From NCBI GenBank assembly GCA_025454925.1, contig JALONM010000003.1, positions 124,001 to 188,000 of the forward strand: DNA of 64,000 nucleotides, in the 5' to 3' direction. Shown here in pieces: positions 1 through 64,000 of the stretch. The notes below the pieces were generated by a model. It ran no database searches, had not been told where the DNA came from, and saw nothing but the letters and a program-made list of their open reading frames with translations. Both the position numbers and the translations under genes were made by a program. Source of the stretch: Cytophagaceae bacterium (lineage in GTDB: Bacteria > Bacteroidota > Bacteroidia > Cytophagales > Cytophagaceae). Numbering within the stretch: position 1 is the stretch's first letter; every line of letters begins with the position of its first letter.

Positions 1-136
1 AATATTGATATATGGTCTTTTTAGAAATGGCTAACTGACGGCTGATGTCGTCCATGGAAATACTTTTTATCCCGAACCTCAAAAACAGTTCTCCAGACTT
101 CATCAGGATTTCTTTGTATACTTCTTCTTTAGACAT
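1..136 (-). CDS. TetR family transcriptional regulator, N-terminal part
   Basis: Only the first 45 codons lie in the window; the gene runs off the left edge. The visible peptide has the amphipathic first helix of a TetR DNA-binding domain (KEEVYKEILMKSGELFLRFG) followed by a helix-turn-helix, MDDISRQLAISKKTIYQY, matching the family pattern in which the domain ends with a K-x-T-I/L-Y-x-Y/H stretch. TetR proteins are usually dimeric repressors that sense a small ligand and often control a neighbouring transporter or their own gene. The start is the ATG at 136, only 4 nt after the proposed -7 box, so the mRNA would be nearly leaderless. A perfect palindrome sits inside the promoter and supports autoregulation. 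The ligand domain is not visible, so the ligand is unknown. Confidence 0.85.
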   Translation of the reverse strand, partial: MSKEEVYKEILMKSGELFLRFGIKSISMDDISRQLAISKKTIYQY

Positions 137-139
137 GCA

Positions 140-170
140 CAAAACTAAAGAAACTTTTAACACATCCAAA
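140..170 (-). promoter_or_regulatory. Bacteroidota-type promoter of the TetR gene
   Basis: Read on the minus strand, TTTG (170-167), 19 nt, then TAGTTTTG (147-140) fits the Bacteroidota consensus TTTG-N19/21-TAnnTTTG exactly. The start codon is at 136, so transcription would begin at or a few bases before the ATG. Confidence 0.6.
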
Positions 171-175
171 GTTTC
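150..175. promoter_or_regulatory. Palindromic operator, probably for the TetR protein
   Basis: GAAACTTT (150-157) and AAAGTTTC (168-175) form a perfect 8-bp inverted repeat with a 10-nt centre. It covers the -33 box and the spacer of the TetR promoter. Size, symmetry and placement fit an autoregulatory TetR operator. Binding is inferred, not shown. Confidence 0.5.
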
Positions 176-438
176 CCAGGTTTAAATAGTAGAAACATTA
201 TTACATGTTTTGTAGTATTCAACCTATCATTTTACAGGCATGAAATTGGAAAAAAATTTAGTATTCCCAGCATAGAGGTGGCCTCAAAGCAGCTAAAATT
301 AGACTTGACCCAGACAAATCAGGGAATAAAGCGGATGAGCTAAAAAAATCAAAATAGACTATTACGTGAAAAGACGTAATCAAAGCGAAAAGATCATGGA
401 GACTAAGTAGTCAAAGGATGCATCGAATACCTAAAATA

Positions 439-1686
439 TTACATGGAACCTTGCTTGACGATCGGCTCTTGTACCTCAAAGTAGGATAACTTCTTCCCAT
501 ATACCAGGATATAAACATAGCAGCATAAGGGAATAATGAAGGCTATTTTATAACTGATGAAGGAATAATTTAATACATTAAACGGTATTACGGCGCCACC
601 GACAATAAACATAATCAGGATAGCCGAACCATCGAGTGAGAATTTACCCAGGCCGTTTACACCCAAGGAAAATATACAGGGAAACAGCACAGAATTAAAC
701 AATCCTACCGCTACTACACAATAAATAGAGAAGGCTCCATACGTTATGATCGAGAGAAAAACCAACACACCTGCTACCGCCGCTGCCCAGGTAACCAATA
801 CCCGGGGGCTATACCGGAGAAGTAAATAAGCCCCCACAAATCGGCCTATCATAGCGCATCCCCAGTAATACTTTGACAAATCGTCGGTAAATGTTTCAAT
901 GTATTTGGCAAGTGCTACCTCTGCCCCTACATAGGCAAAAATGGCAAATGCTCCTAAGCGAAGCTGCGGAAAATGCAACACATGACGTTTCCGCAACGAA
1001 GTAATTTTATTCAACGGCTCCAGGTGCGAGGTAGGAATATCGGGAATATGGAAAATGGACATTACGAATGCAAAGAGCAACATAAATACTCCAATGTATA
1101 AATACGGAAGTTGAAGATTGGCAGAATCAATTTCAATAAGTTGCTGCACGGGTAAATTTTTGCGGATCTCTTCGGGCAAATTGGAAAAATATCGAATTAC
1201 CGATAAGGCAAATACTGGTCCCAATAAAGTACCCAGTGAATTGAGGGCTTGCAGCAAGGTCAATCGGGAAGCGGCACTGCGTTTATCTCCCATCAGCACC
1301 ACATATAAATTAGCCCCTACCTGCAAGGTAGTAATGCCTGCCGCTTGGATGAATAGGGCCGATAAAAATAAATAGTACTGCCGATGATCGATGGCAAAAT
1401 AGATTAGGAAACACCCCAGGCACAACAACATCCAGCCGGTGATAATGCTTCTTTTATAGCCCACCCGCTCAATCAAACTACCCGATATGGAAGAAAAAAC
1501 CAGGTAAGAAGAAAAAAAGGTGATGTCAATTAATGTTCCTACCGCATAATCGATGCTGAACAATTGCTTCAAATGTTCGCTGATAGCGAAATTCAACACA
1601 GTAATAAACCCCCAGAAAAAAAACAGTAGGGCAAAAATTGCCAGGCGCTTGAGTACGTCCTTGTCGGTATGGTCTAAACGATTCAT
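439..1686 (-). CDS. MFS sugar permease, FucP/GluP (FHS) type
   Basis: A 415-residue polytopic inner-membrane protein with about 12 hydrophobic segments, predicted to be a proton-coupled sugar symporter. Features of the fucose/glucose-galactose permease branch are visible: FFFWGFITVLN in the first membrane helix, a G-x-x-x-E-R-x-G-Y-K-R loop near residue 72, and Q-V-G-A-N-L-Y-V plus SRLTLLQALNSLGT in the middle, where the family normally has QxxANPY and a T-Q-x-x-N-S-x-G motif. The substitution of P by L in ANPY is a small departure. It lies 44 nt downstream of a GH13 amylase gene on the same strand, which suggests uptake of released sugar. The exact substrate cannot be read from the sequence. 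Confidence 0.82.
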   Translation of the reverse strand: MNRLDHTDKDVLKRLAIFALLFFFWGFITVLNFAISEHLKQLFSIDYAVGTLIDITFFSSYLVFSSISGSLIERVGYKRSIITGWMLLCLGCFLIYFAIDHRQYYLFLSALFIQAAGITTLQVGANLYVVLMGDKRSAASRLTLLQALNSLGTLLGPVFALSVIRYFSNLPEEIRKNLPVQQLIEIDSANLQLPYLYIGVFMLLFAFVMSIFHIPDIPTSHLEPLNKITSLRKRHVLHFPQLRLGAFAIFAYVGAEVALAKYIETFTDDLSKYYWGCAMIGRFVGAYLLLRYSPRVLVTWAAAVAGVLVFLSIITYGAFSIYCVVAVGLFNSVLFPCIFSLGVNGLGKFSLDGSAILIMFIVGGAVIPFNVLNYSFISYKIAFIIPLCCYVYILVYGKKLSYFEVQEPIVKQGSM

Positions 1687-1730
1687 TCAGCTTTGTCGAC
1701 CCCTATGTTACATTTTTTGAAGGAAAAAAC

Positions 1731-3194
1731 CTATTCTTCCGATAATAAATAGATACGAACATGAAGCGATTGAGTTGTTTCGGAAGAGGGGATTTGTGGC
1801 CAAACCATTTCACCGGAAGTAAGCTCTTGCTCGGATATTCCGGCACTCAATTCCAAGACTAAACACCTTCTTCCACTGCGACGAAGCAAGCGAAGTCCAG
1901 CAGGAAGCATGGAAATCTCTGCAAACCCTGTGAAAAAAGCAGCGTGGCGTTGCTTCCATCGATGAATGTCCTGGAAATCCTTATATCGTTCTCCTTCCAG
2001 ATGGAGCATGAACGTTCGATCAAACATTGGTTCCCTCAGGCAAACATCGTGTGTACCCTGCCCCGCTAAACCTTGTTCAGTGCCGTAATACAACTGTACT
2101 ACCGGACAAATAAAATGAAGCAAGGCATAGGCGTGAAGCACCGAACCCGCAGTCAATTGAGCGTGAATTCGCTTCTTCAGGACCTGGGCAACCTGATCGT
2201 GATTATCCAGAAATCCAATCAGTGAAGATTCGGGAAGTTGATGGCGTGCAAAAAAACGCTGCCGCTCCAGCAATAGTGCCCATAAATCAGAAGGGCTGCG
2301 TTCTCCGCTAAAAACAGAAGGCAATAAGAAATGTAAGGGAAAATCCAGTAAACGATCTAAGCCTCTCTGAATAACACCTCCAACCGGGCGGCATTTGCAA
2401 TAGTGAGAAAATAGGGAATAACTTCCGATGGCTTCCCCAAAACAAATAAGGTTCGGATGCGAAGCAGATACCTGATTGCGCAGGGAATGACAAAACCAAG
2501 TTACAAATCCAGGAGACAAATGTTTGATGGTATCTATGCGAAAACCATCTGCTTTCGTTTGCTCAAGCCACCAGGTATAAATTGATAAAAGTTCTTTGCG
2601 CACCTGCCAGCCTTCCGGCGAAGCATCGGTTTTGAGTTTTTTTAATTCGAAAATATCACCTTCCCTGGTTTCCGGATAGTGGTCCCAATTTTTTATTCTT
2701 CCTTTACGCACAAAAAAATCTGGATTCCTGAGCGAATAAGGTCGAGGATAATGCTCCGAAGTCCAATCTTTCCAAGCCTTGGTATGTCCATCGTATTCCG
2801 GGTGCTCTTCGCTGTACTCCCATACTGAGGCGGTGTGGTTCAATACTATGTCCAGGTAGACCTTTATGCCAAGGGCATGGGCCTCCAGAACCAACAGCTG
2901 TAAGTCTTGCAAAGAACCCAACCGGGGATCGACCTGGTAAAAATCCTGAATGGCATATCCGTGGTACACATGTTCCGGATTTTCCATCACCGGACTCAGC
3001 CAGATGGCGGTACATCCCAGTCCTTGAATGTAGGGGAGCTGCCTTCGAATGCCTTGCAGCGTGCCGCCATTCCGTTGCATCAGTTCGTGCTGGCTTGGCC
3101 TGAGCACTTCTTCTGAAACAGAAAGATCGTTCCCTGAATGGAAACGATCGACCATCAAAAAATATATTGTTTCGGTATACACAACAGAAGGCAC
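1731..3194 (-). CDS. GH13 alpha-amylase family glycosidase
   Basis: A 487-residue (beta/alpha)8 enzyme acting on alpha-glucans. The GH13 regions are all present: YLDIVLNH (~113-120), GFRIDTIKH with R219 and nucleophile D221, CFGEA with acid/base E254, and FLDNHD with H332 and transition-state D333. The N-terminus (TETIYFLMVDRF) is the usual first strand of the barrel, and there is no signal peptide, so a cytoplasmic enzyme is likely. The start is GTG at 3194, because no ATG is available upstream of the conserved strand. The upstream SDR gene ends 10 nt before it, and the sugar permease follows. Hydrolase versus transglycosylase, and the glucan specificity, are not resolved. Catalytic residues are intact, so it should be active. 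Confidence 0.88.
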   Translation of the reverse strand: MPSVVYTETIYFLMVDRFHSGNDLSVSEEVLRPSQHELMQRNGGTLQGIRRQLPYIQGLGCTAIWLSPVMENPEHVYHGYAIQDFYQVDPRLGSLQDLQLLVLEAHALGIKVYLDIVLNHTASVWEYSEEHPEYDGHTKAWKDWTSEHYPRPYSLRNPDFFVRKGRIKNWDHYPETREGDIFELKKLKTDASPEGWQVRKELLSIYTWWLEQTKADGFRIDTIKHLSPGFVTWFCHSLRNQVSASHPNLICFGEAIGSYSLFSHYCKCRPVGGVIQRGLDRLLDFPLHFLLPSVFSGERSPSDLWALLLERQRFFARHQLPESSLIGFLDNHDQVAQVLKKRIHAQLTAGSVLHAYALLHFICPVVQLYYGTEQGLAGQGTHDVCLREPMFDRTFMLHLEGERYKDFQDIHRWKQRHAAFFTGFAEISMLPAGLRLLRRSGRRCLVLELSAGISEQELTSGEMVWPQIPSSETTQSLHVRIYLLSEE

Positions 3195-3204
3195 GAACGA
3201 TCAA

Positions 3205-4134
3205 TTAGCTTCCAAAAGCAAATCTGTTTTTAAAAGTTGTCAACTCCGATTTTAAATCTGTATCAACCATGGGGAAATATTTGCCCAATTTTCCGGAGCG
3301 TGCAATATTTAAATCATTCATTTGTAAATGTTGATTGATAAATATGTATTCCATTTCCGGATACAACTCCTTCAATACATCAATAAGATCAAGTACTTCA
3401 ATGTTTTTATCGGCCAGGTTGTAAATGCCCGAAGGAGCTTCGGAAAGTCTTAATTCTTTGAGACAGGCAACCACTTTTTCCAAATGTATAAAAGGTCTCA
3501 CTTGTTTTCCGGATCCATGAATCTGAATCTTTCCGTTGAAATGAGCATCAAACATAAACCTGTTAATGACACTGTCGAATCGTATGCTGGTACCATATCC
3601 ATATACCTTGGCCATGCGGAGTACGTAGGCATTCATTTTAGAGAACAGGCGCTCTACATGCCCTTCGCCCCTGAATTTAGAAATGCTATAATGATTGCCC
3701 GGATCCGGCGTAGTAGTTTCGTCGGCTTCCTTGCTAGACTTCCCATATACAGTAGCACAACTGGTATAAATGAAACGTCGAATTTGTTTACGCTCTTCTA
3801 CTGCATAAATAAGTTCGGCTGTACCCCAGTGGTTAATTTGTTCGTAGATATGAGCATCGATATTGGAAAATGGTTTGGAAACCTTGGCAGCCAGGTGATA
3901 AACAACGTCGATACCATCGAGGGCTTTTCTCAACTTTCGGGAATCCAGCAACTCGCCCTGAATGAAACTAACTTTTCCGTTGGTTATCTTATGGCTGAGT
4001 GAGGTAAAGAAATTATAATTCTCACGGCTTAAATTGTCGTATACTACAATTTTTTTTACATCCTCGCAAAGCGATAGTTGGAACACTAATTCGGCCCCGA
4101 TGTAACCGGCACCACCTGTAACTAAAACATTCAT
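3205..4134 (-). CDS. NAD-dependent epimerase/dehydratase (extended SDR)
   Basis: About 310 residues with the Rossmann motif T-G-G-A-G-Y-I-G directly after the start (residues 6-13) and the catalytic Y149-x3-K153 (YSISK) preceded by a TSCATVYG segment. This is the layout of nucleotide-sugar epimerases and dehydratases. The ATG at 4134 is chosen because the glycine motif follows it immediately. A longer frame opens at 4206 and would add 24 unconserved residues overlapping the 3' end of the upstream reductase gene. It sits between cysH (38 nt) and the GH13 gene (10 nt) and is probably cotranscribed. The substrate is likely a UDP- or dTDP-sugar but is not identifiable. Confidence 0.85.
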   Translation of the reverse strand: MNVLVTGGAGYIGAELVFQLSLCEDVKKIVVYDNLSRENYNFFTSLSHKITNGKVSFIQGELLDSRKLRKALDGIDVVYHLAAKVSKPFSNIDAHIYEQINHWGTAELIYAVEERKQIRRFIYTSCATVYGKSSKEADETTTPDPGNHYSISKFRGEGHVERLFSKMNAYVLRMAKVYGYGTSIRFDSVINRFMFDAHFNGKIQIHGSGKQVRPFIHLEKVVACLKELRLSEAPSGIYNLADKNIEVLDLIDVLKELYPEMEYIFINQHLQMNDLNIARSGKLGKYFPMVDTDLKSELTTFKNRFAFGS

Positions 4135-4172
4135 ATCCTTAAAAATAGAAGAGGTCTCCCTCTTGATTGTCT

Positions 4173-4829
4173 TTATTTTTTGACCAATTCGGTATTGAGA
4201 CCGCACTCTGTTTTTTTCAATCCAAACCAGCGGCCTTCCCGTTCATTCCATTCCGGATCGTATTTGCGCGTACACGGTTCACAGCCAATGCTCAAGTATC
4301 CCTTCTCTTCCAAGGGATGTTTGGGAAGATTATGCTCTTTGGCATACAAGTAAATCATTTTACTATTCCAATCAAGCATTGGGTGAAAACGAATTACACC
4401 GTGCGGAGCTTTCTCTTCCAGTTTAAATTCTTTCCGAACAGCACTTTGATCGGCACGCACTCCGTTAATCCAAACATCGTGCTCGGCAAGCACTGGATCT
4501 AGGGGCTGCACTTTGTTCAGATGGCAACAGTAATCCGGATCTGATGTAAACAACAACCTGCCCTGTTCGTCTTTTTGCATCATGCGAGGCACTGAGGCTA
4601 CTGTCTCACGCATGTTGAGCCCTAGCATCTCTGCAACTTGATCTTTGAACGCTACTGTTTCTGGAAAATGATATCCGGTGTTAATGAAGTATACCGGAAT
4701 GTTCCGATCGATGGTGCTGAGAATATGCAACAAGGGAATGCTGTGTGATTGAAAGGAAGAGGTAGTAAAAAGCTTTAAGCCTTTCGCCTGGTAGCCTTCA
4801 ATCTGTTTTCTGATATCGTCAACGTTCAT
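4173..4829 (-). CDS. cysH: Phosphoadenylyl-/adenylyl-sulfate reductase (CysH type)
   Basis: A 218-residue reductase that would convert APS or PAPS to sulfite in assimilatory sulfate reduction, in the cytoplasm. The nucleotide-binding loop TTSSFQSHS is at 22-30. Four cysteines, C101-C102 and C183-x2-C186, match the [4Fe-4S] ligands of APS-type reductases. The catalytic C209 lies in KTECGLN, a variant of the usual ECG(I/L)H motif with Asn replacing His. The cluster cysteines argue for APS rather than PAPS as substrate. It is the first gene of a minus-strand run with an SDR, an amylase and a sugar permease. No cysDN, cysIJ or siroheme genes are nearby, so the sulfate-pathway partners must lie elsewhere. 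Confidence 0.87.
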   Translation of the reverse strand: MNVDDIRKQIEGYQAKGLKLFTTSSFQSHSIPLLHILSTIDRNIPVYFINTGYHFPETVAFKDQVAEMLGLNMRETVASVPRMMQKDEQGRLLFTSDPDYCCHLNKVQPLDPVLAEHDVWINGVRADQSAVRKEFKLEEKAPHGVIRFHPMLDWNSKMIYLYAKEHNLPKHPLEEKGYLSIGCEPCTRKYDPEWNEREGRWFGLKKTECGLNTELVKK

Positions 4830-4978
4830 GCGTGCTTCAATTTATTTGCTAACACATTCCACCAGTAGGAAAGTTCGTTAGGTTTGGGATCTTTCGTGCT
4901 TTGAAGAAGTTTTTATGCTACTCCTGCGAAAGGGGCAAAATACAACATTTGAATCTTTTTTGGAAGTTTCGGTGAACT

Positions 4979-5007
4979 TTTGAGGTATCCGGGTGGTTCT
5001 ACCTTTG
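4979..5007 (+). promoter_or_regulatory. Candidate promoter of the PTPS-folE operon
   Basis: TACCTTTG (5000-5007) matches TAnnTTTG, with TTTG at 4979-4982. The spacer is 17 nt, shorter than the usual 19-21. The start codon is at 5054. Confidence 0.35.
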
Positions 5008-5053
5008 AAATTTAGTATCTTTAAGATTCGGGTTTATAAAACCTGACGAATAC

Positions 5054-5464
5054 ATGAAAGTTGCCGTATATAGAAAAGAACATTTTAACGCTGCGCACCG
5101 CCTGTACAACCAGGCTTGGGACGATGCCAAGAATCAAGAAGTCTTTGGACTTTGCAACAATCCCAATTTTCACGGACACAACTACGAGCTTGTGATACGC
5201 GTTTGCGGAGAAATTGATCCGGACACTGGATACGTCATCGACATGAAATATTTAAGTCAGGTAGTAAAAGAAAAAGTGCTCAAGCGATTTGATCACAAAA
5301 ATCTGAATCTGGATACTCAAGAATTCAAACACCTGAACCCAACCGCTGAAAACATTGCGGTGGTTATTTGGGATTTGTTACGAAAGGAATTGCGTGAGGA
5401 CCTGGATTTAAAAATTTACTTGTATGAAACCGAAAGAAACTATGTCGAATACCCTGTCCAATAA
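5054..5464 (+). CDS. 6-pyruvoyl-tetrahydropterin synthase family protein
   Basis: A 136-residue member of the PTPS/QueD fold that converts dihydroneopterin triphosphate. Zinc ligands are H15 (FNAAHRL), H40 and H42 (FHGHNY); the catalytic C34 and the D80-H81 pair are present, and YETERN near 124-129 is the pterin-anchoring glutamate region. The spacing is C34-x5-HGH, which I recall as the pattern of true PTPS (PTPS-II, tetrahydrobiopterin synthesis), while QueD usually has C-x3-HGH. The gene overlaps folE, the enzyme supplying its substrate. Both BH4 synthesis and the queuosine route therefore need considering, with the motif favouring the former. The start is the only ATG in front of the conserved strand. 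Confidence 0.85.
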   Translation: MKVAVYRKEHFNAAHRLYNQAWDDAKNQEVFGLCNNPNFHGHNYELVIRVCGEIDPDTGYVIDMKYLSQVVKEKVLKRFDHKNLNLDTQEFKHLNPTAENIAVVIWDLLRKELREDLDLKIYLYETERNYVEYPVQ

Positions 5465-6110
5465 TTTTATGCTGGTGGATGAATTTGGAGACGAACACGT
5501 AGGTTCCTCAATAGAGACGCCTCTTCGAGAGGATGCTTTTGATCTGGACGACGACACAAAAATGGAGTTGATACAAAAGCATTTCCGTGAAATAATGCTT
5601 ATCCTGGGCCTTGACCTGAATGACGACAGTTTGAAAGGTACGCCACAGCGTGTCGCCAAAATGTATATCAAAGAGGTGTTCAGCGGACTGGATCCTAAAA
5701 ACAAACCGGAGATAAAATTATTCGACAATAAATACAAATACAAAGAAATGTTGGTGGAGAAGAACATTACGTTTCACTCTTACTGCGAGCACCACTTTGT
5801 ACCAATTGTCGGAAAAGCACACGTAGCCTACATCAGCGGTGGCAAAGTAATCGGACTGTCCAAACTTAACCGAGTAGTTCAATATTTTGCCAAACGTCCC
5901 CAGGTGCAGGAACGCATGACCATGCAAATTGGAAACGAGTTGAAGGAAATTTTACAAACGGAGGATGTAGCTGTCATCATTGATGCGGTGCATATGTGTG
6001 TGGCCTCCAGAGGAGTGAAAGATGTGAACAGTAGTACCGTTACTTCTTTTTATTCAGGCAAATTCCAGGATCCCAATACGCGCGCTGAGCTTTTCAAGTA
6101 TATCGAGTAG
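5442..6110 (+). CDS. folE: GTP cyclohydrolase I
   Basis: It converts GTP to 7,8-dihydroneopterin triphosphate, the first step of folate, biopterin and queuosine synthesis; the enzyme is a cytoplasmic decamer. The zinc site is complete: C and H of YCEHHFVP and the later C of HMCVASRGV. The GLSKLNRVVQYFAKRPQVQE segment and GTPQRVAKM near the middle are strongly conserved in FolE. With this start the protein is 222 residues. An in-frame ATG at 5424 would add six residues. Either start overlaps the 3' end of the PTPS gene in another frame, pointing to translational coupling. A strong terminator follows at 6141. Confidence 0.95.
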   Translation: MSNTLSNNFMLVDEFGDEHVGSSIETPLREDAFDLDDDTKMELIQKHFREIMLILGLDLNDDSLKGTPQRVAKMYIKEVFSGLDPKNKPEIKLFDNKYKYKEMLVEKNITFHSYCEHHFVPIVGKAHVAYISGGKVIGLSKLNRVVQYFAKRPQVQERMTMQIGNELKEILQTEDVAVIIDAVHMCVASRGVKDVNSSTVTSFYSGKFQDPNTRAELFKYIE

Positions 6111-6140
6111 TATCTGAAAAGTTTTTTCCAGTAATTCTAA

Positions 6141-6166
6141 AACACCTTTCAAAAAGGTGTTTTTTT
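6141..6166. terminator. Bidirectional Rho-independent terminator
   Basis: AACACCTTT (6141-6149) pairs with AAAGGTGTT (6153-6161) around a 3-nt loop, followed by a run of T. It lies after folE and touches the stop codon of the convergent GyrI-like gene. Confidence 0.8.
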
Positions 6167-6650
6167 ATGGTCTTTTTACTGGAATAAAAATTTCTTCCTC
6201 TGAATCGGGGTCATTGTTTTTGTAGCGGTCATCCAAGCGTTCAAAATGAGGGCGCGGATCAAGTTCAAAGCCAGAGTCTGGCAACCAGGTTTCAAAGATG
6301 TATCGGTAAATGGATGAATCGTTGGAACTCCCTTTATATGAAAATACAGCATACAATCCCTGCGGAATTAACAGAGCCTGCATTCCATCTGGCATTCTTT
6401 CCCAGTCTGACACTTCTGCCGTGGCCCATTTGGTAAAATATCGATGGGGTTGAAAATCCTGAAAATACTCCGGACCATATTGCTGCACTGAAAATAAATG
6501 CTGCCCAAGCCTAGACTGGATTTCGCTTCTCCGAGGCATAAAGGATTGCCAAAGGGCAGCCGTCTTGTTGTTGGTAAGACTTGTCTGGGTAGTGAGGCCT
6601 ACCAGCTTAATCTCCTGCACCATTTGGAATTTGGGTTCGATCAATTTCAT
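6165..6650 (-). CDS. GyrI-like / AraC effector-binding domain protein
   Basis: About 161 residues forming a stand-alone GyrI-like small-molecule-binding domain (SHS2 module pair). The peptide opens MKLIEPKFQMVQEIKLVG and continues with SLTNNKTAALWQSFMPRR, a stretch very typical of this family in Bacteroidota, and ends near an EEEIFIPVK strand. No DNA-binding domain is attached. The ATG at 6650 is used; a TTG 30 nt upstream would lengthen it by ten residues. Such proteins bind hydrophobic ligands and some act as hydrolases or anti-toxins, but the role here is unknown. It lies 46 nt downstream of the phosphoesterase gene and shares the terminator at 6141. Confidence 0.75.
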   Translation of the reverse strand: MKLIEPKFQMVQEIKLVGLTTQTSLTNNKTAALWQSFMPRRSEIQSRLGQHLFSVQQYGPEYFQDFQPHRYFTKWATAEVSDWERMPDGMQALLIPQGLYAVFSYKGSSNDSSIYRYIFETWLPDSGFELDPRPHFERLDDRYKNNDPDSEEEIFIPVKRP

Positions 6651-6696
6651 TAGGAGAAAAGGATAAGAAAATGGGGCCAATCAATGATCAATGCCA

Positions 6697-7374
6697 TTAT
6701 TCTTCATTAGGCAGACGATGAACAATTCGTGCATCTAAATCAAGAGCCACCAGTGCCCCTGCTTCTTTTTTTGATTTATATACGCAACCATTATCAATAC
6801 TGAGCTTACCTTGTATCGACAAAGATTCTAATCCACTTAACATTTCAGAATACGGAATAGGTGTATGTCCGTGTATAACGGGCTTATGCGATAGTTTATC
6901 CAACTGCGGAATAAATTTACGGATCCAAAGCATGGCTTCAGTATCTTCTGTAAAAGGATCTTGTTCCATATTAAAACCAGCATGCACCAACCAATAATCG
7001 GGTAGTTCAAGAAAAAAACGGGTAGAGCGGATCCATTGCAAATGTACCTCCGGGATTTTTTCGGGTACTGTAATATTGTAGCTATGCAAGGTGTCGAGTC
7101 CTCCGTTTCGCAGCCACACATCCATCATATATGGATCACCATCCAATCCCTTCAGCAAAAGCTGTTCGTGATTACCACGCAGGCACGTAAACGAAAATCC
7201 GAGGGCTTGGTACTCCAAAATCAAGTCTATAACCTTGCAGGAGTCGGGGCCACGGTCGATATAATCGCCCAGCAAATATACTTCGTCCACTTTTTCAAGT
7301 TCTAATCGAAGCAGCAGGTTTTTAAATGTTTTAAAACAACCGTGTATATCTGAAATGGCAAATCTTCTGTTCAT
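6697..7374 (-). CDS. Metallophosphoesterase, PPP-type serine/threonine phosphatase family
   Basis: A 225-residue calcineurin-like phosphoesterase. The full metal-site series is visible: D-I-H-G (8-11), GDYIDRG (~36-42), GNHE (~67-70), VHAGF, VIHGHTP and a late SIDNGC. These bind two metal ions and activate water. This arrangement matches the bacterial PrpA/PrpB or ApaH-like branch, so substrates could be phosphoproteins or diadenosine polyphosphates. No signal peptide is present, so it is cytoplasmic. The following GyrI-like gene is 46 nt downstream on the same strand. Confidence 0.88.
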   Translation of the reverse strand: MNRRFAISDIHGCFKTFKNLLLRLELEKVDEVYLLGDYIDRGPDSCKVIDLILEYQALGFSFTCLRGNHEQLLLKGLDGDPYMMDVWLRNGGLDTLHSYNITVPEKIPEVHLQWIRSTRFFLELPDYWLVHAGFNMEQDPFTEDTEAMLWIRKFIPQLDKLSHKPVIHGHTPIPYSEMLSGLESLSIQGKLSIDNGCVYKSKKEAGALVALDLDARIVHRLPNEE

Positions 7375-7612
7375 GTTTACTTGAAGAAGGAAAATGGTTG
7401 ACGCATAGCGCTGCGGTAGAAACTATAACCAATACGGAGAAAAATAAAGGTATCAATAGCGATGCGTCCAGGTCCTTCCCCTCCTATTTAATTCATTTCA
7501 AAAATATACGTATTAAAAAAACGAACTTAAAAAAGATGTTCATTTTATTACATAGTGTCAATTTTTTCTTTTCAAAATACTAGATTGCTTTCCCAAACCC
7601 CAACATACGACA

Positions 7613-8389
7613 ATGAAAAAAATCAAACTCCTCGTGGGATGTATGATGCTGATGGCATATACATTCTATGCACAACCTCTGAGTGTGGATGTACAACTGT
7701 CTGCCGGAAGTACACTGATGCAGGTAAACGATGAAGCTACCTCCAACAGCAATGGCCTGGATTCGAGAGGCTACCTCCGAGATCCTTCGGATGGTGAAAC
7801 GGGTAAACAAAAAGACGGTATGGCTTTGAGCGCCGGCGTATATGTTCAGTATGAACTAAAAAAGGGCATTGGAATATTCTCCGGTCTACATATTTTAGGA
7901 GCTGATTTTAGTTTGTTTAACCGCGATGGTAATTATAGGGGCACCTCTACCTATGCTCTCTCCTATTTGCAAATTCCTATCGGCGTATCGTATTTAAGTC
8001 CTGAAATAACAAGGCATTTAAAATTATATGGCCGGCTTGGAGCGAGTTTCGATCTTAAACTACAGGAAAAATTAAAAGGAGGCGATGGCGCACATTATTG
8101 GAATTTAGCCACCAACAACAGCAATGCCGATCCAACCCGGGGTCGCAATGGCAATGGAGAGTCGGTGGATTTATTTGCCCCTGTAAATGCCGGAATTCTA
8201 TTTTCGGTAGGTGCAGAATACAAGTTGGCCGACCAGTTGCGTCCTTTCCTGGGCTTCAGCATCAATCAAGGAGTAAGCAATTTGTTTAACTCCCAACTCT
8301 TGCACAACGATGTCAACAAAACTCCAGTCACAGAAAATTTAAGTTTACGCCTGGCCACCTTTGGCATCGACCTGGGGCTGCGCTTTTAA
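7613..8389 (+). CDS. Outer-membrane beta-barrel protein (porin-like)
   Basis: A 258-residue protein with a cleavable signal peptide (MKKIKLLVGCMMLMAYTFYA, cleavage near residue 20) followed by alternating amphipathic strands and a terminal strand LGLRF, whose last aromatic residue is the usual outer-membrane insertion signal. The composition and size suggest an 8- to 10-strand barrel of the PorT/OMP_b-brl type. The loop around residues 160-185 is rich in N, G and R. No catalytic motif is visible. The gene stands alone with a good terminator at 8413; function is unknown. Confidence 0.7.
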   Translation: MKKIKLLVGCMMLMAYTFYAQPLSVDVQLSAGSTLMQVNDEATSNSNGLDSRGYLRDPSDGETGKQKDGMALSAGVYVQYELKKGIGIFSGLHILGADFSLFNRDGNYRGTSTYALSYLQIPIGVSYLSPEITRHLKLYGRLGASFDLKLQEKLKGGDGAHYWNLATNNSNADPTRGRNGNGESVDLFAPVNAGILFSVGAEYKLADQLRPFLGFSINQGVSNLFNSQLLHNDVNKTPVTENLSLRLATFGIDLGLRF

Positions 8390-8412
8390 CTAGGTACCTA
8401 AGACCATATGGG

Positions 8413-8446
8413 GCAGGACTTCCTTCGGGTGGTCCTGCTTTTTTTT
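8413..8446 (+). terminator. Rho-independent terminator after the barrel gene
   Basis: GCAGGAC (8413-8419) pairs with GTCCTGC (8432-8438), extended by CC-TTCG-GG at the tip, then eight T residues. Confidence 0.85.
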
Positions 8447-8522
8447 GACGGAAACCTCAGTGGTTTGGTCAGATTCATGTTTTTGATTACATTTACCCGA
8501 CTTACCTCATTTGTAGTATTTT

Positions 8523-10274
8523 ATGTCAAGACTTTTACTGGTAGCTTTTTTCTTTGCCTGTTTGCTTGGTTCCGCCCAACAAGTGAAATTACCTGTATCG
8601 ATGGATGATTTTATTGAATATGCACCATCGGTTTCTCCGGACGGAAAATATTTGGTCTTTCAATCCAACAGAACCGGCATGTATGGTTTGTATGAATGCG
8701 AACTTAAGGCTGATGGACAATGGTCGGAAGCTCGTTCCTTGGATAAACTGAACGATTGGAGCAAGCCGCAGCGGCTTATTGGCGGACCTTGCTACAGTGC
8801 TGATGGAAACAGCTTGTATTTTTGCGCGTTGAAAGATGGTGGCTACGGAGAAATGGATATTTACGTTGCTACGAAAAAAAACAATCAGTGGACGAATCCA
8901 GAAAATCTTGGTTCGAGAATAAATTCAGAACATATCGAAACATTTCCCTCCATTTCGGCAGACCAGAAAACTTTATTTTTTTCACGTACATTACTTGGAG
9001 ACACCAGCCGTTGTCCGAAATTAATGAAATCAGAGAAAGACGAGAACGGTCGTTGGAAAGATGCCGTTGAGGTAAATGCAACAGAGTCGTGCGCCAAAAC
9101 TCCGCGCTTGCTTTACGACCAGAATTATTTATTGCTTTCCGGAAAATCAGCTGGAAGCTTTGATATTGTTCGCTTAAAATTATCGAACGGGCAATATCAG
9201 GAAGCGATGCCCATGAAATTCGCCAATCAGTCGACACAGCAGGAAACGGGCGCCAGCTTGTCGAAGCGTGAAGATATGCTGGTGTTTGCCTCGAACGGAG
9301 ACTTGTTTTTCCATCCCATACCCAACGAGTACCGTATGCACGGAAAAGTATGGAACGGAACTGTTATCGATAAAGAAAATAAGAAAGGTATACCTGCACT
9401 TTTATATGTAATCGATACCCTGGCTAAAGACACGGTATATAGAGTGAAAGCCAACGATCAAGGCAAATACAGTTTGAACCTGCCCCCGTTTTCAGGGATC
9501 AAAGTATTGGTAAAAGCTGAAAAATATTATTCCTATCAGGAAACGGTAGCCATTTCAGAAGCCGATCCTTTTGAACTGGTGACCAGAACCATTGAATTAA
9601 AGCCTTACAAACGTGAAGTGATTTTTAAAGTATCGGATTCCGAAAGCAATAAATCGCTGAAAGTAAAAATAAAAGTGACCAATATCGATACCAAAGAGGA
9701 GTCGATCATCGATGCGGAAGGCAGTCGCGATGGGCAATATGCCATTAACCTGAGAGAGGGAAATAAATACAATATTGAAATCAGCAGCATCGAAGGCTAT
9801 GCTTTTGTGAACCAAACGATCGATGTACCGACCCAATCGGAGAATATAGTGGCGAATAACAGCGTGGCCTTAAATACGGAAAAAATTTCTATGCCGGTGG
9901 ATATTAAGCTGCAGCCATTAAAGGATAACACCAAACTGGAATTGAAAGACATTTACTTTGAATCGAATAGCGCTGCTTTATCAGACTCTTCATACAAAGA
10001 ATTGGCTCGTGTAATAGACTTAATGAAAGTTAACAAAAGTGCGAAGATAGAAATTTCGGCCCATACCGATGACTTAGGCACTGACGAATACAACAATACC
10101 TTATCGCAAAAGCGTGCCCAGGAAATCGTAAAATACCTGGTTTCAAAAGGTGTTTCTTCGAGCAAACTGGTGGCTAAAGGGTATGGAAAAACCAAGCCCA
10201 AAGTGGCGAATACTAGCGATGAAAACAGGGCGATCAACCGCCGTGTGGAAATGAAAATTCTGGATATTAAATAA
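8523..10274 (+). CDS. OmpA family protein with PD40 propeller repeats
   Basis: A 583-residue exported envelope protein. A signal peptide (first ~18 residues, ending GSAQQ) precedes several PD40/WD40-like beta-propeller blades (S-P-D-G-K-Y-L-V-F, S-A-D-G-N-S-L-Y-F, S-A-D-Q-K-T-L-F-F) in residues ~30-270. Carboxypeptidase-regulatory-like beta domains follow (~275-450), and an OmpA peptidoglycan-binding domain closes the protein (~475-583; DIYFESNSAAL, AHTDDLGTDEYN, LSQKRA, NRRVEMKI). Such proteins anchor the outer membrane to the cell wall in Bacteroidota and often accompany T9SS or gliding components. A second protein of the same architecture occurs at 30408. Confidence 0.88.
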   Translation: MSRLLLVAFFFACLLGSAQQVKLPVSMDDFIEYAPSVSPDGKYLVFQSNRTGMYGLYECELKADGQWSEARSLDKLNDWSKPQRLIGGPCYSADGNSLYFCALKDGGYGEMDIYVATKKNNQWTNPENLGSRINSEHIETFPSISADQKTLFFSRTLLGDTSRCPKLMKSEKDENGRWKDAVEVNATESCAKTPRLLYDQNYLLLSGKSAGSFDIVRLKLSNGQYQEAMPMKFANQSTQQETGASLSKREDMLVFASNGDLFFHPIPNEYRMHGKVWNGTVIDKENKKGIPALLYVIDTLAKDTVYRVKANDQGKYSLNLPPFSGIKVLVKAEKYYSYQETVAISEADPFELVTRTIELKPYKREVIFKVSDSESNKSLKVKIKVTNIDTKEESIIDAEGSRDGQYAINLREGNKYNIEISSIEGYAFVNQTIDVPTQSENIVANNSVALNTEKISMPVDIKLQPLKDNTKLELKDIYFESNSAALSDSSYKELARVIDLMKVNKSAKIEISAHTDDLGTDEYNNTLSQKRAQEIVKYLVSKGVSSSKLVAKGYGKTKPKVANTSDENRAINRRVEMKILDIK

Positions 10275-10286
10275 GCTTCAACTTTT

Positions 10287-10334
10287 CTCAAAATAGAAAG
10301 CACCTGTGGCAACACAGGTGCTTTCTATTTTGAG
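10287..10334. terminator. Long perfect hairpin terminator
   Basis: A 22-bp perfect stem (10287-10308 with 10313-10334) closed by a GCAA tetraloop, 12 nt after the OmpA stop. The descending arm includes TTTCTATTTT. It can work in both directions, also ending the convergent arsA transcript. Confidence 0.8.
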
Positions 10335-10426
10335 GGTATCCCCTTCAGTGCCTACTCGAAAATGACTTCTTGTGCCTCTAGTTTTACTATAGTAAATAAA
10401 ACTTTATTACCTCCGATTCTATAAAA

Positions 10427-10537
10427 TCAATACGAGATTTTTAACTCGAAATTTTCTTCGCAGGAATGCAATGGGCATTTCTTACTAACAGGATTCATTG
10501 GACAACATTCGTAACCTTTGGTTTTGGTTTCTACTTC
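10427..10537 (-). other. Cys-rich +1-frame extension following the arsA stop
   Basis: Directly after the last arsA codon, the +1 frame stays open for 36 codons and encodes a peptide containing YECCPMNPVSKKCPLHSC: four cysteines in a C-C-x8-C-x4-C arrangement. The frame joins arsA at AAA-TGA-A, where skipping one base at the stop would fuse it to the ATPase. It has no ATG start before the first cysteines; an internal ATG at 10498 would give only 23 residues. It may be a programmed frameshift tail, a decayed gene, a sequencing indel or chance. Its thiol content next to a metalloid ATPase is suggestive, but no function is established. Confidence 0.3.
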
Positions 10538-12320
10538 ATTTTGATGAATGCTGTTGGTTTATATATTTATCTAAAAGTGCAGGCAAAAGTTTTTTCTCTG
10601 CAATAAAGGGGATACCGAAAGTCCTTTCCGAATAGATTGACTGAATGGTATTCATAACTTTTGCTTCGGCGTTGGCGCGACTTTTAAGCAAGGGATCCAA
10701 AATGCCCTCAAGCATGGAAAGACTTTGGTTAATTAACCAGGCATAGGGTTTTATGCCGGCTCTTTTTAAATCGTCTTGTAAGGTACCTGCTTCGCGCATT
10801 GGAGTTGTTTCGGGCAAGGTTACCAGAATTATTTTTGACAATGCAGGATCCTGCAAAGACATGTAGGGTGTGCGAAGCTTACCAGCACTGGTACTATTTC
10901 TCATTATATCTCGATGGTAACTTCCGGCGGTGTCTAAGAGCAATAGCGTATGCCCTGTAGGTGCGGTATCCATTACCACAAACTTTCTTTTGGACATACT
11001 GATGGCTTTTGAAAAAGCATGGAAGACGGCAACTTCTTCCGTACAAGGAGATTTTAAATCTTCAAGTATTAACTTTTTCGCTTCTTCGGATTGACCTTGG
11101 CCTTTATGTTCTAAAATTTTTTCTATATACCGCTGTGTTTCTACTTTGGGATCAATGCGTTCTACTGTTAATGTTGCGGGCAGCTCGCCCAGTTGTTCAA
11201 TAAAATCCTGAATATGTGCGGCAGGGTCGGTTGTAGACAGAAGCACGTCCATTCCCTTTTTGGCAAGCATAACCGCTATAACCGTTGCGGCAATAGTTTT
11301 GCCTACGCCTCCTTTGCCCATTGTCATTATTAATCCGTTTTGTTTATGATCGCAAAGTTCATCAACGAGTTGATCTATTCCCTTTATTGCCTGGGATGAA
11401 GTCACCGATTCTAGTACCTGACGTTGGGTAATTGAACGTTGAAGTTGAGGATTAAACAGAGAACGGAGTTTTTGAATTCCCAAAATATTATAGGGTAAGA
11501 GCGGAAAGGTTTTTACTGGTAATGCTTGTAAATTGTGGGGAATGGTATGGAGTTGTTCGTTGGCCATTGCTTCCATTTTTATAGCGAGTAGGTCATCCTT
11601 GGCAATAGCTTTAAACACCCCGTTTATATACAAAAATTGGTTGCTCATGCCGAGTTCGTACAATTCAGTGCTTGTTCGCGAGGCTTCTTTTAAGGAGGCT
11701 TTGTCGGCCCTCGATACAATATAAAAACTGGTTAACGATGCATCCTTTAGTCTTTTTACAACGGTCTGGTATCTTTCCCTTCCACTTTTAAGAGCAGAGG
11801 TAGGTCCCAGGCAAGAAGCTCCTTCAGGATTTTCTTCGGTAAAGCTCGACCAGGCGGCAGGCAGTTCCAACAGTCGCAAGGTATGACCTGTGGGAGCGGT
11901 ATCGAAAATAATAACATCAAACTTTTCTCCTTCTGTTTCGCCTGAAACAAAACGGGAAAATTCATCAAACGATGCAATTTCAGTGGTACAAGCACCCGAT
12001 AGATCTTCTCTTATTTTTTGTATTTCTTCTTTCGTTGCAATTCCTGCCAGTGGCTGAGTGACTCTATTCCGGTATTCTTCTGCTGAATTTTCGGGGTTGA
12101 TATTGATCGCATACAAATTACTAATTCCTGCTACTGGATTGATGTTTTCGTTTACAGGACTTTCCAATACATCTTTTAAATTTGAGGCGGGGTCGGTACT
12201 TACAAGCAAAACAACTTTTCCTGCATCGGCCATTTCGATTGCGGTGGCGCATGCCAGTGATGTTTTTCCTACTCCACCTTTACCAGTAAAAAACAAATAA
12301 ATGGTTTGGGGATTTGTCAT
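10536..12320 (-). CDS. arsA: ArsA-type arsenical pump-driving ATPase (two-domain)
   Basis: A 594-residue fused ATPase with two homologous halves, each with a deviant P-loop GKGGVGKT (residues 13-20 and 335-342) and a switch motif DTAPTGHTL (~140 and in the second half). Three cysteines, C111 (SGACTTE), C170 (GASCLGP) and C426 (SPCTEE), sit where the E. coli ArsA metalloid site has C113, C172 and C422, so it should bind As(III) or Sb(III) rather than act as a Get3-type targeting factor. In other bacteria ArsA drives efflux through the ArsB membrane pump. No arsR, arsB, arsC, arsD or acr3 is in the flanking sequence, so it is an orphan. See the unusual Cys-rich frame overlapping its stop. Confidence 0.9.
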   Translation of the reverse strand: MTNPQTIYLFFTGKGGVGKTSLACATAIEMADAGKVVLLVSTDPASNLKDVLESPVNENINPVAGISNLYAININPENSAEEYRNRVTQPLAGIATKEEIQKIREDLSGACTTEIASFDEFSRFVSGETEGEKFDVIIFDTAPTGHTLRLLELPAAWSSFTEENPEGASCLGPTSALKSGRERYQTVVKRLKDASLTSFYIVSRADKASLKEASRTSTELYELGMSNQFLYINGVFKAIAKDDLLAIKMEAMANEQLHTIPHNLQALPVKTFPLLPYNILGIQKLRSLFNPQLQRSITQRQVLESVTSSQAIKGIDQLVDELCDHKQNGLIMTMGKGGVGKTIAATVIAVMLAKKGMDVLLSTTDPAAHIQDFIEQLGELPATLTVERIDPKVETQRYIEKILEHKGQGQSEEAKKLILEDLKSPCTEEVAVFHAFSKAISMSKRKFVVMDTAPTGHTLLLLDTAGSYHRDIMRNSTSAGKLRTPYMSLQDPALSKIILVTLPETTPMREAGTLQDDLKRAGIKPYAWLINQSLSMLEGILDPLLKSRANAEAKVMNTIQSIYSERTFGIPFIAEKKLLPALLDKYINQQHSSK

Positions 12321-12642
12321 ATTTCAATGTTGGTTGAATGAATTATCTATTGGTGTAGCATTGCCGAAGTACGATGCGCCGATAGCAGCTTAGCGCTTCG
12401 AAATCCACCAAGGTTAAGTGCGCACTATACCATGTATAATGCTAAACAGTACTTCTTTCCTAGTAGTTCGTAATCGGAAAAGTATCTTTGTATTTTTTAA
12501 AAAGCAAGATGCATTTTTTGTGCAGAACTACCGTGGAGAGTGGTGATTTTCTAACCGATTGCCTGGATGGAATATTTTTCGGGTAGTTGGAGGGGCTAAA
12601 AAAAGTCTCGATGGTCAGCAATGCTTTCCTGGAAAGCGGGAT

Positions 12643-12657
12643 TTCTATTGAGAAAAG
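12643..12657 (-). repeat. Solo end of CAATAGAA repeat
   Basis: TTCTATTGAGAAAAG is the exact reverse complement of the 15 bases at 38918-38932 and shares its core with the hairpins at 24375-24422 and 39063-39092. No partner end was found within about 170 bases, so it looks like a solo or decayed end. Confidence 0.45.
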
Positions 12658-12762
12658 TCGGGTGAATGATACCCTACCTTGGTTTGCTGATTTTTTTTTG
12701 TATGAGTAGGAATGCTTGGTCTGCCCTACTTCTCTTTCCTGGGTATTATGTATGCAGTTTAA

Positions 12763-12807
12763 AACGAAAAAGAGTCTGACGTAATTCTTTGCCCGACTCT
12801 TTTCGTT
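12763..12807 (-). terminator. Hairpin terminator candidate
   Basis: AACGAAAAAGAGTC pairs with GACTCTTTTCGTT, with one bulged A and an 18-nt loop. On the minus strand it lies about 100 nt after the DUF4468 gene, beyond the repeat copy. Confidence 0.5.
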
Positions 12808-12820
12808 ATTGAATTTTTAG

Positions 12821-12893
12821 CGGCCTGGATGGAGTGGAAAGCCCGTGGCGCGGGAAGCGCCACGGCTTGAAGGGACAGCCAGATAAGCCGCCC
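12821..12893 (+). repeat. Structured intergenic repeat, copy A (degenerate)
   Basis: Shares GGATxGAGTGGAAAGCC with copies B and C. It contains the hairpin GTGGCGC-GGGAA-GCGCCAC within AAGCC...GGCTT, then a degenerated ACAGCC region and a final GCCC. The second hairpin seen in copies B and C is largely lost. Confidence 0.55.
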
Positions 12894-12910
12894 AAATCCT
12901 TTAGAAAATA

Positions 12911-13450
12911 TTACCAATCGTTGCCAGGTGTAGGTGCAGCAACGTTGGCCATTTTATTTTTGATGCTTTCGATTAATTTGTCGGTTTGATCCATCACAGA
13001 ACGCTTGATGGTTCCCCACCCGGCCAGGGTAAGGGTGTGCTTGCCGCATTCGGGCAGAGTACCTTCTAATTTTCCGCCGCTTGCTTTATCGCCGCTGTGC
13101 ACAAAATTGGTGATGGTGTAACGATATTTTCCATCTTTTACCTGTATGGTCACCAAAAAATCTACCACGCCGGAATGTTGTATTCCTGGCTGAGGTGCGG
13201 GATAGCTCACTTTGAATTGTCCTTTGTATTGATAGGTGCCATTGGCGGCATCGTCTTTTACCGTATTTTTTCCGGAGATGCCCAAGTTTTTGGCCAGTTG
13301 GTAGAGCTCATCTTTTGTTTTTCCGGGCAGCTCAATTTTTTCCTGAAAGGTAATTCGCTTGGTAGCGGTATCGATGGGAAAGGTTTTGGTTTGCGCTGAA
13401 GCCATCCACGTTGACAGCAGCAATGCCAGACTTACAAATACAATTTTCAT
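12911..13450 (-). CDS. DUF4468-like secreted protein
   Basis: A 179-residue protein with a signal peptide (first ~19 residues, ending MASAQ) and a single domain that I match to DUF4468, a TBP-like fold found mainly in Bacteroidota. Typical pieces are the early FPIDTATKRITFQEKIELPG segment, a central beta strand series with VxDGKYRYTITNF, and a terminal helix preceding a short P-rich tail. It is probably periplasmic or outer-membrane associated. No catalytic motif is seen and no function is known for the family. It lies alone between a repeat copy and rlmN. Confidence 0.65.
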   Translation of the reverse strand: MKIVFVSLALLLSTWMASAQTKTFPIDTATKRITFQEKIELPGKTKDELYQLAKNLGISGKNTVKDDAANGTYQYKGQFKVSYPAPQPGIQHSGVVDFLVTIQVKDGKYRYTITNFVHSGDKASGGKLEGTLPECGKHTLTLAGWGTIKRSVMDQTDKLIESIKNKMANVAAPTPGNDW

Positions 13451-13644
13451 AACTTTTATTTGATACGTTTACGTTTTATTAAATCGCCGCACCACACACC
13501 TGAACGGCTATTCTTGCATGCATAGCTAAACAGCGCATTCATTGGTAAACCAAGTACGCTGCTGCCAATTTATACCTGACAAATATAATTCCAAATATAC
13601 ACGTAAGCTTGCTTATTTAGGAACGTTTGAATAGAGTATCGTGT

Positions 13645-14685
13645 CTATTTTTTGTTGGCCAGTTGTCCACATGCGGCGTCAATGTCCTTGCCGCGGCTCT
13701 TGCGCACATTTACTACCAGTCCTTTCGATTCAAGAAAGTGTTTGAATTTGGCGAGCCGGTCTTCGGTGGTATTGATGAATTGAGCCTCTTGGATAGGATT
13801 GTATTCGATGATGTTGATTTTGCAGGGAAACCGTTTGGAGAACAAATACAATTCTTTGGCGTCTTCGAGGCCATCGTTGAACTGATTAAAAACGATGTAT
13901 TCGAGGGTAATTTTATTTCCTGTTTTCTGATAAAAGTGTTGCAATGCCGAAGCCAAGGCATCGAGTGAATTGGATTCGTTGATGGGCATTATCTCGTTGC
14001 GCTTTTGATCGTTGGCGGCATGAAGCGAGAGGGCGAGATTGAACTTTACTTCATCGTCGCCTAGTTTTTGTATCATTTTGGCGATGCCCGCGGTGGAAAC
14101 AGTAATGCGTTTGGGCGACATGCCTAAGCCTTCGGGAGAACAGATCTTAGTCACCGACTCAAGGGTATTCTGATAATTGAGCAGGGGCTCGCCCATGCCC
14201 ATGTATACGATGTTGGTGAGTGGGGTTTGGTAATGCAGTTCGGCTTGCTGTCGCAACAATACCACCTGATCGTAAATTTCTGCTGCCTCGAGGTTGCGCT
14301 TGCGCTCCATGTAGCCGGTAGCGCAAAATTTGCAAGTAAGAGAGCAGCCAACCTGGGAGCTGATGCAGGCAGTCATCCGATCGTCGGCAGGTATTAAAAC
14401 ACCTTCGACTAAAAATCCTTCATGCAATTGGAAAGAGGATTTGATGGTGCCATCCTGGCTGACTTGCTTTTTATGAACTTTTACTGATTTAATATCAAAA
14501 TGAGCCTGAAGCAAGTCTCTCATTTTTTGACTCAGGTTGGACATTTGTTGAAAATCAACACAAGATTTTTTCCACAACCATTCTTCAATTTGCTTGGCCC
14601 TGAATGCAGGCTCTCCGTGCGCCTGTAAAAAGGCGACCAGGTCTTCCCGTTTGGTTTTTCGAATATCTTTTCTCGCTTCCGACAT
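13645..14685 (-). CDS. rlmN: 23S rRNA (adenine-2503-C2)-methyltransferase
   Basis: A radical SAM enzyme that methylates A2503 of 23S rRNA and A37 of some tRNAs. The C-x3-C-x2-C cluster motif reads CSLTCKFC, followed by ATGYMERKRNL and YMGMGEPLLNY, which are hallmarks of RlmN. The C-terminal cysteine needed for methyl transfer is present in DAACGQL. The length, about 346 residues from the ATG at 14685, is normal. A TTG-initiated frame from 14733 would add 16 residues without conservation. It is a housekeeping gene, divergent from the transglycosylase gene at 14917. Confidence 0.95.
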   Translation of the reverse strand: MSEARKDIRKTKREDLVAFLQAHGEPAFRAKQIEEWLWKKSCVDFQQMSNLSQKMRDLLQAHFDIKSVKVHKKQVSQDGTIKSSFQLHEGFLVEGVLIPADDRMTACISSQVGCSLTCKFCATGYMERKRNLEAAEIYDQVVLLRQQAELHYQTPLTNIVYMGMGEPLLNYQNTLESVTKICSPEGLGMSPKRITVSTAGIAKMIQKLGDDEVKFNLALSLHAANDQKRNEIMPINESNSLDALASALQHFYQKTGNKITLEYIVFNQFNDGLEDAKELYLFSKRFPCKINIIEYNPIQEAQFINTTEDRLAKFKHFLESKGLVVNVRKSRGKDIDAACGQLANKK

Positions 14686-14892
14686 GATAACAAAGGTACG
14701 ATTTTGTTCGTTGAATAGTAGTACCTGAATCAAATACCTTCGGTGCGAGCGCGAACCTGAATAAAATAGGGAATCACCGTGGTTTGGGTACCAAAGTTAA
14801 CATAAAAGTAAAACCCTTATCGTTTTTTTGAAAGCGGAAAAATTTATGACAGGTATTCCTTGTGCAGGAGCGCTTCAATTCAAAAAAAATGA

Positions 14893-14900
14893 TAACTTTG
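14893..14900 (+). promoter_or_regulatory. Candidate -7 box of the mltD-like gene
   Basis: TAACTTTG fits TAnnTTTG and lies 17 nt before the GTG start, implying a very short leader. No clear -33 TTTG was found. Confidence 0.4.
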
Positions 14901-14916
14901 TATTACTTAACAAGTT

Positions 14917-16434
14917 GTGAAGAAAGTAAAAAACTATAAAGGCTGGCTTAGTGCCTTACTCCTGGTGACTTGGATGGCCCATGCACAAGTAGATTCTTCG
15001 TCCTTCCGGGAGGAAGACGATACTGTGCCACCAGACAGCGTTTTGCAGGCAGATAAAGTCTTGGAAGGCGACACCATTGTGGAGGAAGTAGCCATTGAAA
15101 ATCCGGATAGCTCTGCGCTGGTTCCCAAAGACAGTGTGGCGGCAATTCCTGAAGACGTAGATCCGGATGCGGCGCTCATCCAGGAGCGTTTGAAAAATCT
15201 CCAAAACAACGTAGCCCTTACTTACAACAAGCGTGTAAAAGGTTTTATCGATTACTTCACCATACGCAACCGCAACTACCTGCTGGTGATGGAGCGAAGA
15301 AAGCACCAGTATTTCCCCATCTTTGAAGCGATCCTGAAAAAAAACGGACTGCCGGATGAAATCAAATATTTATCGGTAGTAGAATCAGGGCTTAATCCCT
15401 TTGCTGTTTCACCGGTAGGGGCCGCCGGATTGTGGCAGTTTATGCCGGGTACAGGAAGGGAAGTGGGTCTGATTGTTAACGAATACATCGACGAGCGCCT
15501 GGATCCTTACCGCGCAACCGAAGCAGCCTGTATCTATCTGTCGCGCTTGTATCGTTCTTTTGGAGACTGGGAGCTTGCCCTGGCTTCTTATAACTGCGGC
15601 CCGGGGGTGGTACGAAAAGCCATGCGTAAGTCAGGCCGAAATTCGTTTTACGGCATCTATGATTTTTTACCCCGTGAAACCAGAAGCTACGTGCCCCAAT
15701 ATACTTCCATTGCGTATGTAATGAATCACTTTCCCCATTACAATATGGTAGCGGATTCGCTGCAATACTTGCCGTTGACCGATACTGTATATTTCGACCA
15801 GTTAATCAACTTTCAGATTTTTTGTGAATCGTTGAATATTTGTTACGAAGACTTCTCACGTCTCAATCCAGCCTTGAGAACCAATATTCTTCCGGAGCAC
15901 ATGCGGTATCCGATACGCTTGCCGAAAGATAAAATGGTGGAGTACTGGGCCAGAAGATCGGAAATTAATTCCTGTTCGAACGTTCAAACAGAACCAGTAG
16001 AAGTCTTAACAACCAATAAACTCCGCTATCAGAAATCTTCGGGAACCACCGCTTCACATACCAATACTGCGTATCGTCAGAAAATCATTCATACGGTAAA
16101 GCGGGGAGATGTATTGGGCAAAATAGCCGGTAAATATGGTGTTAGCAGCGCTCAGATAAGAGCCTGGAATCATCTTAAAGGAAATACGATTAAACTAGGG
16201 CAGAAATTGGTAATTTACCGGGTTCGTTACGGCAGCAGCAGTTCAGGTACTTCCGTAGCGAAATCAAATTCCAATCCATCCTCCTCTGCGCCCAAGTATC
16301 ATTATGTGCAGCCAGGCGATTCCCTATGGTCTATTTCTAAGAAGTATGGAGGAGTTTCGGTTGAAAAGATCAAAAAACTGAATAACCTCAAAGACAACAA
16401 TATCAAGGTTGGACAAAAATTACAGCTCATATAG
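14917..16434 (+). CDS. Membrane-bound lytic transglycosylase, MltD-like, two LysM domains
   Basis: A 505-residue murein hydrolase that cleaves the glycan strand of peptidoglycan to form 1,6-anhydromuramyl ends. After a signal peptide (ends near MAHAQ, residue 24) and an acidic linker comes an SLT domain (~130-300): the catalytic glutamate E156 lies in VVESGLNP, followed by GAAGLWQFMPGTGRE and LALASYNCGPG. Two LysM peptidoglycan-binding domains follow (~388-432 and ~455-505; both with GD-x-L and a closing K-x-GQKL). The start is GTG at 14917. No lipobox is seen. The arrangement equals MltD of proteobacteria, including the pre-LysM spacer. Confidence 0.9.
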   Translation: MKKVKNYKGWLSALLLVTWMAHAQVDSSSFREEDDTVPPDSVLQADKVLEGDTIVEEVAIENPDSSALVPKDSVAAIPEDVDPDAALIQERLKNLQNNVALTYNKRVKGFIDYFTIRNRNYLLVMERRKHQYFPIFEAILKKNGLPDEIKYLSVVESGLNPFAVSPVGAAGLWQFMPGTGREVGLIVNEYIDERLDPYRATEAACIYLSRLYRSFGDWELALASYNCGPGVVRKAMRKSGRNSFYGIYDFLPRETRSYVPQYTSIAYVMNHFPHYNMVADSLQYLPLTDTVYFDQLINFQIFCESLNICYEDFSRLNPALRTNILPEHMRYPIRLPKDKMVEYWARRSEINSCSNVQTEPVEVLTTNKLRYQKSSGTTASHTNTAYRQKIIHTVKRGDVLGKIAGKYGVSSAQIRAWNHLKGNTIKLGQKLVIYRVRYGSSSSGTSVAKSNSNPSSSAPKYHYVQPGDSLWSISKKYGGVSVEKIKKLNNLKDNNIKVGQKLQLI

Positions 16435-16615
16435 CAACTATTTTGGGGGTACCCGGTTAACTTTTTACCATTCCTGCAAGTCTAACAACAGAGCGATCTC
16501 TTTTTAAAGGAAGGATTCGTTCCATGTGAATAATGTTTTACTTAATTCATTTTCGTCCTACCCCCAATATTTTGGTATCAAAATTGATTAAAATGTTGGA
16601 TCAAGAAAAATCACT

Positions 16616-17434
16616 ATGAAAAATCTTATCTGCTTATTTTTACTGGTCTCCGGCAGCGTTGCGCTTTGGGCACAGACCGACTCTCTGGAAATGGAAATTC
16701 AGAAAAAGCAATTGGAAATCATGAAACAGGAACTGGATATGAAAAAACAGGAACTGGATATGAAAGTAGAAGAGCATAAATCTGATAAAGAAGAAAGGCT
16801 GGAGCGCAAGCAGGAAATGCGCGAAAATAAAAAAATCAAACAAGAACAGAAGGCTGAAATAGACGGATTGATGGAGTCGAATACGATCATCAGCATGAAC
16901 CCTCTTTCCCTGTTTGTTGGAGGTTTCGAATTGGGAATTGAAAAACGCGTTAACAAAAAAGAAGGGCTCCGGTTTTCGGGGAGCTACTTTTATAATGAAG
17001 AAGTATGGTACTACAATACCGGGCGCGAACTACAGGGAGGAAAGTTAAATCTTCAGTACCGATTTTATCTAAAAAATAATAAACCAGGATTATTCGGTTT
17101 GTATGTAGGTCCTGAAGCCAGTGTAAAAACAATTCAATTTGATCAAACCGTTACATTCGTGAAGGATACCATTACTGATCCTTTTTGGGGATATGATACC
17201 TACATTTACAGCAGGAAAGACACCACCATGAAAGCTACGGCAGCTAGTTTAGGCATTGTATGCGGTGTGCAGGGTTTATTGTTCCGTCGCTTGACCTATG
17301 ATTTTCATTTTGGGGCAAATGTATTACTGCCACTCAGCAGTTACGATAGCCAAGATGTTAGCTTGCCATTCGTAAATCCTTACGGCAGAGGATCACATCC
17401 TCGTTTCTCGTTTACCATCGGCGTACCTTTTTAA
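16616..17434 (+). CDS. Outer-membrane barrel protein with N-terminal coiled coil
   Basis: A 272-residue exported protein of unknown function. A signal peptide (ends near VALWAQ, residue 20) is followed by a highly charged helical stretch (~22-85: repeated K, E, Q, M) that should form a coiled coil, and then a beta-rich region (~90-272) ending in an aromatic residue (TIGVPF), as in outer-membrane barrels. The coiled coil includes an exact 21-bp tandem duplication encoding KQELDMK twice. It could reach through the periplasm, although this is inference. A good terminator follows at 17453. Confidence 0.65.
   Translation: MKNLICLFLLVSGSVALWAQTDSLEMEIQKKQLEIMKQELDMKKQELDMKVEEHKSDKEERLERKQEMRENKKIKQEQKAEIDGLMESNTIISMNPLSLFVGGFELGIEKRVNKKEGLRFSGSYFYNEEVWYYNTGRELQGGKLNLQYRFYLKNNKPGLFGLYVGPEASVKTIQFDQTVTFVKDTITDPFWGYDTYIYSRKDTTMKATAASLGIVCGVQGLLFRRLTYDFHFGANVLLPLSSYDSQDVSLPFVNPYGRGSHPRFSFTIGVPF
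16724..16765 (+). repeat. Perfect 21-bp tandem duplication inside a coiled-coil gene
   Basis: Two identical 21-base units (16724-16744, 16745-16765) encode a seven-residue heptad repeated in frame, so the coiled-coil register is kept. Confidence 0.85.
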
Positions 17435-17452
17435 GTGTTTATCCTTTTTTTC

Positions 17453-17491
17453 AAAAAGCGGTGCTTCTCAATAAAAGCGCCGCTTTTTTTT
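17453..17491 (+). terminator. Rho-independent terminator
   Basis: AAAAAGCGGTGC (17453-17464) pairs with GCGCCGCTTTTT (17477-17488), with one G-T wobble, followed by more T. Confidence 0.85.
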
Positions 17492-17610
17492 TAGCCGTTT
17501 AAATCGGTCCTTTTTTGTTTCGAAAGTTTGTTTAAAAAAGCCATTGAACAAGTTTAGGGTGTTTATGCTGCTGTATTTTTGTTGGCCCTTTGGATTTCCT
17601 ATCTTGCGAG

Positions 17611-18963
17611 ATGTTTTTGAAACTACTGCCTTCTTCATTGCACTTCCGGAATACTATTGCGCTGGCCATACCTGTTGCATTAAGCCAAATCGGACATATG
17701 GTAGTTGGGGTAGTAGACACGATCATGGCTGGCCGCTTTGGCAAAGAGGCCGTTGCTGCAGCCTCGCTGGCAGGAAGTATCTTCTTTCCCTTTTTGCTTT
17801 TTCTCCTTGGGCTTGGCTATGGGCTAACGGCGCGCGTAGCTAACGAAGTTGGAGCCAAACGGAAAATTCTTCTCCCTCAACTGTTAAAAGAAAGCTTTGT
17901 GCTGAATGTAAGTCTTGGGGCACTTTTTTCGCTGGTCATGATTGTACTATCGTATCAATTGCATCGCTTTGGCCAACCTCCTGAAATTTGCGATAGTGGC
18001 GGGGCATTTCTCAGGATCTTAAGCCTGGGAATGATTCCGATCATGAGCTTTCATACGCTCAAACAATTTGCAGAAGGTATGGGGCAAACACGTTATGCCA
18101 CGCTTATCAGTGTGAGTTCTAACATTGCCAACATAGCTTTAATCTGGGTTTTTACTGTTCACTTAAACAGCGGATTGAACGGCATTGCCTGGGCTACCTT
18201 ACTTGCCCGCTTGTTTATGCCAATAGGGATGTTTTACTTTTTATACCGCGACCGTCAATTTCACAGGATACTGTTATTTGTTTTTTTTAAAACGCACGGA
18301 GCTTCTCTCTGGAAATCATTACTGGTAAGCTCTACGCCGATCGGCTTGCAAATGGTAATTGAAACGGCAGCGTTTAGTTTTGCTTCCATCATGGCTGGAT
18401 GGATCAATACCTCCTCGGTGGCTGCTCATCAGATTGCCTTGATCATGGCAGGATTTACCTTTATGGCATGCACCGGCATCTCAGCCGCAGCTACAGTTAC
18501 CGTGGGGCAAAGCTGGGGTGCCGGAAACCTGCACGATGTAAGAGAATACGGAAAGGCCGCCTTGCTGCTGTCTGTCCTTTATATGCTTGGCTGTGCGGCC
18601 TTTTTTATTTTGTTCCGCTGGCAATTGCCTCAACTATTCATAGCCGATCCTGAAGTCATTGCATTGGTAGCTTCTCTTCTGCTAGTGGCAGCCATGTTTC
18701 AACTCTCAGACGGCATACAAGTGGTAGCCATGGGTGCCTTGCGCGGCATTGGTGATGTGCGTTGGCCATCCTTGCTGGTTTTTATAGGCCATTGGATGAT
18801 TGGCCTGCCCTTGGGCTATGGCATTGGAATCGCACTACAAAAGGGCGTCATTGGAATTTGGATTGGACTTCTGGCAGGCATTATCTTTGTGTCGCTATCC
18901 TTATTGATGCGTTTTTTACGAAAATCAAATACTAAAAAAGTTCATTCCATTTTGAATACGTAG
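17611..18963 (+). CDS. MATE family efflux transporter (NorM-like)
   Basis: A ~450-residue inner-membrane exporter with 12 predicted helices in two homologous halves, expelling cationic drugs or metabolites in exchange for Na+ or H+. The first half starts IALAIPVALSQIGHMVVGVVDT, matching the MATE signature, with MAGRFGKEAVAAASLAGS following. The second half has VAAHQIAL and AATVTVGQSWGAGN. The ATG at 17611 is used; a TTG 21 nt earlier would add seven residues. The GroES-like gene starts 4 nt after the stop, so the two are likely cotranscribed. Confidence 0.92.
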   Translation: MFLKLLPSSLHFRNTIALAIPVALSQIGHMVVGVVDTIMAGRFGKEAVAAASLAGSIFFPFLLFLLGLGYGLTARVANEVGAKRKILLPQLLKESFVLNVSLGALFSLVMIVLSYQLHRFGQPPEICDSGGAFLRILSLGMIPIMSFHTLKQFAEGMGQTRYATLISVSSNIANIALIWVFTVHLNSGLNGIAWATLLARLFMPIGMFYFLYRDRQFHRILLFVFFKTHGASLWKSLLVSSTPIGLQMVIETAAFSFASIMAGWINTSSVAAHQIALIMAGFTFMACTGISAAATVTVGQSWGAGNLHDVREYGKAALLLSVLYMLGCAAFFILFRWQLPQLFIADPEVIALVASLLLVAAMFQLSDGIQVVAMGALRGIGDVRWPSLLVFIGHWMIGLPLGYGIGIALQKGVIGIWIGLLAGIIFVSLSLLMRFLRKSNTKKVHSILNT

Positions 18964-18967
18964 GGCT

Positions 18968-19348
18968 ATGGGCACAGTGAAAGCGAAAAGTCTGGACGCA
19001 CTCATCATCATCGGTGACCGGGTATTGGTGAAACCAAAATCCTCCTCCGACCAAACAGCCAGCGGATTGTATCTTCCTCCTGGGGTGCAAGAAAAAGAAA
19101 AAACCCAGCAAGGGTATGTTATGAAAGTCGGACCGGGTTATGCATTTCCCAACGTGGTGGAAAGCGATGAGGTTTGGAAAAAGGAAGAACGTGTAAAATA
19201 TGTACCCTTGCAAGCCAAGGTGGGTGATCTTGCGGTGTATATGATGAGAGATGCCATAGAAATTGAATATGGTGCCGAAAAATACCTGATCGTTCCTCAT
19301 AACTCGATTTTAATGTTGGTTCGGGATGATGGCATGTTTGACGACTAA
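18968..19348 (+). CDS. Divergent GroES-like co-chaperonin
   Basis: A 126-residue protein with the GroES core GDRVLVKPKSSSDQTASGLY and the later strand series ending in KYLIVPHNSILMLV. It is about 30 residues longer than ordinary GroES (~95) because of an insertion between the mobile loop region and the roof (YAFPNVVESDEVWKKEERVK). A canonical groES-groEL pair exists at 35683, so this is a second, unlinked paralogue. It follows the MATE gene by 4 nt. It may cap a special GroEL pool or act independently; the role is inferred from fold only. Confidence 0.8.
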   Translation: MGTVKAKSLDALIIIGDRVLVKPKSSSDQTASGLYLPPGVQEKEKTQQGYVMKVGPGYAFPNVVESDEVWKKEERVKYVPLQAKVGDLAVYMMRDAIEIEYGAEKYLIVPHNSILMLVRDDGMFDD

Positions 19349-19449
19349 AAATCTCCTATTGAGTAGGTAAAAAGCACCCTATAAGGGGAAATTAAGAGCT
19401 TTTCCCTGGGAATCAGACTCTTCGGTTGTTGATAAATTTAGTTTTCATT

Positions 19450-19480
19450 TTTGTTTAAGTAATAATTTTATCTATATTTG
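19450..19480 (+). promoter_or_regulatory. Consensus Bacteroidota promoter of rpsO
   Basis: TTTG (19450-19453), a 19-nt spacer, and TATATTTG (19473-19480) match the -33/-7 consensus exactly. The rpsO start is 46 nt downstream. Confidence 0.75.
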
Positions 19481-19526
19481 CAACCTGAAAGTAAAGAGTA
19501 TACGAAACATCAAAAGCGGAAATACA

Positions 19527-19802
19527 ATGTATTTGTCAAAAGAAAAAAAAGCTGAAATTTTCAAGAATCAAGGTTCACAGAAGACTGCTAAAGATACTGG
19601 TTCTACAGAATCTCAGGTAGCTTTGTTTACCTACCGCGTAAATTACCTGACTGAGCACTTGAAAACTCATCCAAAAGATTTTGGAACTCGTTTAGGTTTA
19701 TTGAAATTGGTTGGTAAGAGAAAGCGTTTGCTGGATCACCTGCAATCTACCGACATCGAGCGTTACAGAAAAGTGCTCGCTGAAAACAATCTAAGAAAAT
19801 AA
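19527..19802 (+). CDS. rpsO: 30S ribosomal protein S15
   Basis: A 91-residue ribosomal protein that binds 16S rRNA in the platform. The whole length fits S15: the KTAKDTGSTESQVALFTYRV motif in the first half, LKTHPKDFGTRLGLLKLVGKR in the middle and RYRKVLAENNLRK at the end. The promoter at 19450 is consensus. The rpsO-pnp order is widely conserved, and a hairpin lies between the two. Confidence 0.97.
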   Translation: MYLSKEKKAEIFKNQGSQKTAKDTGSTESQVALFTYRVNYLTEHLKTHPKDFGTRLGLLKLVGKRKRLLDHLQSTDIERYRKVLAENNLRK

Positions 19803-19823
19803 TAAGAAAGCAAAACATAAAGT

Positions 19824-19853
19824 AAAGAGGGGGTTCGCAAGGATTCCCTCTTT
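19824..19853 (+). terminator. Hairpin between rpsO and pnp
   Basis: AAAGAGGG (19824-19831) pairs with CCCTCTTT (19846-19853), and a T tract adjoins it. It may be a partial terminator or a processing site, as known for rpsO-pnp transcripts in other bacteria. Confidence 0.55.
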
Positions 19854-19930
19854 TACGTATTTTCTTAGTCTTAATTAGAATATATTTTTAATACCTTTCC
19901 AGTCTGCGAAAGGTTAAAACCTACGATACA

Positions 19931-22075
19931 ATGCTTCCAACAGTAGTTACTAAAAAAATTACGCTGGATGATGGGCGTGAAATCATCATCGAAACAGGAA
20001 AACTGGCCAAGCAAGCCGACGGTTCTGCCGTGGTAAAAATGGGCGACACCATGCTGTTGGCCACCGTTGTTTCCAACCCTGAAGTGCGCGAGGGCATTGA
20101 TTTTATGCCGCTTTCCGTAGACTATCAGGAAAAATTTGCTGCTGCGGGTAAAATCCCAGGCGGCTTTCTTCGTCGCGAAGGAAAATTATCGGACCATGAA
20201 GTATTGATCTCCCGTCTGGTGGATCGTGCAATGCGTCCCCTCTTCCCCGATGATTTCCACGGCGACACTCAGGTGAATATCTTTTTGATTTCTGCCGATA
20301 ACAATATCCTACCAGATGCGCTTGCTGCATTAGCTGCCTGCGCTGCCATTTCAGTATCGGATATTCCTTTCAACGGTCCAATCTCTGAAGTTCGCGTTAT
20401 CAGTATCAACGGCCAATACATCATTAACCCAAGTCCTGCCCAAATGGAAAAAGCGGAGCTTGATCTGATGGTAGGCGCTTCGATGGACAACATCCTGATG
20501 GTAGAGGGTGAAATGAAAGAAGTTTCTGAAGAATTAATGTTGGGCGCCTTGAAAGCAGCACACGATGCCATCAAGAAACATTGCCAGGTATTGAAAGAGT
20601 TGGAAGCTGCGGTAGGTAAAACCGTAAAAAGAACTTACAACCACGAAGTGAACAAGCCCGAACTGAAAGCTAAAATTAAAACTGAGTTATATCAGAAAGC
20701 TTATGACGTGGCTCGTCGCCTGAATGCCAATAAAAAGGAAAGAGGCAAAGGATTCAAAGAAGTTTTGGAGGCGTTTGTGGCCAACTATCCTGCAGAGTTG
20801 TTGGAGGAGGATTTGCCACTTATCAAACGCTATTACCACGATATTGAAAAAGAAGCGGTTCGTAACATGGTGCTCGACGAGCGTGTACGCCTGGACGGCC
20901 GTAAGCTGGATGAAATCAGACCAATTTGGACGGAAGTAGGATACCTGCCTGCAGCGCATGGTTCCGCTATTTTCACACGTGGGGAAACTCAATCTCTTAC
21001 CACCGTGACGTTGGGTACCAAGCTGGACGAACAAATGATTGACAGCGCCATGTTTGAAGGCTCCAACAAATTCATGTTGCACTACAACTTCCCTGGCTTT
21101 AGCACCGGTGAAGTGAAGCCAAACCGCGGTCCTGGTCGTCGTGAAGTGGGACATGGAAATCTTGCCTTCAGAGCTCTTAAAATGGTGATGCCGGAAGATA
21201 AAGACAATGCTTATACTGTTCGTGTCGTATCCGACATTCTGGAATCCAATGGATCTTCTTCCATGGCGACCGTTTGCGCAGGTACCCTGGCGCTCATGGA
21301 TGCAGGTGTTAGAATTTCAAGTCCGGTGAGCGGTATTGCCATGGGATTGATTTCCGATGCAAGCACCGGTAAATGGGCCGTACTTTCCGATATTCTGGGT
21401 GATGAAGATCACTTGGGAGATATGGACTTTAAAGTTACAGGTACCGAAAAAGGTATTACAGCCTGTCAGATGGACATGAAAGTGGAAGGTCTTTCCTATG
21501 ATGTGCTTTCCCAGGCTTTAAATCAAGCAAAGGCTGGAAGGTTGCACATATTGAATGAAATGAAGAAAAGCCTTGCTGAGCCTCGTGCTGACTTCAAACC
21601 AAATGCTCCTCGCATTATCAATGTTCGTATACCGAAAGAGTTGATAGGCGCGGTAATCGGGCCCGGCGGAAAAGTGGTGCAGGAAATTCAGCGTGTAACC
21701 GGTGCAACCATCGTTATTGAAGAAATTGAGGATGCCGGAATGGTGAACATTTATGGCAAGGATAAAGAAATACTTGACAAAGCATACAACTGGGTAAAAG
21801 GCATTGTGCAATTGCCGGAAGTGGGTGAAGTGTACACTGGAAAAGTGAAATCTATTCAACCTTTTGGCGCGTTTGTAGAATTCCTTCCTAATAAGGATGG
21901 CTTGTTGCATATCTCCGAAATTAAGTGGGAACGACTGGAAACGATGGAGGGTGTACTTGAAATCGGCGAGGAAGTAAAGGTTAAGTTGATTGAAGTCGAC
22001 AAAAAAACCGGTAAATTCCGTCTTTCCAGGAAAGCTTTGTTGCCTAAACCTGAAAAGCAGGAAAGCAAAGCCTAA
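19931..22075 (+). CDS. pnp: Polyribonucleotide nucleotidyltransferase
   Basis: A 714-residue PNPase, a trimeric 3'-to-5' phosphorolytic exoribonuclease of RNA turnover. Two RNase PH domains flank a helical domain (~1-215 and ~310-535; [17 protein letters not shown] in the first, [17 protein letters not shown] in the catalytic second). They are followed by a KH domain ([15 protein letters not shown]) and an S1 domain ([26 protein letters not shown]). The length and domain order are normal. It stands between rpsO and rpoD on the same strand. Confidence 0.97.
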
Positions 22076-22128
22076 CAACCAGGAATTCAATAATCTGATA
22101 ATACCACTGGAATTTCGCATAAAATAAA

Positions 22129-22136
22129 TAAATTTG
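22129..22136 (+). promoter_or_regulatory. Candidate -7 box of rpoD
   Basis: TAAATTTG fits TAnnTTTG and lies 65 nt before the start. The -33 element is not clear. Confidence 0.35.
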
Positions 22137-22200
22137 CGAAATTCCAAACTTTATTGGAGTCGTTTTCGTTTTTCACAGAGTTATAGATTTTTAAAATCGG

Positions 22201-23064
22201 ATGAGACAGCTAAAAATAAGCAAACAGATTACCAACCGTGAGAGCCAGTCTTTAGACAAGTACTTGCAGGAAATCGGTAAGGTGGATCTGTTGACGCCGG
22301 ATGAAGAAGTGGAGTTGGCAAAGCGTATCCGGGAAGGCGACCAGCAGGCATTGGAAAAATTGACCAAAGCCAACCTCCGTTTCGTAGTTTCCGTGGCGAA
22401 GCAGTATCAAAACCAGGGTCTTTCCCTGGGTGACCTGATCAACGAGGGCAACCTGGGTTTGATCAAAGCTGCCCAGCGTTTTGATGAAACCCGTGGATTT
22501 AAATTCATCTCTTACGCTGTATGGTGGATTCGCCAGTCGATTCTACAAGCATTGGCGGAACAAAGTCGCATTGTACGTTTACCCTTGAACCGGGTAGGTT
22601 CTTTGAATAAGATTTCCAAAACTTTTTCTGAACTGGAACAAAAATACGAGCGCGAGCCATCGCCGGATGAGCTTGCAGAAGTGTTGGATGTTACCACAGC
22701 TGAAGTAGTAGATACCCTTAAAATTTCTGGTCGCCATGTTTCCATGGACGCTCCTTTCGTACAAGGCGAGGAGAACAGTCTCCTGGATGTATTAGAGAAC
22801 GATAGTGAAGTTTCCCCTGATCAGGGCTTAATTAGTGACTCCCTGCGCAGAGAGGTGCAGAGAGCCCTTTCTACCCTTACTCAGCGTGAAGCCGACGTAA
22901 TTACCCTTTATTTCGGCTTAAACGGCGAGCATGCCATGACGCTGGAAGAAATCGGTGAAAAGTTTAATCTTACCCGCGAGCGTGTGCGTCAGATTAAAGA
23001 GAAAGCGATTCGTCGTCTTCGTCATACTTCAAGAAGCAAAGCTCTAAAACCATACTTAGGATAG
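22201..23064 (+). CDS. rpoD: Primary RNA polymerase sigma factor (sigma-70, Bacteroidota type)
   Basis: A 287-residue housekeeping sigma factor, much shorter than the ~600-residue E. coli RpoD because region 1.1 and the non-conserved region are missing; this is the form typical of Bacteroidota. Region 1.2 ([20 protein letters not shown]), region 2 ([20 protein letters not shown], then [17 protein letters not shown]), region 3 and the region 4 helix-turn-helix ([20 protein letters not shown]) are all intact. It should recognise the TTTG/TAnnTTTG promoters noted in this window. A strong terminator follows. Confidence 0.96.
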
Positions 23065-23090
23065 TTTAATCCAGAGTTTCTGATACCAAT

Positions 23091-23120
23091 AAAAAATCCC
23101 GCCGAAGCGGGATTTTTTAT
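23091..23120 (+). terminator. Rho-independent terminator of rpoD
   Basis: AAAAAATCCCGC (23091-23102), loop CGAA, GCGGGATTTTTT (23107-23118). Confidence 0.9.
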
Positions 23121-23248
23121 TATGGGTAAACGCATATTCTATAACTAGCAACAACTTTCTGAATTCTCTTTTATCAATCGTTGCAATCGATTATAAAAAA
23201 AGTTAGGCTTTAGATGAATTCCATCAAAATAAATACACGGCTCTTTTT

Positions 23249-23362
23249 GCGTGAGGGATAGAGTGGAAAGCCTGGAGGCGTGGCGGCGCTTATAACGCCT
23301 CCAAGGGCTTGCAACGATAGCCCGACCCGTGTGGCGCCTAAAGCGCCGCATGGGACACGCCC
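23249..23362 (+). repeat. Structured intergenic repeat, copy B (complete)
   Basis: Layout: GCGTGAGGGATAGAGTGGAA, AGCC, hairpin 1 (GGAGGCG with CGCCTCC), GGCTTGCAACGATAGCCCGA, CCC, hairpin 2 (TGGCGC with GCGCC), then GGGACACGCCC. Outer GCGTG and CACGC pair with each other. Copy C at 38458 has the same fixed blocks with different hairpin sequences. Confidence 0.7.
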
Positions 23363-23504
23363 AAAATAAAGCATACCTTGAAAACTAAACTAAGGCAACG
23401 CAGTGGTTAGTAATTTAACAACATGACCAACGGATATTAATATCTAAGAAATTGAAGCTAAACCAACTCCACCTTTTTACCAGGATCTTTCAGTGTTATT
23501 CATC

Positions 23505-24053
23505 CTAAACTTTTACCAATCGGAAATCAATCTCTCGATCTACGTACTTCCATTCTTCTGTCGCTCTCAACGAAGCAACTAGTTCTTCGAATTTATCTGA
23601 GTCTTCAGGCGCATATTCAAACCACGTTAAAAAATCAAATGGTTGTCCGATATCCCGGCAATGATACAGCCTGCGGGCTATGGCAGGCAAAAACTTTAAA
23701 CCAGTTTCCGTGTGGTGTGACTGGGCTTCAAAAATTTTTCGTCTTTCATCCTGTGCCATATTCCACCAGGATTCCGATTTTCTAATCGGGATAAGTGCCG
23801 CGCAGGTTGCAAATGAACGTCCCAAATCAGGCTGCACGGAATTTAATTTTTCGCGTTCTGCCTTTTCAGCATAGCGAACATTGCTGGTAAAGCCCGTCAG
23901 TTTCCAAACCCCGGTAGTCAAGGTATTGGTTGCATTCGGTAGAATACTCAGGTATGCTACTGTTTCAATTGCCTGACCGGATACTGCAGCCATGCTGATC
24001 ACTTTCCAGTCACCCGTGTCTCCTCCGACAAAATCAAATGTGTTTGTGGTCAT
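23505..24053 (-). CDS. Chlorite dismutase family protein, short (lineage II-like)
   Basis: A 182-residue heme protein candidate. The C-terminal half closely follows short, Nitrobacter-type chlorite dismutases: W96-W97, then HHTETGLKFLPAIARRLYHC, with H114 at the proximal heme-ligand position and R127 at the distal catalytic position (numbers coincide with those I recall for that enzyme), then PFDFLTWFEYAPED and ATEEWKYV. Retention of the distal Arg distinguishes it from HemQ-type coproheme decarboxylases, which lack it. The enzyme would split chlorite to chloride and O2, or act on another oxidant. No signal peptide is present. It is monocistronic, with a -7 box at 24094. Confidence 0.75.
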   Translation of the reverse strand: MTTNTFDFVGGDTGDWKVISMAAVSGQAIETVAYLSILPNATNTLTTGVWKLTGFTSNVRYAEKAEREKLNSVQPDLGRSFATCAALIPIRKSESWWNMAQDERRKIFEAQSHHTETGLKFLPAIARRLYHCRDIGQPFDFLTWFEYAPEDSDKFEELVASLRATEEWKYVDREIDFRLVKV

Positions 24054-24093
24054 GCGCTTTCTGATTTAATTTCAATTAACAACTTTATCGAAC

Positions 24094-24101
24094 CAAATTT
24101 A
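24094..24101 (-). promoter_or_regulatory. Candidate -7 box of the chlorite-dismutase-like gene
   Basis: Minus-strand TAAATTTG fits TAnnTTTG, 40 nt upstream of the ATG. A clear -33 TTTG is not seen at the usual spacing. Confidence 0.4.
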
Positions 24102-24259
24102 CCCTTGTGAAACAAGACGTGCATTTGAGAATGAATCTAAAATTAATAGGCAATCATCTCAAACTTTAAACGATGGGTTTCAGAATCAATATTTAACCGC
24201 AGTTAGACAGTAGTAAAATTACTACGAGTCGAAATCTCTTTATCAGAGCGTGTTTCCTC

Positions 24260-24422
24260 GAATTTTCTCATAGAAATTCTGGTTTGTATTCCTTACTCTT
24301 AAATTCTTGCGGGAACTCGCTCTGATGGTGAGCTTTCGGCTCTCGTTACAATCCCTACTTTCTAATTGCGGTTTAACCACTGATTTCTCAATAGAAGAAT
24401 TTCTATTGAGAAATCAGTGGTT
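24260..24422 (+). repeat. MITE-like element, copy 1
   Basis: The left end carries TTTTCTCATAGAA, and the right end is a perfect 22-bp inverted repeat (24375-24396 with 24401-24422, loop GAAT) built around TTTCTCAATAGAA. The same left-end/doubled-right-end design recurs at 38918-39092. No transposase is inside, so it would be a non-autonomous or decayed element. Confidence 0.45.
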
Positions 24423-24646
24423 ATTATATTAGTAGAATGAATTTAATGACCTGATCTAGCCAGGAATTGAACCAAAGAAAAATTTACTTATAGAATTTGA
24501 ATTCAGTATAGCGGTTATACCCTTAATTCCGCATGCATCTTTTCTAAGATGCTTAGATGTTGAAATGAATTTAATAAACTGAAAATAATATCACAATAAT
24601 TCTACTGCTTTTTATGAAGCAATCGAAACCATTTTCGAATAGCATC

Positions 24647-24678
24647 AAAAAAATATCCCGCAAAAGCGAGATATTTTT
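24647..24678 (-). terminator. Terminator of the giant surface-protein gene
   Basis: On the minus strand AAAAATATC-t-CGC, loop TTTT, GCG-g-GATATTTTTTT; about 120 nt past the stop codon at 24796. Confidence 0.75.
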
Positions 24679-24795
24679 AAATTATTAAAGTTCTAATTAA
24701 AAACGACCACTAAAATCATTGGCTTCAGAAGGAATCAAAAACAAGTTTTTTTTCGAAGTCCATGATTTTTCTATGTCTGGATAACGGCGATGGAT

Positions 24796-27700
24796 TTAGC
24801 GCAATACTTGCACCCATCCTTTATAATCTCTATTTCCGCAACCCGTTTTCAAGTAATAAAAATATACGCCATCGTTCGCATCGTCCGCCTTCCAGGTATT
24901 GGCATAGCTCTTATCCTTATATACAAATTGTCCCCAACGATTCGTCACTTCCAGGTAGGACCCAGGCAAGATGGATTGATCAGTACGGTCTTTCAATTCA
25001 AAATAGTCATTCTTACCATCGCCATTCGGAGTAATTAAATTAGGTATTACCAATTCCTGATCGCCAACCGTGAAGAGGCTTGCAGTATCTTTAAACATGC
25101 AGCCAAGGTTTTGGTTATCGATGACCGTCAGATAAATTTCTACCTGTCCGGCGCCCGGAGTAAATTGTTGATCGGTGGAAGTGGTGGTCAGGTTAATAGA
25201 ATTGTCTGAACTTGCCCAAACATACGTATAATTCCCTGATCCGGCAGAAGTAATTTGTGCTCTCATTTCTCTTGGCGCTCCAACACATTGCGTATCGGAA
25301 GGTGCCGCGATGCTGGCTTCCAGCGAAGAAGGTCCTACAGTAATAACCAGGGTATCGTGGGCTTCGTAACCGCAAGAACCCTCCGTAGACCATACCAATT
25401 TATTGATGCCCGCAATCAAGCCGCTAACGGTAGGATTCGGAATGCTAGTGGATGGAGAAAATACGACTCCACTCAAACCTGGTGCTGACCAAGTTCCACT
25501 CACTGAATTCGCACCCAACGTTAGTTCTGTAACACAGGATGGAAAATCGTTGCCGGCGATGGCTGGTGGTCCATTGGGAACTTGCATGGTAATGGCTTTG
25601 GTAACCTCAGTGCTGCAATTCGTGGTCGTGTTGGTTTCAATCAAGGTGAGGATTCCAGAGGCTGTAATGGCAGCAGTAATACTGTTTCCACTGCCCTGAA
25701 TGGTTGCTGATGATGCTGGTGCAAACGACCAGGCAAATGAATTACCGCTGGCGGCTGTGCTGTATGTACTGTCGGCACTTTGACATATCGTAGCCCCTCC
25801 CACAATCGATGGTGTAGGATTTTCATTCAACGTAAAATCCACGGAAGCACATAGGGAGTTGGGACAATAGGCACTTTCTGCAAACACATAATAAGTACTG
25901 GAAACTGCAGGCATGCTCAACGACAAGCTGGTTCCTTCCCCCAGAATGCTTCCATTGCATGCACCCAGGGCCCAGCGCAAACGCTCTCCACCATTATTAG
26001 TAGCAGAAAGTTGTAAGGTGCCGGAAGCGCCTCGGCAAGCAGAGGGCGTATTGATGCTTATTGAGGAAGGGAGCACGGGCAAGGTGTGAATAAATAAAGT
26101 ATCCATTACACATTGCGTTGGCCCGCATTGAGCAGAAGTACTGCGAACGAATATAAGCAGCGTATCGTTGGTGAACTGAGCTGAAGTAAGCACTGCCGGA
26201 TTCGCATTACCCAATGAAGTTCCGGTTCCACAATTTCCAAGAAACCATTCCATGTTGTCGCTGGAAGCAAGTCCGCCAGCAGTTAAGGTGATGTTTCCTG
26301 GAAAATCCGAACAAATGTGACGATCGGTACTCAGGTTGATTCCAGTAAGCGGTGTAGCTTGCGGATGAATGGTATAGGTAGTGGAAGCGCAGTTGGTATT
26401 ACCACAGTACAGGCTTTCGTAGCGAACAAAATATGCAGTGGTATTGGCAGGAATCGCCTGACTTAATCCATTTCCATTTCCAAGCAACGTGCCTGTGCCA
26501 CCGCAGGCTCCGGAATACCAGCGCAATACGGCGCCATTCGCTACTCCGCCATTGGCCTGTAGCGTAAAGTTTCCAGTAGTACCTTCACAAGATGGACCAA
26601 CACCATTGATCGAAGTTGGCTCTGAAGGTGCCTGATGAATAACGATCGAGTCTCGAATGCAATCGGAAGGAGGACACGCTCCGTTGGCTCCGGAGCGAAC
26701 GTAATATACGGTGGTGGAAGATGGCGCACTAGACAAGGTTAACGTTGCTCCTGTACCAATAATGGTTCCTGTCAAACAGCCCCCAACCAGCCATTCATAA
26801 TTCTGTCCTCCGCTGGCTACCATCGAAATACTGCCGGTAAATGTTTCGCAAACATTGCGCTCGCCACCATTCACAACTATACTGGTTGGTATAGGATGTG
26901 AAAGACATGCTACATAACAAGTACTGAATTCGGATGTATTGTGAGGTGTTGAACTGTTGCCTGAAGATGCCGTTGCCGTATATATGGTTCCAGCCGTCGG
27001 TGTAAAGGTAGAACCGCTGGCTAAAGTAGTCACATACGTTTTACCTTGTAATTTATCGCTGGTCGGATTCGATCCGCAATCGTTGCAACCATCCAAGGTG
27101 AACACTTCAATAAATGTTCCGGCAGCGGCAGATACTTGAATATCGCCGGATGGCAGAATGGTTAGAGTAGGCCTTGCGATTCCATTATTTGATCCATTGC
27201 TTAGCACAATGCCTCGCAGCGCGTTACAGAAAATTTCATTCTGACGGATCGCATTCTGCAACGAAGTGGCTCCATCTATCACCACCCCGTTGGCCCCATT
27301 ATGGCCAATGAAATTTTTTTCGGCGGCACTTAATCCTCCTATAAAATTATCAACGCTACCACCATTTACATTGGAGGTAATGTAAATTCCGGAAGTAGTG
27401 TTGCCAATGGGAAGATTACCACTCACCCCTCCTACTCCAATGTAATTGCCTTGAATAAGAGTGTTGTCGCAATTCGCCATATAAATACCCGGATCGCCAT
27501 TTCCTGAGAATACATTTCGTTGCGTAGCAACAGAACCTCCTATGATCGTATTGTTGGAATTGGTAGAAGAATATCCGGCCTGGCGGTTGGGAATCGCGGC
27601 GGTAGCAGTACTATTCACTCCCACCAGATTGCTTCGCACTGTAAGGTTGTTGGAATTGGTTACGGAAATTCCATTGCCAAACGTATTTCCATTGCCAGAA

Positions 27701-30093
27701 ACCAGGTTACCAATAATTTGTACAAAATGAGAATTATTCCAAGCCTCGATGCCGTGCGTACCATTCGCTACAGCAGCGGTACCTGCCAGGTTAGTTCCTA
27801 CCAGATTTCCTGTGATGACAGTATATGGACTTGCTTCACTCTGGATTCCGAGAGTATTGTTTCCCGAAACAAGATTGCGTTCTCCTGCAGCAAGTCCTCC
27901 TATTATATTAGCCTCTAGAGCCGAAGAGGCATTTACGTTCATGATTGATACCCCAATATTATTAGGCAAAGAAGCTGTTCCAGCCAGGTTCGTTCCAATC
28001 AGATTTCCTCGTACAATATTGGAAAAAGAACCAGCGCCGACTATACGAATTCCATAATTCGTATTACGCGAGATGACATTTCCTCCATTGGCTTCTCCAA
28101 GGGTATTTCCGGATGAACCATTCTCCAATACTATTCCCGAGTTTAAATTGGGTCTGGAATTACCCAGTACATCCAAGCCTACATAATTATTGATCACAAA
28201 ATTATTGTCACCATTATTCATGTATACGCCGTTTTGTAAGTTGCCAGAAATGATATTGCGTTGATTAGCTCCGCTTCCTCCGATGCGGTTTCCGGAACAT
28301 CCATCCTGAATTAATACACCATACGAATTGGTAGATAGCAATGGAGTTGTGCCATCGGGTTGCAATCCAATGATATTGTTGTATACAAAATTATTATTCC
28401 CAAAACCACCGTTTCCTTCTCGGAATATAATTCCAGGAGCTCCCGCGTTACCCGATATCGTGTTTCCTTCGCCGGTATTATCTCTCCCGATATAATTGCC
28501 CGTGGAATTCCATTGCACACAAACTCCTCCTTGGGTGTTGGGAGCAATGGCGGTGCCTGCTGCGTTGGTTCCAATATAATTTCCTCGAATAAAATTAGAC
28601 TGACAATTGTTCTGAATAAAAATTCCAAAACGATTATTGCTAATGATGTTGCGCAAACCGTTGCCGCCGACAAAGATATTTCGAACGAATCCGAATAGGC
28701 TGATTCCATCCTGGTAATTTCCGATACCAGCGGTTCCATTAGCGCCTATTCCAATGTAATTATTCTGAACAAAATTATTTTCATTGTTACCCAGCACGTT
28801 GGTTTGAAATTGCACACCATGCCCGGGATAGTTAGCGTCCGCGGCAAATCCGCGCTGACCATTTCCACCAATTACATTTCTATGATTTGCGGTAGCACCA
28901 CCAATGGTGTTATTTTCACAGGCATTGGTATTCCAGGCTACCAGCTTAATGCCTGTATAAAAATTACCAAGGGCCGCAGAAGTTGCATTTCCTGAATTAT
29001 CGGTACCAACGTAATTACCGGCAATCGACATATTGGAACAATCTTCAGCGTAAATACCACACATGTTATACCAATCGTACTGCGTTGGTAAACTTGTACC
29101 ATTGGGTACTGCAGGATTTCCATTGGCGGAAATGATGTTTCGTTCCGCTGCAGTAGTTCCTCCAATAGTAAGTCCATTCGATGTTCTGGCTCTAATTCCT
29201 ACACAAAAATTTCCAAGAGGAACATTTCCATTTGCGTCGGTTCCAATTTTATTGTTTCGAATAATAGCATTATGGGAGTTTTGACGGATCTCTATACCCG
29301 CTCCATAGTTATAAGAAACGACAGAATTGAGGATTTGAACATTTTGAGTCTGTTGTACATCGATGCCGTGATGGTTTTGAGCCTCGTTCAATCCATTGCC
29401 TAAACCTGCATTTCCAGCTGCATTGGTTCCTACATAAGCATTGGAAATCACAATTCCATTGCCGGCCTGAAAAACGTAAATGCCAGTCCGGTTGCATCCT
29501 GACACAACCACGCGAGTAGTTTGATCCAAAGTGGTTGTACTTCCAATACGAAAATTCGTAACTCCGTTTCTTAGAAAGATACCGTACTCTGTAATAGTAT
29601 TTCCGGTTTTGGTATTTCCATCGGCACTTATGCCAAACCAACAATTTTCAATGACATTACCAGCTAAATTGTTGTTAACGACAATTCCGTTTTGATAATT
29701 CTGAAAAATTAAGCCTCGAAGTGTAACACGGGCTCCGTTTAGCTCCACCGCATTGCCTGTTCCGTTTCCTCTCAGCACTACAATGGGATTTCCTGCCCAG
29801 CCAGCTTGAGTACTGGCATCTATCGTTAGGTCTCCCCCATATAGATTAAACATTCCATTGGTAATGTTTATCGTGTGGGGCGCAGCTCCACCTAAATTAA
29901 ATTGTATAGTATTGGCTCCGCCCAAGTTCATGGCAAGGCGAACACACTTGCGTAATGTATTGCTTCCATCCGCCAACGTATAAACCGCCATGTTATCCGC
30001 ATCACCGATATTATCTACCACAAAAGTCGCAGCCCATGAGCTGTGAAAAACAATTACCATTGCCAGCGATACCCATTGAAATGCTTTTTTCAT
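24796..30093 (-). CDS. Giant beta-helix surface protein with T9SS type B sorting domain
   Basis: About 1765 residues from the ATG at 30093, which puts a normal signal peptide (MKKAFQWVSLAMVIVFHSSW, A-A) at the N-terminus; a longer frame from 30129 adds 12 residues. A CSLREA-like start (YTLADGSNTLRKCVRLA) leads into a right-handed parallel beta-helix of roughly 1000 residues, with recurring RN-x-I-S-G-N and N-Y-I-G-T-N-x-x-G-T units. Next come four tandem Ig-like domains, each with about four cysteines (~1090-1440), then PKD-like domains. The last ~85 residues (LITPNGDGKNDYFELKD, TNRWGQFVYK, DGVYFYYLK) form a gliding-associated type B sorting domain, marking export by the type IX system. It is probably an adhesin or polysaccharide-binding protein. 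Confidence 0.88.
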   Translation of the reverse strand: MKKAFQWVSLAMVIVFHSSWAATFVVDNIGDADNMAVYTLADGSNTLRKCVRLAMNLGGANTIQFNLGGAAPHTINITNGMFNLYGGDLTIDASTQAGWAGNPIVVLRGNGTGNAVELNGARVTLRGLIFQNYQNGIVVNNNLAGNVIENCWFGISADGNTKTGNTITEYGIFLRNGVTNFRIGSTTTLDQTTRVVVSGCNRTGIYVFQAGNGIVISNAYVGTNAAGNAGLGNGLNEAQNHHGIDVQQTQNVQILNSVVSYNYGAGIEIRQNSHNAIIRNNKIGTDANGNVPLGNFCVGIRARTSNGLTIGGTTAAERNIISANGNPAVPNGTSLPTQYDWYNMCGIYAEDCSNMSIAGNYVGTDNSGNATSAALGNFYTGIKLVAWNTNACENNTIGGATANHRNVIGGNGQRGFAADANYPGHGVQFQTNVLGNNENNFVQNNYIGIGANGTAGIGNYQDGISLFGFVRNIFVGGNGLRNIISNNRFGIFIQNNCQSNFIRGNYIGTNAAGTAIAPNTQGGVCVQWNSTGNYIGRDNTGEGNTISGNAGAPGIIFREGNGGFGNNNFVYNNIIGLQPDGTTPLLSTNSYGVLIQDGCSGNRIGGSGANQRNIISGNLQNGVYMNNGDNNFVINNYVGLDVLGNSRPNLNSGIVLENGSSGNTLGEANGGNVISRNTNYGIRIVGAGSFSNIVRGNLIGTNLAGTASLPNNIGVSIMNVNASSALEANIIGGLAAGERNLVSGNNTLGIQSEASPYTVITGNLVGTNLAGTAAVANGTHGIEAWNNSHFVQIIGNLVSGNGNTFGNGISVTNSNNLTVRSNLVGVNSTATAAIPNRQAGYSSTNSNNTIIGGSVATQRNVFSGNGDPGIYMANCDNTLIQGNYIGVGGVSGNLPIGNTTSGIYITSNVNGGSVDNFIGGLSAAEKNFIGHNGANGVVIDGATSLQNAIRQNEIFCNALRGIVLSNGSNNGIARPTLTILPSGDIQVSAAAGTFIEVFTLDGCNDCGSNPTSDKLQGKTYVTTLASGSTFTPTAGTIYTATASSGNSSTPHNTSEFSTCYVACLSHPIPTSIVVNGGERNVCETFTGSISMVASGGQNYEWLVGGCLTGTIIGTGATLTLSSAPSSTTVYYVRSGANGACPPSDCIRDSIVIHQAPSEPTSINGVGPSCEGTTGNFTLQANGGVANGAVLRWYSGACGGTGTLLGNGNGLSQAIPANTTAYFVRYESLYCGNTNCASTTYTIHPQATPLTGINLSTDRHICSDFPGNITLTAGGLASSDNMEWFLGNCGTGTSLGNANPAVLTSAQFTNDTLLIFVRSTSAQCGPTQCVMDTLFIHTLPVLPSSISINTPSACRGASGTLQLSATNNGGERLRWALGACNGSILGEGTSLSLSMPAVSSTYYVFAESAYCPNSLCASVDFTLNENPTPSIVGGATICQSADSTYSTAASGNSFAWSFAPASSATIQGSGNSITAAITASGILTLIETNTTTNCSTEVTKAITMQVPNGPPAIAGNDFPSCVTELTLGANSVSGTWSAPGLSGVVFSPSTSIPNPTVSGLIAGINKLVWSTEGSCGYEAHDTLVITVGPSSLEASIAAPSDTQCVGAPREMRAQITSAGSGNYTYVWASSDNSINLTTTSTDQQFTPGAGQVEIYLTVIDNQNLGCMFKDTASLFTVGDQELVIPNLITPNGDGKNDYFELKDRTDQSILPGSYLEVTNRWGQFVYKDKSYANTWKADDANDGVYFYYLKTGCGNRDYKGWVQVLR

Positions 30094-30118
30094 AGTGCTT
30101 TGGTTTAATGTCTTAACA

Positions 30119-30126
30119 CAAAAATA
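30119..30126 (-). promoter_or_regulatory. Candidate -7 box of the giant surface-protein gene
   Basis: Minus-strand TATTTTTG fits TAnnTTTG, 25 nt before the chosen ATG at 30093. It lies in A/T-rich DNA, so the match is of moderate weight. It also supports the shorter start, because the alternative start at 30129 would lie upstream of this box. Confidence 0.35.
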
Positions 30127-30351
30127 CAATATTTTAAGAGTAAAACATTATTTACATGTCGAAAATAGCCTAAAACTAATATAAAATAAAATTAAATCGC
30201 TTTTATTAGTAATCTTAACAAATATAATCCTACCGGAAATTACCAATAACAAGAATCGGAAATGGTACTAAAGAGATAAAAAAACTGGTAACGAAAGTAA
30301 GCTACCGAAACGAAAAAGTATTGATATTAAGGAACTTATATAGATGACAAT

Positions 30352-30386
30352 AAAAAAGGCACGTCTAAATTAGACGTGCCTTTTAA
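30352..30386 (-). terminator. Terminator of the OmpA/DUF5723 operon
   Basis: AAAAGGCACGTCTA (30354-30367) and TAGACGTGCCTTTT (30371-30384) form a 14-bp perfect stem with a 3-nt loop. A-runs on the left give T-runs on the minus strand. Confidence 0.85.
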
Positions 30387-30407
30387 TAACTGTATTCATC
30401 AATTTTA

Positions 30408-32510
30408 TTAAATATCCAAAATTGTAAATTCTACCCTTCGGTTTTTAGCTTTGTTTTGAGGGGTAGTATTCGGAACCACAGGTTTATTTTGGCCATATCC
30501 TTTTGCTGAAATCCTATCGTCGGAAATGCCCTGACGTTTTATATAATCCGCCACGGCATTGGCCCTATTTTGTGATAAGATCTGGTTTTTATCAGGCTTA
30601 CCAACATTATCCGTATGCCCACCAATTTCAATTTTTACTTCAGGGTATTCATTCAAGAAGGAAACCACTTTATCCAACTCAATGAAAGACTCTGGTTTCA
30701 GAATAGCCTTTCCGGTTTCAAAAAACACATTGTTCAATTTCACAGAAGAACCAACCTCCAAAGGAGCCAGGTAAAGATCTTTATAGATTTTAACAGGTGT
30801 TGTTTCCATGCTAAGGTCTACATTTTCATACGAAGGAAAATATTTATTCGCCGAAGCATTGATTACATATTTCTGTCCGATAGGAATTTCGATGGAATAT
30901 TCTGCGGTTTCCCGGTTAATTTTAGCATTGCCTTTCTCAACATCGTTCACCTTTACATCGTAATCCACTTTGGAAGACATGGGTTTGTTGGTTTTCTTAT
31001 TGATGATTTTACCTGTCACCACAGCCAACATACGAATTTCTTCCGCCATGAGGTCTTTCTTATATTCCTGGTAATCGTCTACATTTTTCAGATCCAGGTA
31101 CTGCACGATTGGATTATATTTATCAGCAAGTACTTGCAGAGAATACGATTTCCCATGAGGAATCTTTGCCGTATAAGTCATGTTGTTGTAATCCAGTTCA
31201 ACCGAATCTACGATCACTCCATCAACAGCCAATTTAGGCCTGGAGCTGGCAGGTAATACACCATTGGTTTTCTTGTTCAAGAATCGACCTTGCACCAGCA
31301 CGTAAGGCACAGGAGTTACGTTCAAATTCAAATTAGTTTTCATATACTCACGGCGGGTACTTACATCCACATATTCCGGAGTAGAAACAAATTTATCCGC
31401 AACCGCTGCAATGGAATAGCGGCGGCCCAGTGGCAAGCGAATGGCATAAGAAGCCGAATCCGGATTTATGACTGCGGTGTCTATAACCTTCCCGTCTGCC
31501 GAAATCACAAATTTGTATTTCGATTGAAGAGGTGCATTTTTAGTTTTGTTGAAAACAATACCGGAGACATCAACAAATGGATTTTCTTCGAATACTTTTA
31601 CACGGTAAATATCGGACTTGGTGCTGGTATTTCGATCAGAACAAAAGTAAGCCCAACTTCCTTTTTTATTCAGGTGATAATAGGAATCCCAGGCAGTAGA
31701 ATTGAGCGAATCGCTCATCATGACAGGGTCAGTCCACTTTACGATTTCTCTTTTGATATTTTTTTCAGGGGCCTCCCCTGCTACTTTGCGCACGCGCATT
31801 ATGTCGTTAAATCCGTCACGGTTATTGTCGGCAGAAAAAAACATATATTGTTTATCTACCGTTAGAAAAGGTGCTTCTACCGATCCATAATCGTTGATAT
31901 GAGGAATAGGTTTGGGTTTGGTATATTTTCCATTTTTCTTCCGTGCAGAAATATACATATCCAATATTTCACCTTCCCATTTTTTAGCAAAGCAGGTCAC
32001 CAAATATTCTTCATCTTCACTGAGATATGCATTAGAAAACAACCCTCTGTTTTTTCTGGATAAAGCAGGTACTTTCAGTCGCTTGGGTTTAGACCAGGCG
32101 CTATCACCTTCCTTGGTCACCACAGACAGGCCTCTTTTAATCCAACGGGCTTTTTTCCCTTTAAATTCTCCATTTACTAAATAATGAGTTCCATTGGATG
32201 AAATAGAAAATAAGTTATTGTATCTGGCCGTATTAAAAGGTCGGGGCATACGCTTGGCAATGGACCAGGAAGAGTCAGGCTGCAAGGTACTGTACCAAAT
32301 ATCCGACGTATTATGATCCCCAAGAAAATTTTCAGGGTGGTTCAGACGTGAAAAATACAAGGTTTTCCCGTCGGGAGAAATGAGCGGGTTTAATTCGCTG
32401 TATTCTGTATTCACCGCCTGCTCCAAACGTTGCGGTGTAAAGTTATCCTGGGCCTTCAAGGATATGCTAACGAGCATGCACCAGGAAAAAAATAATATAA
32501 TATGCTTCAT
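30408..32510 (-). CDS. OmpA family protein with PD40 repeats (second)
   Basis: About 700 residues from the ATG at 32510 (signal peptide ending near SISLKAQ); a longer frame from 32555 lacks a signal at its start. PD40 blades occupy ~30-280 (LISPDGKTLYFSRL, FFSADNNRDGFNDIM, WAYFCSDRN). Three related carboxypeptidase-regulatory-like repeats follow (~300-570, each with a FNKKTN or INKKTN-type start). The C-terminus is an OmpA peptidoglycan-binding domain (FFETGKAILKPES, GGHTDNVGKPDKN, LSQNRA, NRRVEF). Last gene of an operon with a lipoprotein and a DUF5723 barrel, which suggests an envelope complex anchored to the cell wall. Confidence 0.88.
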   Translation of the reverse strand: MKHIILFFSWCMLVSISLKAQDNFTPQRLEQAVNTEYSELNPLISPDGKTLYFSRLNHPENFLGDHNTSDIWYSTLQPDSSWSIAKRMPRPFNTARYNNLFSISSNGTHYLVNGEFKGKKARWIKRGLSVVTKEGDSAWSKPKRLKVPALSRKNRGLFSNAYLSEDEEYLVTCFAKKWEGEILDMYISARKKNGKYTKPKPIPHINDYGSVEAPFLTVDKQYMFFSADNNRDGFNDIMRVRKVAGEAPEKNIKREIVKWTDPVMMSDSLNSTAWDSYYHLNKKGSWAYFCSDRNTSTKSDIYRVKVFEENPFVDVSGIVFNKTKNAPLQSKYKFVISADGKVIDTAVINPDSASYAIRLPLGRRYSIAAVADKFVSTPEYVDVSTRREYMKTNLNLNVTPVPYVLVQGRFLNKKTNGVLPASSRPKLAVDGVIVDSVELDYNNMTYTAKIPHGKSYSLQVLADKYNPIVQYLDLKNVDDYQEYKKDLMAEEIRMLAVVTGKIINKKTNKPMSSKVDYDVKVNDVEKGNAKINRETAEYSIEIPIGQKYVINASANKYFPSYENVDLSMETTPVKIYKDLYLAPLEVGSSVKLNNVFFETGKAILKPESFIELDKVVSFLNEYPEVKIEIGGHTDNVGKPDKNQILSQNRANAVADYIKRQGISDDRISAKGYGQNKPVVPNTTPQNKAKNRRVEFTILDI

Positions 32511-32547
32511 GACCGATGTAATTGTTTTTGGTCTAACTATTGAATTC

Positions 32548-33933
32548 TTATTCATTATGAGATGGTGCTTCAGGATTTCTCACCTTCACAAATACCAGGT
32601 TCATCCCTGCGCGAAGATTAAAAAAGTTCGCGTTGAATGGATTAGCCAAAGCCAATACATTGTCGCTTACCAGGTAGAACTGAAATGGACCTGGTTTAAA
32701 TAGGAATCCAATACCCAGATTGTTGTAGCTTTTGCGTAAGGCTGAATAAGAAACCATCAAGTTAATGACTCTTCCCAGGCGCTGATGCAGCCCTGCAGAA
32801 ATGGCAGGACGGATGCCTTGATTAAACTCAGAAAAGAAGGTTCCGGAAAGCTGCGTACTTCTGCCCAATTTATACTGTGCGCTTAGATACAACTGAGGAT
32901 ATAACCTGGTTCTATAAGAATTTTCCGATCGTACCGGTTCAAATCTTTTTTCCAGTGTATCTACAATTTTATCGAGTTCGATGGCACTATTGCCAAGATT
33001 TTGTACATCGATTCCATTAAAATTATAGGAACCATCAATTTTATAATTGACCGCATGGCTTCTCCAGTTGATATACCCCAGGTTGTTTAAGGCCGCAGTG
33101 AAGGATGTTCTTTTATTTAGCAAGTAGGTTACACCCAAATCCATTGCCAATCCTGTGTTTTTGTTATTCCAGAAATATTTCTGGGCAGCATCCGTTTCGA
33201 ACTTTTCTATCTTATCTGCCATAGTGGAATCGTAGTTACGGGAATCCGTGTTGAAAAAACTATTGGTATTGATCACAAAATCGGCATCAATTTGTTGCTG
33301 ATAATATTCCCCATTTACAGAATATCTTTTCTTCCCGTCTGGCATATAAATATTGTCCTGGCCCATTAGGAATTTACCACGAACTCCATATCGGAACTTG
33401 CTTCCATCTTTCGCTCTCATGATACCAATCGCGTACTCGGTATAATTCATGGCATTCAGCGAAACATTATCAAAGTTGGCCTCATTACCAATATAACTGG
33501 CATTCCCAGTGTGCAGGTTTAAAAAATCCTTGGTGTAGTTAAATCGTACGTCGAACTTTTGAGTAGCGTTCAACGTGATAAACCACCAGCGATGCCTGAA
33601 ACGCAAACTGAATAAATCTACTTGCTGATGTGTGTACAGATAATTTTTATTCTTATCCAATTTTGACATCAACTTATCGAAATTGTAGATAGTAGAATCT
33701 GATTTATTAAGATTGGCTTTTAAATCGTTCAATCGGAATGACGAATTACCCAACGAGGTATACACGCTGGAAATAATTGGAAGGCCAATGCTGATTTTAA
33801 ATTCCGGCATAGCCGTCGGATTGATATAGGATGCCTGCACCAGATTGTTCATGTGGAACAAGGTAAGTTCCTGCTGTGCATGGGCCATCCAGAAACATAG
33901 ACTCAAAAGGGAGCCGAGTACAATTTTTTTCAT
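32548..33933 (-). CDS. DUF5723-like outer-membrane barrel protein
   Basis: A 461-residue exported protein with signal peptide (ends near FWMAHAQQ). It begins its mature part with ELTLFHMNNLVQASYINPTA, a segment found in large Bacteroidota outer-membrane barrels of the DUF5723 group, which resemble PorP/SprF and FadL-like barrels. The rest is alternating amphipathic strands, including GLAMDLGVTYLLNKRTSFTA and a late RLGRVINLMVSYS strand. Its neighbours, an OmpA/PD40 protein and a lipoprotein, match the pattern of T9SS- or gliding-associated envelope modules. The family name is by recognition and not verified; the transported substrate, if any, is unknown. Confidence 0.72.
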   Translation of the reverse strand: MKKIVLGSLLSLCFWMAHAQQELTLFHMNNLVQASYINPTAMPEFKISIGLPIISSVYTSLGNSSFRLNDLKANLNKSDSTIYNFDKLMSKLDKNKNYLYTHQQVDLFSLRFRHRWWFITLNATQKFDVRFNYTKDFLNLHTGNASYIGNEANFDNVSLNAMNYTEYAIGIMRAKDGSKFRYGVRGKFLMGQDNIYMPDGKKRYSVNGEYYQQQIDADFVINTNSFFNTDSRNYDSTMADKIEKFETDAAQKYFWNNKNTGLAMDLGVTYLLNKRTSFTAALNNLGYINWRSHAVNYKIDGSYNFNGIDVQNLGNSAIELDKIVDTLEKRFEPVRSENSYRTRLYPQLYLSAQYKLGRSTQLSGTFFSEFNQGIRPAISAGLHQRLGRVINLMVSYSALRKSYNNLGIGFLFKPGPFQFYLVSDNVLALANPFNANFFNLRAGMNLVFVKVRNPEAPSHNE

Positions 33934-33948
33934 TTCTGAATCAAAAAA

Positions 33949-34572
33949 TTAGAAGGAAACAATATTATTTAAATCGATATCCGATTTTACGCGGCCCTTG
34001 GCACGCACACCAACAAAATAGGTAAAGTCTAGCACGTTATATCCGGATGGAATTCCAGCTACCCCAGTATTGAGGGTTAGCTGTAAAACTACTTTGCGAT
34101 TGCGTGCCAGCAGATTGTATCGTGCGGTATCAATCGTAATCGAGAAATTATTCACGGATGGACTTGCCGCTGATCCAGCCCCAATCGTCCAGGGACCTCC
34201 ATCAGGCAAACTGTCTTTGCGATTGCCAAGTGAATCCAGAAAAACCATTTTAAAGGTACCACCGTTGGTATATCGATTTTCGGTCCGGGTTTTAAATTGA
34301 ACTTCGTCTATAATAAATTCAGAAGTATCGGTTTGCTTGGGCAAATCAATGAAGGCCGTATCCGCAATGGTAAAGGTTACATTAGAAACCTGACCGATCG
34401 GATTATAGAAGGTATAATCCAATCTTTGTGTGATGGCAGCCACTGCAATTTCCTCGTTCAATTCAATTCTTTTGATCGACTTGAATTCATCCAGATCATC
34501 TTTAAAGCAGGACGCCAGCAGCATACTCAGAAAGAGGCCTCCTCCCAGCAACAATAATTTCTTGTTCAGCAT
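33949..34572 (-). CDS. Hypothetical lipoprotein
   Basis: A 207-residue lipoprotein: the signal peptide ends in a lipobox L-A-S-C with lipidated C22, followed by FKDDLDEF. The remainder is predicted beta-rich, with TFYNPIGQVSNVTFTIADTA and a C-terminal VLDFTYFVGVRAKGRVKS strand, resembling an immunoglobulin- or transthyretin-like fold. I do not recognise a named family. It is the first gene of the three-gene operon with DUF5723 (15 nt downstream) and OmpA/PD40, so it is probably an accessory component of the same outer-membrane assembly. Confidence 0.7.
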   Translation of the reverse strand: MLNKKLLLLGGGLFLSMLLASCFKDDLDEFKSIKRIELNEEIAVAAITQRLDYTFYNPIGQVSNVTFTIADTAFIDLPKQTDTSEFIIDEVQFKTRTENRYTNGGTFKMVFLDSLGNRKDSLPDGGPWTIGAGSAASPSVNNFSITIDTARYNLLARNRKVVLQLTLNTGVAGIPSGYNVLDFTYFVGVRAKGRVKSDIDLNNIVSF

Positions 34573-34653
34573 GTATCAATAGTATGTTAAAATGAACAAT
34601 AAGGTGTTCGGTTATTTGTTAGCAAGTAACTATTTTTCAATGAAAAAGCAAAT

Positions 34654-35538
34654 TCAAACCTTTATATAGGTTCGTTTTGGACTGTGAGATCCCCCCATAT
34701 TTTTCTTGAAACGAATCAGCCCTTCGTTCGGAACCCCACCTACGGTTCCAATACCATAATCGAGTATGCCAATTGATTGTTCCTGGCAATACAAGTACAT
34801 TCCTTCTTTTAGCAAGGCCATAGGACTTAAATTCAAATAACGGTGGTCGTCGGCGGGAAGAAAAAAATAAAGAATATCTGAACGTACACGCACCCCTACC
34901 GCCACGGCAAGGACTTCCTCCATCAGGTGTACTGAAAATAAGGTATATCGTTGAGGAGCCAGGATGGGCAAACTCAAAAATGCTTCTCTGGCCATCGAGA
35001 TCGGGAATCCCTTTCGCTGGCGGCACTGCACTATAAGATCGAAAGCCTTTTCCCAGGAAACTTCATTTACTTTAAACTGCACACCATATAAACGCGCCTT
35101 TCGTAATCTGCGGATTTCTGAATCATGCAACAAAGAGTCAAAAGGTGCCAGGGTAGACACATGATAATTTTGCTCTTCAACCGATACCTGAAAACCAAGT
35201 CGCAACAGCAACTGATGCATCAGGTCGGCCTCTTCAGCACTTCGGTAGCATTCCGGAGGCAAGGTGATTTGCAAGCGCTTCCCCGAAAAGGTATCCAGGA
35301 AGCTACTCACCAATTCAATCCATTCTTTCAGCCCCCCGCCATCCGGACCACCAAAAGGTGCCTGAAAGCCGCTTTGTACCACATGCTCCTGCTCTACTAC
35401 CGGCATCCATGCCTTTGCATGCGCTCCCTGTGGCACTACCAACCAGCGCCAACGCCAGGCCTGCGGATAATCGGGCTGGGTAAACCAGAAAGGTTCAAAT
35501 ACAGGTTTAAAAAGCGAATTTTTGTCAGCTAATGACAT
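34654..35538 (-). CDS. GNAT/FemAB-like acyltransferase
   Basis: A 294-residue cytoplasmic protein. The C-terminal half reads like a GNAT or FemAB-type acyl transfer domain: LRKARLYGVQFKV, a helix with QCRQRKGFPISMAREAF, central strands (TLFSVHLMEEVLAVAVGVRV, YFFLPAD), LSPMALLKEGMYLYCQE and the late segment DYGIGTVGGVPNEGLIRFK, which is shared with aminoacyl- or GNAT-like transferases acting on peptides or lipids. The N-terminal half (WFTQPDYPQAWRWRW) is typical of a Bacteroidota group without characterised members. The substrate is unknown. It is a single gene, divergent from groES. Confidence 0.6.
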   Translation of the reverse strand: MSLADKNSLFKPVFEPFWFTQPDYPQAWRWRWLVVPQGAHAKAWMPVVEQEHVVQSGFQAPFGGPDGGGLKEWIELVSSFLDTFSGKRLQITLPPECYRSAEEADLMHQLLLRLGFQVSVEEQNYHVSTLAPFDSLLHDSEIRRLRKARLYGVQFKVNEVSWEKAFDLIVQCRQRKGFPISMAREAFLSLPILAPQRYTLFSVHLMEEVLAVAVGVRVRSDILYFFLPADDHRYLNLSPMALLKEGMYLYCQEQSIGILDYGIGTVGGVPNEGLIRFKKNMGGSHSPKRTYIKV

Positions 35539-35682
35539 GGTGTATACACATTGGAAGGTGATCCTTTAGGGCAAATTAATCGAATTTTACGTCAAAACTG
35601 AAATTTTGTCACATTTGAACACATGGCACAGTCTTCGTTAAGGGTTGAGCAAGTTAAACGTTGAAAAAACCTTTCAGTGATT

Positions 35683-35961
35683 ATGTCATCCGTAAAAGTA
35701 AAACCATTGGCAGACAGAGTGCTGGTGCAACCTGCTGCCGCAGAAGAAAAAACTGCTTCTGGCATTATCATTCCTGATACCGCTAAGGAAAAACCTCAGA
35801 AAGGCACCGTAGTAGCCGCTGGTCCAGGTAAAAAAGATGAGCCTGTAACTGTAAAAGTGGGCGATGTGGTGCTGTATGGCAAATATGCCGGTACCGAAAT
35901 CTCTGTAGAGGGAAAAGAATATCTTATCATGAGAGAATCCGACATTTTTGCGATTCTTTAA
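35683..35961 (+). CDS. groES: Co-chaperonin GroES
   Basis: A 92-residue co-chaperonin, the heptameric lid of GroEL. It shows [20 protein letters not shown], the mobile loop [15 protein letters not shown], and a C-terminal [13 protein letters not shown]. The ATG at 35683 is chosen; an upstream GTG at 35677 would add two residues. It precedes groEL by 40 nt. No CIRCE inverted repeat was seen upstream, so heat regulation would be by another route. Confidence 0.97.
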
Positions 35962-35974
35962 TTTTGTTGTGTAA

Positions 35975-37627
<1,653 letters not shown>

Positions 37628-37650
37628 GACTTCGTTCACTCTTACTTATA

Positions 37651-37688
37651 AAGAAGGCTTTTCTAAATGAAAAGCCTTCTTTTTTTTA
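37651..37688 (+). terminator. Rho-independent terminator of groES-groL
   Basis: AAGAAGGCTTTTC (37651-37663), loop TAAAT, GAAAAGCCTTCTT (37669-37681), then T-run. Confidence 0.9.
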
Positions 37689-37884
37689 TACCATTCTTAT
37701 TCATCATTTTGTACTTTACCGAACTATAACTGCCTTTTTCTTTAAATTTGTTATCTCAAACTGGACTATAGTAAATTATATTTTTTCTTAAAAACACTGA
37801 ATTTTAACCTGCCAATGCGTATTTATACTCATTCTACGGTGTAATAATTACCTGTATTATCCGTAAAAAGCCTTAATTCAATTT

Positions 37885-37915
37885 TTTCAATACTAATTAC
37901 AGAAGCATAACTTTG
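37885..37915 (+). promoter_or_regulatory. Candidate promoter of the TerB-like gene
   Basis: TAACTTTG (37908-37915) is a full -7 match; TTTC at 37885-37888 is a 3-of-4 match to TTTG at exactly 19 nt. The start codon is 35 nt downstream. Confidence 0.5.
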
Positions 37916-37949
37916 AGTTAGCAATAGTTCATCATTAAGATTCTGGTTC

Positions 37950-38324
37950 ATGATAGCAGGTTTACGTACGAGTACTTCACAGTGGGTGTATGAGCATTAC
38001 TTGGTGTATCTTCATCTTTGCATTGCCGATGCCGATTGTTTGATTTGTGAAGAAGAGTTCGAGTCTATACGCAAAGCTGCATTGCCTGCTTTAGACATTC
38101 AACGGGCCAAAAGTTTAATCAAAGAAGTACATACACACTACCTGTACCAGGAAGAAAGAGAGCGCAGAGACAGCATCGTTTCGTTGGCACCCCGTTTTTT
38201 AAGAACTGAATCGGTGCGCAACCGCGTGCTTAATCAATTAGAAACTACCGCTAATAAAAACAGTGAAAGTGAAGAGCAGATGATGTTGAATTACATTCGT
38301 AAAACAATACATCTTCTGAACTGA
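37950..38324 (+). CDS. Hypothetical all-helical protein, possibly TerB-like
   Basis: A 124-residue cytoplasmic protein predicted to be all alpha-helical. The stretch LVYLHLCIADADCLICEEEF followed by ESIRKAALP resembles the helix-acidic loop-helix of TerB/DjlA-type domains (which usually show A-D-G-x-x-x-x-E-E), and this is the only basis for that suggestion. The C-terminal half is charged (YQEERERRDSIV). It has its own promoter and terminator and is thus monocistronic. The function is not known. Confidence 0.6.
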   Translation: MIAGLRTSTSQWVYEHYLVYLHLCIADADCLICEEEFESIRKAALPALDIQRAKSLIKEVHTHYLYQEERERRDSIVSLAPRFLRTESVRNRVLNQLETTANKNSESEEQMMLNYIRKTIHLLN

Positions 38325-38363
38325 TTATAGTTTTAAATTTTGTTGTTTATCCTTGCATAGAAG

Positions 38364-38389
38364 AGGCCGGTTTTTCCGGCCTTTTTTTA
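38364..38389 (+). terminator. Rho-independent terminator
   Basis: AGGCCGG (38364-38370), loop TTTTT, CCGGCCT (38376-38382), T-run to 38388. Confidence 0.85.
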
Positions 38390-38457
38390 TTCACATCGCT
38401 TTTATGAATAGAAACACCCGAATAAAAAACTAAGGGCAATCTTCAAGGTAGTTTATA

Positions 38458-38551
38458 GCGTGCCCCTGCGCTTCGCTTGGGTCGGGCCATCATTGCAAGT
38501 CCTCGTGGTGCCTAAGGCTCCACTGTGGGCTTTCCATTCTGTCCCTCACGC
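38458..38551 (-). repeat. Structured intergenic repeat, copy C (inverted)
   Basis: Read on the minus strand: GCGTGAGGGACAGAATGGAA, AGCC, hairpin 1 with a different sequence (AGTGGAGCC/GGCACC-like), GACTTGCAATGATGGCCCGA, CCC, hairpin 2 (AGCGAAGCG), GGGGCACGC. All fixed blocks of copy B are kept with single-base changes. Confidence 0.7.
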
Positions 38552-38656
38552 AAGGTGCTTTTCATCCAACAGGGAAGTTTTCCTTGCAAATCCATCAGCA
38601 TAAAATCCCCCCTCATTTCTATTTTCGGCAACCCCGAAAGCTTCTCTTCCGTTTAA

Positions 38657-38869
38657 ATGAGCATGAATGAGGTACGCTGGAACGTAGATGCTGGTCATCA
38701 CAGTCTGATGATCATCAATGAAAACATAGTACTGTTTAGCAATTACCCGGAAACGGAAGGAATCAACTTCCCTATCAAAGACTTCAAAAAGGGATTGCAT
38801 CACGATCGTATTTCTACGATTTTTGGCAACGACGTTTTGCAGGAAATGCTCGACTTTATTAACCGATAA
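38657..38869 (+). CDS. Small hypothetical protein (70 aa)
   Basis: A 70-residue soluble peptide beginning MSMNEVRWNVDAGHHSLMII, with a strand-rich first half and an amphipathic C-terminal helix (VLQEMLDFINR). The composition looks protein-like, with codon use similar to neighbours. No family is recognised. A competing 85-codon frame on the opposite strand looks like its shadow. It is preceded by repeat copy C and followed by the CAATAGAA element. Confidence 0.5.
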   Translation: MSMNEVRWNVDAGHHSLMIINENIVLFSNYPETEGINFPIKDFKKGLHHDRISTIFGNDVLQEMLDFINR

Positions 38870-38917
38870 TATCCCACCATTCCATTTGTCCGAAACACAT
38901 CACCCAGCTTTAACGGG

Positions 38918-39092
38918 CTTTTCTCAATAGAAACGAAGCGCACTATGGAGAAAGCTCATGGATCGTAGATCCATGGCCGGTAATCCCGACATAGAAAATC
39001 ATGGGCTTAGAAAAGAAATTATTCTAATCGATTCCTTCTGAAGCCCTTGATTTTAGTAGTCGTTTTTCAATAGAAGAATTTCTATTGAAAAA
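38918..39092 (+). repeat. MITE-like element, copy 2
   Basis: The left end CTTTTCTCAATAGAA (38918-38932) is mirrored by the right end TTCTATTGAAAAA (39080-39092), which itself forms a 13-bp hairpin with TTTTTCAATAGAA (39063-39075; loop GAAT). The interior carries a palindrome, CATGGATC-GTA-GATCCATG (38957-38975), and no coding frame. About 175 bp in total, the same design as at 24260-24422. Confidence 0.5.
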
Positions 39093-39130
39093 TTAGGGTT
39101 TAACCGATTTCCTTCCTATTCCTTGCAAGC

Positions 39131-39910
39131 CTATTCACTTTTACGAACCAAGTGATCTCCTTTCCAATAGTATTGACCTGATTTACGATGATTGGATAAT
39201 CCTTCTACGCCAGGGCATTGGGCATCTCCTTTTGAACCGGATGTATCCATCCAATCTGCCACATACACAATAGAATCCTTCACGGATAGATGCCTTGTGT
39301 GTACACAATCGAATCGACCTTGCCCATGATGGTTGCGGTCTCCAAAAGATGTCATTCCCACCGCGGTTAATTCATGAAAGATAACTCGCAGCAAATGTTC
39401 TTCATCCCGCCAAATTAATACGGTGTTCGTCACCTCTTCATACCCTCCATTTCCTTGACTTCGCAATGTGTACTGTGCTTTATACAATTCACCTTTACCA
39501 ACACTATTTACAAGCTCTACCACAGAACGGAGGCCTACTTGTTGAGCCCCACCTTCCAGCAAGGGGAAGTGCTGATAAAACAGTTCAACGTTCAAGGTAT
39601 CGGTCAATACTTCCTCATGCGCTTCTTCTTCCGGATATCCGGTTGCACTGGCAAAGATTGTAAAGTAAGCGGTTAAATAATCTAGCACTACCTCAGCATT
39701 GCCTGCCACCTTTGATTGAAGTAAGCATTGCTCCCATTGTATTTGTTCATCCATAGGATGGTCGATGGAGGATTCAATACCTTGCGGTGGTGGGGGCTGA
39801 TTAGGGGTATCTGCCACGATGGAAGGGGACTGTTTATCTCTTTGAACATCCGAACAGGAGGAAAGAATAAGCAATCCTTTAATTGTAAGTACGAATAATA
39901 GAGGCTGCAT
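39131..39910 (-). CDS. Hypothetical lipoprotein
   Basis: About 259 residues from the ATG at 39910, which gives a signal peptide closing with the lipobox L-S-S-C; a longer frame from 39943 would place 11 extra residues in front. After a proline-rich spacer (PNQPPPPQG) comes a folded region of mixed strands and helices with several histidines and cysteines (RNHHGQGRFDCVHTRHLSV, DAQCPG). No family is recognised. It is the last gene of the minus-strand run containing the MoxR-VWA genes, 107 nt after the VWA gene, and may or may not belong to that system. Confidence 0.6.
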   Translation of the reverse strand: MQPLLFVLTIKGLLILSSCSDVQRDKQSPSIVADTPNQPPPPQGIESSIDHPMDEQIQWEQCLLQSKVAGNAEVVLDYLTAYFTIFASATGYPEEEAHEEVLTDTLNVELFYQHFPLLEGGAQQVGLRSVVELVNSVGKGELYKAQYTLRSQGNGGYEEVTNTVLIWRDEEHLLRVIFHELTAVGMTSFGDRNHHGQGRFDCVHTRHLSVKDSIVYVADWMDTSGSKGDAQCPGVEGLSNHRKSGQYYWKGDHLVRKSE

Positions 39911-40017
39911 GCGATCAACATAATTCCGGCTCGGAAACCACAAGGATTGTACCTTCCTACGATAATTGTCAGATTATTGATTTAACGGAAGAATATCCAT
40001 TTAGCAAATCAGGCAAC

Positions 40018-41163
40018 TTAGGCATTGACGGTTGCCTGCACAATGCCAAGGGCGGATGCCCACCCTGCCACATCTTGTTTGCTAAGGGCAGCAGCCATCA
40101 ACGATGGAAAATGATTCGGGGTACAGGCAAACACCGATACTCCCTGACCAGCAAAAAAGGAGGCGTTGGCATGATCGTAAGAGGGAGCGCCTTCGTCGTT
40201 CAATGCCAGCAACACAATAATCTGAACGCCGGCAGCGACCAATTGAGTTACTGTTTTTTTCATTTCCAATTCCTGTCCACCTTCAAACAAATCACTTATC
40301 AGGACCAACACCGTATCGGCAGGACGTTCTACAACTTGCTCGCAATACCGCAAGGCACGCGCAATATCGGTACCTCCTCCCAATTGCACGCCAAACAACA
40401 ACTCCACCGGATCATTGAGCTGTTCTGTTAAATCTGCGACTTCGGTATCAAACACCACCATGCGGGTATGCAAGGCTGGAATGGAAGCCAATACCGCTCC
40501 AAAAATGCCGGCATAAACCACCGAAGTCCCCATGGATCCACTCTGGTCGATGCACAATACGACCTCTTTCAGTGACTTTCTCTTTCTGCCATATCCAATG
40601 CGAGTTTCAGGAATTACGGTATGGTATTCCGGTTGGTAATGTTTTAGATTTTTAAGTATGGTGGAATGCCAATCCATTTCTGTCATGCGTGGTCTTCGGT
40701 TGCGAGTACTGCGATGCAGACTCCCTTGCACGGCTTGTTGCGTAGGCGCTTGCAATGCATCCATCAATTCTTGCACCACACGCTGTACCACCCTGCGGGC
40801 GGTAGCCTTTGTCTTCTCCGGAATTAATTTTCCCAATGACATCAGGTTGGCCACCAGGTGTACATCGGGCACTACCGATTCGAGCATTTCGGGCTCGGTA
40901 AGCATACTGGTAAGTTGCAAACGTTTTAAGGCATCCTGCTGCAATACTTTTACAACAGACGCCGGAAAATACTCACGGATATCTCCGAGCCAACGAGCCA
41001 CATTGGGAGACGAAGGGCCCAGGCCTCCCTTTCTGTCTCCTGCATTATACAAGGCTTCCAACGTTTTATCAAGGTGACTGTCGATGCCACTTAAGGCCGC
41101 AGGAAATTCTTCCCGCACTTCCGCCCCCAATACCAACCTCCATTTGCGTTCCAATTCATCCAT
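40018..41163 (-). CDS. VWA domain protein of a MoxR-VWA system
   Basis: A 381-residue cytoplasmic protein. The N-terminal ~195 residues are helical. The von Willebrand A domain follows, with a complete MIDAS: D206-x-S208-x-S210 (DQSGSMG), T265-D266 in GGGTD, and a third D in SDLFEGG. In characterised MoxR systems (for example RavA-ViaA, CbbQ-CbbO) the VWA protein binds the AAA+ ring through Mg2+ at the MIDAS and delivers a client. Here it is the distal gene of a cassette with a MoxR ATPase, DUF5682, DUF5691 and a SWIM protein, 55 nt after a methyltransferase gene. The intact MIDAS indicates a functional adaptor. Confidence 0.85.
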   Translation of the reverse strand: MDELERKWRLVLGAEVREEFPAALSGIDSHLDKTLEALYNAGDRKGGLGPSSPNVARWLGDIREYFPASVVKVLQQDALKRLQLTSMLTEPEMLESVVPDVHLVANLMSLGKLIPEKTKATARRVVQRVVQELMDALQAPTQQAVQGSLHRSTRNRRPRMTEMDWHSTILKNLKHYQPEYHTVIPETRIGYGRKRKSLKEVVLCIDQSGSMGTSVVYAGIFGAVLASIPALHTRMVVFDTEVADLTEQLNDPVELLFGVQLGGGTDIARALRYCEQVVERPADTVLVLISDLFEGGQELEMKKTVTQLVAAGVQIIVLLALNDEGAPSYDHANASFFAGQGVSVFACTPNHFPSLMAAALSKQDVAGWASALGIVQATVNA

Positions 41164-41218
41164 ACTGTGCTGGCTATTGCTTATTTCCAGAATTTATGCG
41201 TTTCTGAGGAATCGGTTT

Positions 41219-41872
41219 TTACTGAACTTTAAAAAACTGAGACTCCAATTCATACACTCTATTTTCCACGACCAAATCGGGCTCTTTTACTTCCTTATAT
41301 TCAACCAAGGTAAAACCTGCTTGCTTCACTAATTCTGTTACCTCAGCAGCTTCAAATAACCGGAAATTATATTGCGTGACAGGCAACTTTTCCATCACTC
41401 TCTTACTTCTATTAGCAATGGTAAATGTTGCATCAGGCAATAATATCTTTTTGATTGATGTAAGCACCAACAATGGATTTTCCCAAAAATACATGGTGTT
41501 TACGGTGAAGATATTGGAAAAGGTGGGCTCCTTCCAGGGCAATTCTTCTACGCTGCCCGCCATGAAATGAGCCTGCCCGGAGGCTACCTGTGTTTGGTTC
41601 AAGCGGATCGACTCTTCCACCATCAGCGCTGAATAGTCGTAACCGGTATAGAATATACCTGGCGCTTGTTGCAATACGGTGGGAACAAAATAGCCATTCC
41701 CCATGCCAATTTCCAAGACCCGGTCATTCTCTTTCAAGCCTAGAAAATCGATGGCATCCAGATTCATTTTCCGGTTGTTTATATTCATCCATTCGGCTAT
41801 TGCTATGCCCGCATCACCCTGGGGTTTTCTTAATTGGGCTGCCCGATGTTTAACAATCTCTTCTTCGTTCAT
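41219..41872 (-). CDS. Class I SAM-dependent methyltransferase
   Basis: About 217 residues from the ATG at 41872. A frame reaching back to 42043 overlaps the DUF5682 gene and is unlikely. Motif I, VLEIGMGNGYFVPTVL, and the following Y-D-Y-S acidic loop are those of SAM-binding Rossmann methyltransferases; the later NIFTVNTMYFWENP matches motif post-I of UbiE/COQ5-type enzymes. The substrate is unknown. It begins 4 nt after the DUF5682 stop, so it is tightly coupled to the MoxR-VWA cassette, although a conserved role there is not established. It could have joined the operon by chance. Confidence 0.82.
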   Translation of the reverse strand: MNEEEIVKHRAAQLRKPQGDAGIAIAEWMNINNRKMNLDAIDFLGLKENDRVLEIGMGNGYFVPTVLQQAPGIFYTGYDYSALMVEESIRLNQTQVASGQAHFMAGSVEELPWKEPTFSNIFTVNTMYFWENPLLVLTSIKKILLPDATFTIANRSKRVMEKLPVTQYNFRLFEAAEVTELVKQAGFTLVEYKEVKEPDLVVENRVYELESQFFKVQ

Positions 41873-41876
41873 AGAG

Positions 41877-44099
41877 TTACGATGTAATTGGTAAAAGTAT
41901 TTGTGATAGCACCGGCAATAGGCATATCGCCCGTTCTTCCTGAATTGAATATTCAGCCCTTGGCAGCGTGTTGGTGCCGCCCCCTGCACCAAGCTGCGCT
42001 TTGCGGGCAAGCATGCGACGCTCTGCCACACTAAACCCTGCAAATGTTCTCCGTAATAAAGGTACTATGCTTTGGAACTGTTCCCAGCTAAGTCTATTCA
42101 TCCAGGAATGTACCAATAACCAAAGGCTTTCTTCGTATAACAACGTGGCAGAGCTGCCTTTTAAAAAACTCTCCAGCCACCAGGCTGCCCGCATCGGTTC
42201 TACTGATGAAGAAAGTGCACGAAGAAAATATTGTTCCAATTTCCCATTCTCCAATTGGTGAGCATCCATCAATAATTTGGTAGCCAAGCCGGAGAGCAAC
42301 GGCTGCACTTGTATATCATCGCACAGTACTAGCAAAGTGCTATGCCAGGAAGACCAATAGTTTTCCTGTTGAAGTATTTGCAATCCCTGGTCGGTTTGCC
42401 TCATTAACTCACAAAGTTGTTGGGCTGCGTCTTCATCTAAGGAAGCAGCGGCCGAAGGAAGGCCAATACAACTGCGGGTAAACAAGCCATCCATAATTAC
42501 TGAAACCAACTGCGTATCAGTTTTTCGCACATCGCCGTATCGACGCACCTGAATCAAGGGGATGAATGCCCTCAATAAATCCTGTACATCGCGGCTGCCT
42601 GCTGCTGCCTTTTCCAGTTGTTCGCTGGCAATCACAAATGCCTCTGGCAATTCCGCAGGCAAACATGCCAACAGTAAGTTGGTGAGTTGAGGCAAGCTAG
42701 GACCTTTTATTACCTGATGTTTCAGGAACGCGGCTGCCGCTTCTTCCACGGTATTTCCCCAGATAGCATTTTCAACCAGACGTATCATCATTTCCGGATT
42801 CCACTCCAGGTTCCAGGCTTCTTTAAAAGTTCCCTTCCCTTCCAGGTCAGAAAGGGTAGCCCAGTCTAAGCCTAATACCTGCAGGCGATGCAGAAAAACA
42901 CTCTTCTGCAGATCGTAGGCTTCGCGCAGATCTAATACTAAGGTATGTGGTTCCTGCTTGGGCTTTAACCTCAGTTTTTTTTGACACGCTTCAAAGTCGC
43001 GCTGCAAGGGAGTTTGCGGAGCTCCTTCAGGAATTTCACCCAATTGATTCCCTACCCATAAATCGCGTTCTATCAATTGCAAGGGCAACGCTTCTCCCAT
43101 GCACATGACCGATTGAATCGCCTCTTTGAATTCTTTTAACCCCGGTTGACTCAAGCCCCGCAAGGATGCCAAGGCGGAAGACAATCGCACTGTTTCCTGC
43201 ACATGAGCAGTGGATACATCCATACGATGCGTTCTAAATATCTGAGCGGTCTTTACCAGCCAGTGTATCCCTTCCCGGTCATTGTGATTCCATACATGCT
43301 CATACCAACCAGGCGATTTAATGCCGGCACCATAACCACTTTCTAATCCAAGGCGTTCGTTCGTCCAAGGTATCCAGGTGGCTTCTACTGCGGCTTTAGG
43401 GAGCTTTTTCATCAAGGCCTCATCGGACTTAGCCGGTGGCCTGTTTTGTAAGGCCGGCACATGCCAGGCTCCGCATACCACCACGATGCACTGATAATCT
43501 TCGTCTTCCGCTTTCCGAATGGCTTTGCGCATAAACGCTTCCCGCAACAAATCTTCCTCATCTTCTGCCTCGTCTGCACGCAAGGCCGCCATTGCCTCGG
43601 CAATGGCCTCAAATGCCTCCAGGGCTCCATGCCTGCGCTCCACCAGTTGCTCCCACCATTCATCCTCATCATCAAACCCATCCAGCGAGGCCAAATAATC
43701 CAAGGGATGCTGATGTCCGCACCTGGCTGATGTATTCTTTCCTTCCGAAACAACGATGCGCTCTTCTTCGGGCTGCAAGGCTCGTCCAAACTTATATGCA
43801 AGAGGCAAATCGATAAACCGCACGGGAATATTTTTTTGCAAAGCATAGTGCATCGCCTGCCATTCCGGTGAAAAAACAGTAAATGGATAAAAAACTGCGT
43901 GGCGTGTATCCTGAGGCACATACATCAACATGGCCACAGGAGGCTTCATCTGCGCATGCAATACCCAAGGCAACAGGCGTTCTCCTTCCGGAGGACCCTC
44001 CACCAGTACTATGTCAGGTTGCAGTTGCTCCATCGCCGACAACAAGTGCCGTGCTGATCCTGGACCGTGATGACGTATGCCTAAATAATACGTTGCCAA
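41877..44099 (-). CDS. DUF5682 family protein, EreA/ChaN/TraB-like N-terminal domain
   Basis: A 740-residue cytoplasmic protein, recognised as DUF5682, a family that accompanies MoxR-VWA genes. The N-terminal 220 residues show motifs that I read as the EreA/ChaN/TraB hydrolase-like superfamily: GIRHHGPGSARHL (H10/H11), PDIVLVEGPPE (E34), REAFMRKAI, and VVVCGAWHV (H213), in the order expected of that fold. The remaining ~500 residues are helical, with heptad-like leucines and a predicted scaffold role. The start is TTG at 44099, since an in-frame stop lies just upstream and no ATG precedes the conserved GIRHH. It lies between the MoxR gene (44 nt) and a methyltransferase (4 nt). A catalytic role is inference. 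Confidence 0.75.
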   Translation of the reverse strand: MATYYLGIRHHGPGSARHLLSAMEQLQPDIVLVEGPPEGERLLPWVLHAQMKPPVAMLMYVPQDTRHAVFYPFTVFSPEWQAMHYALQKNIPVRFIDLPLAYKFGRALQPEEERIVVSEGKNTSARCGHQHPLDYLASLDGFDDEDEWWEQLVERRHGALEAFEAIAEAMAALRADEAEDEEDLLREAFMRKAIRKAEDEDYQCIVVVCGAWHVPALQNRPPAKSDEALMKKLPKAAVEATWIPWTNERLGLESGYGAGIKSPGWYEHVWNHNDREGIHWLVKTAQIFRTHRMDVSTAHVQETVRLSSALASLRGLSQPGLKEFKEAIQSVMCMGEALPLQLIERDLWVGNQLGEIPEGAPQTPLQRDFEACQKKLRLKPKQEPHTLVLDLREAYDLQKSVFLHRLQVLGLDWATLSDLEGKGTFKEAWNLEWNPEMMIRLVENAIWGNTVEEAAAAFLKHQVIKGPSLPQLTNLLLACLPAELPEAFVIASEQLEKAAAGSRDVQDLLRAFIPLIQVRRYGDVRKTDTQLVSVIMDGLFTRSCIGLPSAAASLDEDAAQQLCELMRQTDQGLQILQQENYWSSWHSTLLVLCDDIQVQPLLSGLATKLLMDAHQLENGKLEQYFLRALSSSVEPMRAAWWLESFLKGSSATLLYEESLWLLVHSWMNRLSWEQFQSIVPLLRRTFAGFSVAERRMLARKAQLGAGGGTNTLPRAEYSIQEERAICLLPVLSQILLPITS

Positions 44100-44143
44100 T
44101 CGTTCACTACTTTAAATGAAGTTAGATTCCCCCCAAGGCAAGC

Positions 44144-45223
44144 TTAGGCTTGCTGATCGCGACAAGCGCGGTATATATCTTTCCAACCATCCCGCTGTTT
44201 TAATACCGTTTCCAGGTATTCCTGCCACACCAGTTTATCCTGCACAGGATCTTTCACCACTGCACCTAAAATTCCGGAAGCAATATCGGAGGCGGTAAGT
44301 TGTCCGTCGCCGAAATGATGCGCCAAAGCCAGACCGCTGTTCATGACTGAGATCGCCTCTGCCGTGCTTAAACTGCCACTGGGCGATTTGATTTTACTCT
44401 TGCCGTCTAAGGTTAGCCCTTGTCGCAGCTCACGAAAAATGGTAACTACTCGTTTGATATCTTCGGCAATTGGTTTTTCTACCGGCAACTCCATAGATTT
44501 ACCAAAGCTGTGTACACGTTGTTCCACAATATCCATTTCTTCTTCCAGCGTAGCAGGTAAGGGTAAGATCACGGTATTGAAACGTCGCTTCAGGGCACTG
44601 GACAATTCGTTGACTCCTTTATCCCGGTTGTTGGCAGTAGCAATCAGGTTAAATCCGGCTATGGCTTGCACTTCGGTATTTAATTCCGGAACAGGCAATG
44701 TTTTTTCGGAAAGAATGGTAATGAGTGAATCTTGCACATCCGAACCAATGCGGGTTAATTCTTCCAAACGAACTATTTTACCAAGGCGCATGGCACGCAT
44801 TACCGGAGTTTCTACGAGGGCTTCGGGTACCGGTCCGGAGGCCAGCAAGCGTGCGTAATTCCATCCGTAGCGAATGGCTTCTTCACCCGTACCGGCAGTT
44901 CCTTGCACCAGCAGCGTAGAGTCGCCGGAGATGGCCGCTGCCAGATGTTCCGACACCCAGGATTTGGCCGTTCCAGGCAGCCCATACAACAGCAAAGCCC
45001 GGTCTGTGGTGAGGGTGGCCACCGCGATCTCGATCAAACGGCGGCTACCAATATACTTAGGAGAAATTTCAACCCCATTAGACAGCTTCCCTCCCATGAG
45101 GTACTGCACCACTGCCTGTGGCGAAAGTTTCCATTGTGCAGGCTTACGCCCCTGATCGGCATGCTGCAATGCTTCCAGCTCGCTGGCAAACTGTACTTCC
45201 GCATGTTGTCGTAAAACGCTCAT
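44144..45223 (-). CDS. MoxR-family AAA+ ATPase
   Basis: A 359-residue ATPase that should form a hexameric ring and remodel client proteins with its VWA partner. Walker A is GLPGTAKS (81-88). The Walker B position reads VRLEELTR, with E in place of the usual D before the catalytic E. Sensor 1 is in LIATANNRDKG and the arginine finger in SALKRRF. A C-terminal helical lid completes the fold. It belongs to the MoxR subgroup linked to DUF5682 genes. It follows the PEBP gene by 40 nt and precedes DUF5682 by 44 nt, all minus strand. Confidence 0.88.
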   Translation of the reverse strand: MSVLRQHAEVQFASELEALQHADQGRKPAQWKLSPQAVVQYLMGGKLSNGVEISPKYIGSRRLIEIAVATLTTDRALLLYGLPGTAKSWVSEHLAAAISGDSTLLVQGTAGTGEEAIRYGWNYARLLASGPVPEALVETPVMRAMRLGKIVRLEELTRIGSDVQDSLITILSEKTLPVPELNTEVQAIAGFNLIATANNRDKGVNELSSALKRRFNTVILPLPATLEEEMDIVEQRVHSFGKSMELPVEKPIAEDIKRVVTIFRELRQGLTLDGKSKIKSPSGSLSTAEAISVMNSGLALAHHFGDGQLTASDIASGILGAVVKDPVQDKLVWQEYLETVLKQRDGWKDIYRACRDQQA

Positions 45224-45263
45224 GGTATTTCGAGGTTAGAATACACCGGAACCTCCGGTTAGT

Positions 45264-45815
45264 TTATCGTTTGTAATAAAATACTAAAGAAGATTTTGCC
45301 AGTGTATTGGCATTTAAATAATACCCAACTGTGGCAGGACTAGCTTTACCATCCAAGCCCAATTTATCTACGCTCAAAGCGTACACGGTAATGATGTATT
45401 GATGAAAGCCGTGACCGGGAGGTGGGCAAGGACCGCCAAATCCAGCCATACCAAAATCGGTAATACCCTGAATGGCTCCTGGAGGTAGCAAATTCTTTGC
45501 TGGATCCCCTGCTCCTTCTTTTAGTTCTGTTACTTGTGCAGGCAAGTCAAACAACACCCAATGCCACCATCCGCTTCCAGTGGGCGCATCCGGATCGTAC
45601 ATGGTTATGGCGAAGCTTTTAGTTCCGGCGGGAACATTTTTCCAACTTAATTGAGGCGACATATTTTCACCTGAACAGCCAAAGCCTTTAAACTCCTGAC
45701 GGGTTGTGCCTTGTCCGCCAACGCTATTGCTGCTTAACGTAAAGGTGGCGCTTGTGTTTTGAGCCATACCCATTGCCACCAGCAACAGACACGCGATTCT
45801 AAAAATAGTTTTCAT
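45264..45815 (-). CDS. YbhB/YbcL-type PEBP (Raf kinase inhibitor-like) protein, secreted
   Basis: A 183-residue phosphatidylethanolamine-binding-protein fold with an added signal peptide (first ~19 residues, ending MGMAQ), so it should work in the periplasm. The PEBP motif YDPDAPTG with WWHWVLFDLP, and the later GFHQYIITVYAL that replaces the usual GxHRY, form the anion-binding pocket. E. coli YbhB and YbcL are relatives of unknown or signalling function. Its ATG overlaps the stop of the DUF5691 gene by 4 nt, so it is translationally coupled within a cassette whose other members look cytoplasmic; this is unexpected. Confidence 0.85.
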   Translation of the reverse strand: MKTIFRIACLLLVAMGMAQNTSATFTLSSNSVGGQGTTRQEFKGFGCSGENMSPQLSWKNVPAGTKSFAITMYDPDAPTGSGWWHWVLFDLPAQVTELKEGAGDPAKNLLPPGAIQGITDFGMAGFGGPCPPPGHGFHQYIITVYALSVDKLGLDGKASPATVGYYLNANTLAKSSLVFYYKR

Positions 45816-47326
45816 AGGTTTGATATAGTTTGAATTTGTTTTTTACGTTCCATCACAGACATCATTTGAGTTGCACGGGTAGCAAAGTAGGCCCGTTCGT
45901 ACCGACGCATGTCCGTGTCTTGTACTTTCGATTGTAAGTATGCATAAAAATGATCAGGCATGCGCAACGCCAGCATTCCATATTCTGCGATACTGATGGA
46001 ATAGGGTGATTTTTCGAGCCATGCCAAAACCTCTTGCATCAATTCTGCAGGCCACAGCTGTATGTCTGCATCGCGTTGCAGAAGGTATACCAATACACTG
46101 CGTTTATTGCTTTCGTCGGCATGCCTCCATTGTATAAAGCATTCATGCAAAGTTAGAAGATCAAACAAATCAGGAAACTTTCCAGGAAAGGCTTTTGAAA
46201 GCACCACAGCCGCATGCTTGCTTTCAAACAATACCGCAGCCGTGACCATGGCATGTGCCAGTCCTACTGTTTCTTTTTCTTTGCGAAGAGATTGTACCAC
46301 CTCCTCCAGCGACCATGAACTATGTTGCTCCCACCATTCAGGGGGAACCCAGCAACATAGCTGCTCCATCCAATATACGTGGTCTGCTTTGCCCTTTTCA
46401 GAACTTATCTTTTGTAATCCCGAACGAAATACCTCCTCGTCCTGCAATTCAAAAGACTTTATCCGTATCCTTTTTTGTTTTTGCAATGTTAGGTCTCGTG
46501 TTTCAGAAAATTCAAGACCTTGTGACAAGTTTTCTGCATACCGCTTTACCAATGTGCTGGTAGGAATCATGCGCAACAAGGCATATGCGGTATCGCGTAC
46601 TTTCACGCTTTTATCTTGAAGTTGCTGCTCTAAAAATGGGATATCACTTTCCCGAAGAGTATCCGAAAGAACATCCAGCAGTTCACTGCGCATGGCTGCC
46701 GGCTCCGTATTAAAAGCTGTCAATAATAATTGCAACGCTTCATCCGGTTTTTCCTCTCGCAACTGTTTTATAAACCTAAGTCGCTGTTCTTTAGTTCCCG
46801 TCTTCCAATCTTCTTCCGACACACTTTCTGAACGAATCAGCATCGACCACTCTGCATTCAGAGAGGCCAGCCATTTTCCGCGCTCACCGCACACTTCCAA
46901 AAAACGTTGTCTCCAGGGCTCTCGCTCCATAATGGCCATAGACAGCAAGGCAGGCACCTGCTGCGGCGGCGCCAATTGTCCGGAGGCATGCAGGGTTTGT
47001 ATCAGAAAATACAATAAGGGCTTTTCTTCCTGTTGGTTTCCCAGCAACGAAAGCAAGGATGAAAAAGAAGCGGAGGCATAGGACTTGGACTCCTGGGGCG
47101 CCATAAATGGCTCTTCATTGGAAATAGAAAATGTTATGCCGGCCTCTGCGTAAGCAAAGTAAGAAGCACAGCATTTTATAAAAAAATCTTCCCTGTCATC
47201 GGCAGGTAACTGTTGCAAAAGCGCACGCAGTCCTCCAGGATATTGATCAATGGAAGGGAGGTAGCGACTAGTGCCCAATTGCACCGTTTTTAAAATTTCT
47301 TCTTCTGTAGGATTTCCTGTTTGCAT
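45812..47326 (-). CDS. DUF5691 family protein
   Basis: About 504 residues from the ATG at 47326 (a TTG at 47335 would add three). All-helical with HEAT-like pairs, for example QQLQDKSVKVRDTAYALLRM and EAVQ-like repeats, so it is probably a scaffold. The opening EEILKTVQLGTSRYLPS is a mark of DUF5691, known only from conserved neighbourhoods with SWIM and MoxR genes. It ends with many charged residues (ERAYFATRATQMMSVMERKK). It lies 12 nt after the SWIM gene and overlaps the PEBP gene by 4 nt, indicating one transcript. No catalytic motif is seen. Confidence 0.7.
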   Translation of the reverse strand: MQTGNPTEEEILKTVQLGTSRYLPSIDQYPGGLRALLQQLPADDREDFFIKCCASYFAYAEAGITFSISNEEPFMAPQESKSYASASFSSLLSLLGNQQEEKPLLYFLIQTLHASGQLAPPQQVPALLSMAIMEREPWRQRFLEVCGERGKWLASLNAEWSMLIRSESVSEEDWKTGTKEQRLRFIKQLREEKPDEALQLLLTAFNTEPAAMRSELLDVLSDTLRESDIPFLEQQLQDKSVKVRDTAYALLRMIPTSTLVKRYAENLSQGLEFSETRDLTLQKQKRIRIKSFELQDEEVFRSGLQKISSEKGKADHVYWMEQLCCWVPPEWWEQHSSWSLEEVVQSLRKEKETVGLAHAMVTAAVLFESKHAAVVLSKAFPGKFPDLFDLLTLHECFIQWRHADESNKRSVLVYLLQRDADIQLWPAELMQEVLAWLEKSPYSISIAEYGMLALRMPDHFYAYLQSKVQDTDMRRYERAYFATRATQMMSVMERKKQIQTISNL

Positions 47327-47338
47327 GCTTTCCAATCC

Positions 47339-48652
47339 TTAGGTCCAACAAGAAATTATTTCGGAAGTATTCCATACAGATTCCAGCCTCCATTGTCCCT
47401 GAATAAAAAGCACCAGGGCATTCATGCTCGCTCCTCCACTCCAGGCAAGAACTTTCCAGCACTCTTCCGGATCGTTGCAAAGTGGTAATATTCGATTTCC
47501 TGCATCTCGTACATGCCATTTTTTCTGTATTCTTATCAACTGTACTTCTTTCAGGAGAAGGGGAATTCTATTGGTAAATGGAAACACTGCCATTTGCTGT
47601 GCTATTTGTCCGGCGGCATCTTCCAGATCGCTTAGGCCTGCCGGTGAAAAGAAAGACGTTGGTGTGTAAGGTTCTTTTATTAATGCTCTTAAGGGCATCA
47701 GCGAAGAGTAATAACACAACTCAGCATTTATAGCCATGCCGGGTACGAGGGAATGCAACGGTCGTTGTGCTCCAAAATAAAAGTTTAATACCAACGCCAT
47801 CCGGGCTTTATTTCTGCCATACAGCCAGATATATTCAGCGTTCATCTCCTGCTGTTCTTCCATTCTGCGAGCCATTACCAACCATTCGTCGCGGTGTGCT
47901 TCCCCCGTCAGCACATCCTCCTTACTGGTATTCCAGCCTATGAGCTGCCGCACCTCTTGCCGGAATAAAGGACTTTGTTGATCCTCTTTCAAAAAGCTTT
48001 CGGTAATCAAGTATATTTTCGACAAGTGCTTGCTAAGTTGTAGCGGCCAGCGGTCTTCAAATACATTTACCTCGCCCACCTGCCGCATCATGGCTGCTAG
48101 CCCGGGAGCTTTCGCATCTACCAGTCGGGCGGCCATGTTTTCATGAAAACTCCCTGCTTGTGACGGAAGATGCATCATGCCAGTGCGCATCAAATCGGCG
48201 ATCCATTGACGGAGCTCCAGTATACCATCCCGCACACTTCGCTCGCGGGCCTCGCTTCGCTTAGTGGAAGCGTCGGAGGTATTTTTACTTTTTTCAGTCG
48301 GATTTTTTTCTGCAGGCGCTTGTTCCTTTTGTCTCCGCTTCTGAATCCATTCCGAAACAACGGATGGCATTTCTTGTGACGAAAATTGATTGGGCTGACG
48401 AACCCATAACAGAATTAAAGCAATACCATGCTTGCAAGGGAATTTCCGACTGGGGCAAGTACATTGAAACGCCCATTGCTGCACGTCTACACGGGTAAAG
48501 TACGGATCTTTGCCTGAGCCCTGACAATACCCCCAGATCGCTTCGGTATGTTTAGCCAGGCCTTTCCATTTAGAAAGCACGGCAAGAGCAGTACCTGCTT
48601 TAGCGGAAGCGGCGTCGGGAGCCAGTTGTCTTACGTGATCTTCAGTTATCAT
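47339..48652 (-). CDS. SWIM zinc-finger protein heading the MoxR-VWA cassette
   Basis: About 437 residues from the ATG at 48652 (a TTG at 48658 would add two). The SWIM motif C66-x-C68-x6-C75-x-H77 (CTCPSRKFPCKH) binds zinc and may contact DNA or protein. An additional C45 lies in WGYCQGSGKDPY, a conserved lead-in. A basic linker (KRRQKEQAPAEK and more, ~105-145) precedes a helical C-terminal region without recognised motifs. It is the first gene of the cassette and follows about 150 nt of unassigned DNA, so the operon promoter should lie there. It is a candidate DNA- or substrate-recognition subunit. Confidence 0.82.
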   Translation of the reverse strand: MITEDHVRQLAPDAASAKAGTALAVLSKWKGLAKHTEAIWGYCQGSGKDPYFTRVDVQQWAFQCTCPSRKFPCKHGIALILLWVRQPNQFSSQEMPSVVSEWIQKRRQKEQAPAEKNPTEKSKNTSDASTKRSEARERSVRDGILELRQWIADLMRTGMMHLPSQAGSFHENMAARLVDAKAPGLAAMMRQVGEVNVFEDRWPLQLSKHLSKIYLITESFLKEDQQSPLFRQEVRQLIGWNTSKEDVLTGEAHRDEWLVMARRMEEQQEMNAEYIWLYGRNKARMALVLNFYFGAQRPLHSLVPGMAINAELCYYSSLMPLRALIKEPYTPTSFFSPAGLSDLEDAAGQIAQQMAVFPFTNRIPLLLKEVQLIRIQKKWHVRDAGNRILPLCNDPEECWKVLAWSGGASMNALVLFIQGQWRLESVWNTSEIISCWT

Positions 48653-48806
48653 GCTCAATACCCGATTTTAGTAAATTATTGGCATACTTAAAACTCCACT
48701 CCTTCTAATGACGGCTTACTTTTCCACAGCATTCACAGCTGCCATGTCACAAATTATGTCACGGCGGAACATGGATACTCATTATCCTCAACGAAGGAGC
48801 CGTGTA

Positions 48807-49541
48807 TTACAGACAGGTCTCTAACAATACTGCGGTGGCTGCACCAAACATAAAAATAAGCAGCCTGTTCCCTTTGAATGAATGATCGGAAGGACTGGCT
48901 TCAAAAAAAATAGTAGTTGAAATAAACAGAAAATTTCCAGCGACCGTCGCAAATAAATAGTACATATATTCCGACTGAATAAGCCCACTGGTGTTCATCC
49001 ACTCGCTAACCCAAACACCCAATGGGGAACATAGCGCGTATGCTATTAAAGCCAGCATGGCTTTTCTCTTTTTACCCAAATGATGCACCAGTACCGAAGC
49101 CAGGGCGAAAGATTCTGGAATTTTATGCAACAATAAGCCAAACATTAAACCGTGTGAATGCTCGTGTTGAGAGGCATGTTCCGGATGCACCAGCAAGGTA
49201 CCTTCTAAAAAAGAATGCACACAAAGCGCCAGGAAAATCGACATGGGAAAATGATGGTCATGGTGATGCAAATGAATGTGCCCATGCTCCACTCCGGTGC
49301 TGAAAAAATCAAGCGCAAGCTGCATAAAGAAGCCGATTAATACAAAAACAGCCGCCGCCGTATAGCGTTCGTTTTCATGAAAAATTTCGGGAAAAATATG
49401 AACAACCGTAATTGCAAAGAGGTAAGCACCACTGAAAGATAACACTGATTTAAACTTCGCCTTGTCGAAAGTAGGAAACAGAAACAAGGCTGCTCCAGCT
49501 GCGAAAGTAATGAGAAATAATACTACAAAATTAGTCCACAT
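48807..49541 (-). CDS. ZIP family metal transporter
   Basis: A 244-residue inner-membrane protein with about eight helices. A His-rich loop in the middle (GHIHLHHHDHH) is the typical cytoplasmic metal-binding loop of ZIPs. The metal-translocating helices carry HSFLEG and HKIPESFAL, the H-x3-E and H-K-x-P-E signatures. It would import Zn2+ or Fe2+. It lies 27 nt downstream of a methyltransferase gene and about 150 nt before the SWIM gene, on the same strand. Confidence 0.9.
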   Translation of the reverse strand: MWTNFVVLFLITFAAGAALFLFPTFDKAKFKSVLSFSGAYLFAITVVHIFPEIFHENERYTAAAVFVLIGFFMQLALDFFSTGVEHGHIHLHHHDHHFPMSIFLALCVHSFLEGTLLVHPEHASQHEHSHGLMFGLLLHKIPESFALASVLVHHLGKKRKAMLALIAYALCSPLGVWVSEWMNTSGLIQSEYMYYLFATVAGNFLFISTTIFFEASPSDHSFKGNRLLIFMFGAATAVLLETCL

Positions 49542-49568
49542 ACATTTGATATACCCCCAGCTTAGAGA

Positions 49569-50297
49569 CTAGCTCTTGCGGGCAATGAAAATACACCTTG
49601 GCGACAAGTCCTTGTCATAAGCTTCGAGCGTATAGGAACCAAAACAGGCCTGAACTGTACAACCAAAATCTCTCAGATATTGTTCCAATTCATGATCGAA
49701 TAATACTTTTACCCGCTCCTGGAAATGGAAGGTTTTATCCTGATCCTGTATTTGAATACGTTTTACCAGGACCCCATTCTCCACCATTCGGGTGATCGAA
49801 AAATGCACGCCCGATAATTCTTTTTCTTCTTTAGGCACCAGACTCGCCAGCACGCGGCGTACATTCATGAAATCCATGACAAAAAATCCACCGGGTTTTA
49901 TGGCCTGAACCAACTGCCCTAAGGAGTTTTTATTTTCTTCTTCGGAATCAAAATACCCGAAACTTGTAAACAGATTTAAAACTGCGTCGAATGATTCTTT
50001 GAAACGGATAGAACGCATATCGCCTACTTCAAAATGTAAGCCAGTAGCGCTGCGTTTCTGAGCTTCTGCAATACTCTCGGGAGCCAGGTCCATTCCGGTC
50101 ACCTGGTATCCGAGGGCATGCAAATAAATACTGTGCCTGCCTTTTCCACAGGGAATATCAGCGAGCAATGATCCGGTTGGCAACTTCAAATGCGTTGTCA
50201 GCGCTTTTATAAAGCGCTCCGCCTCCTGCTCATCCCTATGCTGGTAGAGCAGGTGATAATAAGGGGAATCAAACCAGGAACTAAACCAATCCGACAT
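49569..50297 (-). CDS. Class I SAM-dependent methyltransferase
   Basis: A 242-residue cytoplasmic enzyme. Motif I is LADIPCGKGRHSIYL, followed by VTGMDLAPESI at the acidic loop and the post-I motif FDAVLNLFTSFGYF, which is highly typical of a broad family near UbiE and of unknown substrate. A late VLFDHELEQYLRDFGCTV closes the fold. It follows another methyltransferase gene by 8 nt and precedes the ZIP gene by 27 nt. A function in metabolite or lipid methylation is likely but the substrate cannot be read. Confidence 0.85.
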   Translation of the reverse strand: MSDWFSSWFDSPYYHLLYQHRDEQEAERFIKALTTHLKLPTGSLLADIPCGKGRHSIYLHALGYQVTGMDLAPESIAEAQKRSATGLHFEVGDMRSIRFKESFDAVLNLFTSFGYFDSEEENKNSLGQLVQAIKPGGFFVMDFMNVRRVLASLVPKEEKELSGVHFSITRMVENGVLVKRIQIQDQDKTFHFQERVKVLFDHELEQYLRDFGCTVQACFGSYTLEAYDKDLSPRCIFIARKS

Positions 50298-50305
50298 GGG
50301 GGACC

Positions 50306-51148
50306 TTACTTAGCCTGGTATAGGTAAAACATATACTTTTTATACTGCTGAAAATTGGCACCGTTACGCTGTCCCTGAAAATGCTTGCGTTCCATTTTAT
50401 CCAATTTCTTCTGATACTTCCAACGTATGAATTTTGCAACCCACGCGAAACGATCTTCCAATAAAAGAAACAACAATTTATAAATCGGATGCAGCACCTC
50501 CATGGATAGTTTATTTACCAAATCGATGGTTGGCGCCGTTTCTTTCGTGATATCTTGTTCTTTAAGAATGCTAACCGGATATTTTTTCTGAACCTCCAGA
50601 AAACGCTGAAAGTCGTGTCCGCCACCCAACATGGATTTATTTTCAGGATCTGTTTTAAAGAAATCACAGACCATGATATGCCCTTGTGGGTTCAGGTATT
50701 TCAGTGAGTTAGAAAACGAAGCATCCATATCGATGTACTGAAAACTTTCACTGAACAACACCATGTCGTACTTTTTGTCGGTTTTCAGATCTTCGTATTT
50801 GCAATTAAAAATTTCACTTCTTCCTGCCAGCAACGTGCGTGCATGATCGGTAAGAATGGTGCCCGGGCTCACACAGTCTACCTGGTAGCCTCTATCACTA
50901 AGTTCCTTGGCAAACCTGCCGGAACCACATCCCACATCCAGGATTGTCTTTACCTGAGAAGGAATATGTTGAATAAGGAAATCGGCATAGTTTTGCTGAG
51001 CTTTGGCAAGATTTTGTACTTCTGTCGCCAAGCCATTGTTAAATAAACCGTAATGAAGGTATTCTGTATTTAAAAAATATTTGAATAACAACAGGCCAAT
51101 TTCTAGCCCAACTTCTTTAGAATCAACTTTTCTATTCTTCTTTGACAT
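50306..51148 (-). CDS. Class I SAM-dependent methyltransferase
   Basis: About 280 residues from the ATG at 51148; a TTG-led longer frame starts at 51181. Motif I, ILDVGCGSGRFAKELSDRGY, is perfect. The N-terminal GLLLFKYFLNTEYLHYGLF resembles lipid- or quinone-type methyltransferases (cyclopropane-fatty-acid or tocopherol-like). The C-terminal half is basic and aromatic (WVAKFIRWKYQKKLDKM), which may give membrane association. It is followed 8 nt later by another methyltransferase gene, so they may act in sequence. The substrate is unknown. Confidence 0.83.
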   Translation of the reverse strand: MSKKNRKVDSKEVGLEIGLLLFKYFLNTEYLHYGLFNNGLATEVQNLAKAQQNYADFLIQHIPSQVKTILDVGCGSGRFAKELSDRGYQVDCVSPGTILTDHARTLLAGRSEIFNCKYEDLKTDKKYDMVLFSESFQYIDMDASFSNSLKYLNPQGHIMVCDFFKTDPENKSMLGGGHDFQRFLEVQKKYPVSILKEQDITKETAPTIDLVNKLSMEVLHPIYKLLFLLLEDRFAWVAKFIRWKYQKKLDKMERKHFQGQRNGANFQQYKKYMFYLYQAK

Positions 51149-51227
51149 AAGGTTAGTTCTTTCTACGATGCGATTTAGCAAGATTTTATGCTATTGGCAA
51201 ATAAAACCTTCAGGGATTAAAACAGGA

Positions 51228-54098
51228 TTATTCTTTATACAGCTCTTTCAAGGTTTGATTGCCCTTTTTGGGCAGGGATAACCAAACAGAACCTGTCTTG
51301 CGGCTTTCCCAGCGTTTCTTCACCAGCAGATACGTCGACGATTCCAATGGCAAACATTCTGCCTTATTCAAAACATCTTCAATGTTCTCCAGGTAATACG
51401 ATACCCAGGCTTCCAATTGTGCCTTCTCCACGTCAGGCTTTTTAATGTACCAATACAAGACTCTTGAAAACGGCTTGTATTGTGTATTCTGAATGGTTTC
51501 TTCAGACAATGCAATGGCTCCTTTTCCATTCGTGGAAACCTGATCGTCTATTTTCAGAATTTTAATCTTAGTCTTTGCTGCCAAATAACTTGAGTACCGC
51601 ACCACTCCCAATGCGTATTTCTTTTTCCCTACCCAATTTGCCAACAATTCACCATCGTACTCTTTGGTGTAATCATCGCGCAGTTTCAGGTCCGTTCCAA
51701 GTTGAGAAGCCATAAATGCATAGTCGGAGGATGATTTTCCGGAAGCATACAACAAGATGGGTTCTTTAGGCCATTGGCTGCGAATCTGATTCCAATGGGT
51801 GATCTTATCTTTGCCTTGCAATCCCCAAATTTTCTTCAACTCTTCTACGGTAATATCGGCCGCCCAGGTATTTTCTGCATTAACAATAAATGCCAGGGAT
51901 TCATACGCAACCGGCAATTCAATGTATTCCACTTTATTGGCTTTGCAAAGACTGTCTTCCTGGAATGAAATAGGGCGCACTGCCTGCACTACATCTAAAT
52001 ACCCTCCTGTAAAATCCTTCATCGCAGACCCTGTTCCGTAATCATCCAGATGCACTACTTTATCCGGATGTTCGTCGTTATAAGATTCTAACACTAATTC
52101 AGTGGCCCTGAGCATAGATCTGGTACCATCGATGGAAACAGCCGGTATCACTGGCTCGGCATAAGACTTTTTCTCTGAATCTCGTTCTGTTAAATCACTG
52201 AATAAATGAACGAGGGCATGAAGGGAATTAGAATGCTCGTTGGGAGTGGATACTGAAACATCCGTAGCAAATGCTTTTCGTTTTTTACCCTTTCCTGTAA
52301 TCTCAACAAGTCCCGAATATTTTTGTGCAAGGAACCAATCAGGGTCAGACACTCCTTCTTCGGCAGATTTGATACTGCTTAAAATTTGTTTTACATCGGC
52401 TACAAAAGCAAAAGAGTTTTTCCGCATCAGATTTGCGTACTGGCGGCTTACTGGCTTGCGTTTGGACTTCCCAATCAGAATATTTAGTTGTTCTTCTGAA
52501 TTACAAATATATACTGCTTTCTTACGAATAACCACATACAAGGTGAATGGCATACTTCCTGGAAAAGGTCCAGCAGAATAATATTGATATTTACTGTTGT
52601 ATTGAAGAAGTCCTTTCTTTTTAAAAATGCTAAAAAACTTTTTGTTGCTTGCAGCATCGGAAGTAGCATACATCCACACAAATTCCGGAATTGCCTGCTG
52701 ACGCGTTTTTACTACTGGCACCAGAGAATAACTGGAATCGTATTCATAGGTAGTATAGGAAATTTCCTTTTGGCTAATGCCAGTGCAAGCCGCCAGCATT
52801 TCTCCATTCATTACTTTTGAAATAGCCTTTTCATCAATCAACAAAAAGAAAAGATCCATGATCTCATCGGCAATATCATTGGTATAAGGCAAAATCCTCA
52901 GATAATCTTTCCAAATTTCTGGCATTTCATTTAAGAGAGCTCTCGTACTCATTGCTGAAGAAACAAAACCAAGAAGTTGATCGCCTTTTACGTTGCGGAT
53001 CAAGCGACGATCCAAACGAGCGTTGTAGATGCGATGATAGCGATTGGCCACGCGTTTATCCAAGTACGTTTTGGATGAAACCTTGATTTGATTTTCCCCG
53101 AAAATAAGGGTTGTTACCAGAAAATTATTCTCATTAAATACCGGAGAATTTACCGGCATAGCATATTGATAAAAATAGGAACCCAGGGATTTTTTTAACA
53201 CTTTGAGAAAATAATCCTTTTCCATTCCTATCCACAAAACCATATCAGCATGAGGATGCAAGTGTTTGGCAAATCGCGGATTCTGCAAGATGGAAGCAGA
53301 ATTTTCTCCCGCCAATATTTTTTGTGCCTGCACCATGGATTGGCGTAAGGATAGATGATCGTGAAATTCAAAATACGGTTCGTTGTTAGCTTCTTCACTG
53401 GGTACATCAATTAATGAGTAGCCGGGGGCTAATTCTTCGTAGTAAAATGGGTCGTAATCATCGTCCTCGTCTTCATCGGCGATGTAGGCAATGGTATCGG
53501 TATCGTTAAACCTGGGAGCCCGTGGAGGCAAGGCCATTGTATCTACAAAAATATCCGCCGGAGCTTCATCGTAGGAAACAGCTGTATCAAACGGAGCAGC
53601 ATAAGTGTAATCATCGTCGGATGCCCTCATTTCATCCTCTACCTCGGACGTAACGAAAACACCCATCTTGTCGTTCCACATGAGCACATCCCGATATCCT
53701 TCAACATAATAATTACCATATACATCCGTCCGTATGCTGTCGTTCTTATCATGAAACTTTTTGAATTTTTCCTTATCTGAAACAGAAAAAACAAAACAAC
53801 TTAAGGTGGCAGTGTCGGTATGTTCTATAAAAAACACCGACTGCTTATTCCATTCAAAACCGATATCCATATTCAAAAAGGCTAAGGAATCGGGGTCTTT
53901 GGTTTCCTTAATTAGTTTTTGAATAAATGGAATCTGATGTATATCCTTTAAGGACATTTTAGATTCCATTCGATGGGCGTTTATGGTAAGAACCGTAGAT
54001 ACATTTTTTAAAGGTACCCGGTTTAAAAACCCTTGCGCCAAGCTGGCTAAGCTGAGCCCAAGGAAAAAGATACCTAGTACGGTAATGCGTGCTTTCAT
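51228..54098 (-). CDS. Fusion of DUF4836-like and PstS-like domains
   Basis: A 956-residue exported protein with a signal peptide (ends near LASLAQG). Residues ~25-645 look like DUF4836 or a related Bacteroidota surface family: NAHRMESKMSLKDI early, an acidic low-complexity patch (EDEDDDYDPFYYEE) near 210-225, and LLGFVSSAMSTRALLNEMPE in the middle. From ~654 on comes a phosphate-binding PstS-like periplasmic domain: SIDGTRSMLRATELVLESY, DDYGTGSAMKDF, RPIS, LAFIVNAENTW, VEELKKIWGLQGK and the GKSSSDYAFM stretch. The fusion is unusual. Its ATG overlaps the stop of a lipoprotein gene. The ligand, phosphate or something else, is not decided. Confidence 0.65.
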   Translation of the reverse strand: MKARITVLGIFFLGLSLASLAQGFLNRVPLKNVSTVLTINAHRMESKMSLKDIHQIPFIQKLIKETKDPDSLAFLNMDIGFEWNKQSVFFIEHTDTATLSCFVFSVSDKEKFKKFHDKNDSIRTDVYGNYYVEGYRDVLMWNDKMGVFVTSEVEDEMRASDDDYTYAAPFDTAVSYDEAPADIFVDTMALPPRAPRFNDTDTIAYIADEDEDDDYDPFYYEELAPGYSLIDVPSEEANNEPYFEFHDHLSLRQSMVQAQKILAGENSASILQNPRFAKHLHPHADMVLWIGMEKDYFLKVLKKSLGSYFYQYAMPVNSPVFNENNFLVTTLIFGENQIKVSSKTYLDKRVANRYHRIYNARLDRRLIRNVKGDQLLGFVSSAMSTRALLNEMPEIWKDYLRILPYTNDIADEIMDLFFLLIDEKAISKVMNGEMLAACTGISQKEISYTTYEYDSSYSLVPVVKTRQQAIPEFVWMYATSDAASNKKFFSIFKKKGLLQYNSKYQYYSAGPFPGSMPFTLYVVIRKKAVYICNSEEQLNILIGKSKRKPVSRQYANLMRKNSFAFVADVKQILSSIKSAEEGVSDPDWFLAQKYSGLVEITGKGKKRKAFATDVSVSTPNEHSNSLHALVHLFSDLTERDSEKKSYAEPVIPAVSIDGTRSMLRATELVLESYNDEHPDKVVHLDDYGTGSAMKDFTGGYLDVVQAVRPISFQEDSLCKANKVEYIELPVAYESLAFIVNAENTWAADITVEELKKIWGLQGKDKITHWNQIRSQWPKEPILLYASGKSSSDYAFMASQLGTDLKLRDDYTKEYDGELLANWVGKKKYALGVVRYSSYLAAKTKIKILKIDDQVSTNGKGAIALSEETIQNTQYKPFSRVLYWYIKKPDVEKAQLEAWVSYYLENIEDVLNKAECLPLESSTYLLVKKRWESRKTGSVWLSLPKKGNQTLKELYKE

Positions 54099-54757
54099 GG
54101 TTGTAGTTGGACTTTGTTGGAAATGGAATTGGTTTTCTTCAGACAGGAAGCGGCACTGGTTTTAATCATAACCGCAGTGCCAGAGGGCGCCATCGTTGCT
54201 AATCGGTTGCTGCAATGCAAAATACGTTTCTGAAATTTTGTCACAGAAATGAACATACCTTTCTCCAATACATTGCGCTCCGACTCTCTTAATTTCTGAT
54301 ATTCCAGAGTAGTAAAATAATCAGCATTCCGGATGTATTCCTGTTTGGCAGGAAGGTAAGTAAAGTGAGGATGTTTGAGCAGTACATACTTTTCCAATTT
54401 AAAATGACGGCTTAATTTATCAATCACTTTATTCAATGCATCCACATGGGTGAAATGACACTTAAATACAAAGATGAAATTTTTATAATCCTGATCGATG
54501 CTCACCTGTGAAATGCCTGGACTTTGCATGGCGATGTTTTTAGCTTCTTCAAGCTTGGCGATGATATCGTCTTGTTTCGGCACTTTTTTCCCGTGAAGTG
54601 TATCCAACAGCATCAGGGAAGCAATTTTCCCTTTGCTCTGACTTAAATTCACCGTGATAGAGATACGTCCTGAACCGGTAGGATCCAAGGTAAGATCTTC
54701 GATCACTTCAAAACAACCACTCAACAGCAACACTACCGGGAGCAGGAATATTCGCAC
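54095..54757 (-). CDS. Lipoprotein, coupled to the DUF4836-like/PstS-like fusion
   Basis: The chosen GTG start at 54757 gives a classical lipoprotein signal, V-R-I-F-L-L-P-V-V-L-L-L-S-G-C, with lipidated C15 and about 220 residues. An ATG at 54880 exists but would put 41 residues before the signal and is thought less likely. After the anchor come FEVIEDLTLDPTGSGRISIT, then strands and helices of an unassigned domain (~30-200), and a basic tail. The stop overlaps the start of the 956-residue fusion gene by 4 nt (ATGA), so the products may form an outer-membrane complex. Confidence 0.65.
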   Translation of the reverse strand: MRIFLLPVVLLLSGCFEVIEDLTLDPTGSGRISITVNLSQSKGKIASLMLLDTLHGKKVPKQDDIIAKLEEAKNIAMQSPGISQVSIDQDYKNFIFVFKCHFTHVDALNKVIDKLSRHFKLEKYVLLKHPHFTYLPAKQEYIRNADYFTTLEYQKLRESERNVLEKGMFISVTKFQKRILHCSNRLATMAPSGTAVMIKTSAASCLKKTNSISNKVQLQP

Positions 54758-54901
54758 TATGACTGTATTCTGGATCAATGGTATACCTATGGATGCTGAG
54801 AGGGTCCGGAAATTCACAGACCTCCTGAAAGCCCTTCCTGTAAAAGTAAATGAAAAAAAGCGAAACACATATTTCTCCACTTACTTTCTACGTTTCAGTC
54901 A

Positions 54902-54936
54902 AAAAAAAACGCAAAGGTGACAATTCCTTCGCGTTT
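54902..54936 (-). terminator. Terminator of the GH3-LysE-PhoH run
   Basis: On the minus strand AAACGC-g-AAGG, loop, CCTT-t-GCGTTTTTTTTT. It lies 26 nt after the phoH-type stop codon at 54962. Confidence 0.75.
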
Positions 54937-54961
54937 CTTATTCGATAATGCGGCAATCGGC

Positions 54962-56314
54962 TTATAGCAGTTCATTGGCAAGATTCGCCAATTCCGATCG
55001 TTCACCTTTTTGAAGGGTAATGTGCGCATACAAGGAATTGCCTTGCAGGCGGTCGATCATATAGGACAACCCATTGGATTGAGAATCCAAATACGGCGTA
55101 TCGATTTGATAAACATCCCCGGTAAAAATAATTTTAGTCCCCTCTCCTGCCCTAGAAATAATGGTCTTCACTTCATGCGGAGTAAGGTTCTGGGCTTCGT
55201 CAATAATGAAGCAAATATTCGAAAGACTGCGACCTCGTATATAGGCTAAAGGTGTGATCACAAGCTTTTCTTTATTGATCATTTCAGTGATGCGTTGATA
55301 ATCCTGATCAGTTTCACTAAACTGGTGCTGTATAAATTTCAGGTTATCGAATAAAGGTTCCATGTATGGATTCACTTTAGACTTCACATCTCCTGGTAAA
55401 TACCCAATATCTTTATTACTGAGGGGTACAATTGGTCTGGCCAGGTAAATTTGTTTATACTCACGCCGCTGTTCGAGAGTGGCGGCAAGCGCGATAAGGG
55501 TTTTCCCTGTACCCGCTACTCCTTGAATGGAAACCAGCCGAACGTTGGGATTCATGATGGCATGAATGGCAAACGTTTGTTCGGCATTCCGTGGCTTGAT
55601 GCCATAAACGGTGCGCTTTTCCACATGATCCAATCGATCTTCCTGAGGATTGTAATAACACAGTACTGAATTCTTAACACTCTTCAGGATGTAATATTGA
55701 TTATTACGCACTTCATTTTTAGGAATTACAGATGCGCTGGTAAAACCTTGCTCGTATATGGCGTTGATGACTTCCTGTTTCAGATTTTCAATAACCGTTG
55801 CACCAGTGTATAGATTATCAACGTCTTTTATTTTACCCGTATTATAATCTTCAGCGGGCAGATTCAAGGACTTCGCTTTGAGACGAAGGTTTATATCCTT
55901 CGTTACCAAAATAACTTTAGAATCCTTGCGCTCCTTTTGTAAAAAAAGGGCCGCATTAATTATTTTATGGTCGGCTTTATGATCATCGAAAATCTTTTCC
56001 GCATCAAGGGCTCCCACCCCATGGGTATTCATAATGACACGAAACTTTCCTTTTCCCTTACCAGGCAAGGGGATCCAGTTCTGCAGTTGGTTGTTACCAC
56101 TTAATTCATCAAGAAACCGGATGAACTCACGGGCTTCGAAATTTTTAATATCGTTGCCTTTTTTAAAGTTATCCAGTTCTTCGAGAACGGTAATTGGAAT
56201 GGCCACATCGTGTTCCTGAAAACTGTTTACCGAATTATGGTCATAAAGAATAACAGAGGTATCCAATACGAATACTTTCTTTTCTTTTTTTGCGGAGGAT
56301 ACTGCCTTGGCCAT
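54962..56314 (-). CDS. PhoH family protein with N-terminal PIN domain
   Basis: A 450-residue cytoplasmic ATPase. The PIN nuclease-like domain spans ~12-160 (VFVLDTSVIL with D18, VLEELDNFKKG, later VTKDINLRLKAKSL with acidic residues). A PhoH2 helicase-like ATPase follows: Walker A GVAGTGKT (265-272), Walker B CFIIDEAQNL, and a conserved LPGDVKSKVNPYMEPL. PIN-PhoH (PhoAT-like, YlaK) proteins combine RNA unwinding and cleavage. The gene follows the LysE-type gene by 17 nt and ends at a strong terminator. Confidence 0.92.
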   Translation of the reverse strand: MAKAVSSAKKEKKVFVLDTSVILYDHNSVNSFQEHDVAIPITVLEELDNFKKGNDIKNFEAREFIRFLDELSGNNQLQNWIPLPGKGKGKFRVIMNTHGVGALDAEKIFDDHKADHKIINAALFLQKERKDSKVILVTKDINLRLKAKSLNLPAEDYNTGKIKDVDNLYTGATVIENLKQEVINAIYEQGFTSASVIPKNEVRNNQYYILKSVKNSVLCYYNPQEDRLDHVEKRTVYGIKPRNAEQTFAIHAIMNPNVRLVSIQGVAGTGKTLIALAATLEQRREYKQIYLARPIVPLSNKDIGYLPGDVKSKVNPYMEPLFDNLKFIQHQFSETDQDYQRITEMINKEKLVITPLAYIRGRSLSNICFIIDEAQNLTPHEVKTIISRAGEGTKIIFTGDVYQIDTPYLDSQSNGLSYMIDRLQGNSLYAHITLQKGERSELANLANELL

Positions 56315-56331
56315 CGAAAAAATAGTTTGAG

Positions 56332-56961
56332 TTACCAGTTATTCTGAGCAAGTTTTATTAATGCCACTAAACCAAATATTAGAAAAAGCACGCCAATGGC
56401 TTTGTGTAATATAGAAAACACCCGGATAGAAAGAAAATTCCGGATCTTATTGGCAAAATAGGCTTTACTTACATCGATCAGAAATACCGTTATAATACAT
56501 GAAACGAAGAAGACTGAAATGCGTTGCGGATCGTGCTGATAATTTTTAAGGGCTTTTTCTACCTGAAAAAACCAAAAGAAAAAAACAGAAGGGTTGATGG
56601 TATTAAGAAGAAACCCTTTGATGAAAAGATTTCGCTTTTTACCAGTAGATTTCCATTCGCTGCCAATTTCTAATTTTTCAGGGGTAGAACGCACCAGGTA
56701 ATACAACCCGAATGCAATCAGAATCAATCCACCGGCTAGCGCGAGTACATTTTGAAACAACTCATCCTGAAATACGGCAGCTACGCCAAAGTAGGTTAAT
56801 ACGATGTAAAAAGAATCGCTGAACGCCACACCGGAAGCATATACTACACCCTTGGTAAATCCTTTGTGTATACTCACATGCAGGAGACCAAAAAAAACAG
56901 GTCCCAACAAAAAACTAAGAATCAGACCCCAGACAAGGCCTTCTAAAAGGGGATCTAGCAT
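56332..56961 (-). CDS. LysE/RhtB family exporter
   Basis: A 209-residue inner-membrane protein with about six helices, predicted to export amino acids or similar metabolites. The family start LEGLVWGLILSFLLGPVFFG carries the G-P of the first helix, and FLLNTINPSVFFFWF is the conserved N-P region. The ATG lies 7 nt inside the 3' end of the GH3 gene, giving translational coupling. The substrate is unknown. Confidence 0.86.
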   Translation of the reverse strand: MLDPLLEGLVWGLILSFLLGPVFFGLLHVSIHKGFTKGVVYASGVAFSDSFYIVLTYFGVAAVFQDELFQNVLALAGGLILIAFGLYYLVRSTPEKLEIGSEWKSTGKKRNLFIKGFLLNTINPSVFFFWFFQVEKALKNYQHDPQRISVFFVSCIITVFLIDVSKAYFANKIRNFLSIRVFSILHKAIGVLFLIFGLVALIKLAQNNW

Positions 56962-58523
56962 TCTTGCACGGTGGTGTTACGTTGATATTTTTTTAACAGG
57001 AATTTTTCCCAATCTTCCAACATGTTCTTTTTTAATACTCGAGGAAACTTATGTTGACCACCTACTTTGCCTTTGGTTTCCATGAATCCGTAAAATGCTT
57101 CGAGCGGTAATACGTAAACGAAGATTTCTTTCAAGGCTGCAATTCGCTCCGTTTTATAATCATCGTTGCATTCCTTCAGATAATGATCCAAGCGGTCTTT
57201 AATTTTTTCAGCATCCACAGGATTATCGCACGCCAGGAACCATTTATGTGCAAACATACTTTGGTAGTGTATTCCTGCCACCGCAAATTCCCGAATCTCA
57301 ATGGAGAATTCAGAGGAAACTGCGCTTATGGCTTTGTTCATATTTTCTACCGAAAGGTGTTCGCCGCATAAACTCAGGTAGTGTTTCGTGCGTCCGGTAA
57401 TGATGATTTCGCAACGCTCTTTATTGACAAACCGAATGACATCACCTATCAAATAACGCCAGGTACCAGCATTGGTGGAAAGAAGCAGGGCATATTCTTT
57501 TCCTTCTTCTACCTGATGGATCATATACGTTTGAGGGTTTACAACCAATTCCCCGTCGGCGTTAAAATTTTCATCGGTAAATGGAATGAATTCAAAGAAA
57601 ATGCCATTATTAAGCACCATGCGCATGCCTGGTTGCTCCGGCATGGTTTGCAAGGCAATAAAGCCTTCGGAAGCCAGATAGGTTTCAATATAGGAAATAG
57701 GCCTACCGAGTAATTTCTGAAAACTGGCTTTGTAGGGTTCAAAAGAAACTCCTCCATGCACAAACACATGCAGGTTGGGCCAAACTTCGTGAATGTTAGA
57801 AACTTTGTTGTATTCGATCACGCGCTCCAGCATCAGCTGTATCCAGGCAGGCACGCCTACAACGAAGCCGATGTCCCAGTCCCTGGATTTTTGAGTTATC
57901 TCATCCAACTTCAAATTCCAGTCGCGCGTGCGAGCAATTTTTTTTCCTGGTTTATAAAAGGGTAAAAACCAACGGGGAATTTTGCTGGCTTGAATGCCAC
58001 TCAAATCCCCTTCGTAATAATGATCGACTTTGTTTAAATCAATACTTCCTCCCAACATTAAAATTCCCTTTCCAAAAAGAGATTTAGGAAGTTTGTAATT
58101 GACCAGACTCAGCACCTGACGTAGGGAGGTTTTTTTGTTGGAGGAAATCATTTCCTTGGTGATAGGAATATGCTTGGTGCTGGCTTCTGAAGTTCCTGAA
58201 CTTAGAGCAAAATATTTAACCATTCCAGGCCAGCAAACATCCTCCTCCCCTGCTTTGGTTTTATGCCACCATTCTTTGTATAACTCATTATAAGAAAATA
58301 CAGGAACACGGCTTTTGTAAAACTCATAAAACTTCTCCATCTCATGACTGGAAAAGGATTTGAGAATTTCATTGAAATTATATTTTTTCCCAAACTGAGT
58401 AGACCTGGCTGCTTTGATCAGTTTTTTTAATTCTTTCCGCTGATATTCATAAGGACTTTTGCGGTCCTGCTCAATAAGATGGGTTAATTTTTCTTTACTC
58501 AACAACGATCCCAGTATCGGCAT
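56955..58523 (-). CDS. GH3 family acyl-adenylating enzyme
   Basis: A 522-residue cytoplasmic protein of the GH3 family (ANL superfamily), whose plant members conjugate amino acids to auxin or jasmonate. The ATP-grasping loop FALSSGTSEASTKHIP, the middle IETYLASEG, and GTWRYLIGDVIRF plus the ITGRTKHYLSLCGEHLS region correspond to the A-motifs. The C-terminal VGGQHKFPRVL is typical of bacterial GH3. A bacterial substrate is not established. It overlaps by 7 nt with a LysE-type exporter gene and is followed by PhoH; coupling of an acyl-amino-acid synthase to an amino-acid exporter is a plausible but unproven theme. Confidence 0.9.
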   Translation of the reverse strand: MPILGSLLSKEKLTHLIEQDRKSPYEYQRKELKKLIKAARSTQFGKKYNFNEILKSFSSHEMEKFYEFYKSRVPVFSYNELYKEWWHKTKAGEEDVCWPGMVKYFALSSGTSEASTKHIPITKEMISSNKKTSLRQVLSLVNYKLPKSLFGKGILMLGGSIDLNKVDHYYEGDLSGIQASKIPRWFLPFYKPGKKIARTRDWNLKLDEITQKSRDWDIGFVVGVPAWIQLMLERVIEYNKVSNIHEVWPNLHVFVHGGVSFEPYKASFQKLLGRPISYIETYLASEGFIALQTMPEQPGMRMVLNNGIFFEFIPFTDENFNADGELVVNPQTYMIHQVEEGKEYALLLSTNAGTWRYLIGDVIRFVNKERCEIIITGRTKHYLSLCGEHLSVENMNKAISAVSSEFSIEIREFAVAGIHYQSMFAHKWFLACDNPVDAEKIKDRLDHYLKECNDDYKTERIAALKEIFVYVLPLEAFYGFMETKGKVGGQHKFPRVLKKNMLEDWEKFLLKKYQRNTTVQEC

Positions 58524-58688
58524 AGTGTGTATTTTCTCCTTACTTCTGTTTCTAGATTAGCTTTTTTATACAACTATTCCAACTCCATAGAAATAAAATA
58601 GAAGTTTTCAAAAGCATAATAATTCTGTTCTTATGACTTTAAATATAAGGGATTAATATTAAAATTGCATTGATCGAAAACGCTTTTT

Positions 58689-59354
58689 ATGAGTATTTCC
58701 ACTATTCTTTCCGAACTGACAAAAGAATTAGAGCCCTTTGGCGCCCGGCTGGTGGCTGTGAGCAAAACATATAGTGCGGCACATGTAGAAGAAGCCATGC
58801 AGGCAGGGCAACTTGATTTCGGTGAAAACAAAGTGCAGGAACTATGCGAAAAAGCCGAGCAATTGCCTTCGTCATTGCATTGGCATCAGATTGGGCATTT
58901 GCAATCGAATAAGGTAAAATACCTGGCCCCTTTTGTGCACCTGATCCATGCGGTAGACAGCTTGAAATTATTACAGGAAATAAACAAGCAAGCTTCCAAA
59001 CAGGGACGGAGCATTGATTGCCTGCTGCAAATGCACATCGCCCAGGAAGAGACGAAATTTGGGTTGAATGAAGCCGAGGCCCTGGAGATTCTGAATGAGC
59101 AAACCCTCCGTCAATTGCCACATGTAAGACTGTGCGGGGTGATGGGAATGGCCTCTTTAACGGAGGATACTCAACAGGTGACGCGCGAGTTCAAAGGATT
59201 GAGAAGATTTTTTGAACGCTGTCAGCAATTGGAGACTGTAAAGAATAATTTTTCCATCGTTTCCATGGGAATGAGTGGCGACTATAAAATTGCCTTGCAA
59301 GAAGGTAGCACTATGGTTCGAATAGGAAGTCGAATCTTCGGTTCCCGCAAGTAG
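58689..59354 (+). CDS. YggS/PLPBP family pyridoxal-phosphate-binding protein
   Basis: A 221-residue single-domain TIM-barrel protein that binds PLP and maintains B6 and amino-acid homeostasis. The Schiff-base lysine is K26 in VAVSKTYS. Other signatures are FGENKVQEL, WHQIGHLQSNKVKYL, KFGLNEAEA and, near the C-terminus, SMGMSGDYKIALQEGSTMVR followed by IGSRIFG. The length is normal. It is flanked by genes on the opposite strand, with no operon partner. Confidence 0.94.
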   Translation: MSISTILSELTKELEPFGARLVAVSKTYSAAHVEEAMQAGQLDFGENKVQELCEKAEQLPSSLHWHQIGHLQSNKVKYLAPFVHLIHAVDSLKLLQEINKQASKQGRSIDCLLQMHIAQEETKFGLNEAEALEILNEQTLRQLPHVRLCGVMGMASLTEDTQQVTREFKGLRRFFERCQQLETVKNNFSIVSMGMSGDYKIALQEGSTMVRIGSRIFGSRK

Positions 59355-59364
59355 GTCGATCGTG

Positions 59365-60489
59365 CTAATTGGTTTTAAAGTAGCGTTTACACTCTTGAAT
59401 TAATGAAGTGTATTCAGCTATAGCCTGTGTCACCTTATACCAGCGGTCCGCCTCTGCTTTATTTTTTTTATGGACATTTACACGGGCCATTCCTGCATAA
59501 GCAAAAGCCAGAAAGTCATTTTCGGGATTGCCCGATTTTTTAAAAAACTGTATGGATTCCTGGTATTTCTTTTCTGCTTGTACCAGGTCTTTTGTTCCTT
59601 TTTCAGCAATTAACCCTTCCAGCACCGAAGCCGTACCTTGGAAGAATGGTTTGGAAGATTTACGAATTACCGGCAGTTGATTCCTTGCTTCGTCCCACAA
59701 GCCTTTGGCCATGCAGGCTTCGGCATGTTTGATTCGGAAATACAGGTTTTGAGGATATTTTTCAACTAATAAACTGGTATAAGGATATGCCTGAACAGGC
59801 TTGTCTTCATACTTTAAATAGATATTGCTCAGGTGATAGCCACATTCCATCCTAGTAAAAATGGCATTGTGAAAGGTATAATCGAGATCCTTGAGCCCGC
59901 GGGCTTTATCACCACTCATAAAAAACACTGTAAAGGCCTTGAAGGCTGGTTTATTCTCCGGATACTGTACAATAAAGTAGTCGTACATCCCGGAAGGAAA
60001 ATAAAACTCATTCAGTTTAGACTTCAGCTCCCGACCTTTTTTCAAGGTATAATATGCTTTCCGTGCTACAGAAAACGCAGCTGAATTATCGTTCATTTCT
60101 GCATAGAACAACACAAAATATGCTTCCGAAGATAACTTAAAAAAAACACCCTCCGGATCGTTGGGGTATTTTTGAACAATGGCATTGCTTAACTCCAAGG
60201 CCTTATTCAGGTGGGATTTCAGAACGGTAGCTCCTTGACTGAAATTTTCCTGAAAAATAATTTCCCAGTAGGAATTCAATCCCATAAGAAAGTGATACAC
60301 TGGATGCGTGGGATACTTTTGCTGCAAAGGCGCATATTCCAGGCGTGCTTTTTCAAATTCAAAATTATAGGTATGATCCATCCCCTTTTTAATATGAGCG
60401 ACCATATCTTTGTCCGCAAGAATTTGCTGCTGGGCAAACAAACCTGTGGTCACCACGATCCACCCAAGGAAAATTATACTTCTAACCAT
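59365..60489 (-). CDS. Exported TPR-repeat protein
   Basis: A 374-residue protein with a signal peptide (ends near GLFAQQ) and tetratricopeptide-like helical repeats. They include YNFEFEKARLEYAPLQQKYP at the start, LEKYPQNLYFRIKHAEACMA in the middle and AYAGMARVNVHKKNKAEADR near the end. The consensus is weak, so repeat boundaries are uncertain. It is probably periplasmic and binds proteins. Its start overlaps the 3' end of the transporter gene by 8 nt, so the pair is cotranscribed. The role is unknown. Confidence 0.72.
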   Translation of the reverse strand: MVRSIIFLGWIVVTTGLFAQQQILADKDMVAHIKKGMDHTYNFEFEKARLEYAPLQQKYPTHPVYHFLMGLNSYWEIIFQENFSQGATVLKSHLNKALELSNAIVQKYPNDPEGVFFKLSSEAYFVLFYAEMNDNSAAFSVARKAYYTLKKGRELKSKLNEFYFPSGMYDYFIVQYPENKPAFKAFTVFFMSGDKARGLKDLDYTFHNAIFTRMECGYHLSNIYLKYEDKPVQAYPYTSLLVEKYPQNLYFRIKHAEACMAKGLWDEARNQLPVIRKSSKPFFQGTASVLEGLIAEKGTKDLVQAEKKYQESIQFFKKSGNPENDFLAFAYAGMARVNVHKKNKAEADRWYKVTQAIAEYTSLIQECKRYFKTN

Positions 60490-61363
60490 TCGTCAACACT
60501 AAAATCAATGCAATCACAGACAATACCAAGGCAGCTGGCAACCATTTGCCAGGCTTTTCTTTGAAAACAAAGATACCAGCCAATGCGTTCACTACAATAA
60601 CCGCCATGTTTAAAACGGGGAACACCACGGCGCCGTTGTTGTTAAAAGCCTCCAGGGCTTGTAATAAAAACAAGATGGAAAGAAAATTGGGAATACCTAA
60701 TACAAGGCCCGCCAGCCAGGTTTTTGTCTTTTTAAACTCCATCCATTTTTCAGGTAAACATACTAATACCAAGGCTCCGGTAAACGCAGAAGAGAAAAAT
60801 GCGAAAACCGGAAACAAAGAAGACGCTTGGGCAGGAATGAACCAGGCATTAGAGATATTGATCAAAATATCCACGAGTGCTCCGCCCAGAAATACCGCCA
60901 AGGGTAAGACGATTCGTTGCCAGGAATTTCCCTTTTGTTCATTTTCTTCCTGAATGGAGGACAGTACGATGGCTGCCAAGCCTATCAGCAAGCCTATCCA
61001 CAGTCCCATACCTACCGGATTTCCAGGTCTCAGGAGCAATACACTGACCAAAACGGGCAGTACCAGGGACGTTTTGTTGGCCAATGTTGCAACAGTCACA
61101 CTTACTTTTTTAACGGTATACGACATTAAGAAGAAGGTAGGAAGAAAACAGGCACCGGTAGCGAGCGCCATCCACATCCAGGGTTTCCATTGACTTTGTG
61201 TACTAAGGAGTGTGAGGTTACCTGGGAACAGAAGTCCAGTAAGCACACAAACCCAGTAATTGATGACGATCACAGTAAAGTTATCGGTACCCCAACGCGC
61301 AAATACCCTGAATGCTACCAACAACCAGGCAGTAAAGAGCACTGCCAATAAAAGATAAAACAT
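60482..61363 (-). CDS. EamA/DMT family transporter
   Basis: A 293-residue inner-membrane protein with ten predicted helices in two five-helix repeats, as in drug/metabolite exporters. Helix starts such as FYLLLAVLFTAWLLVAFRVF and VSVTVATLANKTSLVLPVLV fit the family, as does the terminal GKWLPAALVLSVIALILVLT segment. The substrate cannot be read. The next gene downstream, for a TPR protein, overlaps by 8 nt. A candidate promoter lies at 61388-61395 in the 59-bp region shared with the divergent cupin gene. Confidence 0.82.
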   Translation of the reverse strand: MFYLLLAVLFTAWLLVAFRVFARWGTDNFTVIVINYWVCVLTGLLFPGNLTLLSTQSQWKPWMWMALATGACFLPTFFLMSYTVKKVSVTVATLANKTSLVLPVLVSVLLLRPGNPVGMGLWIGLLIGLAAIVLSSIQEENEQKGNSWQRIVLPLAVFLGGALVDILINISNAWFIPAQASSLFPVFAFFSSAFTGALVLVCLPEKWMEFKKTKTWLAGLVLGIPNFLSILFLLQALEAFNNNGAVVFPVLNMAVIVVNALAGIFVFKEKPGKWLPAALVLSVIALILVLTNG

Positions 61364-61387
61364 GTTTAAAAAAATATAGGCCTTTTA

Positions 61388-61395
61388 CAAACTTA
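61388..61395 (-). promoter_or_regulatory. Candidate -7 box of the EamA-TPR operon
   Basis: Minus-strand TAAGTTTG fits TAnnTTTG, 25 nt upstream of the ATG at 61363. It lies back to back with the box at 61410. No -33 match at the usual spacing. Confidence 0.4.
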
Positions 61396-61409
61396 AAAAA
61401 GAATTATCA

Positions 61410-61417
61410 TATTTTTG
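61410..61417 (+). promoter_or_regulatory. Candidate -7 box of the cupin gene, near-leaderless
   Basis: TATTTTTG fits TAnnTTTG and ends 5 nt before the ATG at 61423, so transcription would start at or next to the start codon. No -33 match found. Confidence 0.35.
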
Positions 61418-61422
61418 TAGCT

Positions 61423-61824
61423 ATGGATTTTCCTAAAATACTTAATTTTCAAAAGATTGGTACCCGATCGGAAGGCTTTCTTTCGATTGTTAATCATGAA
61501 GTGAAAATCCCCTTCGACATAAAACGCGTCTATTGGCTCTACCAGGTGCCCGATGGCGTAATTCGTGGCGACCATGCCCACAAGGTATGCAAACAAGTGC
61601 TGGTGGCCATTCAAGGCAGTATTGTAGTGCGACTTGAAAATTTGATCGGTTGCCGGTATGAATACGAACTCGATCATCCTAATCAAGGACTAATTGTTCC
61701 AAATATGTATTGGAGTCGATTGGAGTTCAGTCCGGGAGCCATTTGCGTTAGCCTGGCATCCGAAGATTACGAGGAAACTGAGTATATTCGCGATTACGAA
61801 GAATTCCGGAAGTTGCGAGAGTAA
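61423..61824 (+). CDS. FdtA/QdtA-type cupin, sugar 3,4-ketoisomerase-like
   Basis: A 133-residue cupin. The sequence R-G-D-H-A-H-K after VPDGVI, then [16 protein letters not shown], matches the active-site His pair and beta strands of FdtA/QdtA/WxcM-like enzymes, which isomerise dTDP-4-keto-6-deoxy-glucose to the 3-keto sugar for amino-sugar or glycan synthesis. [20 protein letters not shown] is the typical second half. No other dTDP-sugar genes are adjacent; a DnaJ-like gene follows 41 nt later. Function is inferred from fold and motif. Confidence 0.8.
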
Positions 61825-61865
61825 GAGCATGCTCTACTGAACGCTGCGACAAAACAGATATCATC

Positions 61866-62930
61866 ATGAAGGACCATTACACGGTGTTGGGGGTATCGCG
61901 ATACGCTTCCGCAGAGGAAATTAAAAAAGCGTATAAAAAGCTAGCCAGGGATTTTCATCCGGACAGACATCCGGGAAATTCCTATTATGAAGAACAATTC
62001 AAACTTATCAACGAAGCGTATCATATCCTCTCAGATCCTTCGAAAAAAGAATCCTACGATTTTAAACTTTTATATCAGTCCAACCACCATCAGCCATCCA
62101 ACCATTCTACCAGAGCTGAAGAAAAAACCTACACAACACCTCCCACTCCTAGTCCTGCACGAAAAAAAAACCGTTACAGCGATTATTGGTATACAGCATT
62201 CTTCTTCGTGGTGGTCATAGTTGCCGGAACAGCACTTTATATCGGTATGAATCGTTATACAGCAGGCATACACTTGGAAGAAGCCAAAACCCTACTCCTC
62301 CGAAATCAATGGAGGCAAGCCAATGTAAAGCTTACGGAAGCACTCACGTTTAACGATGCCTTACCGGAAGCCTATTTCCTTCGGGGCAAAATTTTCAATG
62401 TATACCTCCATAGAAATGCGCAAGCCTTGATGTTTCTGAATAAAGCGATTGAACTGAGTGATACTCTTTATCACGATGCGTATTTTTTGCGAGCCAAAGT
62501 GCGCATGGAAATCAAGGAATACAACGCAGCATCGGCCGACTTAGACCTGCTAAAATCCGCATCCAGTCAAACGGACAGTGTATATTGGTATAGCGGAGAA
62601 TTACATTATTTTTTAAACAATTACGCACAAGCAGCAAGTGACTTACAAGTGTTTCTAACTAAACATCCGGAATGTGGAGATTGTCTTTCCAAAATTATTT
62701 ATAGCCATTTACAAGTCCGTCACTATGCAGAAGCATCCCTGGCTTTTTCCAAGGCTATTCAACAAGGAGCTGACACCACCCTGGTTCCACCGTACCTGAT
62801 GGCTCTGGCATTTATCGGGACACACGACAGTACCCGGGCCAATCAATTTATGCGACAGCTCAACCAAGCCGACGCCTTTGGTAAATCTGCTCAGGAACTT
62901 TTCCAGCAAGAATTTTCTCCCAACCCTTAA
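61866..62930 (+). CDS. DnaJ-domain membrane protein with TPR repeats
   Basis: A 354-residue protein. A J domain occupies residues 1-66 with the essential H31-P32-D33 and the helix [11 protein letters not shown], so it should stimulate an Hsp70. After a proline/threonine linker (~75-105) comes one transmembrane helix ([20 protein letters not shown], ~108-127), leaving the J domain in the cytoplasm and a TPR-rich C-terminal part (~140-345; [33 protein letters not shown]) on the other side, if the topology is as inferred. Zn-finger and client domains of classical DnaJ are absent, so it is a specialised J protein. It precedes a partial membrane-protein gene by 144 nt. Confidence 0.86.
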
Positions 62931-63074
62931 TCTTTCCGAGATAATCCCTTTGACAGAATTGAAACATATTGTATTCTCATTTCTCAATATCCCTTTTTAA
63001 AAATATTGTATCTTGAAAATACTTTGCATCAGTAGCACTCAGCATTGCTGGTTATAAGGAAAGCACATAATCTT

Positions 63075-64000
63075 ATGAAAAAGAATATTTTTTTTTGCAT
63101 TGCCTTACTTGGCATTGTGTGGCTACTATCCGGATTCTTATTACAAGAACCCTGGAACGACACAGAGCCCGACTATATACCAGCCAATTTCGAAAAAATC
63201 GAAGAATTTGGTTTACGAAAAGACACATTCGATGTTGGTTTACATTTCCGAAATTTTCTGGCGCATTGTAAAAAACCTTATTACCAGAATCTCAGCACAG
63301 GTCTAAGTTATCGCGATGATGATGCGTTTGAAAAATACTATCAGGTCTATTGTGAAGATTCCCGCCAGGAAATTTCCGACCTGGGATATCTGATGAGAAC
63401 CTATTTACTATTGTTTAATAAAAAAGATGATTTAGCCTGGATAGAATTTAAAAAAATACAAAACAGAACATTAGCTTATTACGATGGAGCCGCGGCAGTA
63501 CTGCAGTCTTCTTCCGCAGAAGGCCTTTCCAATGTTGAATTATTAGAAAAGGAAATCAAAAAGCATCCGGAAAACCAGATTGCCATTAAACGATTGGCTA
63601 ACCTATACTACGATACGAATGACTATGAAGGATTAGCCCATCTGTATCATGAATCAAGAAAAGAGGATTTGAAGCCATACCTCGACATCATCTATTTTTA
63701 TACAGGAGAGATTTCTCAATATTTGGTAGAAATCTCGAAAAAATGCTGGCATTTCCAATGGACGTATGTAATGATTGCTTTCTTTTCTGTATTGCTCTGG
63801 CTGGGCTATTTATACCTGAGTAGCCGGAATGAGAAATTTCCTTGGATTCCGATGTTGAGTGCCTTTCTTATTGGTTTATTGTGTATCCCTTTGGTTTACA
63901 TATTACATCATTCCTTAGAAATACTTTTTCATGTCAAACGCTCGAGCATCGGATCTCAATTTTTGTATTGTTATCTCAACATTAGTTTGGTAGAGGAAAT
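63075..64000 (+). CDS. Membrane protein, 5' part (possible PrsW-like protease)
   Basis: The open frame runs past the window edge; 308 codons are visible. It begins MKKNIFFCIALLGIVWLLSG, an N-terminal membrane segment or signal. A soluble, helical, TPR-like region of about 190 residues follows (LLEKEIKKHPENQIAIKRLA), then at least three membrane helices (WTYVMIAFFSVLLWLGYLYL and two more). The last visible residues, FLYCYLNISLVEE, could be the start of the E-E-x-x-K motif of PrsW-type intramembrane metalloproteases, but only two of the motif residues are seen. It lies 144 nt after the J-protein gene. Function is tentative. Confidence 0.6.
   Translation, partial: MKKNIFFCIALLGIVWLLSGFLLQEPWNDTEPDYIPANFEKIEEFGLRKDTFDVGLHFRNFLAHCKKPYYQNLSTGLSYRDDDAFEKYYQVYCEDSRQEISDLGYLMRTYLLLFNKKDDLAWIEFKKIQNRTLAYYDGAAAVLQSSSAEGLSNVELLEKEIKKHPENQIAIKRLANLYYDTNDYEGLAHLYHESRKEDLKPYLDIIYFYTGEISQYLVEISKKCWHFQWTYVMIAFFSVLLWLGYLYLSSRNEKFPWIPMLSAFLIGLLCIPLVYILHHSLEILFHVKRSSIGSQFLYCYLNISLVEE

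Follow-up and report, generated by a model that had tools for sequence, protein, structure and literature searches.

A five-gene YehL-type MoxR-VWA set in a Cytophagaceae bacterium and the predicted TIKI-like fold of its DUF5682 protein

A gene run on the minus strand

The window, a stretch of 64,000 nucleotides from a Cytophagaceae bacterium, contains a run of seven genes on the minus strand between positions 40018 and 48652. The run begins with the gene for a SWIM zinc-finger protein (47339..48652; PF04434, E 3e-5) of 437 aa, counted from the ATG at 48652, and continues with that of a DUF5691 protein (45812..47326; PF18944, 4e-75). The latter had been described as a HEAT-repeat-like scaffold, which agrees with a match to HEAT_2 at 2e-4, below the cut-off. 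After a gene for a PEBP of the YbhB/YbcL family (45264..45815; PF01161) come those for a MoxR-type AAA+ ATPase (AAA_5) of the YehL type (44144..45223; PF07728, 2.5e-36) and for the DUF5682 protein, a YehM homologue of 740 aa with a TTG start (41877..44099; PF18934, 8e-243). A class I SAM methyltransferase gene, recognized by Pfam (41219..41872), stands before the last gene, which encodes a YehP homologue, a VWA_CoxE protein with a MIDAS motif (40018..41163; PF05762, 1.4e-49). The methyltransferase is listed as an open reading frame at 41219-42043, and its likely start is the ATG at 41872, 4 nt past the DUF5682 stop.

Using ATG starts, the gaps are 12 nt between SWIM and DUF5691, 40 nt between PEBP and MoxR, 44 nt between MoxR and DUF5682, and 55 nt between the methyltransferase and VWA, and the PEBP and DUF5691 genes overlap by 4 nt. 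The preliminary description of five core families in a single run with such gaps is thus borne out by the open reading frames and the Pfam matches. It had also treated PEBP, inserted between DUF5691 and MoxR, and the methyltransferase, inserted between DUF5682 and VWA, as interruptions, and rightly so, because homologues of these two genes were present in none of 80 related loci (the best 80 of at least 589). For the same reason they are regarded as passengers and ruled out as parts of the system; from this comparison of sequences, each gene was probably inserted in this lineage. No strict Bacteroidota-type promoter was found upstream of SWIM, and the count of sigma-70-type sites was not above expectation. 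Terminator-like sites exceeded expectation (22 versus 12.4, sd 4.4). A ZIP gene adjoins the cassette in the window.

The ATPase and MIDAS motifs had been described as intact, and this was confirmed. The MoxR protein has its Walker A motif GLPGTAKS (residue 81), Walker B motif LEE (residue 153), sensor 1 and arginine residues, and the motif residues of MoxR, of the VWA MIDAS and of SWIM are invariant or nearly so across relatives. In the SWIM motif, Cys-x-Cys...Cys-x-His, the residues Cys66, Cys68, Cys75 and His77 are kept in 61 of 62 relatives, the remaining row having a gap; beyond the motif, the large C-terminal region of the protein matches nothing in Pfam. When the PDB was searched by sequence, MoxR matched only midasin, and no relative was found for VWA, SWIM or DUF5682, the DUF5682 search giving only a haemoglobin at 0.13.

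Linkage of the five parts in other genomes

Having identified the genes of the run, we compared their neighbourhoods and co-occurrence, and the view of the five families as one system was upheld. The loci were the best 80 of at least 589 DUF5682 matches, therefore divergent members, for example of the E. coli type, are under-sampled. All five families, in the order SWIM-DUF5691-MoxR-DUF5682-VWA, are present in 60 of these best 80 loci, MoxR, DUF5682 and VWA are found together in 68, and all 351 core matches lie on one strand. The 20 loci without a full separate set include contig ends, two planctomycete loci (L084 and L039) in which SWIM is fused to DUF5691, a locus from Saprospiraceae (L026) that has only MoxR-DUF5682-VWA, and several DUF5682 genes on their own. 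In the latter (L021, L045, L054 and L062), DUF5682 stands alone as far as the view of the locus extends, and this counts against the model that we favour below. Another fusion, of DUF5682 to VWA, is found in Streptomyces atratus. Taken from gene structure, the SWIM-DUF5691 and DUF5682-VWA fusions suggest direct contacts between those parts.

Among 296 genomes from the phylum, including that of the window, DUF5682 was found in 7, DUF5691 in 8 and both in 7 (hypergeometric 2e-13, with relatedness ignored); two of the eight DUF5691 matches fall below the family cut-off, one in a genome with DUF5682 (G217) and one in a genome without it (G072). Sixteen genomes were then probed for the other four parts, which were present in all 8 with DUF5682 and in none of the 8 without. 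In five of the probed genomes the cassette genes are scattered and the parts are still present. One VWA match in this probe (G095) has one in-frame TAG. The DUF5682 genomes outside the probe are that of the window (G000), G018, G016 and G081, which have all five parts in the region; G217, whose region has DUF5682, MoxR and the weak DUF5691, without VWA or SWIM; G049 and G009, on short contigs; and G033, where DUF5682 is split in two frames. Because all five families occur in 60 of the best 80 of at least 589 loci, and given the sharing in 296 genomes and the 16-genome probe, linkage by chance is ruled out, and judged by these sequence comparisons the five genes are a real and widely conserved bacterial set.

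A sixth family, DUF4132, recurs as a neighbour in 12 of the 80 loci (again the best 80 of at least 589) and is optional; among the 16 probed genomes it occurs in 3 of the 8 with DUF5682 and in 1 of the 8 without. In a rhizobial copy of the cassette, a WGR-DUF4132 gene is inserted.

The system had been called undescribed, and this is too strong. E. coli K-12 carries yehL-yehM-yehP-yehQ and YehL is a named subfamily of MoxR ATPases (PMC3893208), so this machine has been on record before. E. coli has the same adjacent order MoxR-DUF5682-VWA, plus a SWIM protein. The window MoxR is 38.6% identical to YehL over 355 aligned columns (E 8.5e-70) and is assigned to the YehL type by this pairwise similarity, not by a tree of MoxR subfamilies. 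The window VWA is 36.2% identical to YehP (E 7e-75), and DUF5682 shares 29.2% identity with YehM across 500 aligned columns, hhalign giving 100% for this pair across 670 columns. However, DUF5691 was not found in E. coli in control searches, and E. coli YehQ is placed last and shares only the SWIM motif with the window SWIM protein (24 columns, probability 2.7%). In addition, a DUF4132 protein, YehI, lies upstream in E. coli, whereas DUF4132 was not found in the genome of the window. Among the papers listed by a literature search for YehL, YehM, YehP or YehQ, which mostly matched other uses of the letters, none gave a function, so that one may have been missed.

The cassette also resembles the MoxR-vWA ternary systems in having MoxR, VWA and a dedicated third component (Kaur et al. 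2020, PMC7159879, in the part available). In this case the third component is DUF5682, and by Pfam the seven proteins of the window include no VMAP, iSTAND or beta-propeller (bpX) partner; against bpMoxR, the MoxR protein of the window reaches 24.9 bits, under the cut-off of 27. Other vWA systems have been linked to CRISPR loci, and SWIM is named in a legend there (PMC10910872, from the portion at hand).

A conflict or defence function had been considered possible. Read in this way, the cassette would be an anti-phage or conflict system akin to those of Kaur et al., and the shared logic of MoxR, VWA and a third component, as set out in the accessible text of PMC7159879, is in keeping with this, as are the patchy occurrence of the cassette (10 of 58 relatives) and its presence at times on plasmids. 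Also, four Chitinophaga loci that are close relatives (L019, L030, L057 and L082) have a DUF4011 helicase-nuclease adjoining the cassette on the opposite strand, and the L082 copy, the one scanned of its cluster, has a full-length match to the candidate defence model PDC-S37 and a partial match to Hhe. We nevertheless consider a defence function very unlikely. The partners typical of the ternary systems are absent, as described above, and no core part has a clear PADLOC match, the best of the five being weak (IetA 1e-3, HEAT-ARM 5e-4). For 100 of the 113 genes beside the cassette, 32 PADLOC families were matched, none in more than one gene among the 25 listed, and for 100 of the 293 genes at least four positions away, 22 families were matched, none in more than two genes; genes above 900 residues were excluded from both sets (9 near, 7 far). 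Six of the nine large near genes were scanned separately, with no match in five and the PDC-S37 match in one, the L082 DUF4011 gene. How many distinct genes were matched cannot be read from the PADLOC tables, therefore this comparison is a rough test of enrichment in defence islands; it revealed no recurring family near or far, and on the other side stands the PDC-S37 gene that adjoins the cassette in a single clade of Chitinophaga.

The DUF5682 tree, made by a quick method and with the window and YehM rows on long branches, is nearly coherent by phylum (12 label changes, against a minimum of 8 and a shuffled mean of 35.4), which also argues against defence. Two peptide patterns found no relative in 2.9 million viral contigs, and among 50,697 phage records there was one, an unverified metagenome contig. 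Overall, PADLOC, the tree and the viral searches leave a conflict or defence function unsupported, the Chitinophaga DUF4011 neighbour being the sole result in its favour. A virus element was rejected as well, since none of the 42 pattern matches in viral contigs is a relative. PHROGs includes one DUF5682-like and one VWA-like family, so some viral or prophage records exist.

Predicted fold and candidate active site of DUF5682

DUF5682 is predicted to combine a TIKI/Ere-like alpha/beta domain at its N-terminus (about residues 1-260) with a HEAT-like helical-repeat solenoid in its C-terminal part (about 449-707). The full-length protein was modelled by AlphaFold2 with a pLDDT of 90.1 and a pTM of 0.83. 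Foldseek gave weak matches to this model, chiefly helical-repeat, and therefore the N-terminal domain was modelled separately (residues 1-318; pLDDT 88.5, pTM 0.86). Among its structural neighbours by VIA-align, the first three ranks are taken by one Tetrahymena complex IV subunit, so named by entry title (7w5z_E, Z 10.2-10.3), and ranks 4-13 are ChaN (Z 8.0), HopBA1 (7.2), 2qgm and BcR135 (6.9-6.5), EreC (6.8/6.6) and the C-terminal region of PMT (6.3-6.1), followed by an unrelated histidine phosphatase (Z 5.9). The entry 2qgm is presumably a member of the TIKI/Ere superfamily. ChaN, HopBA1, BcR135, EreC and the PMT C-terminal region are placed in this superfamily in the available part of PMC6254334. 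The identity of 7w5z_E did not emerge from a search with E. coli YbaP. The predicted model has the alpha/beta core with a parallel sheet of ChaN, EreC and HopBA1, a likeness of moderate strength, and the Z-scores are middling, values below 8 perhaps reflecting a common arrangement.

The Pfam TraB model matched 1 of 71 members of the DUF5682 family (E 0.011), and hhalign of DUF5682 with E. coli YbaP, a single TraB sequence, gave a probability of 0.3%. Because significant sequence similarity to TraB, EreA or ChaN is lacking, we call DUF5682 TIKI-like and not a member of the superfamily. To our knowledge, a C-terminal solenoid and a steady association with MoxR-VWA are not known in the TIKI/Ere/ChaN superfamily. 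What is new is the predicted architecture, in which a HEAT-like solenoid carries a TIKI/erythromycin-esterase-like domain whose His-Glu-His is invariant.

Of the 80 loci (the best 80 of at least 589), 79 keep His10 and Glu34, the other having a gap, and all 80 keep His213, Arg186 and Glu187; all five residues are also present in E. coli YehM. In the model, His10, Glu34 and His213 sit at strand ends, 1-3 residues after predicted strands 2-8, 30-33 and 204-210. Such near-absolute conservation across nine phylum labels and E. coli suggests a catalytic or metal site, and the earlier proposal of DUF5682 as effector or client fits an enzyme-like N-terminal domain as predicted here. In RRSP, a TIKI-family endopeptidase, the active-site His and Glu of the 2His/2Glu set lie near core strands (PMC6254334, partial text). 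DUF5682 has Ile8 at the position of the second Glu of RRSP, two residues before the first His. This missing Glu, and the existence of superfamily members without catalytic residues (PMT, same partial source), would be consistent with DUF5682 not being an enzyme, its N-terminal domain serving as a binding fold and the protein as a scaffold or adaptor. However, the conservation of the five residues speaks against this, and we regard it as improbable.

Perhaps the site handles a metal. DUF5682 might receive a metal or cofactor from MoxR-VWA, or might itself bind haem or metal like ChaN, which is haem-binding by its entry title and, of the named TIKI-fold neighbours, matches best. The VWA protein of the window belongs to the CoxE family, and both NorQD and CoxD-CoxE have a part in metal insertion (PMC7159879 and PMC13036017, as far as the available texts go). 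Genes read as SUF iron-sulfur assembly occur some genes away in a few of the best 80 of at least 589 loci (8 have a member of an ABC ATPase cluster, 6 a desulfurase-like gene and 4 a SufD-like gene), mainly in Chitinophaga with one Flectobacillus, the Pfam check (ABC_tran) covering the ABC ATPase only. However, these genes lie several positions from the cassette and in few lineages, and the neighbour clusters from the same best 80 loci show no metalloenzyme or metal transporter that recurs immediately next to the cassette, the ZIP gene of the window not being among the clusters. A maturation or metal-handling role appears quite unlikely.

A regulated hydrolase as a possible client

The reading that we favour, tentatively and at somewhat less than an even chance, is that DUF5682 is a regulated hydrolase at the centre of a YehL-type MoxR-VWA machine. 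We infer that DUF5682 (YehM) would be the catalytic component, through its N-terminal domain and His10, Glu34 and His213, and that the MoxR hexamer, coupled through the VWA MIDAS, would spend ATP in remodelling it. This remodelling would switch DUF5682 into, or out of, its active state, possibly with metal loading, and SWIM and DUF5691 would form a recognition and scaffold arm bringing the substrate. From the modelled fold, a peptide or an ester is the most likely substrate. Remodelling of a target is reported for MoxR-VWA pairs, and NorQD helps metal insertion (PMC13036017, available section). Like the NorQ-NorD and CoxD-CoxE chaperones, the cassette would pair a MoxR hexamer with a VWA partner, here of the CoxE family; those chaperones target a respiratory or molybdenum enzyme, whereas the constant companion in the cassette is DUF5682, with SWIM and DUF5691.

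The same anatomy would also serve an ATP-dependent protease. SWIM-DUF5691 would then pick the substrates, and MoxR-VWA would unfold them or pass them on to a DUF5682 peptidase, which would cut them and not itself be remodelled. The fold neighbours include peptidases and esterases, with RRSP as the TIKI-family endopeptidase (PMC6254334, in part), and the Streptomyces fusion joins VWA to DUF5682. However, known MoxR-VWA pairs remodel and do not feed a proteolytic chamber, according to the accessible portion of PMC7159879, and we consider this alternative unlikely, if worth keeping in mind. Further reaching, and rather unlikely, is a new kind of intracellular hydrolase or protease that depends on ATP and has no kinship with Clp, Lon, FtsH, HslUV or the proteasome, in which a MoxR-VWA motor gates DUF5682 as a TIKI-fold peptidase. 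Nucleic-acid-type adaptors (SWIM and, in some lineages, WGR-DUF4132) would choose its substrates, so DNA-bound proteins might be processed. This link to DNA comes only from domain names, the rhizobial WGR-DUF4132 insertion and the report of a Deinococcus radiodurans DUF4132 protein under DdrO control and up after mitomycin C (PMC8533742, partial text).

With this analysis YehL, a named MoxR ATPase subfamily in E. coli K-12 and many phyla, gains a definite list of parts, which stay together even where the operon is broken up, and true parts are told from passengers. The candidate active site, His10, Glu34 and His213 in the window protein and aligned in YehM, offers targets for mutation. In this system a motor driven by ATP appears to govern a protein that resembles an enzyme cutting proteins or esters. 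Should DUF5682 prove to be a hydrolase that MoxR-VWA controls, two protein superfamilies would be joined between which we know of no earlier link.

The five-gene core and its linkage

Open reading frames and Pfam matches confirmed the preliminary description of the cassette, in which five core families form one minus-strand run with a PEBP and a methyltransferase gene: SWIM (47339-48652), DUF5691 (45812-47326), PEBP (45264-45815), MoxR AAA+ (44144-45223), DUF5682 (41877-44099), methyltransferase (about 41219-41872) and VWA_CoxE (40018-41163). The intergenic gaps given there are correct, provided that SWIM and DUF5691 begin at ATG, and the motifs it took to be intact (the ATPase motifs, the VWA MIDAS and the SWIM ligands) are all present.

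Species-representative genomes were searched with a DUF5682 alignment, yielding at least 589 relatives, and the best 80 loci were retained and scanned with profiles of the window proteins plus their relatives. Among these 80 we found VWA in 71, MoxR in 70, DUF5691 in 67 and SWIM in 62, with MoxR, DUF5682 and VWA jointly in 68, and all 351 core matches were co-oriented on a single strand. The order SWIM-DUF5691-MoxR-DUF5682-VWA was found in 60 of the 80, including two loci with one part matched twice and three with DUF4132 between DUF5682 and VWA. PEBP and the methyltransferase, each present in 0/80, were set aside as passengers. SWIM and DUF5691 are fused as a single protein in two planctomycete loci (L084, L039), and a Streptomyces atratus plasmid (L123, 11113-14877) encodes a DUF5682-VWA_CoxE fusion of 1255 residues with MoxR adjoining and a DUF4132 gene two genes ahead of MoxR. 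These fusions suggest that the parts are in contact.

Among 296 genomes sampled from the window's phylum, its own included, DUF5682 was found in seven, DUF5691 in eight and both in seven (hypergeometric 2e-13, relatedness ignored). Six of the eight DUF5691 matches were above the family cut-off, the others being G217, which has DUF5682, and G072, which lacks it. Eight genomes with DUF5682 and eight without were then searched for MoxR (cut-off 1e-20), VWA (1e-10), SWIM and DUF5691 (both 1e-3), and all four were present in each of the former, whereas not one of them turned up in any of the latter; the VWA match of G095 contains one in-frame stop. Five of the eight genomes with DUF5682 (G019, G041, G056, G095, G232) have the cassette genes spread over several contigs, and those of G048 are divided into two blocks separated by about 25 kb. 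Co-occurrence of the parts even when they are not adjacent is strong evidence for a joint function.

Two other genes of the window were also recorded. At a distance of about 2.4 kb from the cassette is an intact-looking GroEL gene, recognised by reading the sequence (36002-37627, plus strand); the neighbour clusters that recur in the best 80 loci showed no chaperonin. A 956-residue protein (51228-54098, minus strand) joins, by Pfam, a DUF4836 stretch to a C-terminal phosphate-binding-type PBP_like_2 domain (residues 649-903), an unusual-looking combination.

Relation to E. coli yehLMPQ

In E. coli K-12, yehL (MoxR), yehM, yehP (VWA) and yehQ (SWIM) are consecutive, with yehI, a DUF4132 gene by Pfam, upstream. 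The window MoxR, DUF5682 and VWA proteins are homologues of YehL, YehM and YehP (38.6, 29.2 and 36.2% identity respectively), and YehM aligns to the DUF5682 profile along nearly its full length. YehQ and the window SWIM protein have the SWIM motif alone in common. Control searches did not find DUF5691 in E. coli. A rhizobial plasmid carries the order MoxR-DUF5682-WGR/DUF4132-VWA-SWIM; a search of the window's own genome did not find DUF4132, which is present in 12 of the best 80 window-type loci. These gene sets define at least two architectures around a MoxR-DUF5682-VWA core, and the window system is the broad form of yehLMPQ with DUF5691 added.

YehL is one named MoxR subfamily (PMC3893208, PMC11432383). 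Among the matches listed in the open-licence literature there was no functional study of yehL, yehM, yehP or yehQ, and the two papers that name at least two of these genes are strain-genome papers, as judged by title and start of abstract. The term DUF5682 is absent from the same literature, in which no paper pairs any of the terms DUF5691, DUF5682 and 'SWIM zinc finger'; a function may be published elsewhere. In Deinococcus radiodurans, two DdrO targets that increase after mitomycin C are a protein with DUF4132 and one with WGR (DRA0165-DRA0166, DR2173; PMC8533742), which may point to DNA damage in the case of variants that carry DUF4132.

On an E. coli IncF conjugative plasmid with several resistance genes (NZ_CP103756.1, L101), two IS26 transposase genes flank a yehI-to-yohO chromosomal segment containing yehLMPQ homologues, an apparent capture of chromosomal DNA. 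DUF5682 of locus L117 (G033:C70, 8722-11095), which neighbours a DUF4132-type gene as well as MoxR and VWA, is split into two open frames and is perhaps a decaying copy. On a Methylosinus trichosporium plasmid (L100) with an otherwise complete cassette, VWA is broken into three overlapping frames (14217-15382), and insertion sequences lie nearby.

Inheritance and the question of defence

A defence role, which the preliminary description had considered, is improbable. The five core proteins gave no good match to PADLOC models, and no PADLOC family recurred in scans of 100 genes near the cassette and 100 farther away. An exception comes from four related Chitinophaga (L019, L030, L057, L082), in which a DUF4011 helicase with an MTES_1575-type nuclease domain adjoins the cassette on the opposite strand; the copy scanned, that of L082 (13388-18052), matches the candidate defence model PDC-S37, which makes a defence role very slightly more likely. 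Conflict MoxR-vWA pairs have been proposed to derive from CoxD-CoxE, in a paper on ternary systems whose main text does not mention SWIM, TraB or EreA (PMC7159879).

The flanking clusters that recur in the best 80 loci are shared chiefly by closely related genomes, and most look like housekeeping genes; a pirin, an ABC ATPase and an AraC-type regulator among them were checked by Pfam. The DUF5682 tree lies near the phylum labels, with all 43 Bacteroidota rows in one fully supported clade and 12 changes enough for nine labels. The patterns used found no relative in viral contigs, and 30 of 72,556 plasmid records, several of them chromosome-sized, contain one. The distribution is patchy, at 10 of 58 relatives (the window's own genome not counted). 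Taken together, these results are more in keeping with an accessory function of long standing, for the most part inherited and frequently lost, than with a mobile defence island. An unverified 'Bacteriophage sp.' record from a human faecal sample (MT835988.1, L098) carries MoxR-DUF5682-VWA at 253-4876 and, since viral contigs gave no relative, is more likely a bacterial contig.

DUF5682 fold and a candidate mechanism

For full-length DUF5682, AlphaFold2 confidently predicts (pLDDT 90.1, pTM 0.83) that an alpha/beta domain at the N terminus is combined with a helical solenoid at the C terminus, the latter resembling HEAT-type and other helical repeats in structure matches. The N-terminal 318 residues were modelled alone (pLDDT 88.5, pTM 0.86), and the 1000 best Foldseek chains were re-aligned by VIA-align. 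A Tetrahymena complex IV subunit was the top match (Z 10.2-10.3, rmsd 5.2-5.3, 189 residues), followed by ChaN (8.0), HopBA1 (7.2), 2qgm and BcR135 (6.9-6.5), EreC (6.8/6.6) and PMT (6.3-6.1). Below these came unrelated histidine phosphatases (5.9 downward), and amid them two toxin entries (5.6 and 5.4), the TIKI endopeptidase RRSP as judged by residue numbers. In the ranking by Foldseek itself, the Tetrahymena chain was again the top match (7.6e-4), with BcR135 in third place (0.047).

PMT, HopBA1, Bcr135 and ChaN are listed in the TIKI superfamily, for which a 2His/2Glu active site has been described (PMC6254334). Five residues of DUF5682 (His10, Glu34, Arg186, Glu187, His213) are retained in 79-80 of the best 80 loci and also in YehM, and three of them, His10, Glu34 and His213, directly follow strands in the N-terminal model. 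Unlike the 2His/2Glu set, DUF5682 has no second Glu ahead of the first His; because of this, almost no sequence similarity to the superfamily and middling structural Z, we describe the predicted domain as TIKI-like rather than assign it to the superfamily.

In NorQD, the ATPase twists its VWA partner, so that the target is remodelled and metal inserted (PMC13036017). By analogy, MoxR-VWA may act on DUF5682 and switch it as a putative intracellular hydrolase, to which SWIM-DUF5691 would bring substrate. The main rival is an ATP-dependent protease, in which MoxR-VWA would feed substrates to DUF5682. What is new here is the co-occurrence test, the gene fusions and the interpretation of DUF5682 as TIKI-like, with residues open to testing.
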